Origin: Geitlerinema sp. PCC 9228
GTDB taxonomy: Bacteria; Cyanobacteriota; Cyanobacteriia; Cyanobacteriales; PCC-9228
Length of the DNA stretch: 46,361 nucleotides
Direction of reading: 5' to 3'
Assembly: GCF_001870905.1 (NCBI RefSeq)
Contig: NZ_LNDC01000077.1
Location: forward strand, 1 to 46,361
Shown here: piece by piece, positions 1-46,361 of the stretch
How positions within the stretch are numbered: the stretch's first letter is position 1
How the letters are laid out: every line of letters begins with the position of its first letter
Translations under genes and position numbers: made by a program
Notes under the pieces: generated by a model
The model's input: only the letters and a program-made list of their open reading frames with translations
Told to the model about the DNA's origin: nothing
The model's database searches: none

Positions 1-191
1 GCTTCGCCACTGCGATCGCCGATTTCTTGTTTGATAGCTAAAGATTGCTGGTGGTACTCGATGGCTCGTTGGTACTGTCCTAGGGATTGGTAGGCAAGGC
101 CCAGATTGTTCAAAGATTTGGCTTCGCCACTGCGATCGCCACCAAATGAGGGATTTGGCCCCTCGTTCTCTTGATTCTGAAAACCTGTCAT
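1..191 (-). CDS. TPR-repeat protein, N-terminal part only
   Basis: Reverse-strand reading frame that runs off the left edge of the window. From an ATG at 191 it reads a short variable lead, then GGDRSGEAKSLNNLGLAYQ and a second unit ending EIGDRSGEA. These are kinesin-light-chain/TPR_12-type tetratricopeptide repeats, which form helical protein-protein interaction scaffolds. The same 20 bases, gcttcgccactgcgatcgcc, occur at 1-20 and 121-140. That spacing of 120 bases gives a 40-residue repeat period. In cyanobacteria such repeats often precede a CHAT or kinase domain, but the rest of this gene is outside the window. The frame stays open upstream of 191, so the start is uncertain, and a frameshifted or degenerate N-terminus is possible. 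Confidence 0.6.
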   Translation of the reverse strand, partial: MTGFQNQENEGPNPSFGGDRSGEAKSLNNLGLAYQSLGQYQRAIEYHQQSLAIKQEIGDRSGE

Positions 192-422
192 TGTCGTCCT
201 GGCAGTAATCTCCAAGTTGGCTGGGCTGGAACTGGGAACGATGCCGGTGGTTCCATGCCGGATGTCGTTACAAATTCCAGAAAGGTGGCTGTTTGCCCAT
301 GGGTAATGTGGGCGATTTTCATGGCTAGTATGCCACAAGAAATAGGAATTTGTCCAAAAAGCGAAGAAATGCGATCGCGATCGAATCTATGCAAAAAAGC
401 GATCGCGCCCATCCCAAAAAAA

Positions 423-1526
423 TTATGTAGTTCTTGCCAAATAACAATGACAGTTCGGCTTTTCTATCAAAGAAGCCGCCATACGATTCAACACGACCGC
501 TGCCAACAAACCACCCCCTAACGCCCCTTCAATCGTGACATAGGGAATTTCCAACTGCATCAGCCGTCGTTTTGCTGCCGGCGCGTGGCTGAATCCCACC
601 GGCAATCCCACCACCAAAGCCGGCTGGCAACCCCGATGTTCCACCGCCTCGCAAATTTTCACCAACACCGAGGGGGCGTATCCTACCACCCAAATATTGC
701 CATCGATCGATTCTGCCAACCGTTCCTGCCAGTTGCTATCCTGCCAAAACCGTTCCTCCGCTTCGGCGGCATTGCAGATATGGGGGTCTTCAATTAACGT
801 CGTCGATTCGCACCCCAAGTGAGCGAGGCGGGGTTTATCTAAGGTTTCCACCACGGGAGGTATATCACCCACAACGGTACATCCCGCACGCAAATGCGCG
901 CGACCTGCCTTAATCGCATCCCTGCTCAAACGCACAAAAGCCGCCAAACTAACATCCCCGCAGGCGAGAACCAAATTCGATAAAATATCCACTTCAATTT
1001 CCGGGCGTTGGGATAAGTCGGGTAACAATCGCTGCAACGCCTCCCGAAAGTTCTCCGGATGGTTCGCTACCCCGGCATCCAAATGCTGCCAGAGTTCTTC
1101 GCTTAAAGATTGCGCCGTTTGGGTTTCTACTTCTAATAATTGCAGTTGGGCAAATGCCTCCGCTTGTTTTGATTCGCAAAAGCGATCGCGTCCAATCAAA
1201 CCTTCCAGCGCCGTTGCCGTTTGCCGCAGCTTCACCAACTTTTGCACGACATTTTGGTACTGCTGCTGCAACCTTGCCACCAAAACATCCGCATCAGTGT
1301 CCTTTTCCTGACTGGCTAAAATTTCCTTAATATGGGCAAGCTGAAACCCTTGTTCCTTGAGAGCAACAATCCGCTGCAACCGCTTCACATCAGCTTCGCT
1401 GTAGAGACGATAGTTGCTGGCAGAGCGTTCCGGCGGCGGCAGCAAGCCAATTTGGTGGTAGTGCCGCACCATGCGCGGGGTAATCCCATGACCGACGGTT
1501 TGGGTAAGTTCTTTAATCGTCAGCAT
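423..1526 (-). CDS. coaR: CoaR, MerR-family cobalt-responsive regulator with precorrin-isomerase-like domain
   Basis: A 367-residue protein. Residues 1-70 are a MerR winged helix (MLTIKELTQTVG, MVRHYHQIGLLPP, YRLYSEADVKRL), followed by a dimerisation coiled coil to about 115. About 175-355 is a CobH/CbiC precorrin-8X methylmutase-like domain (VLACGDVSLA, GYAPSVLVKICE, GLPVGFSHAPAAK). The C-terminus carries Cys-His-Cys (PNCHCYLARTT), the cobalt-sensing motif described for Synechocystis CoaR. Where isomerases usually have a catalytic His before (A/T)CG/TGD, this protein has Leu, so it is probably a sensor rather than an enzyme. I chose the ATG at 1526 because MLTIKEL is the usual MerR start; the frame extends to 1607, but that would cross the divergent operator. 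It is transcribed away from coaT, which it is expected to activate when cobalt is in excess. Confidence 0.9.
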   Translation of the reverse strand: MLTIKELTQTVGHGITPRMVRHYHQIGLLPPPERSASNYRLYSEADVKRLQRIVALKEQGFQLAHIKEILASQEKDTDADVLVARLQQQYQNVVQKLVKLRQTATALEGLIGRDRFCESKQAEAFAQLQLLEVETQTAQSLSEELWQHLDAGVANHPENFREALQRLLPDLSQRPEIEVDILSNLVLACGDVSLAAFVRLSRDAIKAGRAHLRAGCTVVGDIPPVVETLDKPRLAHLGCESTTLIEDPHICNAAEAEERFWQDSNWQERLAESIDGNIWVVGYAPSVLVKICEAVEHRGCQPALVVGLPVGFSHAPAAKRRLMQLEIPYVTIEGALGGGLLAAVVLNRMAASLIEKPNCHCYLARTT

Positions 1527-1548
1527 ACCCAGCCAATTAACCAATACC

Positions 1549-1580
1549 TTGACTTTAACACCAATGTCAACGTTTAACCT
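1549..1580 (+). promoter_or_regulatory. CoaR-type operator/promoter of coaT
   Basis: TTGACT (1549-1554) and TAACCT (1575-1580) are separated by 20 bases, the over-long spacer typical of promoters activated by MerR-family proteins through DNA distortion. Inside it lies an imperfect dyad, ACTTTAACA (1552-1560) and TGTCAACGT (1565-1573), with 7 of 9 positions paired around a CCAA centre. It lies between the divergent coaR and coaT starts, with the coaT ATG about 30 bases downstream. Assignment to CoaR is inferred from position and spacing. Confidence 0.7.
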
Positions 1581-1610
1581 AAAAAAAATAGTTCTATAGG
1601 GGTACATTCT

Positions 1611-3545
1611 ATGGCAAATTTACTCTTCATCCACCGAAAGCAGTTGTATGCTTGGTGGCAAAGCTATCCCGATGCCTTTGCAGCCGTTACTTGTGCCGTT
1701 TTGACCTTTCTCGGCTGGCTATCTCTTAACAGCAACTGGGTTGGCGGCGGTATTTGGATTTTGCTGGCAGCCTACATCATTGGTGGCTACGAAAGCGCGC
1801 GGGAAGGCTTAACCACCCTCTGGCAGGAAAAGGAATTGGATGTGGATTTGCTGATGGTGGTGGCGGCGCTGGGGGCATCGATTTTGGGATTGTGGCAGCA
1901 GGAATACTATTTGTTGGTGGATGGTGCCATTTTAATTCTGATTTTTGCCATCAGCGGTGCCTTAGAAAATATTGCCATGCATCGCACGGAACGCAATATT
2001 CGCTCTCTCATGCAGCTAACTCCCGATACGGCAAGGATTTGGCAGCAAGGGCAAGAACAGATGGTTTCCACCGAACAGTTGCAAATCGGCGATCGCATTT
2101 TGGTCAAACCCGGCGAACTTATTCCCACTGATGGTATTATCCGACAAGGAAATAGTACCGCCAACCAGGCACCCATTACCGGAGAATCCATTCCAGTTGA
2201 CAAAACCATCGATGACGAAGTATTTGCCGGCACCATCAACGGCAACGGGGCTTTGCTTGTAGAACTCCACAAGCCGCCAGAAAGCAGTTTGATTCAACGG
2301 GTCATTCGGCTAGTAGAACAAGCCAAAAGCACCGAACCCCCTTCGCAACAGTTTTTAGAAAGATTTGAACGGGGATACGCGCGAGTCATTGTGGTAGCTG
2401 GGATAATATTTGGAACGCTGCCGCCCTTTCTTTTGCAATGGAGTTGGGAAACCACTATCTATCGTTCCCTCACGTTTTTGGTGGTCGCCTCTCCCTGTGC
2501 GTTAATGGCAGCGATTATGCCTACCCTGCTGTCGGGGATTGCCCGAGGGGCGCGACAGGGGATTTTATTTAAAGATGGCGCGCAGTTAGAGCAAATTGGT
2601 CGAGTAAAAGCGATCGCATTTGACAAAACCGGTACCTTAACCACCGGCGTTCTTCAAGTCAGCAACTGCATCCCCGCCGCCGACACCACCCCAGAGCAAC
2701 TTTTACAACTGGCTGCCTCCCTGGAAGCCTACTCCGAACATCCCATTGCCCAAGCCGTGGTGCAAGCAGCGAACCAGCAAAATCTTGAATTTTTAGAAGC
2801 CATTGACCTGCAAGCCAACGTCGGTTTGGGGGTTTCCGGTACGGTGGCAGGCACTCCCGTCAGGGCAGGCAAACTTTCTTTTGTCACGGAAGCCGTCAAA
2901 GCATCCATCGAACCTGTTTTATCTGAAAAGGCAGAAAAACTGGAAAAAGAAGGCAAAACCGTTATCTGGATTGCCCAAAACCAGCAAGTTATGGGACTTG
3001 TAGCGGTTGCCGACCAAGTACATCCCCAAGCAGCCCAGCTCCATGCTAACCTAAAAAAAATGGGCATTACCACCACCGCCATGCTCACAGGAGACAACGC
3101 CGCTACCGCCGAATCCGTCGCCAAAGCCGTAGGTGTCGCTCAAGTGTATGCCAATTTGCTACCGGAAGATAAGGTAAATGTCATTCAAAAATTGCAGCAA
3201 CAGCATCGTTTTGTTGCCATGGTGGGAGATGGCATTAACGACGCACCAGCTTTAACCCAGGCTTCCGTAGGCATTGCTATGGGAGGCGCTGGCAGCGATG
3301 TGGTTTTGGAGACGGCGGATATTGTGTTGATGGCGAATCGATTGGAAAGGCTGGAACAGGCGATTTCCATTGGCAAAAGGTCGCAACGCATTGTTCGGCA
3401 AAACATTACCCTGGCGCTAACATCGATTGTTTTGTTAATTGTGGCTAACTTTTTCGGCGAACTGACGCTACCGGCTGGCGTGTTGGGTCACGAAGGTTCG
3501 ACTTTATTGGTTACTCTGAATGGGATGCGCTTGTTGCGAGGATAA
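1611..3545 (+). CDS. coaT: CoaT, P1B-4-type cobalt-exporting ATPase
   Basis: A 644-residue P-type ATPase expected to pump Co2+ out across the plasma membrane. Visible motifs: actuator TGES (190-193), transmembrane metal site SPC (294-296), phosphorylation site DKTGTLT (338-344), hinge GDGINDAPAL, and HEGST (627-631) in the last membrane helix. SPC together with HEG(G/S)T and the absence of an N-terminal heavy-metal-associated domain mark subgroup P1B-4, to which Synechocystis CoaT belongs. Six to eight hydrophobic segments fit the family. The start ATG follows GGGG by about 8 bases and lies just downstream of the CoaR-type promoter. Other P1B-4 pumps carry Fe or Zn; the divergent coaR makes cobalt the most likely substrate. 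Confidence 0.92.
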   Translation: MANLLFIHRKQLYAWWQSYPDAFAAVTCAVLTFLGWLSLNSNWVGGGIWILLAAYIIGGYESAREGLTTLWQEKELDVDLLMVVAALGASILGLWQQEYYLLVDGAILILIFAISGALENIAMHRTERNIRSLMQLTPDTARIWQQGQEQMVSTEQLQIGDRILVKPGELIPTDGIIRQGNSTANQAPITGESIPVDKTIDDEVFAGTINGNGALLVELHKPPESSLIQRVIRLVEQAKSTEPPSQQFLERFERGYARVIVVAGIIFGTLPPFLLQWSWETTIYRSLTFLVVASPCALMAAIMPTLLSGIARGARQGILFKDGAQLEQIGRVKAIAFDKTGTLTTGVLQVSNCIPAADTTPEQLLQLAASLEAYSEHPIAQAVVQAANQQNLEFLEAIDLQANVGLGVSGTVAGTPVRAGKLSFVTEAVKASIEPVLSEKAEKLEKEGKTVIWIAQNQQVMGLVAVADQVHPQAAQLHANLKKMGITTTAMLTGDNAATAESVAKAVGVAQVYANLLPEDKVNVIQKLQQQHRFVAMVGDGINDAPALTQASVGIAMGGAGSDVVLETADIVLMANRLERLEQAISIGKRSQRIVRQNITLALTSIVLLIVANFFGELTLPAGVLGHEGSTLLVTLNGMRLLRG

Positions 3546-3627
3546 AGGAAAGGCAATTTTTATATCTTTCTAGCAATTTCTTCAGCAAACTTTCAGGGAA
3601 GTGCGGTACAAAGGTTAAAAATCCTGT

Positions 3628-3651
3628 AGGGGCAATTTGCAAATTGTCCCT
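3628..3651. repeat. Palindromic hairpin in the coaT-glucosidase gap
   Basis: AGGGGCAATTT-GC-AAATTGTCCCT forms a near-perfect inverted repeat with one G-T wobble. It shares the TAGGGG...CCCCTA layout of hairpins found at 13233, 16993, 17094, 36048 and 40050, but no flanking terminal repeats are visible here. The rest of the 156-base gap (3546-3701) shows no gene and no clear terminator. Confidence 0.5.
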
Positions 3652-3701
3652 GCGAAAAAACGTTATATTGGGATTTGGTTGTTGAATAATGGCTATCCAG
3701 C

Positions 3702-5390
3702 ATGACACAAGACATGGAATTTTCCCCTACCAAATGGTGGCAAACGGGAATCATCTATCAAATTTATCCTCTGACCTTTGCAGATGGCAACGGCGATGGC
3801 AAAGGCGATTTGCAAGGAATTATCCAGAAATTGGATTATCTCAACGATGGCAATCCGGAAAGCAATCATTCCCTCGGGATTGATGCTATTTGGCTGTCTC
3901 CGATTCACGAATCTCCCATGGTGGATAATGGCTACGATGTCAGCGATTACTATCGGATTGCGCCTGTATTTGGTACGTTACAAGATTTTGAGGAGTTGCT
4001 GGCAGAAGCCCACAAACGAGGGATAAAAGTTATCATGGATCTGGTTATCAACCATACGTCTACGCAACACGATTGGTTTTTAGAATCCAGTTCCAGTCGA
4101 GACAATCCCAAAAGCGATTGGTATTTGTGGCAAGACCCAGCGCCAGGGGGTGGGGTTCCTAACAATTGGCTTTCTTATTTTGGTGGTAGCGGTTGGACTT
4201 TTCACGAAACCAGAGGGCAATATTATTACCATACATTTAATCAAAACCAACCCGATTTAAACTGGCAAAATCCAGAGGTCAGAAAAGCCATTTATGAGGT
4301 GATAGAATTTTGGCTGCAGAAAGGGGTAGATGGATTTCGGTTGGATGCTTCCAGCGTTTATAGCAAAGACCCCTATTTTCGTCCCAATCCGACAAAATTT
4401 GGAGCCAGCGATCGCAACGCTTATAACAACCAACACCACATTTACAATAAAAATTTACCGGAGAACCATCAAATTGTCAAGGAAATCAGAGAAATTTGCG
4501 ATCGCTACAAAAATCGCGTTTTAATTGGCGAAACCTTTATCGACAACCAATTATTCGATTCTGCCAGCTTTTACGGTGTTAACAACGACGAACTCCATTT
4601 AGCCTTTAACTTTGAATTTCCTTTTAGCACTTGGTATCCCGGCTATTTGCAACGAGAAATTGAAAAAAAAGAACTCATCACCCCACCCCAAGCCTGGCCA
4701 ACCTATTTTCTAGACAACCACGACATCCCCCGACATTTATCCCGTTGGGTAGAATGTAGTTTGTGCATTGACTCCCAAGAAATTGCCCTCGCCGCCGCTA
4801 CAATTTTATTAACCGTACGCGGTACACCAGTTCTATATTATGGGGAAGAAATTGGCATGGTCAACAATGTCGATATCCCCGAAGAGAAAGCCCAAGATAA
4901 AGTTTTGGCACCGCACATCGGCGGCGAATTTTTACCTTCACGAGATGGCGCTAGAACGCCCATGCAGTGGGATACTTCTGCCCATGCTGGTTTTAGTTTT
5001 GGTCGGGATATCGAACCTTGGCTTCCCGTTCATAAAAATTATCCCCAGGTGAATGTTTCCACACAATGGCAAGACCCCAATTCTACCCTAAATTTCTACC
5101 GAAAATTAATTGAAATTCGCAAACATAGCGAGGCTTTAATTCGCGGTCGTTGGCGTTCTTTAATTCACTATCCCTACGAACATTTGGCATACGTGCGCGA
5201 AACCCGACAGGAACGCGTTTTGGTGGTCATTAATTTTTCCTACGAAAAAGACCTAACCACCGACGAACATATTGTTCCGAAAGTTTGGGAGGTTTTGCTC
5301 TCCAATCGGTTAGAATCCGGGCAAACGATTAAACTACCAAAGCGATTGGAACCTTTTGAAATTTTCATTGTCAAAGCCGATTTGTCGTAA
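3702..5390 (+). CDS. GH13 alpha-amylase-family glucosidase
   Basis: A 562-residue single-domain GH13 enzyme expected to hydrolyse or transfer alpha-glucosidic bonds in small maltodextrins or isomalto-oligosaccharides. The four conserved regions are visible: DLVINHTS (113-120), GVDGFRLDAS with nucleophile Asp215, LIGETF with acid/base Glu277, and FLDNHD with Asp341. The N-terminal WWQTGIIYQIYPLTFAD and the MQWD segment are typical of alpha-glucosidase, oligo-1,6-glucosidase and sucrose-isomerase-like members. No signal peptide is visible, so it is probably cytoplasmic. Its stop codon abuts the stop of the convergent cbiO gene with no spacer. The substrate cannot be told from sequence; trehalose synthase or sucrose-active subfamilies are alternatives. 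A second in-frame ATG lies at 3714. Confidence 0.85.
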   Translation: MTQDMEFSPTKWWQTGIIYQIYPLTFADGNGDGKGDLQGIIQKLDYLNDGNPESNHSLGIDAIWLSPIHESPMVDNGYDVSDYYRIAPVFGTLQDFEELLAEAHKRGIKVIMDLVINHTSTQHDWFLESSSSRDNPKSDWYLWQDPAPGGGVPNNWLSYFGGSGWTFHETRGQYYYHTFNQNQPDLNWQNPEVRKAIYEVIEFWLQKGVDGFRLDASSVYSKDPYFRPNPTKFGASDRNAYNNQHHIYNKNLPENHQIVKEIREICDRYKNRVLIGETFIDNQLFDSASFYGVNNDELHLAFNFEFPFSTWYPGYLQREIEKKELITPPQAWPTYFLDNHDIPRHLSRWVECSLCIDSQEIALAAATILLTVRGTPVLYYGEEIGMVNNVDIPEEKAQDKVLAPHIGGEFLPSRDGARTPMQWDTSAHAGFSFGRDIEPWLPVHKNYPQVNVSTQWQDPNSTLNFYRKLIEIRKHSEALIRGRWRSLIHYPYEHLAYVRETRQERVLVVINFSYEKDLTTDEHIVPKVWEVLLSNRLESGQTIKLPKRLEPFEIFIVKADLS

Positions 5391-6212
5391 TTATGTTTTG
5401 TGCAAATGCTGTTGCAATTGTTCTACATTTCTTGGCATCGGCGTCGGCTTGCCCAAACTTTCCCAAACTTCCCACAATAGGGGAACCCCCAATTGTACTT
5501 CCCTGAGAAGGTCGCGCTGGGAAAATACATCCTCCGCCTTACCTTGCAGGATCAGCTTCCCCTGATGCACAATAAAAAACCAATCCGCCCACGCATAGGC
5601 TAAATCCAAATCGTGGGTTGCCATCAGCAATGTGGTACCATTTTGCCAAATGCGATCGAGTTCTTGCAGCAAATGGTGGGTTTGCAGTCCATCCAAATAA
5701 GCGGTGGGTTCGTCTAAAAGCAGCAAATTCGGGTGCAAGGCGATCGCACCCGCCAGGGCAACCCGCCGTTTTTGTCCCATGCTAAGGTGATGTAAGGGCG
5801 ACTCCCATATTTCTTCTAAAGAAAAATCGGCAATAATTTGCCGCAGTCGCTGTTTTATATCCTTTTCCGGCAATCCCAAGTTGTACAAACCGTAAGAAAT
5901 ATCTTCGGTTACCGTACCCGCCACCAATTGTTCGTTGGGGTCTTGAAAAGCCAAACCAATCGATTTGCGCCAGCGGTTTAGAGAACGGCGATTGTAGCGC
6001 AAGCGCATTTGCGGCATGGCAATTTCCCCTTGTTGGGGTTTGTACAAACCATCCGCCAAAAATAAGAGGGTGGATTTGCCGGAACCGTTTTGACCGATGA
6101 GGGCGCTTTTTTTGCCCTGGGGAATGGATAAAGTGAGGTTGTCAATGGTGGGTTGGGTTTGCCCGGGATAGGTATAAGTAACGTTTTGAAACTGCAAAAA
6201 CCAATCTGTCAT
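5391..6212 (-). CDS. cbiO: CbiO, ATPase of an ECF-type cobalt transporter
   Basis: A 273-residue ABC ATPase energising the CbiMNQ cobalt importer. Walker A GQNGSGKS is at 40-47. It also has Q-loop AFQDPNEQLV (the FQDP(N/D) form typical of energy-coupling-factor ATPases), signature LSMGQ, Walker B LLLLDEPTAYLD and H-loop MATHDLDLA. The start at 6212 gives a 4-base ATGA overlap with the stop of cbiQ, indicating translational coupling; a longer frame to 6284 would lie inside cbiQ and is rejected. It is the last gene of cbiM-cbiN-cbiQ-cbiO. Nickel is an alternative substrate for such systems, but the upstream cobalamin riboswitch favours cobalt. Confidence 0.92.
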   Translation of the reverse strand: MTDWFLQFQNVTYTYPGQTQPTIDNLTLSIPQGKKSALIGQNGSGKSTLLFLADGLYKPQQGEIAMPQMRLRYNRRSLNRWRKSIGLAFQDPNEQLVAGTVTEDISYGLYNLGLPEKDIKQRLRQIIADFSLEEIWESPLHHLSMGQKRRVALAGAIALHPNLLLLDEPTAYLDGLQTHHLLQELDRIWQNGTTLLMATHDLDLAYAWADWFFIVHQGKLILQGKAEDVFSQRDLLREVQLGVPLLWEVWESLGKPTPMPRNVEQLQQHLHKT

Positions 6213-7003
6213 TTCAGAAGATACCATGCTTCCAACGCTAGCAACCCACAACAACCCACTATCGATTCTAGGGCATATCGCCACGAATATGCCGTTGTTT
6301 CTGGGGAATATACCCGAAATTCGCCGGAAAATCCCCGCGCGGCTATGCTATATTGAAACTGACGGTAGCGCCCCAGGGTACGCGCCAGCAATTGCCCGGC
6401 TAGCAGGCTGACGCTTTTGAAGGTTCGCTGTCTGGTACGATAGCCGCCTCTGGCTTTTTGTGCTAAATGCAACTGGGCTGCTGTTTCTAGCAAGAGAAAA
6501 ATAAAGCGATACATTAATAATAACAATTCTGTGACAATGGCAGGACAGTGCCAGCGGCGCAAAACTTGTAGCAAATGGGTAAAAGGAATGGTAAACAGTA
6601 GGAAAAATAAGCAGGAAGTACAGGCGGCGGAACGCCCGACCACATCAATGGTTTGTTGCAGGCTTTTGGGCGTGATTCCTAAGTGCCAAGAACCGATTTG
6701 CCAGGTTGCCCAAGATGGGGAAGTGGCGAAAATGTTGGTATTGGGGGAAATTTGAATTAGAAAGGCTGGCAAACTGGCGAATAAAAAAAAGGAGGCGATG
6801 CCTACCAGCAACAAATAGGTTTTGATGGGGATGCGGGCATATTGTACGATCCAAACCGCCATCCACAGTATAATGGCCAATTGTACTGGTAGATGCCCCA
6901 ATAATGCTAGCAACCAAACCGCGATCGCGAAAATTAGCTTTTGTTCGGTAGCCAGCGATCGCAATCGGTTGTTATAAGCTAAAGTATCGATACGGAGGGT
7001 CAT
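6209..7003 (-). CDS. cbiQ: CbiQ, transmembrane coupling protein of the cobalt transporter
   Basis: A 264-residue integral membrane protein with several hydrophobic helices in the first 125 residues (IFAIAVWLLALLGHLPVQLA, YLLLVGIASFFLFASLPAFL). A cytoplasmic stretch rich in Arg follows (AQKARGGYRTRQRTF, then ARTLGRYRQFQYSIAARGF), corresponding to the coupling helices with A-R-G motifs that dock on the ATPase. It links CbiO to the substrate-binding CbiM/CbiN. The start ATG overlaps the cbiN stop (TAATG), and the 3' end overlaps cbiO by four bases. Both overlaps support one operon. Confidence 0.9.
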   Translation of the reverse strand: MTLRIDTLAYNNRLRSLATEQKLIFAIAVWLLALLGHLPVQLAIILWMAVWIVQYARIPIKTYLLLVGIASFFLFASLPAFLIQISPNTNIFATSPSWATWQIGSWHLGITPKSLQQTIDVVGRSAACTSCLFFLLFTIPFTHLLQVLRRWHCPAIVTELLLLMYRFIFLLLETAAQLHLAQKARGGYRTRQRTFKSVSLLAGQLLARTLGRYRQFQYSIAARGFSGEFRVYSPETTAYSWRYALESIVGCCGLLALEAWYLLK

Positions 7004-7329
7004 TACTCGGTAGGCTGGTTGTGATGGTTTTGCTGGTTTCTGGTTTGAGAACGCCCTTTATACAAACCAATGGCAAATCCCAAAATGCCAGAACCCACCG
7101 CCGCTTGCAAGGCAAACAGCATGGATTCGGTTTCGCCGCCAGGCGGGGTAATCACTGGGGAAAACCAAGGTTGGTAGTTTGGTTCTACTTCTGCAATGGC
7201 TGCTTCCGCTTTGCCATCTGCCCCGCCGAACTGGGAATCTTTGACGGCGACCAAGGGAATGACTGATAAGGCGACCACACCTGACAGCAGAAGCAAGTTT
7301 TTCCAGCCGGAATTTGTCGTTTGCATCAT
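7003..7329 (-). CDS. cbiN: CbiN, small subunit of the cobalt transporter
   Basis: A 108-residue protein with two hydrophobic segments (near 10-30 and 70-92) around an extracytoplasmic loop. The loop holds the family signature FGGADGKAEAAI, PNYQPW and PPGGETES. CbiN is an accessory protein that helps load cobalt into CbiM. I placed the start at ATG 7329, with a second ATG directly after it at 7326. AGGAG (7338-7334) lies 4-7 bases upstream of these codons. The frame can be extended to a TTG at 7341, but that would put the SD inside the gene. Confidence 0.9.
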   Translation of the reverse strand: MMQTTNSGWKNLLLLSGVVALSVIPLVAVKDSQFGGADGKAEAAIAEVEPNYQPWFSPVITPPGGETESMLFALQAAVGSGILGFAIGLYKGRSQTRNQQNHHNQPTE

Positions 7330-7356
7330 TTTTCTCCTCAATTCAAAACAACGTTG

Positions 7357-8118
7357 CTAGGAACTGGGATTTTGCAAGGCATGAAGGCTTTGTAAATCTT
7401 CTTGGTTGTATGCCTGCAACCAATTCCAAACCAATACTGTCAGCAATCCTTCGCTAATGGCTAGTGGAATTTGGGTGACGGCGAAAATGCCAGCAAATTT
7501 GATGAATGACCCCCAAATCCCAGTGGTTTCCTCGGGAAAAGCGATCGCTAGCTGCCCGGAAGTCACCACATAAGTGGATAAATCTCCCAAAGCCGCCGCC
7601 AAAAACAAAGCAATTCCTTGCTTGCCGCTAACGCGAACGGTCAAACGATAAATTCCATAAGCCACAAAAGGACCAACCACCGCCATCGACATGGCATTGG
7701 CACCTAACGTGGTAATCCCGCCGTGTGCCAGCAACAGAGCTTGGAATAACAAAACCAAAGTGCCCAACACCGACATACTGAGAGGACCAAACAAAACCGC
7801 CCCCAATCCCGTTCCCGTGGGATGGGAAGAACTCCCAGTCACCGAAGGTACTTTCAACGCCGACAGCACAAAACAAAAAGCCCCCGATAGCGCCAACAAG
7901 AGTTTTAATTCTGGGTTTTGGCGGGTAATTCGCGTAATGGAACGAATGCCCAAAATCAAAAATGGCAGGAACGCAACCCACCAAAAAATCGCCCAACCAG
8001 CTGGCAAAAAGCCTTCCATAATGTGCATGGCTCTGGCTGGTGCAGCAGAAACCATCACTAAAATACAGCTACAAGCCGCCATAACCGCGAGATGTATAAG
8101 CTTCGATTTGCTTCTCAT
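7357..8118 (-). CDS. cbiM: CbiM, substrate-binding membrane subunit of the cobalt transporter
   Basis: A 253-residue membrane protein. An N-terminal signal-like helix ends in AAPARA before MHIMEGFLP. In CbiM/NikM, cleavage at this point exposes the Met-His end whose His binds Co2+ or Ni2+. Further family features are [11 protein letters not shown] and [20 protein letters not shown], and several membrane helices follow. It is the first gene of the uptake operon, followed at 27 bases by cbiN. The start is ATG 8118; a GTG sits directly before it at 8121. The long leader carries a cobalamin riboswitch, so uptake should fall when adenosylcobalamin is abundant. Confidence 0.92.
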
Positions 8119-8529
8119 CACTACGAACCTAGAAAGAACAACAAAAATAAGAAAGAAATCCCCGAACGAACCGCCAAAGTGCGGCCACTCCCTGAATTTC
8201 TGGAGTTTCTATGGCAATTGGGAATTTTTTAAAAAACGACTTTCCCAAGCGCAGTCAACTCAGCATCGATCGAGAAATCCAACGCCAGAACCTTCTGGAA
8301 ACGCCCACTCGATGGTTTTCCACCTGCGTAGCGATGTTCCGCTAAATTGGTTTCTCCAAAATCTTGTTAAAAAGAAATTCTCTGCATTCTCTCGTTTCCC
8401 TGCCATCTCCAACTGGGAAGCGTGAGAATTCCTTTGTGAAAATATTCTTCTCGGACGAACTGAAAATCGAATTGCTTTCCAATTGCAATCAACCATCCGT
8501 ACCTCGCAGATGCGTTTGCTAACTTTTGA
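8119..8529 (-). other. Long untranslated leader between riboswitch and cbiM
   Basis: About 410 bases with no convincing gene; frames that cross it begin inside the riboswitch or are shadows. On the transcribed strand there is a short palindrome CCAGAAGGTTCTGG (8285-8298) and a stem TTGGGAA...TTCCCAA around a T-rich loop (near 8214-8248). A T-rich tract (TTTCTTTCTTATTTTTG) precedes cbiM. None is a clear intrinsic terminator, so the expression platform of the riboswitch is not obvious. Confidence 0.5.
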
Positions 8530-8655
8530 GCTGGCGGGCATTCTGACTTAGGGAAACCAACATTTCCCATTACAGCTGCGGGACAGCGTCGGACTTGCAC
8601 CGAACTTTCCCCTTTGCATCTAATGGCTGTTCCCCATTAGAACCAACTCGATTTA
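8530..8655 (-). ncRNA. Cobalamin riboswitch upstream of cbiMNQO
   Basis: The reverse strand shows the conserved cobalamin riboswitch core in order: GGTTCTAATGGGGAACAG, then GGGGAAAGTTCGGTGCAAGT, CCGACGCTGTCCCGCAGCTG, TAATGGGAAATGTTGG and AAGTCAGAATGCCCGCC (B12 box region). The GGTGCAAGTCCG...GTCCCGC-GCTGTAA pattern is diagnostic. The element is oriented towards cbiM and should repress cobalt import when it binds a cobalamin. Boundaries are approximate to within about ten bases. It lies about 410 bases from the cbiM start, which is long for this class. Confidence 0.92.
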
Positions 8656-8658
8656 TCG

Positions 8659-8685
8659 ACTATACCACAGAACAGAAATTCTGTT
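8659..8685 (-). promoter_or_regulatory. Candidate promoter -10 and 15-base palindrome before the riboswitch
   Basis: Just upstream of the riboswitch, on the reverse strand, TATAGT (8664-8659) could be a -10 box. AACAGAAATTCTGTT (8671-8685), a perfect palindrome around a central A, occupies the spacer region. The matching -35 (CAAACA) is poor. This could be an activator or repressor site for the cobalt operon. No regulator can be named. Confidence 0.35.
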
Positions 8686-8759
8686 TGCCCCCTCCCACGT
8701 AAAGATATATTACTCTATTTTTTAATATTGTATTTTCTCCCACACTCGATACGCTCCCT

Positions 8760-9476
8760 TCACCCGTGCCAAACGGCTTTCAACGCAAACTTGGGCAAAG
8801 CCAGCATCCGCTTCCAACGCCAGGGTTCCCGATACAGACGATATGCCCACTCTAAATGATTGTCGCGCAGCCAAGCAGGAGCGCGTTCTTTTACTCCTGC
8901 CCAAATATCAAAACTACCGCCAACCCCGATCCAAATGGCTTCTGGCAGCAAATGGCGGTATTGGGCAATCCAAAATTCCTGTCGGGGAACTCCCAACCCT
9001 ACCAAGACCAATTGCGGTTGTTGCTGTAGCAAGGTTTGGCAAAATCGATCCATATCCTTTCTCCCTAGATAGCCGTGTTGGCAGCCAGCAATTTGAATTT
9101 GAGGAAAACGAGTTTGTAAGTTTTTGGCGGCGATATCGGCAACTCCTGGTTGACCGCCGAACAAAAACGCTCTATATTGTTGTTGCAATAATGCTTCTGC
9201 TAGGTCGATGCCGGGATAGCGTTGCACTTGCTTCCCTTTCCAGCGCAAGTATAAAACCACGCCAGCCCCGTCGGGAATTACCAAATCGGCAGCTTTGATG
9301 ATATCTGCCAGTTTGGCGTTGGATTCTGCTTGCATACTCATTTCGGCGTTGAGGGTGACAATATGCCCTCCTTGCCCTTGGTAAATGCGATCGCGGATCC
9401 AAGCTAAATAATCTTTAGCCAGATGTACGGGATATCCCAAAACTGTTTGTTTTTCCAGTACCTGCGACATAGCCAT
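8760..9476 (-). CDS. WecG/TagA/CpsF-family glycosyltransferase
   Basis: A 238-residue GT26-type enzyme that transfers N-acetylmannosamine(uronic acid) or a related sugar to a lipid-linked acceptor in cell-surface polysaccharide synthesis. Visible family motifs: TVLGYPVHL, HIVTLNAEM, LVIPDGAGVVLYLR (containing the conserved Asp), FLFGGQPGVADIAA, LVLVGLGVPRQEFWI, and IWIGVGGSFDIWAG near the C-terminal EWAYRLYREPWRWKR. The length is normal. Three starts are possible: GTG 9488, which has an AAAGGG-like SD, ATG 9476 and ATG 9470. I chose 9476 because homologues begin close to the TVLGYP motif. It stands alone between the cobalt operon leader and a divergent GH15 gene. Confidence 0.85.
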   Translation of the reverse strand: MAMSQVLEKQTVLGYPVHLAKDYLAWIRDRIYQGQGGHIVTLNAEMSMQAESNAKLADIIKAADLVIPDGAGVVLYLRWKGKQVQRYPGIDLAEALLQQQYRAFLFGGQPGVADIAAKNLQTRFPQIQIAGCQHGYLGRKDMDRFCQTLLQQQPQLVLVGLGVPRQEFWIAQYRHLLPEAIWIGVGGSFDIWAGVKERAPAWLRDNHLEWAYRLYREPWRWKRMLALPKFALKAVWHG

Positions 9477-9886
9477 CCAGCCAAGCACGGTTTCCCTTTC
9501 TTATTATTCATGAAAATTGCTGAAAGACAAGTAGGAAAGTAGCCAATCGACAAAATAGACCCATCAATGGGGCGAGGGGTTGCAAACGGCAGCGTTTGCG
9601 ATCGCCCTATCAAAAATTTCTCAATTTGAGAGCTTTCCCATAGGGATCCTATCAGAATCAATTCTATATTTTTCTCGTATGTTCCCATGTTTCCACGAAC
9701 CCACCTGGTGGTACAACTGGAAATATGCTATTGTTAAATGAAATTTAACTTCCTACCTCATGTGCCAGTACGCCATTCCATTTGAGACTTCGGATTGTAC
9801 CGAAACTTTGGCAATCAAAATCCAACTATTGTTTACCGATCTACAACTGGGTTGCATTCGTATAAAAGGTATTATAATCTCGTCCC
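9477..9886. other. Divergent intergenic region with an inverted repeat
   Basis: About 400 bases between divergent genes, with no convincing coding sequence. GTTAAAT (9733-9739) and ATTTAAC (9743-9749) form a perfect 7-base inverted repeat with a 3-base gap. TATAAT at 9873-9878 lies only 8 bases before the next ATG, so it would give an almost leaderless transcript if used. Otherwise nothing recognisable. Confidence 0.4.
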
Positions 9887-12800
9887 ATGCCTATCAGTGC
9901 TCAACAAAGAAAAGTCAAGCTGGAACGTTACTACAACCTAATCCAGCAAACCATCCTTTCCCGCCAAAGTCCTCTCACGGGTTTGCTGCCCGCCAGTACC
10001 GCCATTAACAGCCACGGCGACTATACAGACGCTTGGGTGCGGGATAATGTCTACAGCATTCTGTGCGTGTGGGGATTGGCGCTGGCTTACCGCAAAATCG
10101 ATGAAAATCAAGGCAGAACCTCCGAACTGGAACACAGTACGATTAAATTGATGCGGGGGTTGCTGTTTGCCATGATGCGGCAAGCCGATAAAGTGGAACA
10201 GTTCAAGCAAAATCAATCGCCCCCCTATTCGCTACACGCCAAATACGATACCGATACGGGAGATACGGCGGTTGGCGACGATGAGTGGGGGCATTTGCAA
10301 CTGGATGCTACGTCTATCTTTTTGTTAATGTTAGCGCAAATGACGGCATCGGGGTTGCAAATTGTTTATACCATCGATGAGGTGAATTTTATTCAAAATC
10401 TGGTGTATTATATTGGGCGTACTTATAGAACACCGGATTATGGTATTTGGGAGCGGGGAAATAAAATTAATAAGGGCAATGCGGAGTTAAATGCTTCTTC
10501 GGTGGGGATGGCCAAAGCTGCTTTGGAAGCGTTAAATGGGTTAAATTTATTTGGGGTTCGCGGCGGTCAGGCGTCTGTGATTCATGTTTTGCCCGATGAA
10601 ATTGCCCGCGCCCGGATTACGCTGGAATCGCTGCTACCACGGGAGTCTAGTTCAAAAGAAACTGATGCGGCGTTGTTGAGTATTATTGGTTTTCCGGCGT
10701 TTGCTGTGGAAAATGTGGATTTGGTGAGACGCACGCGGGATAAAATTATTGATAAGCTGGAAGGGAATTATGGCTGCAAGCGTTTTTTGCGCGACGGACA
10801 CCAAACGGTTTTGGAAGATACCGATCGCTTGCATTACGAACCTTGGGAGTTACAGGAATTTGAACATATTGAATGCGAATGGCCGTTATTTTTTACTTAT
10901 TTGGCTTTGGATGGCCTTTGCCGTCGGGATACGGAACAAACGGAGAACTACCTGCAGAAATTATCGGGTTTGCTGGTAGAAAAGGACGGTCAAAAATTAT
11001 TGCCGGAGTTGTACTACGTACCGACGGTGAATATTGAGGCAGAACGACAAAATCCCCACAGCCAGCAGCGTTTGCCCAATGAAAATGTGCCGTTGATTTG
11101 GGCGCAAAGTTTGTATTGGTTGGTGCAACTGTTGCAGGAACGGTTGCTGGAGGTGGGGGATATTGACCCATTAGGAAGATACCAGCGTTTGGGTAGCGAT
11201 CGCCAGCCGGTGGTACAGGTAGCCTTGCTGGCGGAAGATAAAAATTTGCAAGCGGATTTGGCTGCTTACGGCGCGATCGCGCAAACCCCCCAAGAAGTGG
11301 AACCAATTCAAATTCGGCGATCGCGAGAATTAGCCGCTGCCTACACGCAAATTGGCCGCAACGATAAACTAGGATTGACCGGACGTCCCATTCGTCGCCT
11401 GCGCAGCTTGACAACTTCCCGCATTTTCCGCATTCGTGGCGAAACCATGGTGTTTTTGCCGTCATTTTTAGAAAAAGAAGAGTTCTATCTTACCTTTGAC
11501 TATCACTTTCTCGTCGCGCAAATTAAAAGCGAAATTGCCTACGTTCACCGCCATTGGAGCGAACTAGGGCGTCCAACTGTGGTTTTGTTGCTAACGCGCA
11601 AGATGCTAGAGTCAGGAAGAGAGGCGGTTTTAGCCTTAGCCCAAGAACTCCGTCAAGGAAATTGCGGGGATACCCCCGTTCATTTGGGACGTTTGCAACA
11701 ACTTATCCTTACTTCTGGGGAAGAACGATTTGAAGAACTGCACGAGTTTGCTTTTCCCCAACCATCGATTCAGGAAGCGCCTTCCAGCCAGTATTACCTT
11801 CTGTTTGACCCCACCCAAACCAAGCCCTTGCCAAAAACCCAAGAATTTAGCTTGGAGTGCGAAACCGATATTTACTGCTTGTTAGAGCGATTGCGGCAAT
11901 CGGCAAACTTGTACGAACAAGTGCAGATTTTGCAGGCGATGGCGCGTTTGCAGGGGTTGCAGTTTGATACTGGTATGGGTGGACCCCAAGTACCGGTGAC
12001 GGTGGCAGATTTGCTGGAGGAAATTTATTTTAAAGCCGGTCAGGGAGTTCCCCGAACCAGCGATTTTCCCGCTTCTAGTCTGCCATTTGCCCCCTACTGG
12101 GCGGTGGTTCGTTATGCAGCAGGCTTGTTAAAGAAAGTGGATATTAGTTTATCCGATGCCGTAACCGATATTTTAGTGCGTCAGAAACAGATTGCGGTGG
12201 GGAAAGCTTACAGCGATCGCTCTTTGATTACCCGCCCGCGATCGCACCTGGAACTGTTGGAACTCATTTGCGAGTTGTGCAGCGAAGACGTACGCGATCG
12301 GGTTTTAACCCAAGAAATCTTAGTGTACCTAAGCGTATTGCTAAAATCAGACCCACAACTATTCGACGGCTTATTAACCTTGCGCGTCAGCTATTTAATT
12401 TTGCTATTAACCAGCGAATTGGCACAAGAAAATCAACTAACCCAAGATGAAGCCTACGAAGCCCTCATGGAAATCAGTCCATTTGAAATCAAAACCCGCT
12501 TGCGACAAGTCTTGGAAGGCTATGCCAGCATGAACCAATTGCTGAAAAAACAAGAATCTCTCCATCTCAACCAAAAATCCGCCGATATCGACTGGGTGAT
12601 TTTTCCCGAAGAAACCCCCCAAACTCCTCCCCAAGGGGGATGGTTGCGCCACCGAGAGTTGGAAGGCGCTGCCGGTAGGGTTCCAGAGGATTTTTATCCC
12701 CAGGTATGGTTGTTGATGAAACATTGCAAGGGATTGGTGATTGGCGATAAATTAGAACGACGCAACCGCATCGATAGCGCTACCATTCTCTCGGAAATGA

Positions 12801-13144
12801 CACCAGGGGAAAAGAATTTTGCCCTGCAAGTGGAACATTTGCTCAATAAAATTGTGGCACCGGCTTACCGTCAGGTTAACATTGAAGCTTTAATGGAGTT
12901 AGCCGCGATCGCGCAGCGCAATCCCCAACTACAGGTAGAAGAGTATCTAGTTCTAGATATCATTATCGGTCATGCGGTGCGTTTGGCGTGGTTGGAACGC
13001 TATCCGGAACGAGAATCTTGCTACGACAACGACAAATCGATGGCTTGGCGTTCTTTTTACGAAACCTCTCCCCACGTCTGCGCCAGCTACATTGCCAAAG
13101 CTTTCCAATTCCTCACCGAATTAGGCAAAACCACAGCTGCCTAA
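9887..13144 (+). CDS. GH15 / phosphorylase-kinase alpha-beta-like protein
   Basis: A 1085-residue protein of the glycoside hydrolase 15 superfamily, in the large branch related to the alpha/beta subunits of eukaryotic phosphorylase b kinase. The N-terminal (alpha/alpha)6-barrel signature is present: TGLLPASTAINSHGDYTDAW, then VRDNVYSILCVWGLALAY and DDEWGHLQLDATSIFLLM (about 125-150). Later come RDGHQTVLEDTDRLHYEPWE and ECEWPLFF. The C-terminal half resembles the regulatory part of the kinase subunits. Whether cyanobacterial members hydrolyse glucans or only bind them is unsettled. No signal peptide is visible, so it is probably cytoplasmic and linked to glycogen. Its last 53 codons are duplicated 2.55 kb downstream at 15540-15698, flanking an inserted ATPase-TOPRIM module, which suggests the present 3' end was supplied by the insert. 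Confidence 0.85.
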   Translation: MPISAQQRKVKLERYYNLIQQTILSRQSPLTGLLPASTAINSHGDYTDAWVRDNVYSILCVWGLALAYRKIDENQGRTSELEHSTIKLMRGLLFAMMRQADKVEQFKQNQSPPYSLHAKYDTDTGDTAVGDDEWGHLQLDATSIFLLMLAQMTASGLQIVYTIDEVNFIQNLVYYIGRTYRTPDYGIWERGNKINKGNAELNASSVGMAKAALEALNGLNLFGVRGGQASVIHVLPDEIARARITLESLLPRESSSKETDAALLSIIGFPAFAVENVDLVRRTRDKIIDKLEGNYGCKRFLRDGHQTVLEDTDRLHYEPWELQEFEHIECEWPLFFTYLALDGLCRRDTEQTENYLQKLSGLLVEKDGQKLLPELYYVPTVNIEAERQNPHSQQRLPNENVPLIWAQSLYWLVQLLQERLLEVGDIDPLGRYQRLGSDRQPVVQVALLAEDKNLQADLAAYGAIAQTPQEVEPIQIRRSRELAAAYTQIGRNDKLGLTGRPIRRLRSLTTSRIFRIRGETMVFLPSFLEKEEFYLTFDYHFLVAQIKSEIAYVHRHWSELGRPTVVLLLTRKMLESGREAVLALAQELRQGNCGDTPVHLGRLQQLILTSGEERFEELHEFAFPQPSIQEAPSSQYYLLFDPTQTKPLPKTQEFSLECETDIYCLLERLRQSANLYEQVQILQAMARLQGLQFDTGMGGPQVPVTVADLLEEIYFKAGQGVPRTSDFPASSLPFAPYWAVVRYAAGLLKKVDISLSDAVTDILVRQKQIAVGKAYSDRSLITRPRSHLELLELICELCSEDVRDRVLTQEILVYLSVLLKSDPQLFDGLLTLRVSYLILLLTSELAQENQLTQDEAYEALMEISPFEIKTRLRQVLEGYASMNQLLKKQESLHLNQKSADIDWVIFPEETPQTPPQGGWLRHRELEGAAGRVPEDFYPQVWLLMKHCKGLVIGDKLERRNRIDSATILSEMTPGEKNFALQVEHLLNKIVAPAYRQVNIEALMELAAIAQRNPQLQVEEYLVLDIIIGHAVRLAWLERYPERESCYDNDKSMAWRSFYETSPHVCASYIAKAFQFLTELGKTTAA

Positions 13145-13170
13145 CCGGGAATTACGGGAAACCAAAATTG
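12986..13170 (+). repeat. Direct repeat, left copy: 3' end of the GH15 gene plus downstream bases
   Basis: Matches 15540-15723. The 159 bases up to and including the stop codon align without gaps and differ at 5 bases in 4 codons (CCG/CCA, AAC/GAG, TCG/TCT, ATT/ATC). One single-base indel lies beyond the stop. Similarity ends sharply after GGGAAACCAAAATTG (13156-13170). This copy is the functional gene end. Confidence 0.9.
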
Positions 13171-13199
13171 CTGGTTCCATCACTAAGTCTGTTTGAATA

Positions 13200-13326
13200 A
13201 TACGAAATCCGATGTACATACACCCACAAAAATGTAGGGGTAGTGCCCTTCTACCCCTACAAAAGGAACCCCCAACAGGGGTTGCCCCTACAGAAAAATT
13301 GTGGTTTTGCGTCGCGGATTTGGTAT
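13200..13326. repeat. MITE-like element, family B, copy 1
   Basis: A 127-base element with inverted ends ATACGAAATCCG (13200-13211) and CGGATTTGGTAT (13315-13326), matching at 11 of 12 positions. Inside is a perfect 11-base stem, TGTAGGGGTAG (13233-13243) with CTACCCCTACA (13251-13261). Next to it is a second hairpin, AACCCC...GGGGTT, ending in CCCCTACAG. A related element lies at 39872-39991. No gene is present in it, or between it and 13538. Confidence 0.6.
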
Positions 13327-13538
13327 GAAACGTCAAACAATTGCTCTAGGGTGGGGATTGTCTGAACTCCGCCCTATTTTTTGTGGCTTTTATTATACTA
13401 TTTCTGAAAAACAATGAGTTTCTGGAATTCTCTAATTGCCCTGGTAGAGGGATTCGCGAAGTGCCTCTACGAAAATACACCGATTATTTATTACAAGCTT
13501 TTAAGAAAATGGTATAAGTGCAATTTCGTACAAGCCAC

Positions 13539-14189
13539 CTATAGATCGTACAATGTTCTGAACCAATTAACAAAAGATTGTGCCCGAGGATGGGTAGGAT
13601 CGAGGATTTTCTCCATCACAGCATTATGCAATTGTCTTCCTGGTGGATTTTGCCAAGCCAACCAAGTATAAATACATGCTTTTTCAAAGTGATTTTCTAT
13701 GAAACTAGCTCCTTTATTGGAAGCCTCTTGAGTCACGTCTCTGGCGTACTGCCAAAGGTATTCTTTGGTATTTGGAATTAGATATGTTAAAAAAGTTTCT
13801 AGCATTCCCTGGGTTTGGTTATCTGGCATTATCCAAACGCCAAATTTAATCCCAGAGTCTGTAGGGTGAATAAGTCCGGTTGCTGGTAATTTTTGAGGAA
13901 TATCGGGAATACTTGCTAAGCAAGCATTTCTCACACTTTGCCAACGTACATTTAAATCGTTATCGGCATCTACAATTAATCCCAATGAAGTTCGTCCAGA
14001 TGCTTTCAGTTCGGTGGAAATAAAAATTTCATCAATAAAGCGATCGCTACCATACGCTTCAATATCAACCACCGCTGTTTCTCTTGTATTTCCCCAAGCA
14101 ATTCCATTTGCTTCCATTAGTTCTGGTATCACCCTTTTATCCTGGTCGCCTTCAACAATTAACTTCTTAGGGTTATACCTGCCTGCCAT
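13539..14189 (-). CDS. TOPRIM-like DUF3226-type protein paired with an AAA ATPase
   Basis: A 216-residue protein. The N-terminus has KKLIVEGDQD with the TOPRIM-style Glu13, and SLGLIVDADND with Asp74, Asp76 and Asp78. Together these give the glutamate plus D-x-D metal site of TOPRIM nucleases and primases. The C-terminal half (KEYLWQYARDVTQEA, HFEKACIYTWLAWQNPPG) fits DUF3226-like proteins, which are commonly encoded beside SMC/OLD-type ATPases. Its ATG begins 2 bases after the ATPase stop, so the two are co-transcribed and probably form a complex. By analogy with OLD and with AriA-AriB (PARIS), a DNA- or tRNA-cutting effector controlled by the ATPase is plausible, but this is inference. The surrounding DNA looks AT-richer than its neighbours, and HIP1 sites are scarcer. 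Confidence 0.75.
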   Translation of the reverse strand: MAGRYNPKKLIVEGDQDKRVIPELMEANGIAWGNTRETAVVDIEAYGSDRFIDEIFISTELKASGRTSLGLIVDADNDLNVRWQSVRNACLASIPDIPQKLPATGLIHPTDSGIKFGVWIMPDNQTQGMLETFLTYLIPNTKEYLWQYARDVTQEASNKGASFIENHFEKACIYTWLAWQNPPGRQLHNAVMEKILDPTHPRAQSFVNWFRTLYDL

Positions 14190-14191
14190 TC

Positions 14192-15340
14192 TTAACGTAC
14201 CTCAATATCTCTTTGGGCAGCCATGACAATTTCGTCTTGATGAAAGGCGACACTCGTATGCTTCTCTGGTTCTATTCTTTGAATGGTAATTCCATCTTCT
14301 TCTATATCTTCTCGGTTAGCAAGAGTGGCTAAACTCATCCAACAATCGCTGCTATGTGTGGTTGCAAAAACCTGTACGTTTAATTTTTTTGCTACTTTCC
14401 AAATTAATGCCCACATATCCGACATTGTACTAAAATGCAGACCAGTATCAATTTCATCAACAATTAAAATACCATTGGATGCACCTACAGTTGCTAGTGC
14501 TAATCCTAGCATGCGCCATATGCCATTCCCCATACTACCAATAGGAATTCTCCGATTACTATCAGAGAGACTAACAAAGAATCCTCCCCTCGATCCTGAA
14601 ACTCGATCGGAACCTACTGAGGCAATACGCTCAATTTTGGGTTCAATAGTTTGAAGTGCTTCCTCTATTAAATTTTCTTCAGGTGTTAAAACAACTCGAT
14701 CGAATAGGTCCATTGTTTCTTTAACAGTCAGGGAAGAAGGAGTAACAAACTGAGTTTGGGTCTCAATTCTTTTCGATTGTGTCCTTGAAAGGAATTTTCT
14801 TTGCCTGTCACGAATGTATTTGTATGGATAAGACAATCCCCCATTCTCAGACAAAGGTGATTTCCAGATTTCTTCTTGTGTTCCAATTTCCCATTTAAGA
14901 ATAAATTCAAGTATATTAATATCATCTATACTGTTGAAATCGGAAGTTTCTCGATTGCCTTCAAATAATTGCAACTGGCTATAAGAATCGTCAGCATCAT
15001 CATGCACTTTTATAGATGCAGTAACTTTTTCTTCTGAGTGATTTCTGTTTATTCCTAATATTGAAAACTGACTACCGGGTTCAATTTTACGATCGTAGAA
15101 TAAATGACGTATATCAAACTCTGGTTCTTTCTCGCAATCTCCCCAAAAAAACTCACCTCGATTTCTTAGTATATCTATCAGAGGCTTGAGATGATTATGG
15201 GAACGTAGGAGTTGAACTGCTTCTAGTACAGAAGTTTTACCGCTATTATTTTTACCAACTAATAAATTGATTCTTCCCAACTCTGAAAGCTCAAAAGATT
15301 GGAATCCCCGGAAGTTTTCAATTTTTACTGTTTTTAGCAT
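14192..15340 (-). CDS. AAA/OLD-type ATPase (AAA_15/AAA_21 family)
   Basis: A 382-residue ABC-fold ATPase of the RecF/SMC/OLD kind. Residues: MLKTVKIENFRGFQSFEL start strand; Walker A GKNNSGKTS (29-37); a central insertion (about 60-235) with no recognised motif; an ABC-signature-like IPIGSMGNGIWRMLGLAL (265-282); Walker B ILIVDEIDTGLH (291-302, Asp295-Glu296); and H-loop FATTHS (His329). It lacks the C-terminal TOPRIM found in single-chain OLD proteins; that function is in the following gene, 2 bases downstream. Such split ATPase-TOPRIM pairs are typical of defence modules (class 2 OLD/Gabija and PARIS are relatives in layout). The upstream 140 bases are AT-rich and could hold its promoter. 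A role in DNA metabolism rather than defence cannot be excluded. Confidence 0.85.
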   Translation of the reverse strand: MLKTVKIENFRGFQSFELSELGRINLLVGKNNSGKTSVLEAVQLLRSHNHLKPLIDILRNRGEFFWGDCEKEPEFDIRHLFYDRKIEPGSQFSILGINRNHSEEKVTASIKVHDDADDSYSQLQLFEGNRETSDFNSIDDINILEFILKWEIGTQEEIWKSPLSENGGLSYPYKYIRDRQRKFLSRTQSKRIETQTQFVTPSSLTVKETMDLFDRVVLTPEENLIEEALQTIEPKIERIASVGSDRVSGSRGGFFVSLSDSNRRIPIGSMGNGIWRMLGLALATVGASNGILIVDEIDTGLHFSTMSDMWALIWKVAKKLNVQVFATTHSSDCWMSLATLANREDIEEDGITIQRIEPEKHTSVAFHQDEIVMAAQRDIEVR

Positions 15341-15539
15341 AAAACCAAGCCTATATATCGAAATAATAGACCCATCCTAATTGTCTACTTAAAAAAAACT
15401 TGGTCACCGTTAGCAAAGTACATTACATTTGAATTCGCATCTATAGACAAAATCCAATTTAATGAAAATAGTAATACAAGACAATTAAACATGCAACCCA
15501 CTGTATCGAAACTTTATAAAATCTATTCAGAAGGTAGCA

Positions 15540-15698
15540 GCGTGGTTGGAACGCTATCCAGAACGAGAATCTTGCTACGACGAGGACAAATCTATGGCTT
15601 GGCGTTCTTTTTACGAAACCTCTCCCCACGTCTGCGCCAGCTACATCGCCAAAGCTTTCCAATTCCTCACCGAATTAGGCAAAACCACAGCTGCCTAA
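15540..15698 (+). pseudogene. Displaced 3' fragment of the GH15 gene
   Basis: An open fragment encoding 52 residues and a stop (AWLERYPERESCYDEDKSMA...GKTTAA). It equals residues 1034-1085 of the GH15 protein with a single change, Asn to Glu. Three of the four differing codons are synonymous. There is no start codon or upstream coding sequence. It sits directly before the hsp20 promoter region and is probably the original gene end, separated from its gene by the inserted module. It runs on to the shared 15-mer GGGAAACCAAAATTG at 15709-15723. Confidence 0.85.
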
Positions 15699-15742
15699 GG
15701 GAAATTACGGGAAACCAAAATTGTTTGTTCGGTTGCCTTCAA

Positions 15743-15758
15743 TGTCAGCTAGCTGACA
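15743..15758. promoter_or_regulatory. Perfect 16-base palindrome upstream of the first hsp20
   Basis: TGTCAGCTAGCTGACA reads the same on both strands and lies 72 bases before the hsp20 start. The second hsp20 copy has only the left half (TGTCAGCCACC), so the site is not conserved between the paralogues. It could be an operator specific to the first copy, or chance. Confidence 0.35.
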
Positions 15759-15805
15759 GTTTTGTACCGTAGAAAGTGAGGTCGAAAGGCGATAGGCTGT
15801 AGCGT

Positions 15806-15829
15806 TCTGACCCAAGGAGGTGAGACTCT
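15806..15829 (+). promoter_or_regulatory. Candidate RNA thermometer / SD-masking hairpin of hsp20 copy 1
   Basis: TCT-G-ACC (15806-15812) can pair with GGT-G-AGA (15819-15825) around the loop CAAGGA, leaving a 1x1 G-G mismatch. The hairpin covers the strong Shine-Dalgarno AAGGAGGTGA that ends just before the ATG at 15830. A short, imperfect SD-pairing hairpin is the design described for the Synechocystis hsp17 thermometer. The second hsp20 keeps both stems and changes only the mismatch and loop. Confidence 0.6.
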
Positions 15830-16273
15830 ATGGCTATCGTTCGTTGGAACCCTGCCACCGAAATCGAACCCTTACGCCGTCAAATGGATCGCCTGTTTGA
15901 CGAAATTACGGGGTACGATCGCGGTTTAACTTCCACCCAAACCCCGTGGCAACCAGCGATCGAACTACGGGATAACGGGGATGCCCTCCACCTCCGCGCT
16001 GCAATGCCTGGCATGAAAGCCCAAGACCTCGATGTTAACGTCAGCCGGAACGCCGTCACCATTCGTGGCGAACATCGTCAGGAAGAAGAAAACCAAGACA
16101 AGGGCTTCTTCCGTTCCGAGTTCCAATACGGCAAATTTGAGCGGGTGGTAGACCTGCCGATTGCTGTCAACAACGAACAAGCGGAAGGCAAGTTTGAAAA
16201 CGGGATTTTAAACCTGTACTTGCCCAAGCTAGAACAAGAGAAAAACAGTTCCGTGCGCGTTAACATCAGCTAA
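15830..16273 (+). CDS. hspA: Small heat-shock protein Hsp20 (HspA/Hsp17 type), copy 1
   Basis: A 147-residue alpha-crystallin-domain chaperone that binds unfolding proteins and protects membranes in heat or light stress. The N-terminal arm is MAIVRWNPATEIEPLRRQMD. The alpha-crystallin domain runs about 42-140 (PAIELRDNGDALHLRAAMPG, VTIRGEH, FQYGKFERVVDLP, NGILNLYLPK), and the tail ends with the V-R-V-N-I form of the I-x-I anchor. The start is fixed by AAGGAGGTGA five bases upstream. A paralogue of equal length lies at 17406. Expression is probably controlled by the leader hairpin, and an intrinsic terminator follows at 16354. Confidence 0.95.
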   Translation: MAIVRWNPATEIEPLRRQMDRLFDEITGYDRGLTSTQTPWQPAIELRDNGDALHLRAAMPGMKAQDLDVNVSRNAVTIRGEHRQEEENQDKGFFRSEFQYGKFERVVDLPIAVNNEQAEGKFENGILNLYLPKLEQEKNSSVRVNIS

Positions 16274-16353
16274 GGTGTCTCCGGTTCGTAGCCACCGAAC
16301 ACCTTCTCTTGTAACCAAATAAAAGCATCCCCGAAACTTTCACCCCCATTTCG

Positions 16354-16388
16354 CCCAAGCCAACCTCCCTTGGCTTGGGTAAGTTTTT
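16354..16388 (+). terminator. Intrinsic terminator of hsp20 copy 1
   Basis: Perfect 10-base stem CCCAAGCCAA (16354-16363) and TTGGCTTGGG (16370-16379) with a six-base loop, followed by TAAGTTTTT. The same CCCAAGC/GCTTGGG stem terminates the second hsp20, so the terminator was part of the duplicated unit. Confidence 0.85.
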
Positions 16389-16445
16389 AGTCATTTTGAA
16401 AAACCAAAAATTAAACCAACGGCAAAATCACATTGCTGGAACCAC

Positions 16446-16772
16446 TTACCGGCGATATCTCGCACTACCAAAACCCAGAATTGGATAAAAAATGAATGGT
16501 AGAAACAAAAGTCCCAAACCATAGCCAGCACCTTTTCCAAATTTGCTAGCAATATCAAAAGGAACTACAATGAGGATGAGATTCACCAATGGAATAAAGC
16601 TTAAAATTAGCCACCAACCTGGTCTGCCAGCTACTTTTAACATGACGTACACATTATAAAAGGGGATGATAACAGCCCATCCCGGTCGCCCAGCTTTTTC
16701 AAAAACCATCCAATTGCCAGCGATGGCAACAATAACTACTGCTAACTGTAATAAAAAAACAAATGTATCCAT
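16446..16772 (-). CDS. Small membrane protein, DUF5684-like
   Basis: A 108-residue protein made of about three to four hydrophobic segments (FVFLLQLAVVIVAIAGNW, then LILSFIPLVNLILIVVPF, GLGLLFLPFIFYPILGFG). It has the family-typical repeated element GRPGWAVIIPFYNVYVMLKV and GRPGWWLI. These small proteins are widespread, sometimes fused to signal peptidase-like domains, and have no established function. A GGAG SD lies upstream of the ATG at 16772. It lies antisense between the two hsp20 copies, so it either entered after their duplication or was part of the duplicated unit and was lost from one side. Confidence 0.75.
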   Translation of the reverse strand: MDTFVFLLQLAVVIVAIAGNWMVFEKAGRPGWAVIIPFYNVYVMLKVAGRPGWWLILSFIPLVNLILIVVPFDIASKFGKGAGYGLGLLFLPFIFYPILGFGSARYRR

Positions 16773-16962
16773 GCTAACTTCTCCTGGAAGATCCTGAGGT
16801 TAACAGAGATTTATAACTTCATGTTCCTCGAAAAGCTATAGATCCATGCGTAGAAGCTTTAAGTTGCCTCTGAGTTTGCTGGAATCATAATGCAACTTTG
16901 CTCAAAGACACAAGCAAATTTATCAAAAGTTAACGCTGCTTTTTCTTAATTTCCTGGCCATG

Positions 16963-17080
16963 TATAGAGCGTTTTTATTTCAATTGGACTGTATAGTAGG
17001 GGCGGTTCGCGAACCGCCCCTACAGGGTTTCCAAATTTCTAGACATATTCCGTTTATATTTGATGTGAAATTGCTATATA
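16963..17080 (+). repeat. MITE-like element, family A, copy 1
   Basis: A 118-base unit from TATAGAGCGTTTTTATTTC to GAAATTGCTATATA. The two ends form imperfect terminal inverted repeats. Inside is a perfect palindrome, TAGGGGCGG and CCGCCCCTA around TTCGCGAA, followed by CAGGGTTTCCAAATTTCTAG. Copies lie at 17077, 39994 and 40112. TA-rich ends suit a Tc1/mariner-IS630-type element. No transposase is encoded. Confidence 0.7.
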
Positions 17081-17176
17081 GGATGTCATTGCTAGGTAGT
17101 GTTCGCGAACACTACCTACAGGGTTTCCAATTTTTTAGAAAATACTCCGTTTATATTTTATGTGAAATTGCTATAG
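17077..17176 (+). repeat. MITE-like element, family A, copy 2
   Basis: Directly adjoins copy 1 in the same orientation, sharing the TATA boundary. Its palindrome is TAGGTAGTG and CACTACCTA around the same TTCGCGAA core, so both arms differ from copy 1 in a matched way. The right half (CAGGGTTTCCAATTTTTTAG ... GTGAAATTGCTATAG) is clearly homologous. The left end is shortened. Bases 17177-17284 hold nothing recognisable. Confidence 0.65.
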
Positions 17177-17381
17177 CAGGAAATTTTGTTAGCTTTTTTG
17201 ATTGCGATACGAATAGATATCCAGTAATTATATTTTCGTAGCGATCGCAACATAACCGTAGCTTGCCACTGCTTCCAGAATTAAGGGAAACCAAAATTGT
17301 TTGTTCGGTTGCTTTCAATGTCAGCCACCTGGTATGTATGCGACGGTAAAAATGAGGTCGAAAGGCGTTAGGCTGTAGCGT

Positions 17382-17405
17382 TCTAACCGAAGGAGGTGAG
17401 AGCGT
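17382..17405 (+). promoter_or_regulatory. Candidate RNA thermometer / SD-masking hairpin of hsp20 copy 2
   Basis: TCT-A-ACC (17382-17388) can pair with GGT-G-AGA (17395-17401) around the loop GAAGGA, with an A-G mismatch. It covers the AAGGAGGTGA Shine-Dalgarno before the ATG at 17406. The duplicated leader is alignable from GGGAAACCAAAATTG (17285-17299) to the start codon. The stem is unchanged although the surrounding bases have diverged. Confidence 0.6.
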
Positions 17406-17849
17406 ATGGCTATCGTTCGCTGGAACCCCATCACCGGCGTCGATCCCCTGCGTCGTCACATGGATCGTCTGTTTGACGAAACCACAGGCTACGACCGGGG
17501 TCTAACCGATACCCAAGCCCCATGGCAACCAGCGATCGAATTACGCGATAACGGAGATGCTTTCCACCTCCGCGCTGCATTACCTGGCTTAGAAGCCCAA
17601 GACCTCGATGTTAACGCGACTCGGAACACCGTTACTATTCATGGCGAACACCGTCATGAAGACCAAGACCAAGACCAAGGCTTCTTCCGTTCTGAATTCC
17701 AATACGGTCAATTCAAACGGGTTGTGGAGCTACCTGCTGACATCAACAAAGAAGCTGTAGAAGGCAAGTTGGAAAACGGGATTCTTAACCTACACTTGCC
17801 CAAGCTGGAACAAGACAAAAACAGTTCTATCCGCGTTAACATCAGCTAA
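17406..17849 (+). CDS. hspA: Small heat-shock protein Hsp20, copy 2
   Basis: A 147-residue paralogue of the gene at 15830, aligning end to end without gaps and with most of the alpha-crystallin domain identical (PAIELRDNGDAFHLRAALPG, FFRSEFQYGQFKRVVELP, NGILNLHLPKLEQDKNSSI). The C-terminal anchor is I-R-V-N-I. Differences cluster in the N-terminal arm (ITGVDPLRRHMD) and an acidic stretch after the GEHR motif (HEDQDQDQG). The leader, start and terminator are shared with copy 1, so the whole transcription unit was duplicated. It probably forms mixed or alternative oligomers with copy 1. Confidence 0.95.
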   Translation: MAIVRWNPITGVDPLRRHMDRLFDETTGYDRGLTDTQAPWQPAIELRDNGDAFHLRAALPGLEAQDLDVNATRNTVTIHGEHRHEDQDQDQGFFRSEFQYGQFKRVVELPADINKEAVEGKLENGILNLHLPKLEQDKNSSIRVNIS

Positions 17850-17909
17850 GAATCTCTAATGCGATCGCTGAGTAACAGCAATCCCTAAAGATTTCTACCT
17901 GTCAGCTTG

Positions 17910-17944
17910 CCCAAGCTAACAAATTGTTGGCTTGGGTGTTTTTT
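17910..17944 (+). terminator. Intrinsic terminator of hsp20 copy 2
   Basis: Stem CCCAAGCTAAC (17910-17920) with GTTGGCTTGGG (17926-17936), 11 pairs including one wobble, five-base loop AAATT, followed by TGTTTTTT. It is homologous to the terminator at 16354. Confidence 0.88.
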
Positions 17945-17946
17945 GT

Positions 17947-18068
17947 AGGAAGAGGGGGAAGAGGGGGAAAAGGGGGAAGAGGGGGAAGAGTGGGAAAATA
18001 AACTGTTAATTTCTCCCATGCCATGCCCCCATGCTCCCATGCTCCCATGCTTCCATGCCCCCATGCTC
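17947..18068. repeat. Purine tract and octamer array
   Basis: Bases 17947-17990 are 44 purines in a row made of GGGGGAAGA-like units, a sequence able to form triplex DNA. Bases 18014-18068 hold about six copies of an 8-base unit (CCCATGCT and variants), reaching the 3' end of the reverse-strand gene at 18071. The unit is the complement of AGCATGGG, which also occurs in the larger arrays at 31970. Confidence 0.75.
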
Positions 18069-18070
18069 CA

Positions 18071-18643
18071 CTAGTTCGGTTTAATAAAATTTCCCATCAA
18101 ATGCCGGAAGGAAACCTCACCCATCTTACCAGGGGTATCGCCGTGAGTTTGGTCGTCAGCGTGGTAGGCAATGCCTAACATGTCATAATCGTTGCCTTTG
18201 GGAACAGTAACCGTTTTGGTGGCGTTGCCCTGTTCGTCAGCGCGAAATTCGTTTTCAGGCGTGCCACCGGCAGGACCCATGTCCATGCCCACCAATTGAT
18301 TTTTTACCCACCAGACGGTGTACAATCCGTTGGGCACCAAATTGCTGGCTTCAATGGTGATTTCATAGCTGTTTTCTTGGATATCGGAGACATAAACTTC
18401 GGCGTTGGCTTGCAGCCATTCTTGTTCGGTGAATCCTTCGGGAGTGCCTTTGCCAGCTGTAGCGTCTAATTTGATAGAATTTTGAGAATTTTGAGCGATT
18501 AAGGTTTGGTTTTGACCAGGGGAAGCGGTATTGGAATTGCCGCGCACGTCTTTTGCTAAAACTAGCGATAGGCTACCTACAGAGACGGTAGCAGCTAGAA
18601 CCATTAAAGAGGTTTTCCAGGATAGACGCTTGGGGATACTCAT
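18071..18643 (-). CDS. Secreted protein of unknown function
   Basis: A 190-residue protein. The N-terminus (KRLSWKTSLMVLAATVSVGS) is a signal peptide or membrane anchor. A low-complexity linker rich in Asn, Gln and Ser follows, to about 65. The remainder (about 70-190) is probably a beta-sandwich: EVYVSDIQENSYEITIEASN, LVPNGLYTVWWVKN, ATKTVTVPKGNDYDMLGIAY, HADDQTHGDTPGKMGEVSFR. His and Asp residues in the last part could bind metal. I do not recognise the family. AGGAG lies about 8 bases upstream of the ATG. It stands alone, convergent with hsp20 copy 2 and divergent from the BT1 carrier. Confidence 0.75.
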   Translation of the reverse strand: MSIPKRLSWKTSLMVLAATVSVGSLSLVLAKDVRGNSNTASPGQNQTLIAQNSQNSIKLDATAGKGTPEGFTEQEWLQANAEVYVSDIQENSYEITIEASNLVPNGLYTVWWVKNQLVGMDMGPAGGTPENEFRADEQGNATKTVTVPKGNDYDMLGIAYHADDQTHGDTPGKMGEVSFRHLMGNFIKPN

Positions 18644-18892
18644 AGCAAACTCCTAATTGTTTGTGCCTTTGCCAGTTAAAAAACCAGGGAAATCTGGTTT
18701 GCTATTTTCTAGTATCTGCTCGGTTTCTTAACGAACTCTGAGAACCCGATAATTTGCCATTGAGCAACCCCTGAAAAACACCATAGAAAATTCATCCAAC
18801 GAAATCTCCATCCCTATGGTTCCAAGTTCCCGAACCACGCTTGCCGTAGCATTTGCTATAGTATCAAAAGTTAATTGTAAAGAAATATATCG

Positions 18893-20251
18893 ATGTACGT
18901 CTCTGCTGGTACTGGGCAACGCATCAAAGCAACGGTCAAAGAAAAAGTATTTCTCGGTCATCAACCCACCCCAGAACTGGTTGCCATCCTGCTGGTGTAT
19001 TTCGTACAGGGAATTTTGGGGTTGGCGCGGCTGGCGGTGAGCTTCTTTCTCAAAGACCAACTCAATATGAGCCCTGCGGAAGTATCCGCCATGATGGGCA
19101 TTGTATCTATTCCCTGGATGGTCAAGCCTCTGTTTGGATTTCTTTCTGATGGTTTGCCCATTTTCGGATATCGCCGACGCCCCTATATGATTCTGGCAGG
19201 AATTTTGGGTGCCCTTTCCTGGATAGCCATGGCAACCATTGTCACAGTTCCATGGCAAGCCACCGTTGCCGTCGCTCTCAGTTCCCTTTCTATTGCCATC
19301 AGCGACGTCATCGCCGATTCTTTGGTGGTAGAGCGCGCGCGTAGCGAAAACCTTGCCGATGCCGGTTCCCTACAATCGTTATGTTGGGGAACTTCTGCCA
19401 TTGGTGGTATTATTACTGCCTATTTAAGTGGCTTCCTGTTGGAATATTTTTCCGCGAGCAATATTTTCTTCGTTACCGCTACTTTTCCCCTGATTGTTAC
19501 CGGTGTTGCCTGGTTGATTAGCGAAACGCCAGTAAAGCAGGGAGAAACCCAAAATGTCAAACAGCAGGTGAAGCAGCTACGCCACGCTTTTACCCAACGT
19601 TCGATTTTGCTGCCGACGCTATTTCTATTTCTGTGGCAGGCAACTCCCAACTCCGATGCTGCTATGTTTTTCTTTACCACCAATGAGTTGGGCTTTGAAC
19701 CGGAGTTTTTGGGGAGAGTGCGATTGGTTACTAGCGTTGCTTCTTTGGTGGGGATTTGGTTGTTTCAACGGTTCTTCAAACAGCTCCCGTTTCGCAAGAT
19801 TTTTGGTTGGTCTACTGTTATTTCGGCGGCGTTGGGGATGACGACGCTACTGTTGGTGACCCATGCCAACCGCGCTATTGGTATCGACGATCGCTGGTTT
19901 AGTTTGGGGGATAGCCTCATTTTAACGGTTATGGGGCAAATTGCTTACATGCCTGTTTTGGTTTTGGCGGCGCGTTTGTGCCCTCCCGGTGTAGAAGCGA
20001 CGTTGTTTGCCTTGTTAATGTCGATTACCAATTTAGCTAGTGTGCTATCCCACGAGTTTGGCGCTGTGTTGATGCACTGGTTGCAGATTACCGAATCCAA
20101 TTTTGAGAATTTGTGGCTGTTGGTGGTCATTGCCAATGGTTCTACGTTGTTACCGCTGGTGTTTCTCCGCTGGGTTCCCAATGGAGATACCAGTCAAGTT
20201 TCTGCGGGGGATTCTTCGGAAGCGATTGATGCTCAAGCTCAGGAGGCTTGA
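18893..20251 (+). CDS. BT1-family (folate/biopterin) MFS transporter
   Basis: A 452-residue major-facilitator protein with about 12 hydrophobic segments. Family landmarks are FLGHQPTPELVAILLVYFVQ, GILGLARLAVSFFLKDQLN, the loop SDGLPIFGYRRRPY (the BT1 equivalent of the MFS motif), and ISDVIADSLVVERAR. Synechocystis Slr0642, of the same family, transports folates, so folate or pterin uptake or exchange across the plasma membrane is the likely role. The C-terminal 30 residues are polar (GDTSQVSAGDSSEAIDAQAQ). A more upstream start is not evident. TATAGT-like sequence lies about 30 bases before the ATG. Confidence 0.85.
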   Translation: MYVSAGTGQRIKATVKEKVFLGHQPTPELVAILLVYFVQGILGLARLAVSFFLKDQLNMSPAEVSAMMGIVSIPWMVKPLFGFLSDGLPIFGYRRRPYMILAGILGALSWIAMATIVTVPWQATVAVALSSLSIAISDVIADSLVVERARSENLADAGSLQSLCWGTSAIGGIITAYLSGFLLEYFSASNIFFVTATFPLIVTGVAWLISETPVKQGETQNVKQQVKQLRHAFTQRSILLPTLFLFLWQATPNSDAAMFFFTTNELGFEPEFLGRVRLVTSVASLVGIWLFQRFFKQLPFRKIFGWSTVISAALGMTTLLLVTHANRAIGIDDRWFSLGDSLILTVMGQIAYMPVLVLAARLCPPGVEATLFALLMSITNLASVLSHEFGAVLMHWLQITESNFENLWLLVVIANGSTLLPLVFLRWVPNGDTSQVSAGDSSEAIDAQAQEA

Positions 20252-20403
20252 TAAAAAGAACAGAACAGCAGCAGCCCAACATTTAACTATAACTTTTCCC
20301 ACGCTCGGTATGCTCGGTACGCTCAATTTGGACAGTACAAGCGATCGCCGCTACACTACTCAAGATAAGATGAGAGTGCTGTAACTTTTTGTAAGGAGAA
20401 TCC

Positions 20404-20664
20404 ATGGTTACCCCCGAACAAGTTAAGGAAATGATTTCATCGGAGATTCCCGATGCGCAAATCCAGGTACAAGACCTAACCGGAGGTGGCGACCACTACC
20501 AGGTTACCGTGGTTTCTTCGGAGTTTGAGGGCAAAGGCTTGGTCAAACAGCACCAAATGGTTTATAAAGCTTTACAACAAGCCATGTCTACCGAGGCTAT
20601 CCACGCGCTGGCTCTGAAAACCTATACGCCCGAACGTTGGTCGCAGGTAACGCAAACTGCATAA
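20404..20664 (+). CDS. bolA: BolA-family protein
   Basis: An 86-residue BolA/IbaG-type protein. The fold signature is visible: IQVQDLTGGGDHYQVTVVSS, EFEGKGLVKQHQMVYKAL and IHALALKTYTPERW. The conserved His in the KQHQMVY segment is the residue that helps ligate a [2Fe-2S] cluster with a monothiol glutaredoxin. A CGFS glutaredoxin lies 240 bases downstream on the same strand, a conserved pairing seen in many bacteria. The start ATG follows AAGGAGA. Likely role: iron-sulfur and iron status signalling or cluster transfer in the cytoplasm. Confidence 0.92.
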   Translation: MVTPEQVKEMISSEIPDAQIQVQDLTGGGDHYQVTVVSSEFEGKGLVKQHQMVYKALQQAMSTEAIHALALKTYTPERWSQVTQTA

Positions 20665-20901
20665 TCCAACGAACAGCGTTAGAGTATATACAAATAGAAT
20701 CTTTTGGCATTGCTTAGAGCGATCGCTAGCAAGGCCAAAATTTCCCATCAAGGGAAATTCGCTTGACAGCCAACTTGGGCTGCTATTACACAACGTGTAG
20801 TTTCCTTAAAAACGGCGGGTAGTAGCATTCAATGGCTCTACAACGCTTTTGATTTTGATTTCGATTTTTTGCACACCTATTGCAATTTTAGTGGAAGGCT
20901 T

Positions 20902-21225
20902 ATGACACCTGAAGTGAAAGAACGTATTGAAAACGCCATCAACAGCAACAAAATCATGGTTTTCATGAAGGGCAACAAACTCATGCCCCAATGCGGTTTC
21001 TCCAACAACGTGGTTCAAATCCTCAATGCCATGGGTGTTCCCTACGAAACCGTTGATGTTCTGGAAGATTGGGATATCCGTCAAGGCATTAAGGAATATT
21101 CTAACTGGCCTACCATCCCCCAAGTATACGTCAACGGGGAATTTTTGGGCGGTTCCGATATCATGATTGAGCTGTACCAAAGCGGCGAACTAGCTCAAAC
21201 TTTAGAAGTGGCCCTGGCCTCGTAA
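20902..21225 (+). CDS. grxD: Monothiol CGFS glutaredoxin (Grx4/GrxD type)
   Basis: A 107-residue monothiol glutaredoxin. The active site CGFS is in MPQCGFSNNVVQIL. KGNKLMP upstream, NWPTIPQVYVNGEFLGGSDI and the EVALAS tail are typical of the short class II enzymes that carry a labile [2Fe-2S] cluster bridged by glutathione. They deliver clusters to targets and pair with BolA, encoded just upstream. I chose ATG 20902 because GGAAGG lies 5 bases before it and the family begins MTPEVKE; the frame extends 33 bases further without support. A strong terminator follows. Confidence 0.95.
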   Translation: MTPEVKERIENAINSNKIMVFMKGNKLMPQCGFSNNVVQILNAMGVPYETVDVLEDWDIRQGIKEYSNWPTIPQVYVNGEFLGGSDIMIELYQSGELAQTLEVALAS

Positions 21226-21263
21226 CGACCACCCACAAATCACCTAGAGAAATCCAATAGAAA

Positions 21264-21317
21264 AAGGAGGAAAAGAAGCGCCCCAGCAGGCAATTGCGCT
21301 TTTTTCCTCCTTCGTTT
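21264..21317 (+). terminator. Intrinsic terminator after the glutaredoxin gene
   Basis: AAGGAGGAAAAGAAGCGC (21264-21281) pairs with GCGCTTTTTTCCTCCTT (21296-21312) around a loop of about 14 bases. TCG-TTTTT follows. The stem is long and also A/T-rich on the complementary side (TTTTCCTCCTTTTTC), so it could act in both directions and stop the convergent DUF6761 transcript. Confidence 0.85.
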
Positions 21318-21345
21318 TTATATACCTACTTGGTGGTTGTACGAA

Positions 21346-21597
21346 TTAATAGCCTCTCTCTGGTTCTGGTTGCACTTCGGGGGCATTCCCAGCAACCATA
21401 TCTAGAAGAAAGCGATTCGCTTGTTCTTCCAAACGATTCACTAAATAGCTGTCGAGGGCATAGGCATTGCGCAAAGCTGCCATGTAGCCGTTGAGATACA
21501 TGCGCAGTTCATCGTACCGATAGCCTCGGCTTTGGAAATCCGAGAGGGCATCTGTAAGTCGCTGGTAATGGCGAATGGTTTGGGGATCGTCAAGCAT
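21346..21597 (-). CDS. DUF6761-like small cyanobacterial protein
   Basis: An 83-residue predicted all-helical soluble protein: MLDDPQTIRHYQRLTDALSD, SRGYRYDELRMYLNGYMAAL, NRLEEQANRFLLDM. It resembles a small conserved cyanobacterial family (DUF6761) of unknown function. The start at 21597 was chosen because conservation begins at MLDD and GAGG precedes it; the frame can be extended 25 codons upstream with unlikely sequence. It lies 80 bases downstream of gcvPB on the same strand and could share its transcript. Confidence 0.75.
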   Translation of the reverse strand: MLDDPQTIRHYQRLTDALSDFQSRGYRYDELRMYLNGYMAALRNAYALDSYLVNRLEEQANRFLLDMVAGNAPEVQPEPERGY

Positions 21598-21677
21598 AGA
21601 CCAACCTCTCGATAGCGTACAAAACAACAGACGTTGGAAACGACAAAAATTTCCACCAAACGCCTTGCCCACCTATT

Positions 21678-23126
21678 CTAGGAAGACCAGGTCAGTTCGG
21701 GATGGCGGGCAGCTTTTACTTCGTCCACCCGACCTACCGGTAAATTGTGGGGCGAGTGGTTGACAAATTCCGCATCTTCTGATACTTCTTTAGAAATTTG
21801 TTTGAGAGCGGCAGCAAATTGGCTCAAGGTTTCTTTGGTTTCGGTTTCGGTGGGTTCGATCATCAGCGCTTCTGGCACAATGGCAGGCCAGTAAATGGTA
21901 GGCGCGTGGAACCCGTAGTCGAGCAAACGCTTGGCTACACCATAGGCGGAACTGCCCATTTTTTTCACAGCCGACCCCGATACCACAAATTCGTGCATGC
22001 AGGGACGGTCGAGGTGGGAAGCTGGAAATGCTTCGCGAATGAGGTGTCGCAAATAATTGGCATTGAGAATGGCATCCTGACTGGATTGCCGCAGACCATC
22101 AATGCCCAAAGTGGTGATGTAGGTATAAGCACGGACCATCACCCCAAAGTTGCCCCAAAACCCTTTAATGCGACCGATGGATTGGGGATAATCGTGTTTG
22201 AGGTGGTAGCGATCGCTTTCTTTAACCACCCGAGGTTTTGGTAAAAACGGAACTAAGTGTTCTTTGGCGGCGACGGGCCCGCAACCCGGACCGCCTCCTC
22301 CGTGGGGGGTGGAGAAGGTTTTGTGCAAGTTCATGTGGATCACGTCAAAGCCCATATCCCCAGGACGGGCCAAACCCGCGATCGCATTGAGATTGGCACC
22401 ATCGTAGTATAGCTGACCGCCCACTTGGTGGACCACATCAGCAATCTCTAAAATATCCTCCTCAAACAGTCCGATGGTATTGGGATTGGTCAGCATCAAA
22501 GCGGCGGTGCTTTCATCAACCATCTCCCGCAATTGCTGCAAATCCACCAAACCATTTTCATTGGCAGGAATTTCTTTCACCTTGTACCCAGCCATGGTTG
22601 CTGTCGCTGGGTTGGTACCGTGGGCAGAATCGGGAACCAAAACCACGCGCCGCTGCTGGTCTTCGCCGTTGGCAGCATGATAAGCCCGAATCGTGAGAAT
22701 TCCCGTTAACTCTCCGTGGGCCCCCGCTGCTGGCTGCAGGGTGGTTTCGGTCATGCCGGTTAAATCGCACAAAGCCTCGGAAAGCTCGTGCATCACCTGC
22801 AACGCTCCCTGGACGGTTTCTTCCGGTTGGTAGGGGTGCAACTGTGCCATTCCAGGCAGCATTGCCGCCCAATCGTTAACCTTGGGATTGTATTTCATGG
22901 TACAAGAGCCCAAAGGATAGAAACCGGTGTCAATGGAAAAATTTTCCTGGGACAGGCGGGTGTAGTGCTTGATGACTTCCCGTTCGCTGACCTGGGGCAA
23001 AGCTGGTGGTGTGTCCGCTACCAAATGCTCTGGCAGCCACTGGGTGACCTCGCCGTCGCCATCGGTGGGAACGTACTGGTTGGCAAAATTAGAGGTACTC
23101 TTTTCGTAAATGGATGTTTCTGGCAT
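21678..23126 (-). CDS. gcvPB: Glycine dehydrogenase (decarboxylating) subunit 2, GcvPB type
   Basis: A 482-residue PLP enzyme subunit matching the C-terminal half of the glycine cleavage P-protein. Motifs: YPLGSCTMKYNPK, QPAAGAHGELTG, VPDSAHGTNPATA, LYYDGANLNAI, and the PLP-lysine segment MNLHKTFSTPHGGGGPG (about residue 270). With GcvPA it decarboxylates glycine and loads the aminomethyl group on the H-protein. In photosynthetic cells this is the photorespiratory glycine step. Many cyanobacteria encode P-protein as one chain of about 980 residues, so a separate subunit 2 is notable. No gcvPA, gcvH or gcvT lies in the window. Confidence 0.93.
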   Translation of the reverse strand: MPETSIYEKSTSNFANQYVPTDGDGEVTQWLPEHLVADTPPALPQVSEREVIKHYTRLSQENFSIDTGFYPLGSCTMKYNPKVNDWAAMLPGMAQLHPYQPEETVQGALQVMHELSEALCDLTGMTETTLQPAAGAHGELTGILTIRAYHAANGEDQQRRVVLVPDSAHGTNPATATMAGYKVKEIPANENGLVDLQQLREMVDESTAALMLTNPNTIGLFEEDILEIADVVHQVGGQLYYDGANLNAIAGLARPGDMGFDVIHMNLHKTFSTPHGGGGPGCGPVAAKEHLVPFLPKPRVVKESDRYHLKHDYPQSIGRIKGFWGNFGVMVRAYTYITTLGIDGLRQSSQDAILNANYLRHLIREAFPASHLDRPCMHEFVVSGSAVKKMGSSAYGVAKRLLDYGFHAPTIYWPAIVPEALMIEPTETETKETLSQFAAALKQISKEVSEDAEFVNHSPHNLPVGRVDEVKAARHPELTWSS

Positions 23127-23732
23127 GTAGTCTATTCCACGAGACAGCAGAAAACTCTATATTATTGTAACGGCAAGTTCATAGACTGGGAAACGGGCTG
23201 GATGAATGGAAAATCCTGTCGGCCACCAAAATTCCCTATTCAATTGCGCCACAGAGTTCGCTCAAGTACGCCCAACTTTCCTATTGACAGCGTTCCCAGT
23301 TTTCATATTTTTTCCACACAATTGGAGAAATCCGAACTGCGCGTAGCACAGGTTACAAAATCTTGACCGAAAGCTTTGCTACGCTTACTTTCAAACGATG
23401 CAAGGAATGAAAAACACCCGCTGGTGCTGGATGGTTTGGAAACTGCAAAGAGAGCCATCAATAGGTTGGTAGCGCGGCTCCTCAGCGTCGTTCCAGCGGC
23501 GACACCAGGAGGGCATCAAACCGATTGGTTCTCCCGGCAACAGCTAAAATATGCTTATCCAGTACCAGCTAGGTGTTTTTTTGACCGACGCCAGGGAATT
23601 TTCTGCATCAAGAAAAAAACTGGCAGTCGATTTTCCAAGCAAGGCTGTAGTTGCGGGGCTGTGGTGCTCTGACAAACTCCAGTTTCCGTTTCTTTCCATG
23701 CAGGCAACCTCAAGCGTTCCTAGGAGGCTTAC
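23127..23732. other. 606-base intergenic region, possibly structured
   Basis: Lies between divergent gcvPB and the response-regulator gene. No convincing coding sequence; the one frame of about 98 codons has no family features. A nested hairpin is possible: CTCCT (23478-23482) with AGGAG (23507-23511), enclosing GTCG (23487-23490) with CGAC (23500-23503). AGGAGG at 23722 is the SD of the downstream gene. A small RNA cannot be excluded. Confidence 0.35.
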
Positions 23733-24539
23733 GTGACGGCTATTGGTATTCAAATTGTCGAGGGCAACCCTCACTTGCGATCGCTTTTGGGATGGCACTT
23801 GCAGCAACTTGGCTACGTGGTTTATCAATCCAACTCCCTACGCCAAGGCCGGCAAGTCTTCGAGCAGCGCCAGCCTACTCTGGTGATTTTGGACTCGGAC
23901 CTTCCCGATGGCGATGGGTTGGAATTTTGTAGTTGGTTGCAACAGCAGCAGCGATCGCTGATTTTAATGCTCTCAGCGCGCAATGCGGAAACAGATGTGG
24001 TCGCCGGACTGCAAGCGGGTGCCGACGATTACATTAGCAAACCCTTTGGCATGCAAGAGTTTATGGCGCGCGTGGAAGCTCTGTTGCGCCGCTACCGTGT
24101 GGTGCGCCCGCCCACTAGTTTGGAGCTGGGAGATTTGCAAATTAACCCCATCCAACGACGGGTTTACTTTCAGCAGCAGCCCATCGATCTCACCCCCCAA
24201 GAATTTAGCCTGCTCTACGTGCTGGCCTCAGCCAACGGACTGCCCCTCAGCCGGACGGAATTGTTAAAAAAAGCCTGGCCGGAAGCCATCGACAATCCCC
24301 GCACCATCGACACCCACATTCTATCCCTACGCAAAAAAATGGAAACTGACCCCCGCCAACCCCATCTCATCCAAACCGTACGTAACGTCGGCTATCGCTT
24401 TAACGTGGAAGCGTTGGAAAACGGACAAACCCATCCCCCTTCCCAACGACCCCCCACCTACACCAACAACCGCAAACGCAAAACCAACAACCGCCAGTCC
24501 GCCTCTGCTATCCCCGTTGCCACCTCTAAGGAAGCCTAA
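23733..24539 (+). CDS. OmpR/PhoB-family response regulator
   Basis: A 268-residue regulator. The receiver domain (about 5-118) has the phospho-acceptor Asp in VILDSDLPDGDG, the Ser switch in LMLSARN and the Lys in ISKPF. The winged-helix DNA-binding domain (about 130-225) has LTPQEFSLLYVLASANG, RTIDTHILSLRKK and IQTVRNVGYRF. The usual acidic pair after strand 1 (VVDDD) is here VEGN, so only one acid remains. The C-terminal 40 residues are a basic, Pro/Asn-rich tail of unknown role. The start is GTG 23733 with AGGAGG five bases upstream. No histidine kinase is encoded nearby, so the signal is unknown. Whether it belongs to a named cyanobacterial group such as NblR cannot be settled by eye. Confidence 0.88.
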   Translation: MTAIGIQIVEGNPHLRSLLGWHLQQLGYVVYQSNSLRQGRQVFEQRQPTLVILDSDLPDGDGLEFCSWLQQQQRSLILMLSARNAETDVVAGLQAGADDYISKPFGMQEFMARVEALLRRYRVVRPPTSLELGDLQINPIQRRVYFQQQPIDLTPQEFSLLYVLASANGLPLSRTELLKKAWPEAIDNPRTIDTHILSLRKKMETDPRQPHLIQTVRNVGYRFNVEALENGQTHPPSQRPPTYTNNRKRKTNNRQSASAIPVATSKEA

Positions 24540-24986
24540 GCTCCAGCGGTGGCGCGATCGCTGGCGAAACCGGGTGCCTACAATCAGTAGCAACCATGGT
24601 TTGAGTGTTTTTTGAAGAAACTTCAGCAAGCACGGGCCAGCTCAAACCAGATGCCCATTTCACTCCCCCAGGTTCTGCCCAGGGAAATATTAGCGAGTGT
24701 CCCACTCCCACTCCGTTCCCACCACCAGACCAAACCCTAAGAAAAACCAAATTTTTCCCCTTTTCCGTTTGCTGCCTCTTGCAGTCGGTGCCAGCCTTTG
24801 TCAAAATTCTTTGGAAAGCACGTACTTTTGCCCAATAAAATGCTATTAATGAATAGTAAAGGTTGCTGCTGCAAGCAGACCAGCAATGCGGTTTTCCCTT
24901 CGCCAAAAGTAGCTGTGGTGTAAATTTTTGGGCACCCTATCCACAGATACAATTCATTTTGGCGTTCTATTGTACGAATTTGGTTT
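24540..24986. other. 447-base intergenic region without a recognisable gene
   Basis: After the response-regulator stop an inverted repeat CCAGCG...CGCTGG (24543-24564) occurs, but no T-run follows, so it is not a convincing terminator. The remainder reads through on several frames without family features. I see no RNA gene or repeat. Confidence 0.4.
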
Positions 24987-26657
24987 ATGACACTGCTTAC
25001 CGACACCACACGTCGCCGTCTGCAACAACTTCCCCAATCGCCGAATGTGTGGGAAGGTGACCGTCGCTATATATCCGCCCAGTCCTACGGTTCGTCGCGC
25101 GGCGACGCCGTGGGAGGAGACTGCATTCTTTGGGTAGACGGCGCTCAAGGGGTGGTGCGCTCGATGGAAATGGTTGCTCCGGAGGTGGGTCATGAAGCGG
25201 TGGTTCGCTCTCTCATCCAGGCAATTGAATCCCCACAAAGTCCAGTGTCGCCTACACGACCGCAAAAAGTAGTGGTCAAAGACCGGGAACTGCATTTTTT
25301 CTTGCGCCGGGTGTTGCAAGAACTGGATATTGCCGTTGAGTACGTGCCGAATTTGCCCCTCATCGATGAAATTTTCCGCAGTTTTTCGGAGGCGTTGGAA
25401 AATATTCCCCCGAAAGTCTCCCCCGAGTACTTAGAAGCTTTGGAAGAAAAAGCTGGGGAACTGTGGGAACTGGCACCCTGGGAAATTTTAGCCGACCACC
25501 AGATTTTAGCCATTGAAATGAACAAATGGGGCGTTGAAACCCTATACGCTTGCATTTTAGGCATGGCTGGGTTGGACTATGGGGTGGTTTTGTACCGTTC
25601 TTTAGATTCTATCAAGCAGTTTCGCCGCAAAATCCTCAGCCACAGCGAGCGGGAAATGCCTCAGTTGGAGGAAGCGTTTTTAGAACAGGATTGCTGGTTT
25701 TTAACCTACGAAAGCCAGGAAGAAGATGAAGGCACCTCAGAAGACGACGATGGCGACCTCGGAGATCGACCATTTTCGGAAATTCAAGCTACTTTCGGCA
25801 ATTTACACCCTTTAGAAGGATTGCGTTCTTTTTTATACGAAGAGGAAGCGATCGCAGTTTGGGTAGCATTGGAAGCCTTTTCCCGTTTTTGCCAAGCCCA
25901 CTACCGGCATTTAAGCGTTGACGAAATGGCGGATCTATCCAGCAAATACCGCCTGCAACTGCCCCAAAAAGAAGCAGACACTTCCGGAAAACCTAAAACG
26001 GTTTCGGTGAAAGTATCGACCCTGCCTCAACTGGCAGAAGAGCTGCAAGATATGGCGTTTGAGGCGGCGGCGGAAGAGGAAATGGGGTTGTTTCCGGAGA
26101 ATGTGCCCATGGTGGCTGACGATCTAATTCCCGAGAAATCCCTGGTCAGTTTGGGGGATGTTCCCCAGGAATGGATCGAGCAGTTGCAAAATACGAAAAA
26201 ATTTCACAACCAGGAACAAATCGATTGCAGCGGTCAGGATTTACCGGTGGTGTTAATTCAGACCACCCGACCCAAAGCCAAAGAGGCGATCGAACAAATC
26301 CAAGCGGCAGGTGGGTTGCGAGGGGTATGTTTTCAAAAAGGAGAAGTTCTCTGGGAACAAGAAGAATATCAGTTGGGGATTTTGCAGACGGAAGATAATC
26401 GCTTCCATTTATTTGGAGAATACGCACAAAGCGATCGCAGACACCGACAAGCCAAGCAAAATTGGGACCGCCGCTGCCAAGAAACCAACGGCATTTGCAG
26501 CGTAGCTATTGCCATGGGGTTGACTGGGGCTTCCCGGGGGCAGCCACAGCCTAAGGATATCATGGGATTGTTTGTGGTGCGCGCCATTGACCCGGACGAT
26601 GCGGGTTTGCCTACGTTGCGCCCCCATCCGGTTTTTCGGTTTGAAGGTACTACGTAA
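24987..26657 (+). CDS. DUF6930-type conserved cyanobacterial protein
   Basis: A 556-residue soluble protein of a cyanobacterial family. The N-terminal third (about 1-160) holds CILWVDGAQGVVRSMEMVAP, EAVVRSLIQAIESPQSP and RPQKVVVKDRELHFFLRRVL, which match the DUF6930 pattern. The middle (about 240-260) is very acidic (SQEEDEGTSEDDDGDLGDR). The last part (about 410-556) is a separate globular region, including DLPVVLIQTTRPKAKEAIEQ and a C-terminal HPVFRFEGTT. No catalytic motif or membrane segment is visible and the function is unknown. It precedes the secreted metalloprotease gene on the same strand with a gap of about 120 bases. Confidence 0.75.
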   Translation: MTLLTDTTRRRLQQLPQSPNVWEGDRRYISAQSYGSSRGDAVGGDCILWVDGAQGVVRSMEMVAPEVGHEAVVRSLIQAIESPQSPVSPTRPQKVVVKDRELHFFLRRVLQELDIAVEYVPNLPLIDEIFRSFSEALENIPPKVSPEYLEALEEKAGELWELAPWEILADHQILAIEMNKWGVETLYACILGMAGLDYGVVLYRSLDSIKQFRRKILSHSEREMPQLEEAFLEQDCWFLTYESQEEDEGTSEDDDGDLGDRPFSEIQATFGNLHPLEGLRSFLYEEEAIAVWVALEAFSRFCQAHYRHLSVDEMADLSSKYRLQLPQKEADTSGKPKTVSVKVSTLPQLAEELQDMAFEAAAEEEMGLFPENVPMVADDLIPEKSLVSLGDVPQEWIEQLQNTKKFHNQEQIDCSGQDLPVVLIQTTRPKAKEAIEQIQAAGGLRGVCFQKGEVLWEQEEYQLGILQTEDNRFHLFGEYAQSDRRHRQAKQNWDRRCQETNGICSVAIAMGLTGASRGQPQPKDIMGLFVVRAIDPDDAGLPTLRPHPVFRFEGTT

Positions 26658-26780
26658 ACGCGATCGCGCAGCCATCCCCTGGAGCATTCCTGAAAAGATA
26701 CCTGCATAAGTTGGTTTTTGGGGAGAATTATTTTAGGGTAAAGGTCGAGAGAAAAATTATTTTTGCTTCAGGAATTTCAT

Positions 26781-29684
26781 ATGAAAAAATCCATATCGTT
26801 TTCTCTATGGTTGGCAACCAGCGCGATCGCTACGGCAGTAGGAACGCCGTTACTATCGCTACCCGCAGTTGCCACTGACAACAACTTTTTGGTAGCTACA
26901 GACGCAGCAACCGAAGCACAAAGCAGCTCTACAGAAGAGAAGGAACGGGAAGCAGAGGCGGAGTCGCAGGAAGAATCCCCCCTAAAACCCTTTGCAGAGA
27001 TTGTGGAAGACAAAGAAGTATTGAAAGGCATCTTTACCCTGTATCGCGATCGGGAAACGGGGCAAACCTACTTAGAAATTCAACCCGAACAACTCAACCA
27101 AAACTTCCTGTACGCAGGCACCTTAGCTTCCGGAATCGGCGATTGGGGGATTTACAGGGGCTGGCCCTTAGAAGATACCATATTTCAGTTTCGCCGCCAC
27201 CGCAAGCAAATTCAACTGGTCGTTCCCAACCATTATTTTCGCGCCCAACCCGGCGACCCACAGCGGCGTTCGGTGGCGCGATCGTTTAGCGATTCCATCA
27301 TTCAAACCTTACCCATCAAAAGCATCCATCCAGAACGAGATTCTGTCTTAATTGAAATCGACAGCAGTTTGCTAGGTTCTCTTTCCGGTTTGGGTTCCCT
27401 TATTGGATTTATGTCTGGCGGAGGTGAAGCTGCCAACACGCCGACAACTCCCAATGCCTATCTAGATACGGTAAAAGCCTTTCCCCTCAATCTAGAACTA
27501 GAGTCAGTACATCACCTTGGTGGTGTGGCTAGCCCCTTTTTCTCCTTCGATGCCTTGCCCGACAGCCGCGGTTTTAGCTTGCGAGTACATTCCAGCTTTT
27601 CCAAACTGCCGACAAACGGTTACCAACCCCGACTGGCTGATAACCGGGTGGGTTATTTTATTTCTGCCCATCAAAATCTCTCTCATGAGGGGAAAGATCC
27701 CTTCGTTCGTTACATCCAACGCTGGCACTTGGAAAAGAAAAATCCCAATGCTGCCATTTCTCCACCCCAGGAACCCATTGTATTTTGGATTGAAAATACG
27801 GTTCCTGAAAAATATCGCGATGCCATCCGCCAAGGCGTTTTGATGTGGAACCGAGCATTTGAGCAAGCAGGCTTTCGCAATGCCATTGAAGTAAGGCAAA
27901 TGCCAGACGATGCTGAGTGGGACCCCGCTGACATCCGCTACAATACCATCCGCTGGTCCAATTCTTTCTATCCCATGGCTTACGGAATTGGTCCTTCCCG
28001 GGTGAATCCCATCACCGGACAAATTCTGGATGCTGATGTAATTCTAGATGCCGGTGCGATTCGCAGCTTGAAAAATTACTATAGCAGTTTTTTGGATCGC
28101 TCCGGTACGGATGGCGACGCAAGCGGGTTGAACGAAACTGGGTTTTCTTCTTTATTGTGTAGCTTCCGGCGAATGGGTGTGAGCGATCGCCAAATGGAAG
28201 CTTTGCAAAACCGGCTGCCAGAAAACATTTCCCCACAGCAAAAACAGTTCTTGCAAATGTTTGCCAACAGTCGCCAACACCAACACGGCGGAAAATCTTG
28301 TTTTCATCGGAGCATTGCCCAAGAAGCTGCTTTTGGGGCTTTGTCTTTGAATTATTTGCGAGGGGTTATGCCCAGCAGCGAAGAGATGGAAACTTTTATC
28401 CATCAATTCTTGCAGTCGTTGGTGGCTCACGAAGTGGGGCATACGTTGGGTCTACGGCATAACTTCCACGGCAGTACCATGCTCTCTCCGGAAGAGTTAA
28501 ATAATCAAGAAATTACCCGCGATCGCGGCATGGTGGGGTCGATTATGGATTATTTCCCGCCCAACATTGCTCCGGAAAAAGAACAGCAGGGCGATTATTT
28601 CCCCGTGGTGGTCGGTCCTTACGACGAATGGGCCATTGAATACGGCTACAAACCCATTGATGCCATGACCCCTCAAGGGGAACAAGACGAACTGGAAAAA
28701 ATTGCCGATCGCGCCAACAATGACGAGTTGGCTTATGCCAGCGACCACGATGTCTTCGATCCGGTATATCCATACATGAATATGTGGGATCTGAGCAGCG
28801 ATCCCCTAGCCTACGCGCGTACGCAAATGAAGAACGTGCAAAAAATTTGGGAACGCTGGCAAAAAGGTGGCTCTGGTGGTTCTGGAGACAGTTACAGCAA
28901 GCTGCGCGATCGCTTTCAAACCAGTTTACGCCAGTATTTCCGCCAAGCATACACCCTAACCCGCTACATCGGCGGACAAACATTTCACCGCTACCATCCC
29001 GACAACCAGCAACAGTTGCCTTTTGCTACCATTCCTGCGGCCAAACAAGAGCAAGCGTTGGATAACTTGTTGGAAACAGTCTTTGCTGCCGATAACTTCC
29101 AGTTCTCCCCAGACTTGTTAAACAAGTTAGCTCCGGCTCGCTGGTCTCACTGGGGTAGCCGACCCAATATGCGGCGGTTGGATTATCCACTTTACGACCA
29201 AGTATTGTTTTACCAATCCTTGATTTTAGGCGATTTACTATCTGCCGAACGCCTGGAACGCATGCGGGATGTTGAAATGAAAAGCGGCGACAAGGATGTT
29301 TTGACCATGGCGGAATTGTTTGCTAGCTTGCAAGCCGATATTTGGTCGGAACTGGAAAATCAAGAGTCGGATGCTTTGGAAATTTCTACCTTGCGCCAGG
29401 GATTGCAACGCCAATATTTGCAAATGCTGACCAATCTCGTTTCCCAGGATGCCACACTTGGGAGTTTGACTTCCTTGCGAGACTTTATGGCTTCTTTGTT
29501 TACTCTGGGAGCGCCAGAACAAGCTAACGTTCTGGCTAGGCATCACTTGAAGCAATTACAAAAGAACATTGACCGAGCTTTGCGCAAACGAGATGATGAG
29601 ATGAATTTGGCGACCAAGGCGCATTTGCAAGATACCCGCGATCGCATTGAGGAGGTGTTGAACCCGAATTCGCGATCGCGGTAA
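26781..29684 (+). CDS. Secreted zinc metalloprotease, metzincin (DUF5117/DUF4953 type)
   Basis: A 967-residue exported protein. Residues 1-33 are a signal peptide (MKKSISFSLWLATSAIATAV, ending near VAT). An acidic linker follows (EEKEREAEAESQEES), then a DUF5118/DUF5117-like region. The catalytic domain has HEVGHTLGLRH (550-560), the metzincin HExxHxxGxxH zinc site, and Met-turn SIMDY (587-591). The C-terminal part fits the DUF4953 region. It is expected to act in the periplasm or outside the cell; the substrate is unknown. I chose ATG 26781, preceded by AGGA, over an earlier TTG at 26763. It converges with a glutathione transferase gene 8 bases beyond its stop. Confidence 0.9.
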   Translation: MKKSISFSLWLATSAIATAVGTPLLSLPAVATDNNFLVATDAATEAQSSSTEEKEREAEAESQEESPLKPFAEIVEDKEVLKGIFTLYRDRETGQTYLEIQPEQLNQNFLYAGTLASGIGDWGIYRGWPLEDTIFQFRRHRKQIQLVVPNHYFRAQPGDPQRRSVARSFSDSIIQTLPIKSIHPERDSVLIEIDSSLLGSLSGLGSLIGFMSGGGEAANTPTTPNAYLDTVKAFPLNLELESVHHLGGVASPFFSFDALPDSRGFSLRVHSSFSKLPTNGYQPRLADNRVGYFISAHQNLSHEGKDPFVRYIQRWHLEKKNPNAAISPPQEPIVFWIENTVPEKYRDAIRQGVLMWNRAFEQAGFRNAIEVRQMPDDAEWDPADIRYNTIRWSNSFYPMAYGIGPSRVNPITGQILDADVILDAGAIRSLKNYYSSFLDRSGTDGDASGLNETGFSSLLCSFRRMGVSDRQMEALQNRLPENISPQQKQFLQMFANSRQHQHGGKSCFHRSIAQEAAFGALSLNYLRGVMPSSEEMETFIHQFLQSLVAHEVGHTLGLRHNFHGSTMLSPEELNNQEITRDRGMVGSIMDYFPPNIAPEKEQQGDYFPVVVGPYDEWAIEYGYKPIDAMTPQGEQDELEKIADRANNDELAYASDHDVFDPVYPYMNMWDLSSDPLAYARTQMKNVQKIWERWQKGGSGGSGDSYSKLRDRFQTSLRQYFRQAYTLTRYIGGQTFHRYHPDNQQQLPFATIPAAKQEQALDNLLETVFAADNFQFSPDLLNKLAPARWSHWGSRPNMRRLDYPLYDQVLFYQSLILGDLLSAERLERMRDVEMKSGDKDVLTMAELFASLQADIWSELENQESDALEISTLRQGLQRQYLQMLTNLVSQDATLGSLTSLRDFMASLFTLGAPEQANVLARHHLKQLQKNIDRALRKRDDEMNLATKAHLQDTRDRIEEVLNPNSRSR

Positions 29685-29692
29685 AAGCCAGA

Positions 29693-30298
29693 TTAGCTGG
29701 GAACTTCCATCCCCCGTTGTACGGCAGGTCGTTGTTGGATGGTTTCTAGCCAGCGTTTGAGGTTGGGGTATTCTTCCATGGATACGCCCAACCGTTCGCA
29801 AATGGCAATCCAGGGATAGGTACTCATATCAGCAATGGAATACTCACCGCAAATATAATCGCGATCGCTGAGTTGTTTGTCTAAAACCCCGCACAGGCGC
29901 GATGCTTCTTTTTCGTAGCGTTCGATGGCGTAGGGAATATTTTCCTGGGCAAAACGCTTAAAATGGGCAAGTTGCCCAAACATTGGACCCACACCACCCA
30001 TTTGGAACATGAGCCATTCAATGACTTGGTAGCGGGATTTGGTATCTGCCGGCAGAAATTTCCCCGTTTTTTCCGCCAAATACATCAAAATGGCACCGGA
30101 TTCAAATATGGTTAGGTCAGCGTCTTGGTCTACAATCGCCGGAATTTTGCCGTTGGGATTGATAGCTAAATATTCTGGTTTTTTCTGTTCTCCTTGGGTG
30201 AGATCGACTTTGTGGACATTGTAGGATAATCCCACTTCCTCCAGCATAATGGAGGCTTTGCGACCGTTGGGAGTTGAGAACGTGTACAGCTCAATCAT
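29693..30298 (-). CDS. Glutathione S-transferase (YfcG/YghU/Ure2-like)
   Basis: A 201-residue GST. The thioredoxin-like N-terminal domain has MIELYTFSTPNGRKASIMLE (Ser/Asn near residues 8-11 at the glutathione site), NPNGKIPAIVD with the cis-Pro, and ESGAILMYLAEKTG, the glutathione-gamma-glutamate binding motif. The helical C-terminal domain has FGQLAHFKRFA and CGEYSIADMSTYPWI (N-capping box). This subgroup in Escherichia coli acts as a glutathione-dependent disulfide reductase. It is cytoplasmic. Nothing in the context points to a specific substrate. Confidence 0.92.
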   Translation of the reverse strand: MIELYTFSTPNGRKASIMLEEVGLSYNVHKVDLTQGEQKKPEYLAINPNGKIPAIVDQDADLTIFESGAILMYLAEKTGKFLPADTKSRYQVIEWLMFQMGGVGPMFGQLAHFKRFAQENIPYAIERYEKEASRLCGVLDKQLSDRDYICGEYSIADMSTYPWIAICERLGVSMEEYPNLKRWLETIQQRPAVQRGMEVPS

Positions 30299-30432
30299 AA
30301 CTATTTAACCATTCAGTTGAAAAACGCCTACTTTCTATTCAAACAGCCCATGGGGAAAAATAGCAATCCCAACGAGCCATCTACAGGTTATGCTAGAAGG
30401 TAGACAATCAGCCTAGTTTGGAGGAACTGTCG

Positions 30433-31032
30433 GTGGGAACTTGGCGCGATCGCATGAACCAATGGCAAGGACGTACTCGTTTCGTCGTCTGTCGCATTTT
30501 CATCCATTTAGCGGGGGCAGAAGTAGCCCCCATACTAGGAGTTCTCAACCGTGCCGCCCAAGAAGCCGTAGACGCGGAAGGAGATATAGAAGTTTTGGGG
30601 AAAGGATTGACAGACATCTGCCAAACCTTAATCCAAAATCAAGTTTACTGGCGCGCCGCTGCCAACGAAGGGGATGTTTTTTGGCGGGAAGAAGAAGCCG
30701 GCGACTACGTGGAAGAACTTTTCACCGATTCCGCCCAAAGATATCTGAGTGCCCCCCTATCCGAACCGCCAGATAGCGGAGAACCCCTTTCCCTGCCAGC
30801 TACTCATAACCTCGTCGTTATGATAACTGTAGCTGCAACTGGGGAAACCCCCGAACTAGAAACAGATTTAGCCGACTGGGAAGCCTTGCAAGAAGGTCTA
30901 AAAACCCTAATTACCCTGCACCACCAAGAAAGACTGCGTGCCATTCAAGTTCATTTCTCCCCAGCACGTTTTGGTGAAGAACTTACCGAAGAACAAGTTC
31001 TCAGCAATTTTCCAGAACTAATTCCCTTATAA
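30433..31032 (+). CDS. DUF1517-family protein
   Basis: A 199-residue protein with no membrane segment. The family region is NLVVMITVAATGETPELETD followed by LQEGLKTLITLHHQERLRAI and VHFSPARFGEELTEEQVLSN, the DUF1517 pattern in which a strand-helix unit ends in a P-x-x-x-D/G-E-x-L motif. Other DUF1517 proteins, some of them plastid-targeted, have no settled function. The start is probably GTG 30433, since GGAGGAA (30420-30426) lies 6 bases before it. The frame also opens at a TTG at 30418 that would overlap this SD. A lipoprotein gene follows after 70 bases. Confidence 0.8.
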   Translation: MGTWRDRMNQWQGRTRFVVCRIFIHLAGAEVAPILGVLNRAAQEAVDAEGDIEVLGKGLTDICQTLIQNQVYWRAAANEGDVFWREEEAGDYVEELFTDSAQRYLSAPLSEPPDSGEPLSLPATHNLVVMITVAATGETPELETDLADWEALQEGLKTLITLHHQERLRAIQVHFSPARFGEELTEEQVLSNFPELIPL

Positions 31033-31102
31033 ATCGTTCCATTTCATTGTCCAATTCCAGCATAAAAATTGTTGCTATCCTGGTGAAATATAATCAAAGC
31101 CT

Positions 31103-31969
31103 ATGTTAACCACAACCTTTCGTCAAACCATCGCTTTACTCATGGTCGTACTGCTCAGCAGTACAATGAGTGCTTGCGGCGGCAGCCCTTCTCAAAGCGA
31201 AATGAAAAGCGGTACCCCCGTTGCCAACCGCAGTAGCGCCCCCACCCAACTGCAAAATGGCGAATATCCAGTCCAACAGGCATCTTACGACGATGCCACC
31301 GGCGAATATACCATATTTTTGCTCAACGCTTCTCCCCCCATGGTTCGCACCAGCGACCTAAAAATGGCAGCCTTAACTGAAGAAGAACGCAACCAAGGCA
31401 AAAGTTCTTATTTAAAAGTAGAGGGAAACGAAGTTTCCTTGCACTTAACCCCAGACTTTCGCATTGAGTACGTTCACGCCGTAACCGAAACCCGCAACGA
31501 CCCACAAACCGGGCAGCAAGAAACCGTTGTTGTACGTCGGGAATCTAACTTTTGGGCACCATTTGCCGGAGCTTTAGCCGGTCAAGCCATAGGCAGCATG
31601 CTATTTTCCCCCAGCTACTACGTACCACCACCGTACCAACCAGGTTCCGTTATGACCGGATATGGCGGTTCTGGGGATACCTATCGCAGTGCCGTACAAA
31701 GCTACCGCCAGCAACATAAAGAACCCCCAGCTGCCGTCAAAAATCGTCAAGCCAACCTGCGAACCACCGGTCGTATTGGCTCCCCGAGCAGCACCACCCG
31801 TACCAATCGTTCCACTGGTTCCAGAGGTACAGGTTCCGGCTACGGTGGCAACACCCTGCGACGCTCTGGCGGTTCTTCCCGAGAAAACATCCGCAAACCC
31901 AGTTCTCGGCGAGGCTTTGGTAGCAGCGGTTCTTCCCGTCGTTCCGGTGGCAGTCGCCGCCGTCGTTAG
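31103..31969 (+). CDS. Lipoprotein with a basic Arg/Ser/Gly-rich C-terminus
   Basis: A 288-residue protein. Signal peptide ALLMVVLLSSTMSACGG contains a lipobox, giving Cys25 as the lipidated residue, so it is membrane-anchored on the periplasmic side. Residues about 50-165 form a globular region (YDDATGEYTIFLLNASPPMV, EYVHAVTETRNDPQTG). A Gly/Ala-rich stretch FAGALAGQAIGSMLFSPSYY could insert in membrane. From about 205 the chain is low-complexity Ser/Arg/Gly/Thr (SSTTRTNRSTGSRGTGSG, SSRRSGGSRRRR), strongly basic and likely disordered. I do not recognise the family. The stop codon is followed directly by an octamer repeat array, so the 3' end may have been shaped by repeat expansion. Confidence 0.75.
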   Translation: MLTTTFRQTIALLMVVLLSSTMSACGGSPSQSEMKSGTPVANRSSAPTQLQNGEYPVQQASYDDATGEYTIFLLNASPPMVRTSDLKMAALTEEERNQGKSSYLKVEGNEVSLHLTPDFRIEYVHAVTETRNDPQTGQQETVVVRRESNFWAPFAGALAGQAIGSMLFSPSYYVPPPYQPGSVMTGYGGSGDTYRSAVQSYRQQHKEPPAAVKNRQANLRTTGRIGSPSSTTRTNRSTGSRGTGSGYGGNTLRRSGGSSRENIRKPSSRRGFGSSGSSRRSGGSRRRR

Positions 31970-32072
31970 GGAGCGTACCGAGCGTACCGAGCGTGGGGGC
32001 GTACCGAGCGTGGGAGCATGGGAGCGTGGGGGCGTGGGAGCGTGGGAGCTTGGGAGCTTGGGAGCTTGGGAG
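31970..32072. repeat. Octameric tandem array, left block
   Basis: Starts one base after the lipoprotein stop. It is built from about 12 units of 8-9 bases: GAGCGTACC at the left, then GGAGCGTG and GGAGCATG, and three identical GGGAGCTT units at the right end. Frames crossing it read as repeated Gly-Ala-Trp-Glu or Gly-Ser-Leu peptides, an artefact of the repeat. It is the complement-oriented relative of the next array and resembles cyanobacterial short tandemly repeated repetitive (STRR) sequences. Confidence 0.85.
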
Positions 32073-32090
32073 ATATAATTGGTTGTTTTC

Positions 32091-32225
32091 TCCGATGCCC
32101 CGATGCTCCGATGCCCCGATGCCCCGATGCCCCGATGCTCCGATGCCCCGATGCTCCGATGCTCCGATGCCCCGATGCTCCGATGCCCCGATGCTCCGAT
32201 GCTCCGATGCTCCGACGCCCCGATA
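32091..32225. repeat. Octameric tandem array, right block
   Basis: About 17 units of CCGATGCC or CCGATGCT in irregular alternation, separated from the left block by an 18-base AT-rich spacer. Its complement reads AGCATCGG, related to the AGCATGGG/AGCTTGGG units of the left block, so the two arrays face each other and could form an imperfect long hairpin or cruciform. No spacers of unique sequence occur, so it is not a CRISPR. Confidence 0.88.
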
Positions 32226-32366
32226 CTACCATACGGAAACCCGACCGAACAGCAACATTTTTCCCGGAATCACGTCGGTTAATATAGAAACAAATAGAAA
32301 AATGCAGAGCCATGGGATTGGTTCTGAGAAAATTATATTGTTCGTTCTGCACTCACCAAAGTTATC

Positions 32367-33233
32367 ATGTCTCATCCTTTCTCCATTCAATTCTATAAAT
32401 CCCCAACCCGACGTCGTTGGTTGTTGCCGGTTTTATCGGTAGCCACGGCTAGTAGTTTGGTACTCGGTTCCACTGCTGAAGTACAAGCCTTTTCCTTGGG
32501 TGATTTGCTGCGCGGGGGCGTTCAAGTCATTCAAGGGATTCAACTTTCTAATATGTCCCCGGAAAAAGAAGTGGAACTGGGCAAAGATATCAATGAATAT
32601 CTTATTGAAGAAGAAAATTTGGCTATCTCTGATAACGAGAGGCTAACTCGATACGTGAACAATATCGGGCAAAGACTAGCGAAAAAAAGCGATCGCTCCG
32701 ATATCCCCTACACCTTCCAAGTAGTCGAAGACGATAGCGTGAACGCCTTTGCCACCATGGGTGGTTATGTCTACGTGCACACTGGCTTAATCCGCGAAGC
32801 CGACAACGAAGCCCAATTAGCTAGTGTCATCGCTCACGAAATCGGGCATATCGCCGAAAAACACGCTCTCAAACAAATGAGCAACGCTGCCATTCAACGG
32901 GGCATTATCACCGCCTCGGGGATTGACCACAGCACTGCCGTGCAGCTGGGTGCCGAATTTGCCCTACGTCGCCCCAGAAGCCGCGAACACGAATACGAAG
33001 CCGACCGTTTGGGTGTGGAAACCCTCGGTCGCGCTGGATATGCCCAGTGGGAAATGATTCAATTCTTTGAAAAACTAACCGGCGGGGCTTCTATCCCCGA
33101 ATTCCTCAGCACCCATCCCGATACGGAAAAACGCATCGAACGGCTTAAAAGCATGCTCGACCCACAAACAGCGAAAAACGGCTATGGTACCAATCGCAAT
33201 ACCTATCAGTCCCGTTTAAATTCCCTTATGTAA
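32367..33233 (+). CDS. M48-family metalloprotease
   Basis: A 288-residue peptidase. The N-terminal segment (RRRWLLPVLSVATASSLVLG, followed by AEVQAF) is a signal peptide. The catalytic HEIGH is at 157-161, with the third zinc ligand Glu211 in EHEYEADRLGVE. MGGYVYVHTGLI precedes the site and STHPDTEKRIERL follows, both typical of the BepA/LoiP/Oma1-like M48 branch. No additional membrane helices are visible, so it is a periplasmic or outer-membrane-quality-control protease by analogy. It is a single gene between the octamer arrays and the AddB-like nuclease gene. Confidence 0.9.
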   Translation: MSHPFSIQFYKSPTRRRWLLPVLSVATASSLVLGSTAEVQAFSLGDLLRGGVQVIQGIQLSNMSPEKEVELGKDINEYLIEEENLAISDNERLTRYVNNIGQRLAKKSDRSDIPYTFQVVEDDSVNAFATMGGYVYVHTGLIREADNEAQLASVIAHEIGHIAEKHALKQMSNAAIQRGIITASGIDHSTAVQLGAEFALRRPRSREHEYEADRLGVETLGRAGYAQWEMIQFFEKLTGGASIPEFLSTHPDTEKRIERLKSMLDPQTAKNGYGTNRNTYQSRLNSLM

Positions 33234-33323
33234 TGGTAGGATATAAAATTGGGGTATAGGAACATAGGGAAAACCAACCCTATCTCTTCCCCCTATTCCC
33301 CTTCTTCCTATCATTCCATCGCC

Positions 33324-36041
33324 ATGCGCACCGTTTGCACTGCTACCTACTCACCAGATTGGTATCGCCAACAGATACAAACGCATCAATTGCAGCTGGT
33401 GGCTGCAACACCGCAAGCTGCCAAAACGGTGAGACTGCCCTACCAACCCTACTATACGTTGGAACGTCTCGCCCAAAAACGTTTGTCTCGCGTCGGAAAA
33501 GCGATCGCACCTCCTTTAATCGCCCATCAGGCGCTGTGTTTGGCTATCGAACAAGTATACAATTGCAGCGATATACCGGGAACTGCCCGGGCAATGATGC
33601 CCACCGTTAGAGACTTGCTGCGTTCCGGGGGTGACCTTCAACTTGATTCAGGGCAAGCTTTTGAAACCAACGCGGTGGATATGCCTTCCTGTGTGTCTTT
33701 GGTTCCCGCCTACCAACAACAGCTACATGCCAATGGTTGGGTAGACCAAGCGGAACAGTTTTGGCAGGCTTGTCAGCAGGAAAATCAAACTTTCCACGTC
33801 GGGGCGTTTGGCGAAACGCCCTTATTTATTTACGGATATTTTTATTTAACTCCCGACCAATTGGCGTTTGTCGATGCCATAGCCGGCGATGGTAGCATTT
33901 TGGTCTTGCCTAGCGGCGATGCAGATTGGTTTGCCGACAATCGAGATGCCTTGGCGCAGTTACAACAACAAGGTTGGCAAGTTGAAAGCGAACCCGCCAC
34001 ATCTGCTACACCTAACCTAGGCACTCGCTTGCAGGAAAAATTTTTAGGCAACAGTTCCCCACCGGCGGAAGTGCCTTGTTATGCCTATCCCCATCTAGAA
34101 GCTGAAGTTCGCGGCATTATGGGCAAAGTTAAAAGCCTGCTGCGTCGGGGGGTTTTGGCACGCGATATTGCGATTGTTGCCCGCAATGATGCTTTTTACG
34201 GAGATACCATCCTCGATATTGCTACAGAATACCAAGTTCCCGTGCGGGCGTTGTATGCTGTTCCTCTATCGGAAACTAGATTGGGGGCTTGGATGCAGGA
34301 TTTGCTGCAAGCTATTGACCAGGATTTTCCCTTCGAACTGACGGCGAGGGTGTTGCGCCATCCCCTCGCCGGGCGTTTGTCGCCGGATGAATGGCAACAA
34401 GTGCGTCAATTCCATCCCCAAGGGATTTCCCAATGGCAAAAAGCCGGTGTCGATTTATCTTTGTTGGCAACCAACGAACGGGATACCTATGAAAATTGGG
34501 TTTCCCGATTGCAGCAGATTTTAACCGATTGGCAAATTCGACAAAGGGCTGCCCGTTGGGCGCGGGAAATCGTTGCTTTTTATCAATGGAAGGAGGCATT
34601 AGCCCTGTTGCAAAAACGTCGGGAAAATATTGTGGTTTCCCGTGCGGAATTTATTGAAGAAGCGATCGCTACTCTTAATTTAACCACAGTTCCCGCCCAA
34701 CCAGGTCGCGGCGGCGTGGCATTGCACAATCCCATTTCCCTATTTGGTGCCCAATACCAACATATTTTTGTGGTGGGAATGGCTTCGCGCCTGCTTCCTC
34801 AACCCATTCAAGACGACCCCATGTTGGATTTTTGCGATCGCAAATGGTTGCGCCAACAAGGAATTCCCATCAACACTGCTCCCCAATATGCCCGCCAGGA
34901 AGCTTTTGCCTTTTATAATTTATTGGGAACCGCCACCGAAAGCCTCACGTTTTCCTATCCCAAGCTTATCTCTCAAGAAAACTACGACCCCAGCCCCTAT
35001 TTAGAATCTTTAGAAATATCACCCAGCGAACCGCCTCCCCTCGCGATCGCAAGTTGGGAAACCGCCCGTCGCATCGCTTTGCAAAACCAGCAGCTTGTTC
35101 AAAAACTATCCAAACGCGATCGCATTTTACCCACCATCCAACACGCCTGGGAAGTAGAAAAACAGCGAGAAAGCACCGCCCCTTACAACGAATACGACGG
35201 TGCCATCCAAATTTCCATCGACCCCAACCGACGAAAATTCAGCGCCTCCCAACTCACGCAAATCGGTCATTGCCCCTTCCAGTGGTTTGCCAGCCGCCTG
35301 TTGAAACTGGAAGAACTAACAGAAGCCGATACCGAGTTAAGCTATTCTTTGAAAGGCAAACTATATCACAAAGTCTTAGAAAAATTTGCCCAACGAGTAT
35401 TGAGCGAAATTGAAAAGGAAACCCTAGAAACGACCTTAGAAACCGCCTTCGATGAAGCCGAAAAAGACGAAAAAATCGCCGCAGAAATTGCCGCAGTGGA
35501 AGGTTGGCAAGCCAGGCGTCAAGAACATTTGAATACATTGCGCCACGCTATTTCCCAAACTGACTTTCTCCCACCGGGTGCCACCATTCAAGATACGGAA
35601 AAACGTTTTGAGGGCACCTGGCATGACTTGCAAATTACCGGTTATATCGATCGCATAGATTCTACCAAAGACGGCTTGCGCATTGTCGATTATAAAACCG
35701 CATCTAACCCTCCCAAAGGCATCAAAGACCAACAAGGGCAACTAAAAATTGACATTCAATTACCCCTCTACGCCCAGGTAGCTGCCCCAAGTTTGTTTCC
35801 CAACCAGCCAGTCGCAGCAACTGTTTACTATTCTTTGACCAAAGGCAAAATTTTCAACAAAACGAAAAAGGCAACAGCGCAAGAGGACATAGCACATTTT
35901 GCTGAAAAAGTCAAGTATTATTTGCAAGCTGGATACTATCCCGTCAACCCCGATAGAAAGCAAGAAGCCTGCGAGCAATGTTCGTTTGATTTGGTATGCC
36001 GTCGGGGCAATCGTTTGGCGAGGAAAACGGAAGAGACATGA
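33324..36041 (+). CDS. AddB-like PD-(D/E)XK nuclease with Fe-S cluster motif
   Basis: A 905-residue protein. The first 600 residues resemble an inactive UvrD-like helicase fold: no Walker A is visible, but GVALHNPISLFGAQYQHIFV and GMASRLLPQPIQDDPML match the region after motif V in AddB/RecB relatives. From about 635 comes a RecB-type nuclease: GYIDRID (Asp776) and IVDYKT (Asp789, Lys791), then QLPLYAQ. Cys650, Cys883, Cys886 and Cys892 give the C...CxxCxxxxxC set that holds a 4Fe-4S cluster in AddB and Cas4. Likely role: DNA end processing in recombination repair with an AddA/RecB partner, which is not encoded here. I chose ATG 33324, since conservation begins there; upstream extension to 33249 lacks support. 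Confidence 0.82.
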   Translation: MRTVCTATYSPDWYRQQIQTHQLQLVAATPQAAKTVRLPYQPYYTLERLAQKRLSRVGKAIAPPLIAHQALCLAIEQVYNCSDIPGTARAMMPTVRDLLRSGGDLQLDSGQAFETNAVDMPSCVSLVPAYQQQLHANGWVDQAEQFWQACQQENQTFHVGAFGETPLFIYGYFYLTPDQLAFVDAIAGDGSILVLPSGDADWFADNRDALAQLQQQGWQVESEPATSATPNLGTRLQEKFLGNSSPPAEVPCYAYPHLEAEVRGIMGKVKSLLRRGVLARDIAIVARNDAFYGDTILDIATEYQVPVRALYAVPLSETRLGAWMQDLLQAIDQDFPFELTARVLRHPLAGRLSPDEWQQVRQFHPQGISQWQKAGVDLSLLATNERDTYENWVSRLQQILTDWQIRQRAARWAREIVAFYQWKEALALLQKRRENIVVSRAEFIEEAIATLNLTTVPAQPGRGGVALHNPISLFGAQYQHIFVVGMASRLLPQPIQDDPMLDFCDRKWLRQQGIPINTAPQYARQEAFAFYNLLGTATESLTFSYPKLISQENYDPSPYLESLEISPSEPPPLAIASWETARRIALQNQQLVQKLSKRDRILPTIQHAWEVEKQRESTAPYNEYDGAIQISIDPNRRKFSASQLTQIGHCPFQWFASRLLKLEELTEADTELSYSLKGKLYHKVLEKFAQRVLSEIEKETLETTLETAFDEAEKDEKIAAEIAAVEGWQARRQEHLNTLRHAISQTDFLPPGATIQDTEKRFEGTWHDLQITGYIDRIDSTKDGLRIVDYKTASNPPKGIKDQQGQLKIDIQLPLYAQVAAPSLFPNQPVAATVYYSLTKGKIFNKTKKATAQEDIAHFAEKVKYYLQAGYYPVNPDRKQEACEQCSFDLVCRRGNRLARKTEET

Positions 36042-36047
36042 ATTGGG

Positions 36048-36071
36048 GGGGCAACCACGGGGGGTTGCCCC
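36048..36071. repeat. Hairpin downstream of the AddB-like gene
   Basis: GGGGCAACC (36048-36056) and GGTTGCCCC (36063-36071) form a perfect 9-base stem with a 6-base loop, followed by TACAG. It shares the CCCCTACAG edge of the MITE-associated hairpins. It has no T-run, so it is more likely a dispersed repeat than a terminator, though it lies between convergent genes. Confidence 0.5.
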
Positions 36072-36124
36072 TACAGTTGCGGATAAAAAATGAGGGGCAT
36101 TTCCAACTGAATTGGAAAACCTTT

Positions 36125-37525
36125 CTACAACTTTTGCCCGCGAATGGATAAATCCAATAATTCCATCGGATGCATCAACGGCATTTCCTTCCCTTGCAGG
36201 CGCATGTGTTTTTGAATTTGCAACGAACAACCGGGATTGGGCGAAACAATTAACTCTGCCCCCGTATCGAACAAATTCTCTACCTTCTGTTCGCCCAACT
36301 CATCTGCTACTTGCGGCTGCAACATATTGTAAACCCCCGCACTGCCGCAACACAGTGCCGCATCCACAGGTTCGCGCAAACGGATATTGGGAATTTGTTG
36401 CAAAACTTGCCGGGGTTGCAGGCTAATTTGTTGCCCGTGTAGTAGGTGACAGGCATCTTGAAAAACAATGGGCAATTCTTGGTCGCTGACGGGATGCAAA
36501 TCCGCCGTCATGCCTACTTCTGCCAAAAATTCCTGCACGTCGCGCACTTTGGCGGCAAAATTGGCAGCTTTTTCCCGATATTCTGGGTCGTCTTCCAAAA
36601 TATGACCGTATTCTTTCAATGTATGCCCGCAACCGGCAGCATTGATAATAACAGCATCCAAATCCATGCCTGCAAAAGAATCAATCAACTGACGGGCAAG
36701 GCTTTGGGCTTGGGCTTCTTGACCTTGGTGGGCGGGCAATGCCGCACAACAGCCTTGACTTGGCGGAATTACAACCTCGCAACCGTTGGCAGTTAGCACC
36801 CGCACGGTGGCTTCGTTGACGGGATGGAAAAACAAACGCTGCACGCATCCTAGAATAACACCAACCCGATAGCGTTTTTCTCCTTGGGCGGGAATCACCG
36901 TGGGGAAATTGTCGCGAAAGGCATCTGGCGTTAGTTGCGGCAGAATGGATTCCATGGCACCCAGGCGGGGGAAGATTTTGGGTAGCAAACCGGTGGCGCG
37001 CACTAGTTTTTGCAATCCCAGTTTTTGATATAAAAATAAGGGGGCTAGCAGCCAACGCAGCCGGCGGGGGTAGGGAAATAGGGAGAAAATCAACCCCCGA
37101 ATGAAGCGATCGCGCCAAGAACGTTCTACGTTACGCTCTACTTGGGGTCTAGTGGCAGCAATTAAGCGATCGTAAGCCACCCCGGAAGGGCAGGTAGTGA
37201 CACAGGCAAGGCAACCCAAACAGGTGTCAAAATGCTGGGTGGTAGCGGGTTCTAGAGGCACATCTTCTTTGTTGATGGCATCCATCAAATAAATACGCCC
37301 CCGGGGAGAATCCATTTCTTTGCCGATGACGCGATAGCTGGGGCAGGTAGCCAAACAAAACCCGCAATGCACGCAGGTATCGATGATATCTTGCTGGGGG
37401 GGATTTTTGCTGTCAAAGGTAGGAAATTGTAAGGGGGCTTCGTGGGTGGGAATTTCTGGAGATTCTTCTGTTTGGATATCCTCTAATTTGGCTGGTCTGG
37501 TTTGGGGATTTTCCGATTGTGTCAT
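36125..37525 (-). CDS. glcF: GlcF, iron-sulfur subunit of glycolate dehydrogenase
   Basis: A 466-residue protein. Two 4Fe-4S ferredoxin motifs lie near the N-terminus: CVHCGFCLATCP (Cys51, 54, 57, 61) and CLGCLACVTTCP (Cys102, 105, 108, 112). Two CCG-type cysteine-rich domains follow (QGCCAALPAHQGQ and ALCCGSAGVYN). This is the arrangement of GlcF, which passes electrons from the flavin subunits to the quinone pool. The substrate in cyanobacteria is photorespiratory glycolate and sometimes D-lactate. It is the last gene of larB-glcE-glcF, 49 bases after glcE. No transmembrane segment is predicted, so it is a peripheral membrane subunit. Confidence 0.92.
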   Translation of the reverse strand: MTQSENPQTRPAKLEDIQTEESPEIPTHEAPLQFPTFDSKNPPQQDIIDTCVHCGFCLATCPSYRVIGKEMDSPRGRIYLMDAINKEDVPLEPATTQHFDTCLGCLACVTTCPSGVAYDRLIAATRPQVERNVERSWRDRFIRGLIFSLFPYPRRLRWLLAPLFLYQKLGLQKLVRATGLLPKIFPRLGAMESILPQLTPDAFRDNFPTVIPAQGEKRYRVGVILGCVQRLFFHPVNEATVRVLTANGCEVVIPPSQGCCAALPAHQGQEAQAQSLARQLIDSFAGMDLDAVIINAAGCGHTLKEYGHILEDDPEYREKAANFAAKVRDVQEFLAEVGMTADLHPVSDQELPIVFQDACHLLHGQQISLQPRQVLQQIPNIRLREPVDAALCCGSAGVYNMLQPQVADELGEQKVENLFDTGAELIVSPNPGCSLQIQKHMRLQGKEMPLMHPMELLDLSIRGQKL

Positions 37526-37574
37526 ATGAAATCCTATTTGAAAAGTGTGAAAAGTTTTCTAGAACCAAAATTTT

Positions 37575-38882
37575 CTAAATGCCACCGACAAAACGATAGG
37601 GATTGAGAATTTTGCGATCGTCAAATTGATTTTTAATTTTCTCCATCCAGGAAAAGGCGTTTCCCGAATAGCCCCAAACATCGATTTGGTTTTTGAGTGC
37701 TGGAGGAGCTTCTAAAATGGTCAGAAAACCGCGTTCGGTTTCGCAAAAAGCTCGCAAACGTTTAATTTCATCGCTGGTTGGCTGCCCCTCTTGGTAGGGA
37801 AAACGAATTCTTCCCAAACCGCTGCGACCCCGCATACAAGCGATCGCGCCTTTTGGAATTTGGTCGAGACAAGCCACCGCTGATGTAGGTTTTACTCCTA
37901 TTTTGCCGAGAATTTCCCATCCTGGGGACGGTGATTCCATAAAAGTTGACAATCTTTTCCATAAATCGCTTTCATTAGCATCCCCATAAATTTGGGCATT
38001 TATACTTACATTTTCCAGGATTTTAACGGTATTTTTAGCCTGTTCTTCCACGCTTTCTGGTGTGCTTTGAAACCGCACCCACAATCCCATCTCATTTCCC
38101 ATGTCTAATTGAGCCATTGCACTGGCAGATACGTATTCCAAAGCCGTTGGAGTAAGCGTTGAAGCCAACAGCATTTTGCCAGCTTCCGCGATTTGGGAGA
38201 CATCGCCGCTAATCACAACTGTGGTAGCTGCCGGTGGCATGGGATAAGCGCGAAATGTCACTTGGGTTAAAATTCCTAAGGTGCCGTAAGAGCCGGTAAA
38301 TAATTTCATCATGTCGTAGCCGGCAACATTTTTGACGACGCGCCCTCCCGCTTTGGCAAAAACGCCATCGGAACGCACAAAGGAAATGCCAATCAACTGG
38401 TCGCGCACACCGCCATACCGCTGTCGTAAAAATCCCGAATCTGCGGTGGCTACCATACCTCCTAGGGTAGCGCGATCGCGGTAGGTTGGATCCAGCGCCA
38501 AAAACTGATTTTCTGCCGCCATCGTCGCCTGCACTTCCGCAAAAGGCGTTCCCGCAGCCGCTGTCAGCGTTAAATCACCCGCCGCATGTTCCACCACGCC
38601 GCACAAACGCTCGGTGCTAACAATTAGTTTGACACCGGATGCCAAGCCTCCCCAATCAATTTTGCTGCTGTTGCCGGTGGGTAAGATGCCCCAGCCATTT
38701 TTATAAGCCAGGGCAACCACTTCCGCCAAAGCTTCCGGCGTTTGGGGAACAACCATACATTCCGGCAAAGATGCCCTAGGTGAGAGCGCCTTTTTTATCT
38801 TTTGCTGGCGCTGTTGGGGCAACTGTTCAAAAGCGACAATATCCGCCGCATCTACAATTGTTTCTAAACTGTTGACAACCAT
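37575..38882 (-). CDS. glcE: GlcE-like FAD-binding subunit of glycolate dehydrogenase
   Basis: A 435-residue flavoprotein of the FAD_binding_4/VAO fold. Visible parts: PQTPEALAEVVALAYKNGWG, LPTGNSSKIDWGG (FAD pyrophosphate binding), ATLGGMVATADSG, and KAGGRVVKNVAGYDMMKLFT followed by GSYGTLGILTQVTFRAYP. The VVKNVAGYD-KLF-GS(Y/F)GTLG segment is typical of GlcE rather than full GlcD. It forms part of the GlcDEF complex oxidising glycolate (or D-lactate) to the keto acid. It lies between larB and glcF on the same strand. No glcD is present in the window, so that subunit must be encoded elsewhere. Confidence 0.9.
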   Translation of the reverse strand: MVVNSLETIVDAADIVAFEQLPQQRQQKIKKALSPRASLPECMVVPQTPEALAEVVALAYKNGWGILPTGNSSKIDWGGLASGVKLIVSTERLCGVVEHAAGDLTLTAAAGTPFAEVQATMAAENQFLALDPTYRDRATLGGMVATADSGFLRQRYGGVRDQLIGISFVRSDGVFAKAGGRVVKNVAGYDMMKLFTGSYGTLGILTQVTFRAYPMPPAATTVVISGDVSQIAEAGKMLLASTLTPTALEYVSASAMAQLDMGNEMGLWVRFQSTPESVEEQAKNTVKILENVSINAQIYGDANESDLWKRLSTFMESPSPGWEILGKIGVKPTSAVACLDQIPKGAIACMRGRSGLGRIRFPYQEGQPTSDEIKRLRAFCETERGFLTILEAPPALKNQIDVWGYSGNAFSWMEKIKNQFDDRKILNPYRFVGGI

Positions 38883-38951
38883 TGCTTATTTATTTTGAAC
38901 TACTGCAAAAACAAACGCGGGGGGGAACCAAGCAAGCACTGAGACTTACTC

Positions 38952-39731
38952 CTAAGATGGCTCCCTATCCCGCAAACCAACTGCCGTGCGCAAAATTTGC
39001 CCAGCCAGAATCGCTGCCCCAAAGCCGTTGTCGATGTTGACCACGCCAATCCCGGGGGCACAGGAGTTCAGCATGGTCAGCAAAGGTGCCAAACCGTTAA
39101 AACTAGCACCATAACCGATACTGGTGGGAACAGCAATCACGGGAGAATCCGCCAAACCAGCTACTACGCTGGGCAAAGCCCCTTCCATACCAGCTACCAC
39201 AATTAAAACATCTACAGAAGCGATCGCTTTTCGGTGGTTGAGCAAGCGATGGATACCAGCAACGCCAACATCCGTAAAACGCCGTACGGAAAAACCGCAT
39301 AATTCTGCCGTCACCGCTGCTTCTTCCGCTACAGGCAAATCAGAAGTACCCGCACACAAAACAGCAATTTTCCCGGGTTTGGGGCTGGGATAGCAAGGAA
39401 TGGAACAAATGCGAGCAGTTTCGTAGTAATGCAGTTCCGGAATTTTGGGTTGAATTTGCCGATACACTTCTGGCGAGATTCTGGTTGCCATCACCAGGGG
39501 AGATTTCTGCCGCATTGCCAGCATAATTTCTACAATTTGTGCGGGGGGTTTCCCAGCGCCGTAGACCACTTCTGGAAATCCGGTGCGCAGGCTGCGGTGG
39601 TTGTCAATCTGCGCGAAATCTCCTACAGCTTGCACGTTGAGAAATTTTAGCTGTTCTTGGGCTTGTTCCGGGGGTATGTTGCCTGCTGCTACATTTTCTA
39701 AAAGGTTTCTGATAGATTCGTTTTGCTGCAT
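38952..39731 (-). CDS. larB: LarB, nickel-pincer cofactor biosynthesis carboxylase
   Basis: A 259-residue protein of the PurE/AIR-carboxylase-like family. Motifs: GFPEVVYGAGKPPAQIVEIM near residues 50-70, IAVLCAGTSDLPVAEEAAVT, DVGVAGIHRLL, VVAGMEGALPSVVAGL and PTSIGYGASFNGLAPLLTML. LarB carboxylates nicotinic acid adenine dinucleotide, the first step to the nickel-pincer nucleotide used by lactate racemase LarA and relatives. It lies 69 bases upstream of glcE and may share its transcript. larC, larE and larA are not in the window. Confidence 0.93.
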   Translation of the reverse strand: MQQNESIRNLLENVAAGNIPPEQAQEQLKFLNVQAVGDFAQIDNHRSLRTGFPEVVYGAGKPPAQIVEIMLAMRQKSPLVMATRISPEVYRQIQPKIPELHYYETARICSIPCYPSPKPGKIAVLCAGTSDLPVAEEAAVTAELCGFSVRRFTDVGVAGIHRLLNHRKAIASVDVLIVVAGMEGALPSVVAGLADSPVIAVPTSIGYGASFNGLAPLLTMLNSCAPGIGVVNIDNGFGAAILAGQILRTAVGLRDREPS

Positions 39732-39871
39732 AGGGAAATGGAGAGGTTGGTAGAGGGCAGGATTTGTATGTTGTTTTATAGCATTTTTTTTCGATGGTGA
39801 AAATGAAATTTGGTGGCTGTTACGAGGGTTCCCGTGGATCCAAATTACGGTAGTCTGCCCGAATATGATTC

Positions 39872-39991
39872 ATACCAAATCCGATGTGTGTAAATCATAT
39901 TTGAGATAGAAGAGGGGGAGGAGGGGAAAACCACCAGAAGTTGTAGCCTTAGCCTGGGGAATTTATCGGGTTTTCTCAGTACGGATTTGGT
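39872..39991. repeat. MITE-like element, family B, copy 2
   Basis: Inverted ends ATACCAAATCCG (39872-39883) and CGGATTTGGT (39982-39991). The left end continues GATGTGTGTAAATC, similar to GATGTACATACACC in copy 1 at 13200. The interior differs and includes a purine tract (GAAGAGGGGGAGGAGGGGAA). It abuts a family A element at 39994. Confidence 0.55.
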
Positions 39992-39993
39992 TT

Positions 39994-40117
39994 TATATAG
40001 CAATTTCACATCAAATATAAACGGAATATATCTAGAAATTTGGAAACCCTGTAGGGGCGGTTCGCGAACCGCCCCTACCAATTGCATCATATACACGCCA
40101 AGTGAAAACGCTATATA
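39994..40117 (-). repeat. MITE-like element, family A, copy 3
   Basis: The best-preserved copy, 124 bases. Ends TATATAGCAATTTCAC (39994-40009) and GTGAAAACGCTATATA (40102-40117) form 16-base terminal inverted repeats with 14 matches. The centre is the palindrome TAGGGGCGG and CCGCCCCTA around TTCGCGAA. It lies in reverse orientation relative to the copies at 16963. Confidence 0.75.
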
Positions 40118-40175
40118 GCAATTTCACATCAAATATAAACGGAATATATCTAGAAATTGGGAAACCCTGTAGGGG
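40112..40175 (-). repeat. MITE-like element, family A, copy 4 (truncated)
   Basis: Begins TATATAGCAATTTCAC at 40112, sharing TATATA with the end of copy 3, in the same orientation. It follows copy 3 closely to CCCTGTAGGGG, then breaks off in the first arm of the central palindrome. Bases 40176-40209 before the next gene end hold only a HIP1 site and part of GGAAAATTTTCC. Confidence 0.7.
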
Positions 40176-40209
40176 GGGGATGAGCGATCGCTGGCGCTGG
40201 AAAATTTTC

Positions 40210-41619
40210 CTAAGCTTGCAAATTTTCATGGTTGGGGATGGTGGAAATATCAAAGCTTTGATACAAATCCCGCAAAATTGCTGTAATTTTAGAACTGTAA
40301 TCTTCGGATGGGGTCCATTTTCCGGCAAGGTCATCAATTGTTGCTGCAGAACCACGAGGTTGAACCAGGTCAAATCGCGGATCGACAATGGGTGGATTGT
40401 TAATTGGTTCGGTGGTTGCGTAAGCTTTCAGATGCTGGATATGAGCTTTTACACCAGTCTTGGTATCGGGGAAGGAAGCACCTTGTTTGTTCTCGTTAAT
40501 AGCTCCCAATCCAGCAAAATTGTTTTGGCTGGCTTCTACTATACCATGAAAGGCTAAATAACCGGTTTCCAGACACATTTGACAGAAGGCAATATCGTGA
40601 TTGATTCCTTCTTTTTCTGCTTCTTCTACATATACCTCAGCGATGTGGGGAAAGCGATCGACAAATTGTCCGGAGTTATGATTTTTGAGAAAATTCGTTA
40701 GTTGTGCGGCACTGGCTTTTCCAGTTCCTTGAATGCGTTCGAATTGGGATGGAAAATTGATAACAACGGTGTTGCGATCGCGTTGGAAGTGAACACCAAC
40801 ATTTAGCGAAACCAGACTATTGGCACGAATGTAAACAACGTCATTTTGTTTTTTTCGGGGAATGCTTTGGTCTGGTTCGTATCCTAGCGTTTTGACTGCT
40901 AGGTCTTGTTTTACATAGGGTTGCTTGTTGGCGACAATGGCGGCTTCGGCAAACTTTTTGCCGTTGATTTCTGCATCAATTTTGGTATACTGTTTGTTTG
41001 GGTTGATAAAGCGTAGTTGGGATAAAACTGCGAGCGCGGCATCTCCAGGACAGTCGGTTTCGTCCACATCTCGATGGGCAAAAACTTCGCGATCGCTATG
41101 GTTCGGTGTTACAGTTCCTAGATGGGATAGTGGTGCGTAGGGTCCGCCATAATTGCTAGCATTGGGGTCAAATTTTAGCCAACCCAAAAACTGAGAGATT
41201 AAATCGGTATAGGGGTGGAGATCGAGGTTGTAGTTTTCAAAGTCTCCCTGCAAGGCAATACCAATAGCGCGATCGTTAAATCCCCTGGTATGCGCTCCGG
41301 AACGGTCTTCTCCGCGACCTTCACATACATAGATGGATGGGGTTTTTGTATTCATTAAAAAGACCACAAAGTTATAAGGGACATCGTATCCCAAATCCGG
41401 TCGAATGGTTTGTAATTTTTGCATTTGGTTGATAACATGGCTTTCTGTTTCCCACAAGTTTTTCGATGGGTCGGAGTCAACAATAACGGTGTGGTGAATG
41501 AAAACGCGATCGCGATAGCTTCGGGGAACAATATCACCGCGACGGGGAAAGTTAGGGTCGGCGGACCAACTGTCTCGATCGAGATAAGTAACCCCCGGTG
41601 CAATATCGATTTTTGCCAT
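40210..41619 (-). CDS. Bifunctional cell-wall hydrolase: PGRP-type amidase plus glucosaminidase-like domain
   Basis: A 469-residue protein. Residues about 35-220 are an Amidase_2/PGRP domain: VFIHHTVIVD holds the first zinc His, NFVVFLMNTKTPSIYVCEGR and GIALQGDFENY follow, and AHRDVDETDCPG carries the second His and the Cys ligand. The C-terminal part (about 305-460) has FPHIAEVYVEEAEKEGINHD, ICFQ-like CQMCLETGYLAF and NFAGLG, which match GH73 glucosaminidases with Glu in LETG as the likely acid. So it should cut both peptide and glycan bonds of peptidoglycan. No signal peptide is visible at the chosen ATG 41619, which has AGGAAAC upstream. How it reaches the wall is therefore unclear; a phage-endolysin origin is possible. 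Confidence 0.82.
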   Translation of the reverse strand: MAKIDIAPGVTYLDRDSWSADPNFPRRGDIVPRSYRDRVFIHHTVIVDSDPSKNLWETESHVINQMQKLQTIRPDLGYDVPYNFVVFLMNTKTPSIYVCEGRGEDRSGAHTRGFNDRAIGIALQGDFENYNLDLHPYTDLISQFLGWLKFDPNASNYGGPYAPLSHLGTVTPNHSDREVFAHRDVDETDCPGDAALAVLSQLRFINPNKQYTKIDAEINGKKFAEAAIVANKQPYVKQDLAVKTLGYEPDQSIPRKKQNDVVYIRANSLVSLNVGVHFQRDRNTVVINFPSQFERIQGTGKASAAQLTNFLKNHNSGQFVDRFPHIAEVYVEEAEKEGINHDIAFCQMCLETGYLAFHGIVEASQNNFAGLGAINENKQGASFPDTKTGVKAHIQHLKAYATTEPINNPPIVDPRFDLVQPRGSAATIDDLAGKWTPSEDYSSKITAILRDLYQSFDISTIPNHENLQA

Positions 41620-42045
41620 TGTTTGTTTCCTCAATATAATCTTTCAAAATGTATAAGCTCAAGATGCCTTACAGGGGGTATTTCTGTGGGAAAACGCATT
41701 CGTCAGGAAATTTTGGGAAATACCACCATAAAAAAAACAGATATGTACAAGCAATGAAATCTTAATGATATTTCAAATTATTTTGTAGATAAAATTCTAA
41801 TTTCGTTTTTTAAAAATTCGGTTATTAAAAAATATAGATAGCTAAGAATTTAAGAATTTATAGCTTGCTTGGGGAGATTTGTGTCCGTGCCAGCCGAGCG
41901 AGGCGTGCCATGGTTGGCTGCAGGGGTAGCCAATTGGAGCGAAAGTACGCTATAATAAAATGTTTAACAACTCTCCCACCTAACAGCATATCGCTTCGCA
42001 GTTGGGAAAACGGAAAGCGTCGTTTGCAATTTTGGCAATGTTTCT
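41620..42045. other. 426-base intergenic region, partly AT-rich
   Basis: Divergent region between the wall hydrolase and the broken rlmB. Bases 41755-41865 are very AT-rich, with no clear promoter pair that I would defend. GCCAGCC (41888-41894) and GGTTGGC (41912-41918) could pair. No gene or known RNA is recognised. Confidence 0.35.
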
Positions 42046-42552
42046 ATGGCTTCTTCACCCCATCGTTCCCCATCCAAATCAAAAGCCAAACCCCCCCATC
42101 AATCCCACCACAAAAAATCTGCCGAACCGGCACCATCTGAAAGTTCTCAAAAAGATCTTGTGTTTGGACGCCACAGCGTTTTGTCTTGTTTGGAACAGGG
42201 AAGACCCCTCGATCGCATTTGGTTGGTCGCCTCCCTGCAAAAAGATTCTCGATTTCAACCCCTTTTGCAACAAGCCAAGCAACAAGGAACCGTCATCCAA
42301 AAAACCGATCCCCAACATTTAAACCGCCTCAGCCAAGGGGGAAACCATCAAGGGATTGTGGCGCAAATGGCTGCCTACCAATATCAAGATTTAGAAGACT
42401 TGGTGGCTGCCGCCAAAGCCGCTACGGATTTTCCAGTCTTAATCGCTGCCGACGGCATTACCGATCCCCACAATTTAGGCGCTATTATTCGCACCGCCGA
42501 AGCTTTCCGAACCCAAGGTGTGGTGATTCCTCAACGGCGTTCCGCATCGGTT
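42046..42552 (+). pseudogene. rlmB: Truncated rlmB (23S rRNA 2'-O-methyltransferase, SPOUT/TrmH family)
   Basis: From ATG 42046 the frame encodes a basic lead (SPSKSKAKPPHQSHHKKS) and then the RlmB/TrmH substrate-binding domain (DLVFGRHSVLSCLEQGRPLD, GGNHQGIVAQ). The start of the SPOUT domain follows (VLIAADGITDPHNLGAIIRT, AEAFRTQGVVIPQRRSASV). Homology stops at Val169. The rest of the SPOUT knot, which binds S-adenosylmethionine (about 100 residues with the later conserved motifs), is missing. The frame then runs on to 42759 in unrelated sequence that is a shadow of another gene. The protein should be inactive. The junction lies at about 42541-42565. Confidence 0.85.
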
Positions 42553-43051
42553 TGTGCAACAGTACCTCACCATACGCGCTCCCATAACTGGTACAGTTTT
42601 AGCAGACGGCAACTTGGATTTGCGAGAAGGAGATTTAATCGAACCCAACGCTTCCCAACCCACCGCTTTGATGACAATCGCCAACCTCCAACAACTGGTC
42701 GCCAACGTCAAAATTCGCCAAGAAGATATCCAATTTGTGGAAGCAGGCAAATCCGTTAGCTTCCGTTCCAAACAAGATAAACTCGATCCCTACCCCGCCG
42801 AAGTTCACGCCATCGGCAAAGAAGTCACCACCGACCAAGAAACCAAAAAGCGAGTCATCCCCGTACAGGTCATCGTAGACAATCCCCAAGGAGAAGACCG
42901 ACTGCGACCCGGAGGTACCGGCTATGCCAAAATCCATTCCCAGGATATGTTCCTATACCAGCGATTGGGTCAAGAATTGGTCCGTCTCCTGCCAGCCAGA
43001 CTGTTCCCCAGCGGCAACATGAACGACAAGCAAAATCCATCGGAAAGTTAA
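42553..43051 (+). pseudogene. C-terminal fragment of a membrane-fusion (HlyD-like) protein
   Basis: In a different frame from rlmB, the sequence reads QQYLTIRAPITGTVLADGN, then LREGDLIEPNASQPTALMTI, VANVKIRQEDIQFVEAGKSV, and DRLRPGGTGYAKIHSQDMFL. This is the second half-lipoyl motif, beta-barrel and C-terminal part of a HlyD/RND-type periplasmic adaptor, possibly of the kind fused to M50-like peptidases. The N-terminal hairpin, signal and first lipoyl half are absent. A GTG at 42554 could start translation, but the product would not fold as an adaptor. Its stop codon overlaps the uvrC stop on the other strand. Confidence 0.8.
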
Positions 43052-44946
43052 GAAGCATCGGGATGAAAATAATCGTAAATTTGTTTCGCCAAATGGGGAC
43101 CAATGCCTGGCGCTTCTGCAAGTTGTTCCGGCGTGGCTATGCGAATGTAGTCCACCGAACGAAAATGAGCCAACAATTGTTTCTGCCGTTGGAAACCTAA
43201 GCCGGGAATATCTTCTAAAAGCGATCGCTTCATACGTTTGTCCCGTCGGCTGCGATGGAAACTCACCGCAAACCGATGCGCCTCATCCCGCAAACGTCGC
43301 AATAACTGTACCCCCGGTTGTTCGGCATCTGTTTCCAACGGCAGCGACTCCCCTGGCAAAAAGATTTCCTCCCGCTGCTTTGCCAACCCCACAACGCGCA
43401 GGTGTTGCAGTAAATTCATCTGCTGCAAAACATCTACCGCCGCCGATAGCTGACCTTTGCCGCCGTCAATTAACACCAAATCGGGAAAATCATCCGGATG
43501 CGACATTTCCACATCCATATCCCGATACTGGCGAAACCGCCGTTGGATAACTTCCGCCATACTGGCAAAATCGTCGGAATGACCCCCTTGTACATTGGGA
43601 TTTTTAATTTTATAGTGGCGGTATTGCTGGTTGGCTGGCAATCCATCCAGGAAAACCACCCGCGAAGCTACGGCATCCGACCCCTGAACGTGAGAAATAT
43701 CGTATCCTTCAATGCGATGGGGAACTTTGGGTAAATCTAAGATTTCCGCTACGTCTTGCAAGGCGGCTGTATTGCGATCGCTCATTCGTTGCAGCCGTTG
43801 CAGTTCGTATTCCGCATTTTGTTTCACCATCGCCAGAACCGACCCACGATTGTTCCCACCATTTCTCACTTGCCGTTGGGGAACCACAAACGATACCTGC
43901 TTGCCTTTGCGGCTACCCAACCATGCCGCCAGCATTTCTCGGTCTGGCAAATCTGTTTCCACCACAATTTCCGTGGGAATTTCCACCGCATCCACATCGC
44001 GATAGTGTTCCGATAAAACCCGCGAACAAATTTCCCCGGCTTCCCCGGCATTCGCCAAAAATCCCAAACGTCCTACCAATTGTCCGGCGCGAAACTGGAA
44101 TAATTGAATGCAGGCGCGTTGGTCGTCGCTGGCAATCGCGATCGCATCCCGCGAAACTCGGTCGTCTGGTAAAGTAACCTTGCGGTCTACCCCTAATTTT
44201 TGCAAACCGCGAATTTGGTCCCGCAACCGCGCCGCTACTTCAAAATTTTGCGCTGCTGCTGCTGTTTCCATCTGTTTTTGCAGGCTGTTAACCAATTCTT
44301 CGGTTCTCCCCTGGAACACCATCGCTACCCGTTGGACGATTTCTCGATATTCCGATGGGGAAATTAACTGTTGGCATACGCCAGGACATCTGCCAATGTC
44401 GTAGTTGAGGCAAGGACGGTCTTTAAATAGGGGTTTGGGACGCTGGCGCAGGGGAAAAATTCGTTTTAAGAGGTTTAGGGTACTGTAGAGTTGGTGCGCG
44501 TCTACATAGGGTCCGTAATAGCGGTCCTGGGGATTTTGCCGGCGTCGCTTGCGGGTGGCGAAAATGCGGGGGTAAGTTTCCGACCAGGTAATGCACAAAT
44601 AGGGATATTTTTTGTCGTCTTTTAATAAAACGTTAAAATAAGGTTGGTGTTGTTTGATTAGGTTCGCTTCTAAAATCAGCGATTCTTCTTCGGTGTCGGT
44701 GACGATAAATTCTATGTCGGCGACTTGGCGCACCATGAGTTGGATGCGATCGCTTAATTGTTGGGATGGGCTAAAATAGGAACGGACCCGCGATCGCAAT
44801 TTTTTGGATTTGCCGATATACAGAATGCGATTTTCCCCATCCCGCATGATATACACGCCGGGAACTGGCGGAATTTCCCGCAAACGGCTTTCCAAGCGTT
44901 CCCTATCTTCGATTAAAGGAGAGAATTCTGTTTGCGTGCCCCTCAT
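43048..44946 (-). CDS. uvrC: UvrC, excinuclease ABC subunit C
   Basis: A 632-residue DNA repair endonuclease making the 3' and 5' incisions at lesions bound by UvrB. Domains in order: GIY-YIG nuclease ([20 protein letters not shown], about 27-50); a four-Cys region ([13 protein letters not shown]); the UvrB-binding UVR motif ([20 protein letters not shown]); an RNase H-like nuclease with [15 protein letters not shown] and [14 protein letters not shown], whose Asp residues form the 5' site; and a C-terminal (HhH)2 ([27 protein letters not shown]). The length is normal. It converges with the broken adaptor gene, with overlapping stops. Confidence 0.96.
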
Positions 44947-45099
44947 CAGTTTGCCGCTATCTGGTTTCTCCGTTTTCTAGTTTATCGCGGGGTTGGCGTA
45001 GGCGTTGTGAAAACTGTCCAGAATTGTTTCCCCATATCGGCTACAGAAATTATATTCTAGAAGGGAGTGGCAAATTTTTCCGAATTTGGGGTTTTAAGC

Positions 45100-46332
45100 G
45101 TGGATAAGATTCCCCCTCTGGATTTGGCGCAGCAATACGAAACCATTAAGGCAGAAGCTGCCCAAGCCGTGGCTGAGGTGCTAGCATCGGGACGTTACAT
45201 TGGCGGTACGCCGGTAAGCGAGTTTGAGGCGCAATTTGCGGCTTACCACCAGGTGTCGTCATGTGTGGCTTGCAATTCCGGTACGGATGCGCTGTTTTTG
45301 GCGTTAAAGGCGTTGGAAATTGGTCCTGGTGATGAGGTGATTACGACGCCGTTTACGTTTATTGCGACTGCAGAAGCGATTGCGATGGTTGGCGCAACGC
45401 CGGTTTTTGTGGATATTGACCCGCGTACGTTGAATTTGGATCCGCAATGGATTGAAAAGGCAATTCGCGATCGCACCAAAGCTATTTTACCAGTGCATTT
45501 GTTCGGACAACCGGCGGATATGAGCGCTATCAATGCGATCGCTAGGGCCTATAATTTATATGTTATCGAAGATTGTGCCCAAGCAACTGGCGCTACCTGG
45601 GGCGGACAAAAATGCGGCAGTATCGGCGATATTGGCTGTTTTAGTTTTTTCCCCACCAAAAATTTAGGCGCTTGCGGCGATGGTGGTGCTATTGTTGCCA
45701 ACAACCCCAATCTCGCTGCTAAAGTACGCATGTTGAAAGAACACGGCAGCCGTTGTCGCTACTACCACGAAGTGACTGGTACCAACAGCCGCCTGGATGC
45801 CATTCAAGCGGCGATTTTAAATATTAAACTTCGCTATTTGGATAGTTGGAACCAGCGGCGGCGGGAGTTACAAGCCAACTATCAGGATTTGTTGCAAAAT
45901 GGCTGTGGCAAAACCATGTTGGTGGGGAAGGAACTGTCGGAAGCTATGCCAGCCAACCAACCTGCGGTGATTTTGCCTCAAGAATTGTCTGACGGATGTG
46001 GCGTTTGGAATCAATATACTATTCGCGTTTGGGATGGTTCCAGCTATAGTAGCGAATTTCGCGATCGCATTCGCCAGCAGTTACAAGCTGCCGGTGTCGC
46101 TACCATGGTTTATTATCCTATTCCTTTACATTTACAACCGGTCTATCAATCTTTGGGGTACACAGCCGGTTGTTTCCCCGTCGCCGAATCAACAGCCAAA
46201 AGTGTTCTATCCTTGCCGATTTTCCCAGAAATGACCTTCGCACAGCAGAAAAAAACGGTTTGTGCTTTGCAGGATTGCGTCACTGACCCCGCGCTAAAGC
46301 GACGGGGCTTGGGAACAGCCAGGTTCCCGTAG
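45100..46332 (+). CDS. DegT/DnrJ/EryC1/StrS-family sugar aminotransferase
   Basis: A 410-residue PLP-dependent aminotransferase acting on nucleotide-linked keto-sugars in surface-glycan or secondary-metabolite pathways. Motifs: IPPLDLAQQYETI start, SGRYIGGTPVSEFE, ACNSGTDALFLALKAL, DEVITTPFTFIATAEAI, VIEDCAQATGA and FSFFPTKNLGACGDGG with the PLP lysine in PTKNLG, then LKEHGSRCRYYHEVTGTNSR. I chose GTG 45100 because homologues begin near IPPLDLAQ; GTG 45067 is an alternative that would add 11 residues. The last 15 residues (DPALKRRGLGTARFP) are encoded by what looks like a mobile-element end, so the native C-terminus (near LQDCVT) was probably altered by insertion. The active site is unaffected. 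Confidence 0.87.
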   Translation: MDKIPPLDLAQQYETIKAEAAQAVAEVLASGRYIGGTPVSEFEAQFAAYHQVSSCVACNSGTDALFLALKALEIGPGDEVITTPFTFIATAEAIAMVGATPVFVDIDPRTLNLDPQWIEKAIRDRTKAILPVHLFGQPADMSAINAIARAYNLYVIEDCAQATGATWGGQKCGSIGDIGCFSFFPTKNLGACGDGGAIVANNPNLAAKVRMLKEHGSRCRYYHEVTGTNSRLDAIQAAILNIKLRYLDSWNQRRRELQANYQDLLQNGCGKTMLVGKELSEAMPANQPAVILPQELSDGCGVWNQYTIRVWDGSSYSSEFRDRIRQQLQAAGVATMVYYPIPLHLQPVYQSLGYTAGCFPVAESTAKSVLSLPIFPEMTFAQQKKTVCALQDCVTDPALKRRGLGTARFP

Positions 46333-46361
46333 TAGTGGCTAGACCAAGAGCCGATAGTAGT
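46285..46361. mobile_element. Candidate terminus of an IS200/IS605- or IS607-type (TnpB-bearing) element, cut by the window edge
   Basis: CCCCG-CGC (46287-46294) pairs with GCG-A-CGGGG (46299-46307) around the loop TAAA, giving an 8-base stem with a single bulged A. It is followed by a second hairpin, GGGAAC (46311-46316) with GTTCCC (46323-46328). On the reverse strand it reads AAGCCCCGTCGCTTTAGCGC then GGGGTCAGTGAC, the style of right ends found beyond tnpB genes in cyanobacteria, where the guide RNA scaffold also lies. It interrupts the tail of the aminotransferase gene. No tnpB is visible because the window ends here. Confidence 0.5.

Follow-up and report, generated by a model that had tools for sequence, protein, structure and literature searches.

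A truncated second rlmB joined to an adaptor-gene remnant in Geitlerinema sp. PCC 9228: a probable case of recent gene decay by deletion

The stretch of Geitlerinema sp. PCC 9228 DNA analyzed here (the window, 46,361 bases, which is contig C77 in full, from a draft genome of 4,795,982 bases in 223 contigs with estimated completeness of 100% and contamination of 0.33%) carries a second, truncated copy of the 23S rRNA methyltransferase gene rlmB that runs out of frame into the end of an adaptor gene. We consider it likely that this locus is the non-functional remnant of a deletion that joined the two genes, and the best reading of it is ordinary, recent gene decay by deletion, affecting an extra rlmB and an adaptor gene. 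Taken alone, the locus suggests that a conserved rRNA methylation has been lost, an annotation risk that is corrected by the intact rlmB kept in the genome. On this reading, it also adds a fresh case of a housekeeping gene whose diverged second copy disappears by deletion and takes an export-type gene with it. The locus and its neighbours are laid out as follows:

40210 to 41634, minus strand: neighbouring Amidase_2/Glucosaminidase gene, TftA-like (Amidase_2 25.9 bits, cut-off 26; NCBIfam TftA 247.9 bits, cut-off 500)
41948 to 42045, plus strand: upstream region and 5' leader resembling those of the intact rlmB on contig C74, with a common CGCTATAAT (-10-like) motif, from DNA alignments
42046 to 42759, plus strand: fusion ORF of 237 aa, with 173 RlmB codons followed by 64 out-of-frame codons over the adaptor remnant
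42157 to 42387, plus strand: complete SpoU_sub_bind, the RlmB N-terminal substrate-binding domain (Pfam PF08032, residues 38-114)
42436 to 42561, plus strand: first third of the SpoU/SPOUT methylase domain, remainder missing (Pfam PF00588, positions 2-43 of 142)
42554 to 42564, plus strand: junction, with bases assignable to either parent (homology to rlmB DNA extends to 42564; alignment with adaptor homologues begins at the QQ or L codons, 42557 on)
42554 to 43051, plus strand: HlyD/RND-type membrane-fusion (adaptor) gene reduced to its C-terminal third, from profile matches and homologue alignment
43048 to 44946, minus strand: neighbouring uvrC, complete, convergent with the adaptor remnant and overlapping it by 4 bases

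The RlmB part of the fusion ORF retains the substrate-binding domain, matched over all 76 profile positions of PF08032 (1-76; E 1.1e-22), and lacks a complete methylase domain, the match to PF00588 having an E of 1.3e-8. The NCBIfam RlmB model TIGR00186 is matched at positions 1-136 of 240, with 120.6 bits against a cut-off of 160.15. An earlier note on this DNA had described RlmB homology as intact to Val169 and the methyltransferase active region as lost. Both the intact homology and the loss are borne out, but the last valine (42562-42564) is codon 173 of the fusion ORF and residue 170 of the intact protein. The cofactor-binding C-terminal knot is located in the last two thirds of the SPOUT domain, and since most of that domain is missing, knot included, the 237-aa product should not methylate rRNA.

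On the other side of the junction, the frame open from 42554 encodes 165 aa that match HlyD_3 (E 4.4e-13) and positions 106-211 of 214 of HlyD_D23, in agreement with the earlier description of adaptor homology intact from just after 42553 in another frame; RND_mfp is matched over positions 133-247 of 322, at 44.6 bits with a cut-off of 94.9. The remnant is 50% identical to residues 318-457 of a 458-aa homologue, and the N-terminal two thirds of an HlyD/RND protein (anchor, lipoyl half-motif and coiled coil) are not present in it. Its six closest homologues, at 45-50% identity, belong to other cyanobacterial families, and matches at E up to 0.001 occur in 113 of 388 genomes, the host's own counted, most of them weak. 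An M50 peptidase gene adjoins the adaptor in 15 of the 16 loci fetched from 18 places matching at 42 bits or more, the sixteenth (L065) ending at a contig edge; among weaker loci with a clear adaptor, M50 is present in L074 and is not seen in the available flanks of L012, L066 and L067. The M50 query had no match in the genome under study and was positive in 8 of 30 genomes; because M50 is missing from 21 of 29 relatives too, its absence here argues only weakly for a loss. Our literature search returned nothing on peptidase M50 with HlyD in cyanobacteria.

The front half of the adaptor gene, which the earlier note had proposed to look for elsewhere in the genome, was not found in the rest of the assembly with two full-length homologues as queries, which yielded weak matches on C94 (21% identity), C52 (24%) and C191 (20%). 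The C52 match was rejected as the missing half, since it spans homologue residues 67-434 within a 457-aa frame and hence looks like a separate HlyD-like gene. A weak match on C102, whose ORF adjoins a long RND-pump-like ORF (judged by eye), was rejected as well.

At the junction, the RlmB and adaptor sides either meet directly or share up to about 8-11 nt, and such an overlap may reflect microhomology, a possible rather than a proven feature. Neither the RlmB frame nor the adaptor frame contains an internal stop.

A genome DNA search, in which the best 40 of 57 candidates were scored, revealed a second rlmB place on C74, with 80% identity over the RlmB part only. The gene there (C74:37003-37839) is the complete rlmB whose existence the earlier note had left to be checked: it encodes 279 aa, with both Pfam domains full (PF00588 at 2-142). 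It has Mini-III 2.4 kb upstream, with one gene between, and DUF1816 downstream, a neighbourhood conserved among relatives (Mini-III in 28 and DUF1816 in 27 of 29 loci fetched). Hence, C74 most likely holds the resident rlmB, and the window copy would be the extra one. An orphan 3' half of rlmB was not found in the assembly, the other four own-genome matches being 26-39% identical.

Judging from its sequence, the C74 gene should methylate 23S rRNA, and loss of Gm2251 through the lesion in the window was rejected as an expectation because this intact gene is present in the same genome. The earlier claim that G2251 methylation would depend on another gene is thus true, with the qualification that the other gene is simply the normal rlmB. 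PMC7056703 names RlmB as the enzyme that makes Gm2251 in E. coli, made use of a Keio rlmB deletion strain, and cites a paper titled to the effect that rlmB is essential for Gm2251 and not for ribosome maturation. Losing a spare copy should do no harm. By their titles, the publications searched contained nothing on rlmB copies in cyanobacteria. Among 39 same-order relatives, one strong RlmB match was found in 36 (split over two adjoining pieces in G009), with no second match above 75.2 bits in any of them, and three (G022, G026 and G029) had no match above 60 bits, G026 and G029 being 75% and 61% complete. G022, in turn, is 99% complete and its best RlmB match reaches 59.3 bits, which suggests that loss of rlmB is tolerated in this order.

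The divergence between the window and C74 copies is informative about when the former was cut. About 20% of their bases differ, yielding dN of 0.088-0.095 and dS of 0.80-0.92 over the 169 aligned codons together. Of the 135 residues in the domain part, 129 agree and 6 differ (dN 0.031-0.033, dS 0.74-1.14, ranges by method), with 10 differences at the first, 2 at the second and 55 at the third codon position, while the 34 codons of the N-terminal tail show no constraint (dN 0.37-0.44, dS 0.39-0.53; 18 of 34 identical). The residue of the window copy is also that of most relatives at sites 38, 138, 148 and 160 (20, 26, 25 and 24 of 29, respectively), so the differences there look like changes in C74, and that at site 133 looks like a change in the window copy; sites 93 and 118 can be assigned to neither copy, and the remaining differences lie in the variable tail. 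Site 148 is Ala in the intact rlmB, Ile or Val in all 29 relatives and Ile in the window copy. Exactly at this site the intact gene holds the octamer GCGATCGC (L003:4430-4437), which we take to be HIP1 and which occurs 64 times in the window. On a tree that rests on the shared part, the window copy having no letters in the C-terminal part, the two genes pair with 100/100 support and end branches of 0 for the window copy and 0.17 for C74.

Had the fragment drifted without selection since the split, roughly a hundred amino-acid changes would be expected in its domain. The window copy shows far fewer, and it thus seems to have been a full-length, functional rlmB, under selection, that was cut recently. 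As a rough bound, no more than 3-7% of the time for which the copies have been separate would have passed since the truncation, a Poisson estimate that allows the window branch 1 to 3 changes and takes the fragment as unselected and the branches as equal. The earlier observation of no decay on either side holds for both open frames, and on the RlmB side it is strengthened by the signature of strong past purifying selection and the few derived residues.

The extra copy also seems to have kept its own upstream region, since its alignments with C74 extend beyond the coding sequence: the local DNA alignment runs from 41991 to 42564, with 461 of 577 columns identical, and the CGCTATAAT at 41948-41956 is aligned to the C74 copy in the global alignment as well. 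A promoter scan found TAGCCA-18-TATAAT at 41927-41956, but as this is 1 site against 2.0 expected by shuffling, and no promoter-like site was found on the plus strand upstream of the C74 rlmB, a promoter of the window copy is suggestive only. An inverted repeat (42180-42196 and 42765-42781, 16 of 17 bases complementary) was dismissed as chance, because both of its arms are coding, it lies off the junction and an equal pair arose in 3 of 150 shuffles.

How the genome came to have a second rlmB is less firmly indicated. Divergence of about 20% of bases, together with the lack of RlmB pairs among relatives, suggests horizontal transfer, the source being an unsampled relative within this lineage, as a likelier origin than an old duplication. 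No donor emerged: the GTDB contig scan confirmed no relative at the close range reached, the window's own records possibly being excluded, and all 121 matches in plasmid records were below 60% identity. Nothing marks the window copy as foreign, since its GC3 (0.467) resembles that of the resident gene (0.474) and no donor was found. The same two facts leave a minor though real share of probability to an old within-genome duplicate, both full-length copies having long been kept before one was cut, an account that departs from the preferred one solely in where the second copy came from, which makes the odds of the two overlap. It is favoured by the copies being each other's closest relatives in the set, by the similar GC3, and by 8 unusual residues that both share at columns conserved in at least 27 of 29 relatives. 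Against it, none of the 39 order relatives has two strong RlmB matches, and a pair so long-lived would be unusual.

Whichever the origin, the preferred reading of a deletion in a second rlmB would start from a full-length gene with its own upstream region, situated between the tftA-like gene and uvrC and followed on the same strand by the HlyD adaptor gene, which probably had an M50 peptidase partner. One recent deletion reaching from rlmB into the adaptor would explain the junction in a single step. It would have removed no less than 330 bp of rlmB and about 950 bp of the adaptor (about 1.3 kb together), or perhaps 2.8 kb or more if an M50 gene in its usual place (about 1.5 kb more) was included, and it would have joined codon 173 of rlmB out of frame to the adaptor C-terminus, perhaps through a microhomology of a few bases. 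The transfer, the order of events, the deletion size and the M50 partner are what we infer from these data. A single recent deletion is what the earlier note had proposed, and the open frames and, on the RlmB side, past purifying selection and scarce derived residues agree with it. Its description of the partners as two distant genes does not fare as well, in that both lie on the plus strand and fit one deletion between tandem genes, although no relative with the tandem was found. The comparison with relatives that it had advised likewise failed to reveal a pre-deletion arrangement: rlmB, the adaptor, M50 or the other neighbours of the window stand beside uvrC in 0 of 80 named uvrC loci (flanks up to 8 kb) and in 0 of 29 loci of order relatives (flanks of 1.5 kb or less), a weak negative given that no genome of the same family was among those compared.

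An assembly artefact, meaning that two unrelated places were joined and that either the second rlmB or the adaptor gene is in truth intact in the organism, appears unlikely. The genome is a draft of 223 contigs and no relative among the 80 and 29 uvrC loci confirms the join, as such an error would have it. Nonetheless, the 3' half of the second rlmB, the front of the adaptor and M50 were all not found elsewhere in this genome, whose assembly is estimated to be complete, and the junction is 3.8 kb from the contig end. A shared stretch of at most about 8-11 nt is, in addition, short for assembler confusion. The related idea of a contaminating or sister-strain contig was not supported, uvrC being single copy in the genome, and as far as tested the contig appears native. 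The closest relatives of this uvrC, about 70% identical, mark the genome as cyanobacterial. A comparison of 26400-46361 with the genome (best 40 of 352 candidates) matched the rlmB piece, two families of dispersed repeats and a repeat found at contig ends; for 32300-39900 (best 40 of 142 candidates) the genome yielded no other copy of gene length, only pieces of 40 bases or less. The two dispersed families, at 31965-32231 and 39909-40178, have many diverged genome copies, with longer matches at 67-97% identity, and a stretch of 26-40 bases at 36036-36076, near-exact at 20 or more places on other contigs, is a candidate small dispersed repeat. At the contig end (46271-46361), the last 83 or so bases recur at 97-100% identity in at least 14 other places, several of them at contig ends, and presumably resemble the palindromic end of an IS200/IS605-type element; the aminotransferase ORF at 45067-46332 extends into the repeat, so the final residues of that ORF probably derive from a mobile element. 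The window also contains a cobalamin riboswitch at 8516-8662 on the minus strand (65.9 bits, gathering score 31.5).

Still less credit is due to a partial duplication, by which a copy of no more than the resident gene's upstream region and 5' part entered the adaptor gene long ago and was then kept by selection for a new role, an improbable course even though homology that starts just upstream of the gene and stops at the junction resembles a partial copy and the domain part is strongly conserved. A fragment with a third of the catalytic domain would have had to keep ancestral residues over a dS near 1, which is the pattern of a whole enzyme, and the out-of-frame tail has no Pfam or NCBIfam match. 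A further reading, in which expression from the retained rlmB upstream region yields a 237-aa, catalytically dead RlmB fragment that binds RNA, has an arginine-rich tail and might, for instance, compete with the resident RlmB or modulate assembly of the 50S subunit, is very improbable indeed.

Among known systems, the closest on one side is RlmB itself, the 23S rRNA Gm2251 2'-O-methyltransferase (TIGR00186; SpoU/TrmH class of SPOUT), with which the window fragment shares the complete substrate-binding domain and the start of SpoU, and from which it differs in lacking about two thirds of the methylase domain and in scoring under the family cut-off. On the other side stand the HlyD/RND-type periplasmic adaptors encoded beside an M50 peptidase gene in cyanobacteria (L079, L081, L082); the remnant is 45-50% identical to the C-terminal third of the closest six, but, unlike in those systems, the N-terminal two thirds and M50 were not found in this genome. 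As a whole, the locus is best compared to a pseudogene formed by deletion (a truncated xenolog or paralogue), where likewise two partial genes abut out of frame and one of them is redundant with an intact gene, and the case described here is unusual only in its apparent freshness.
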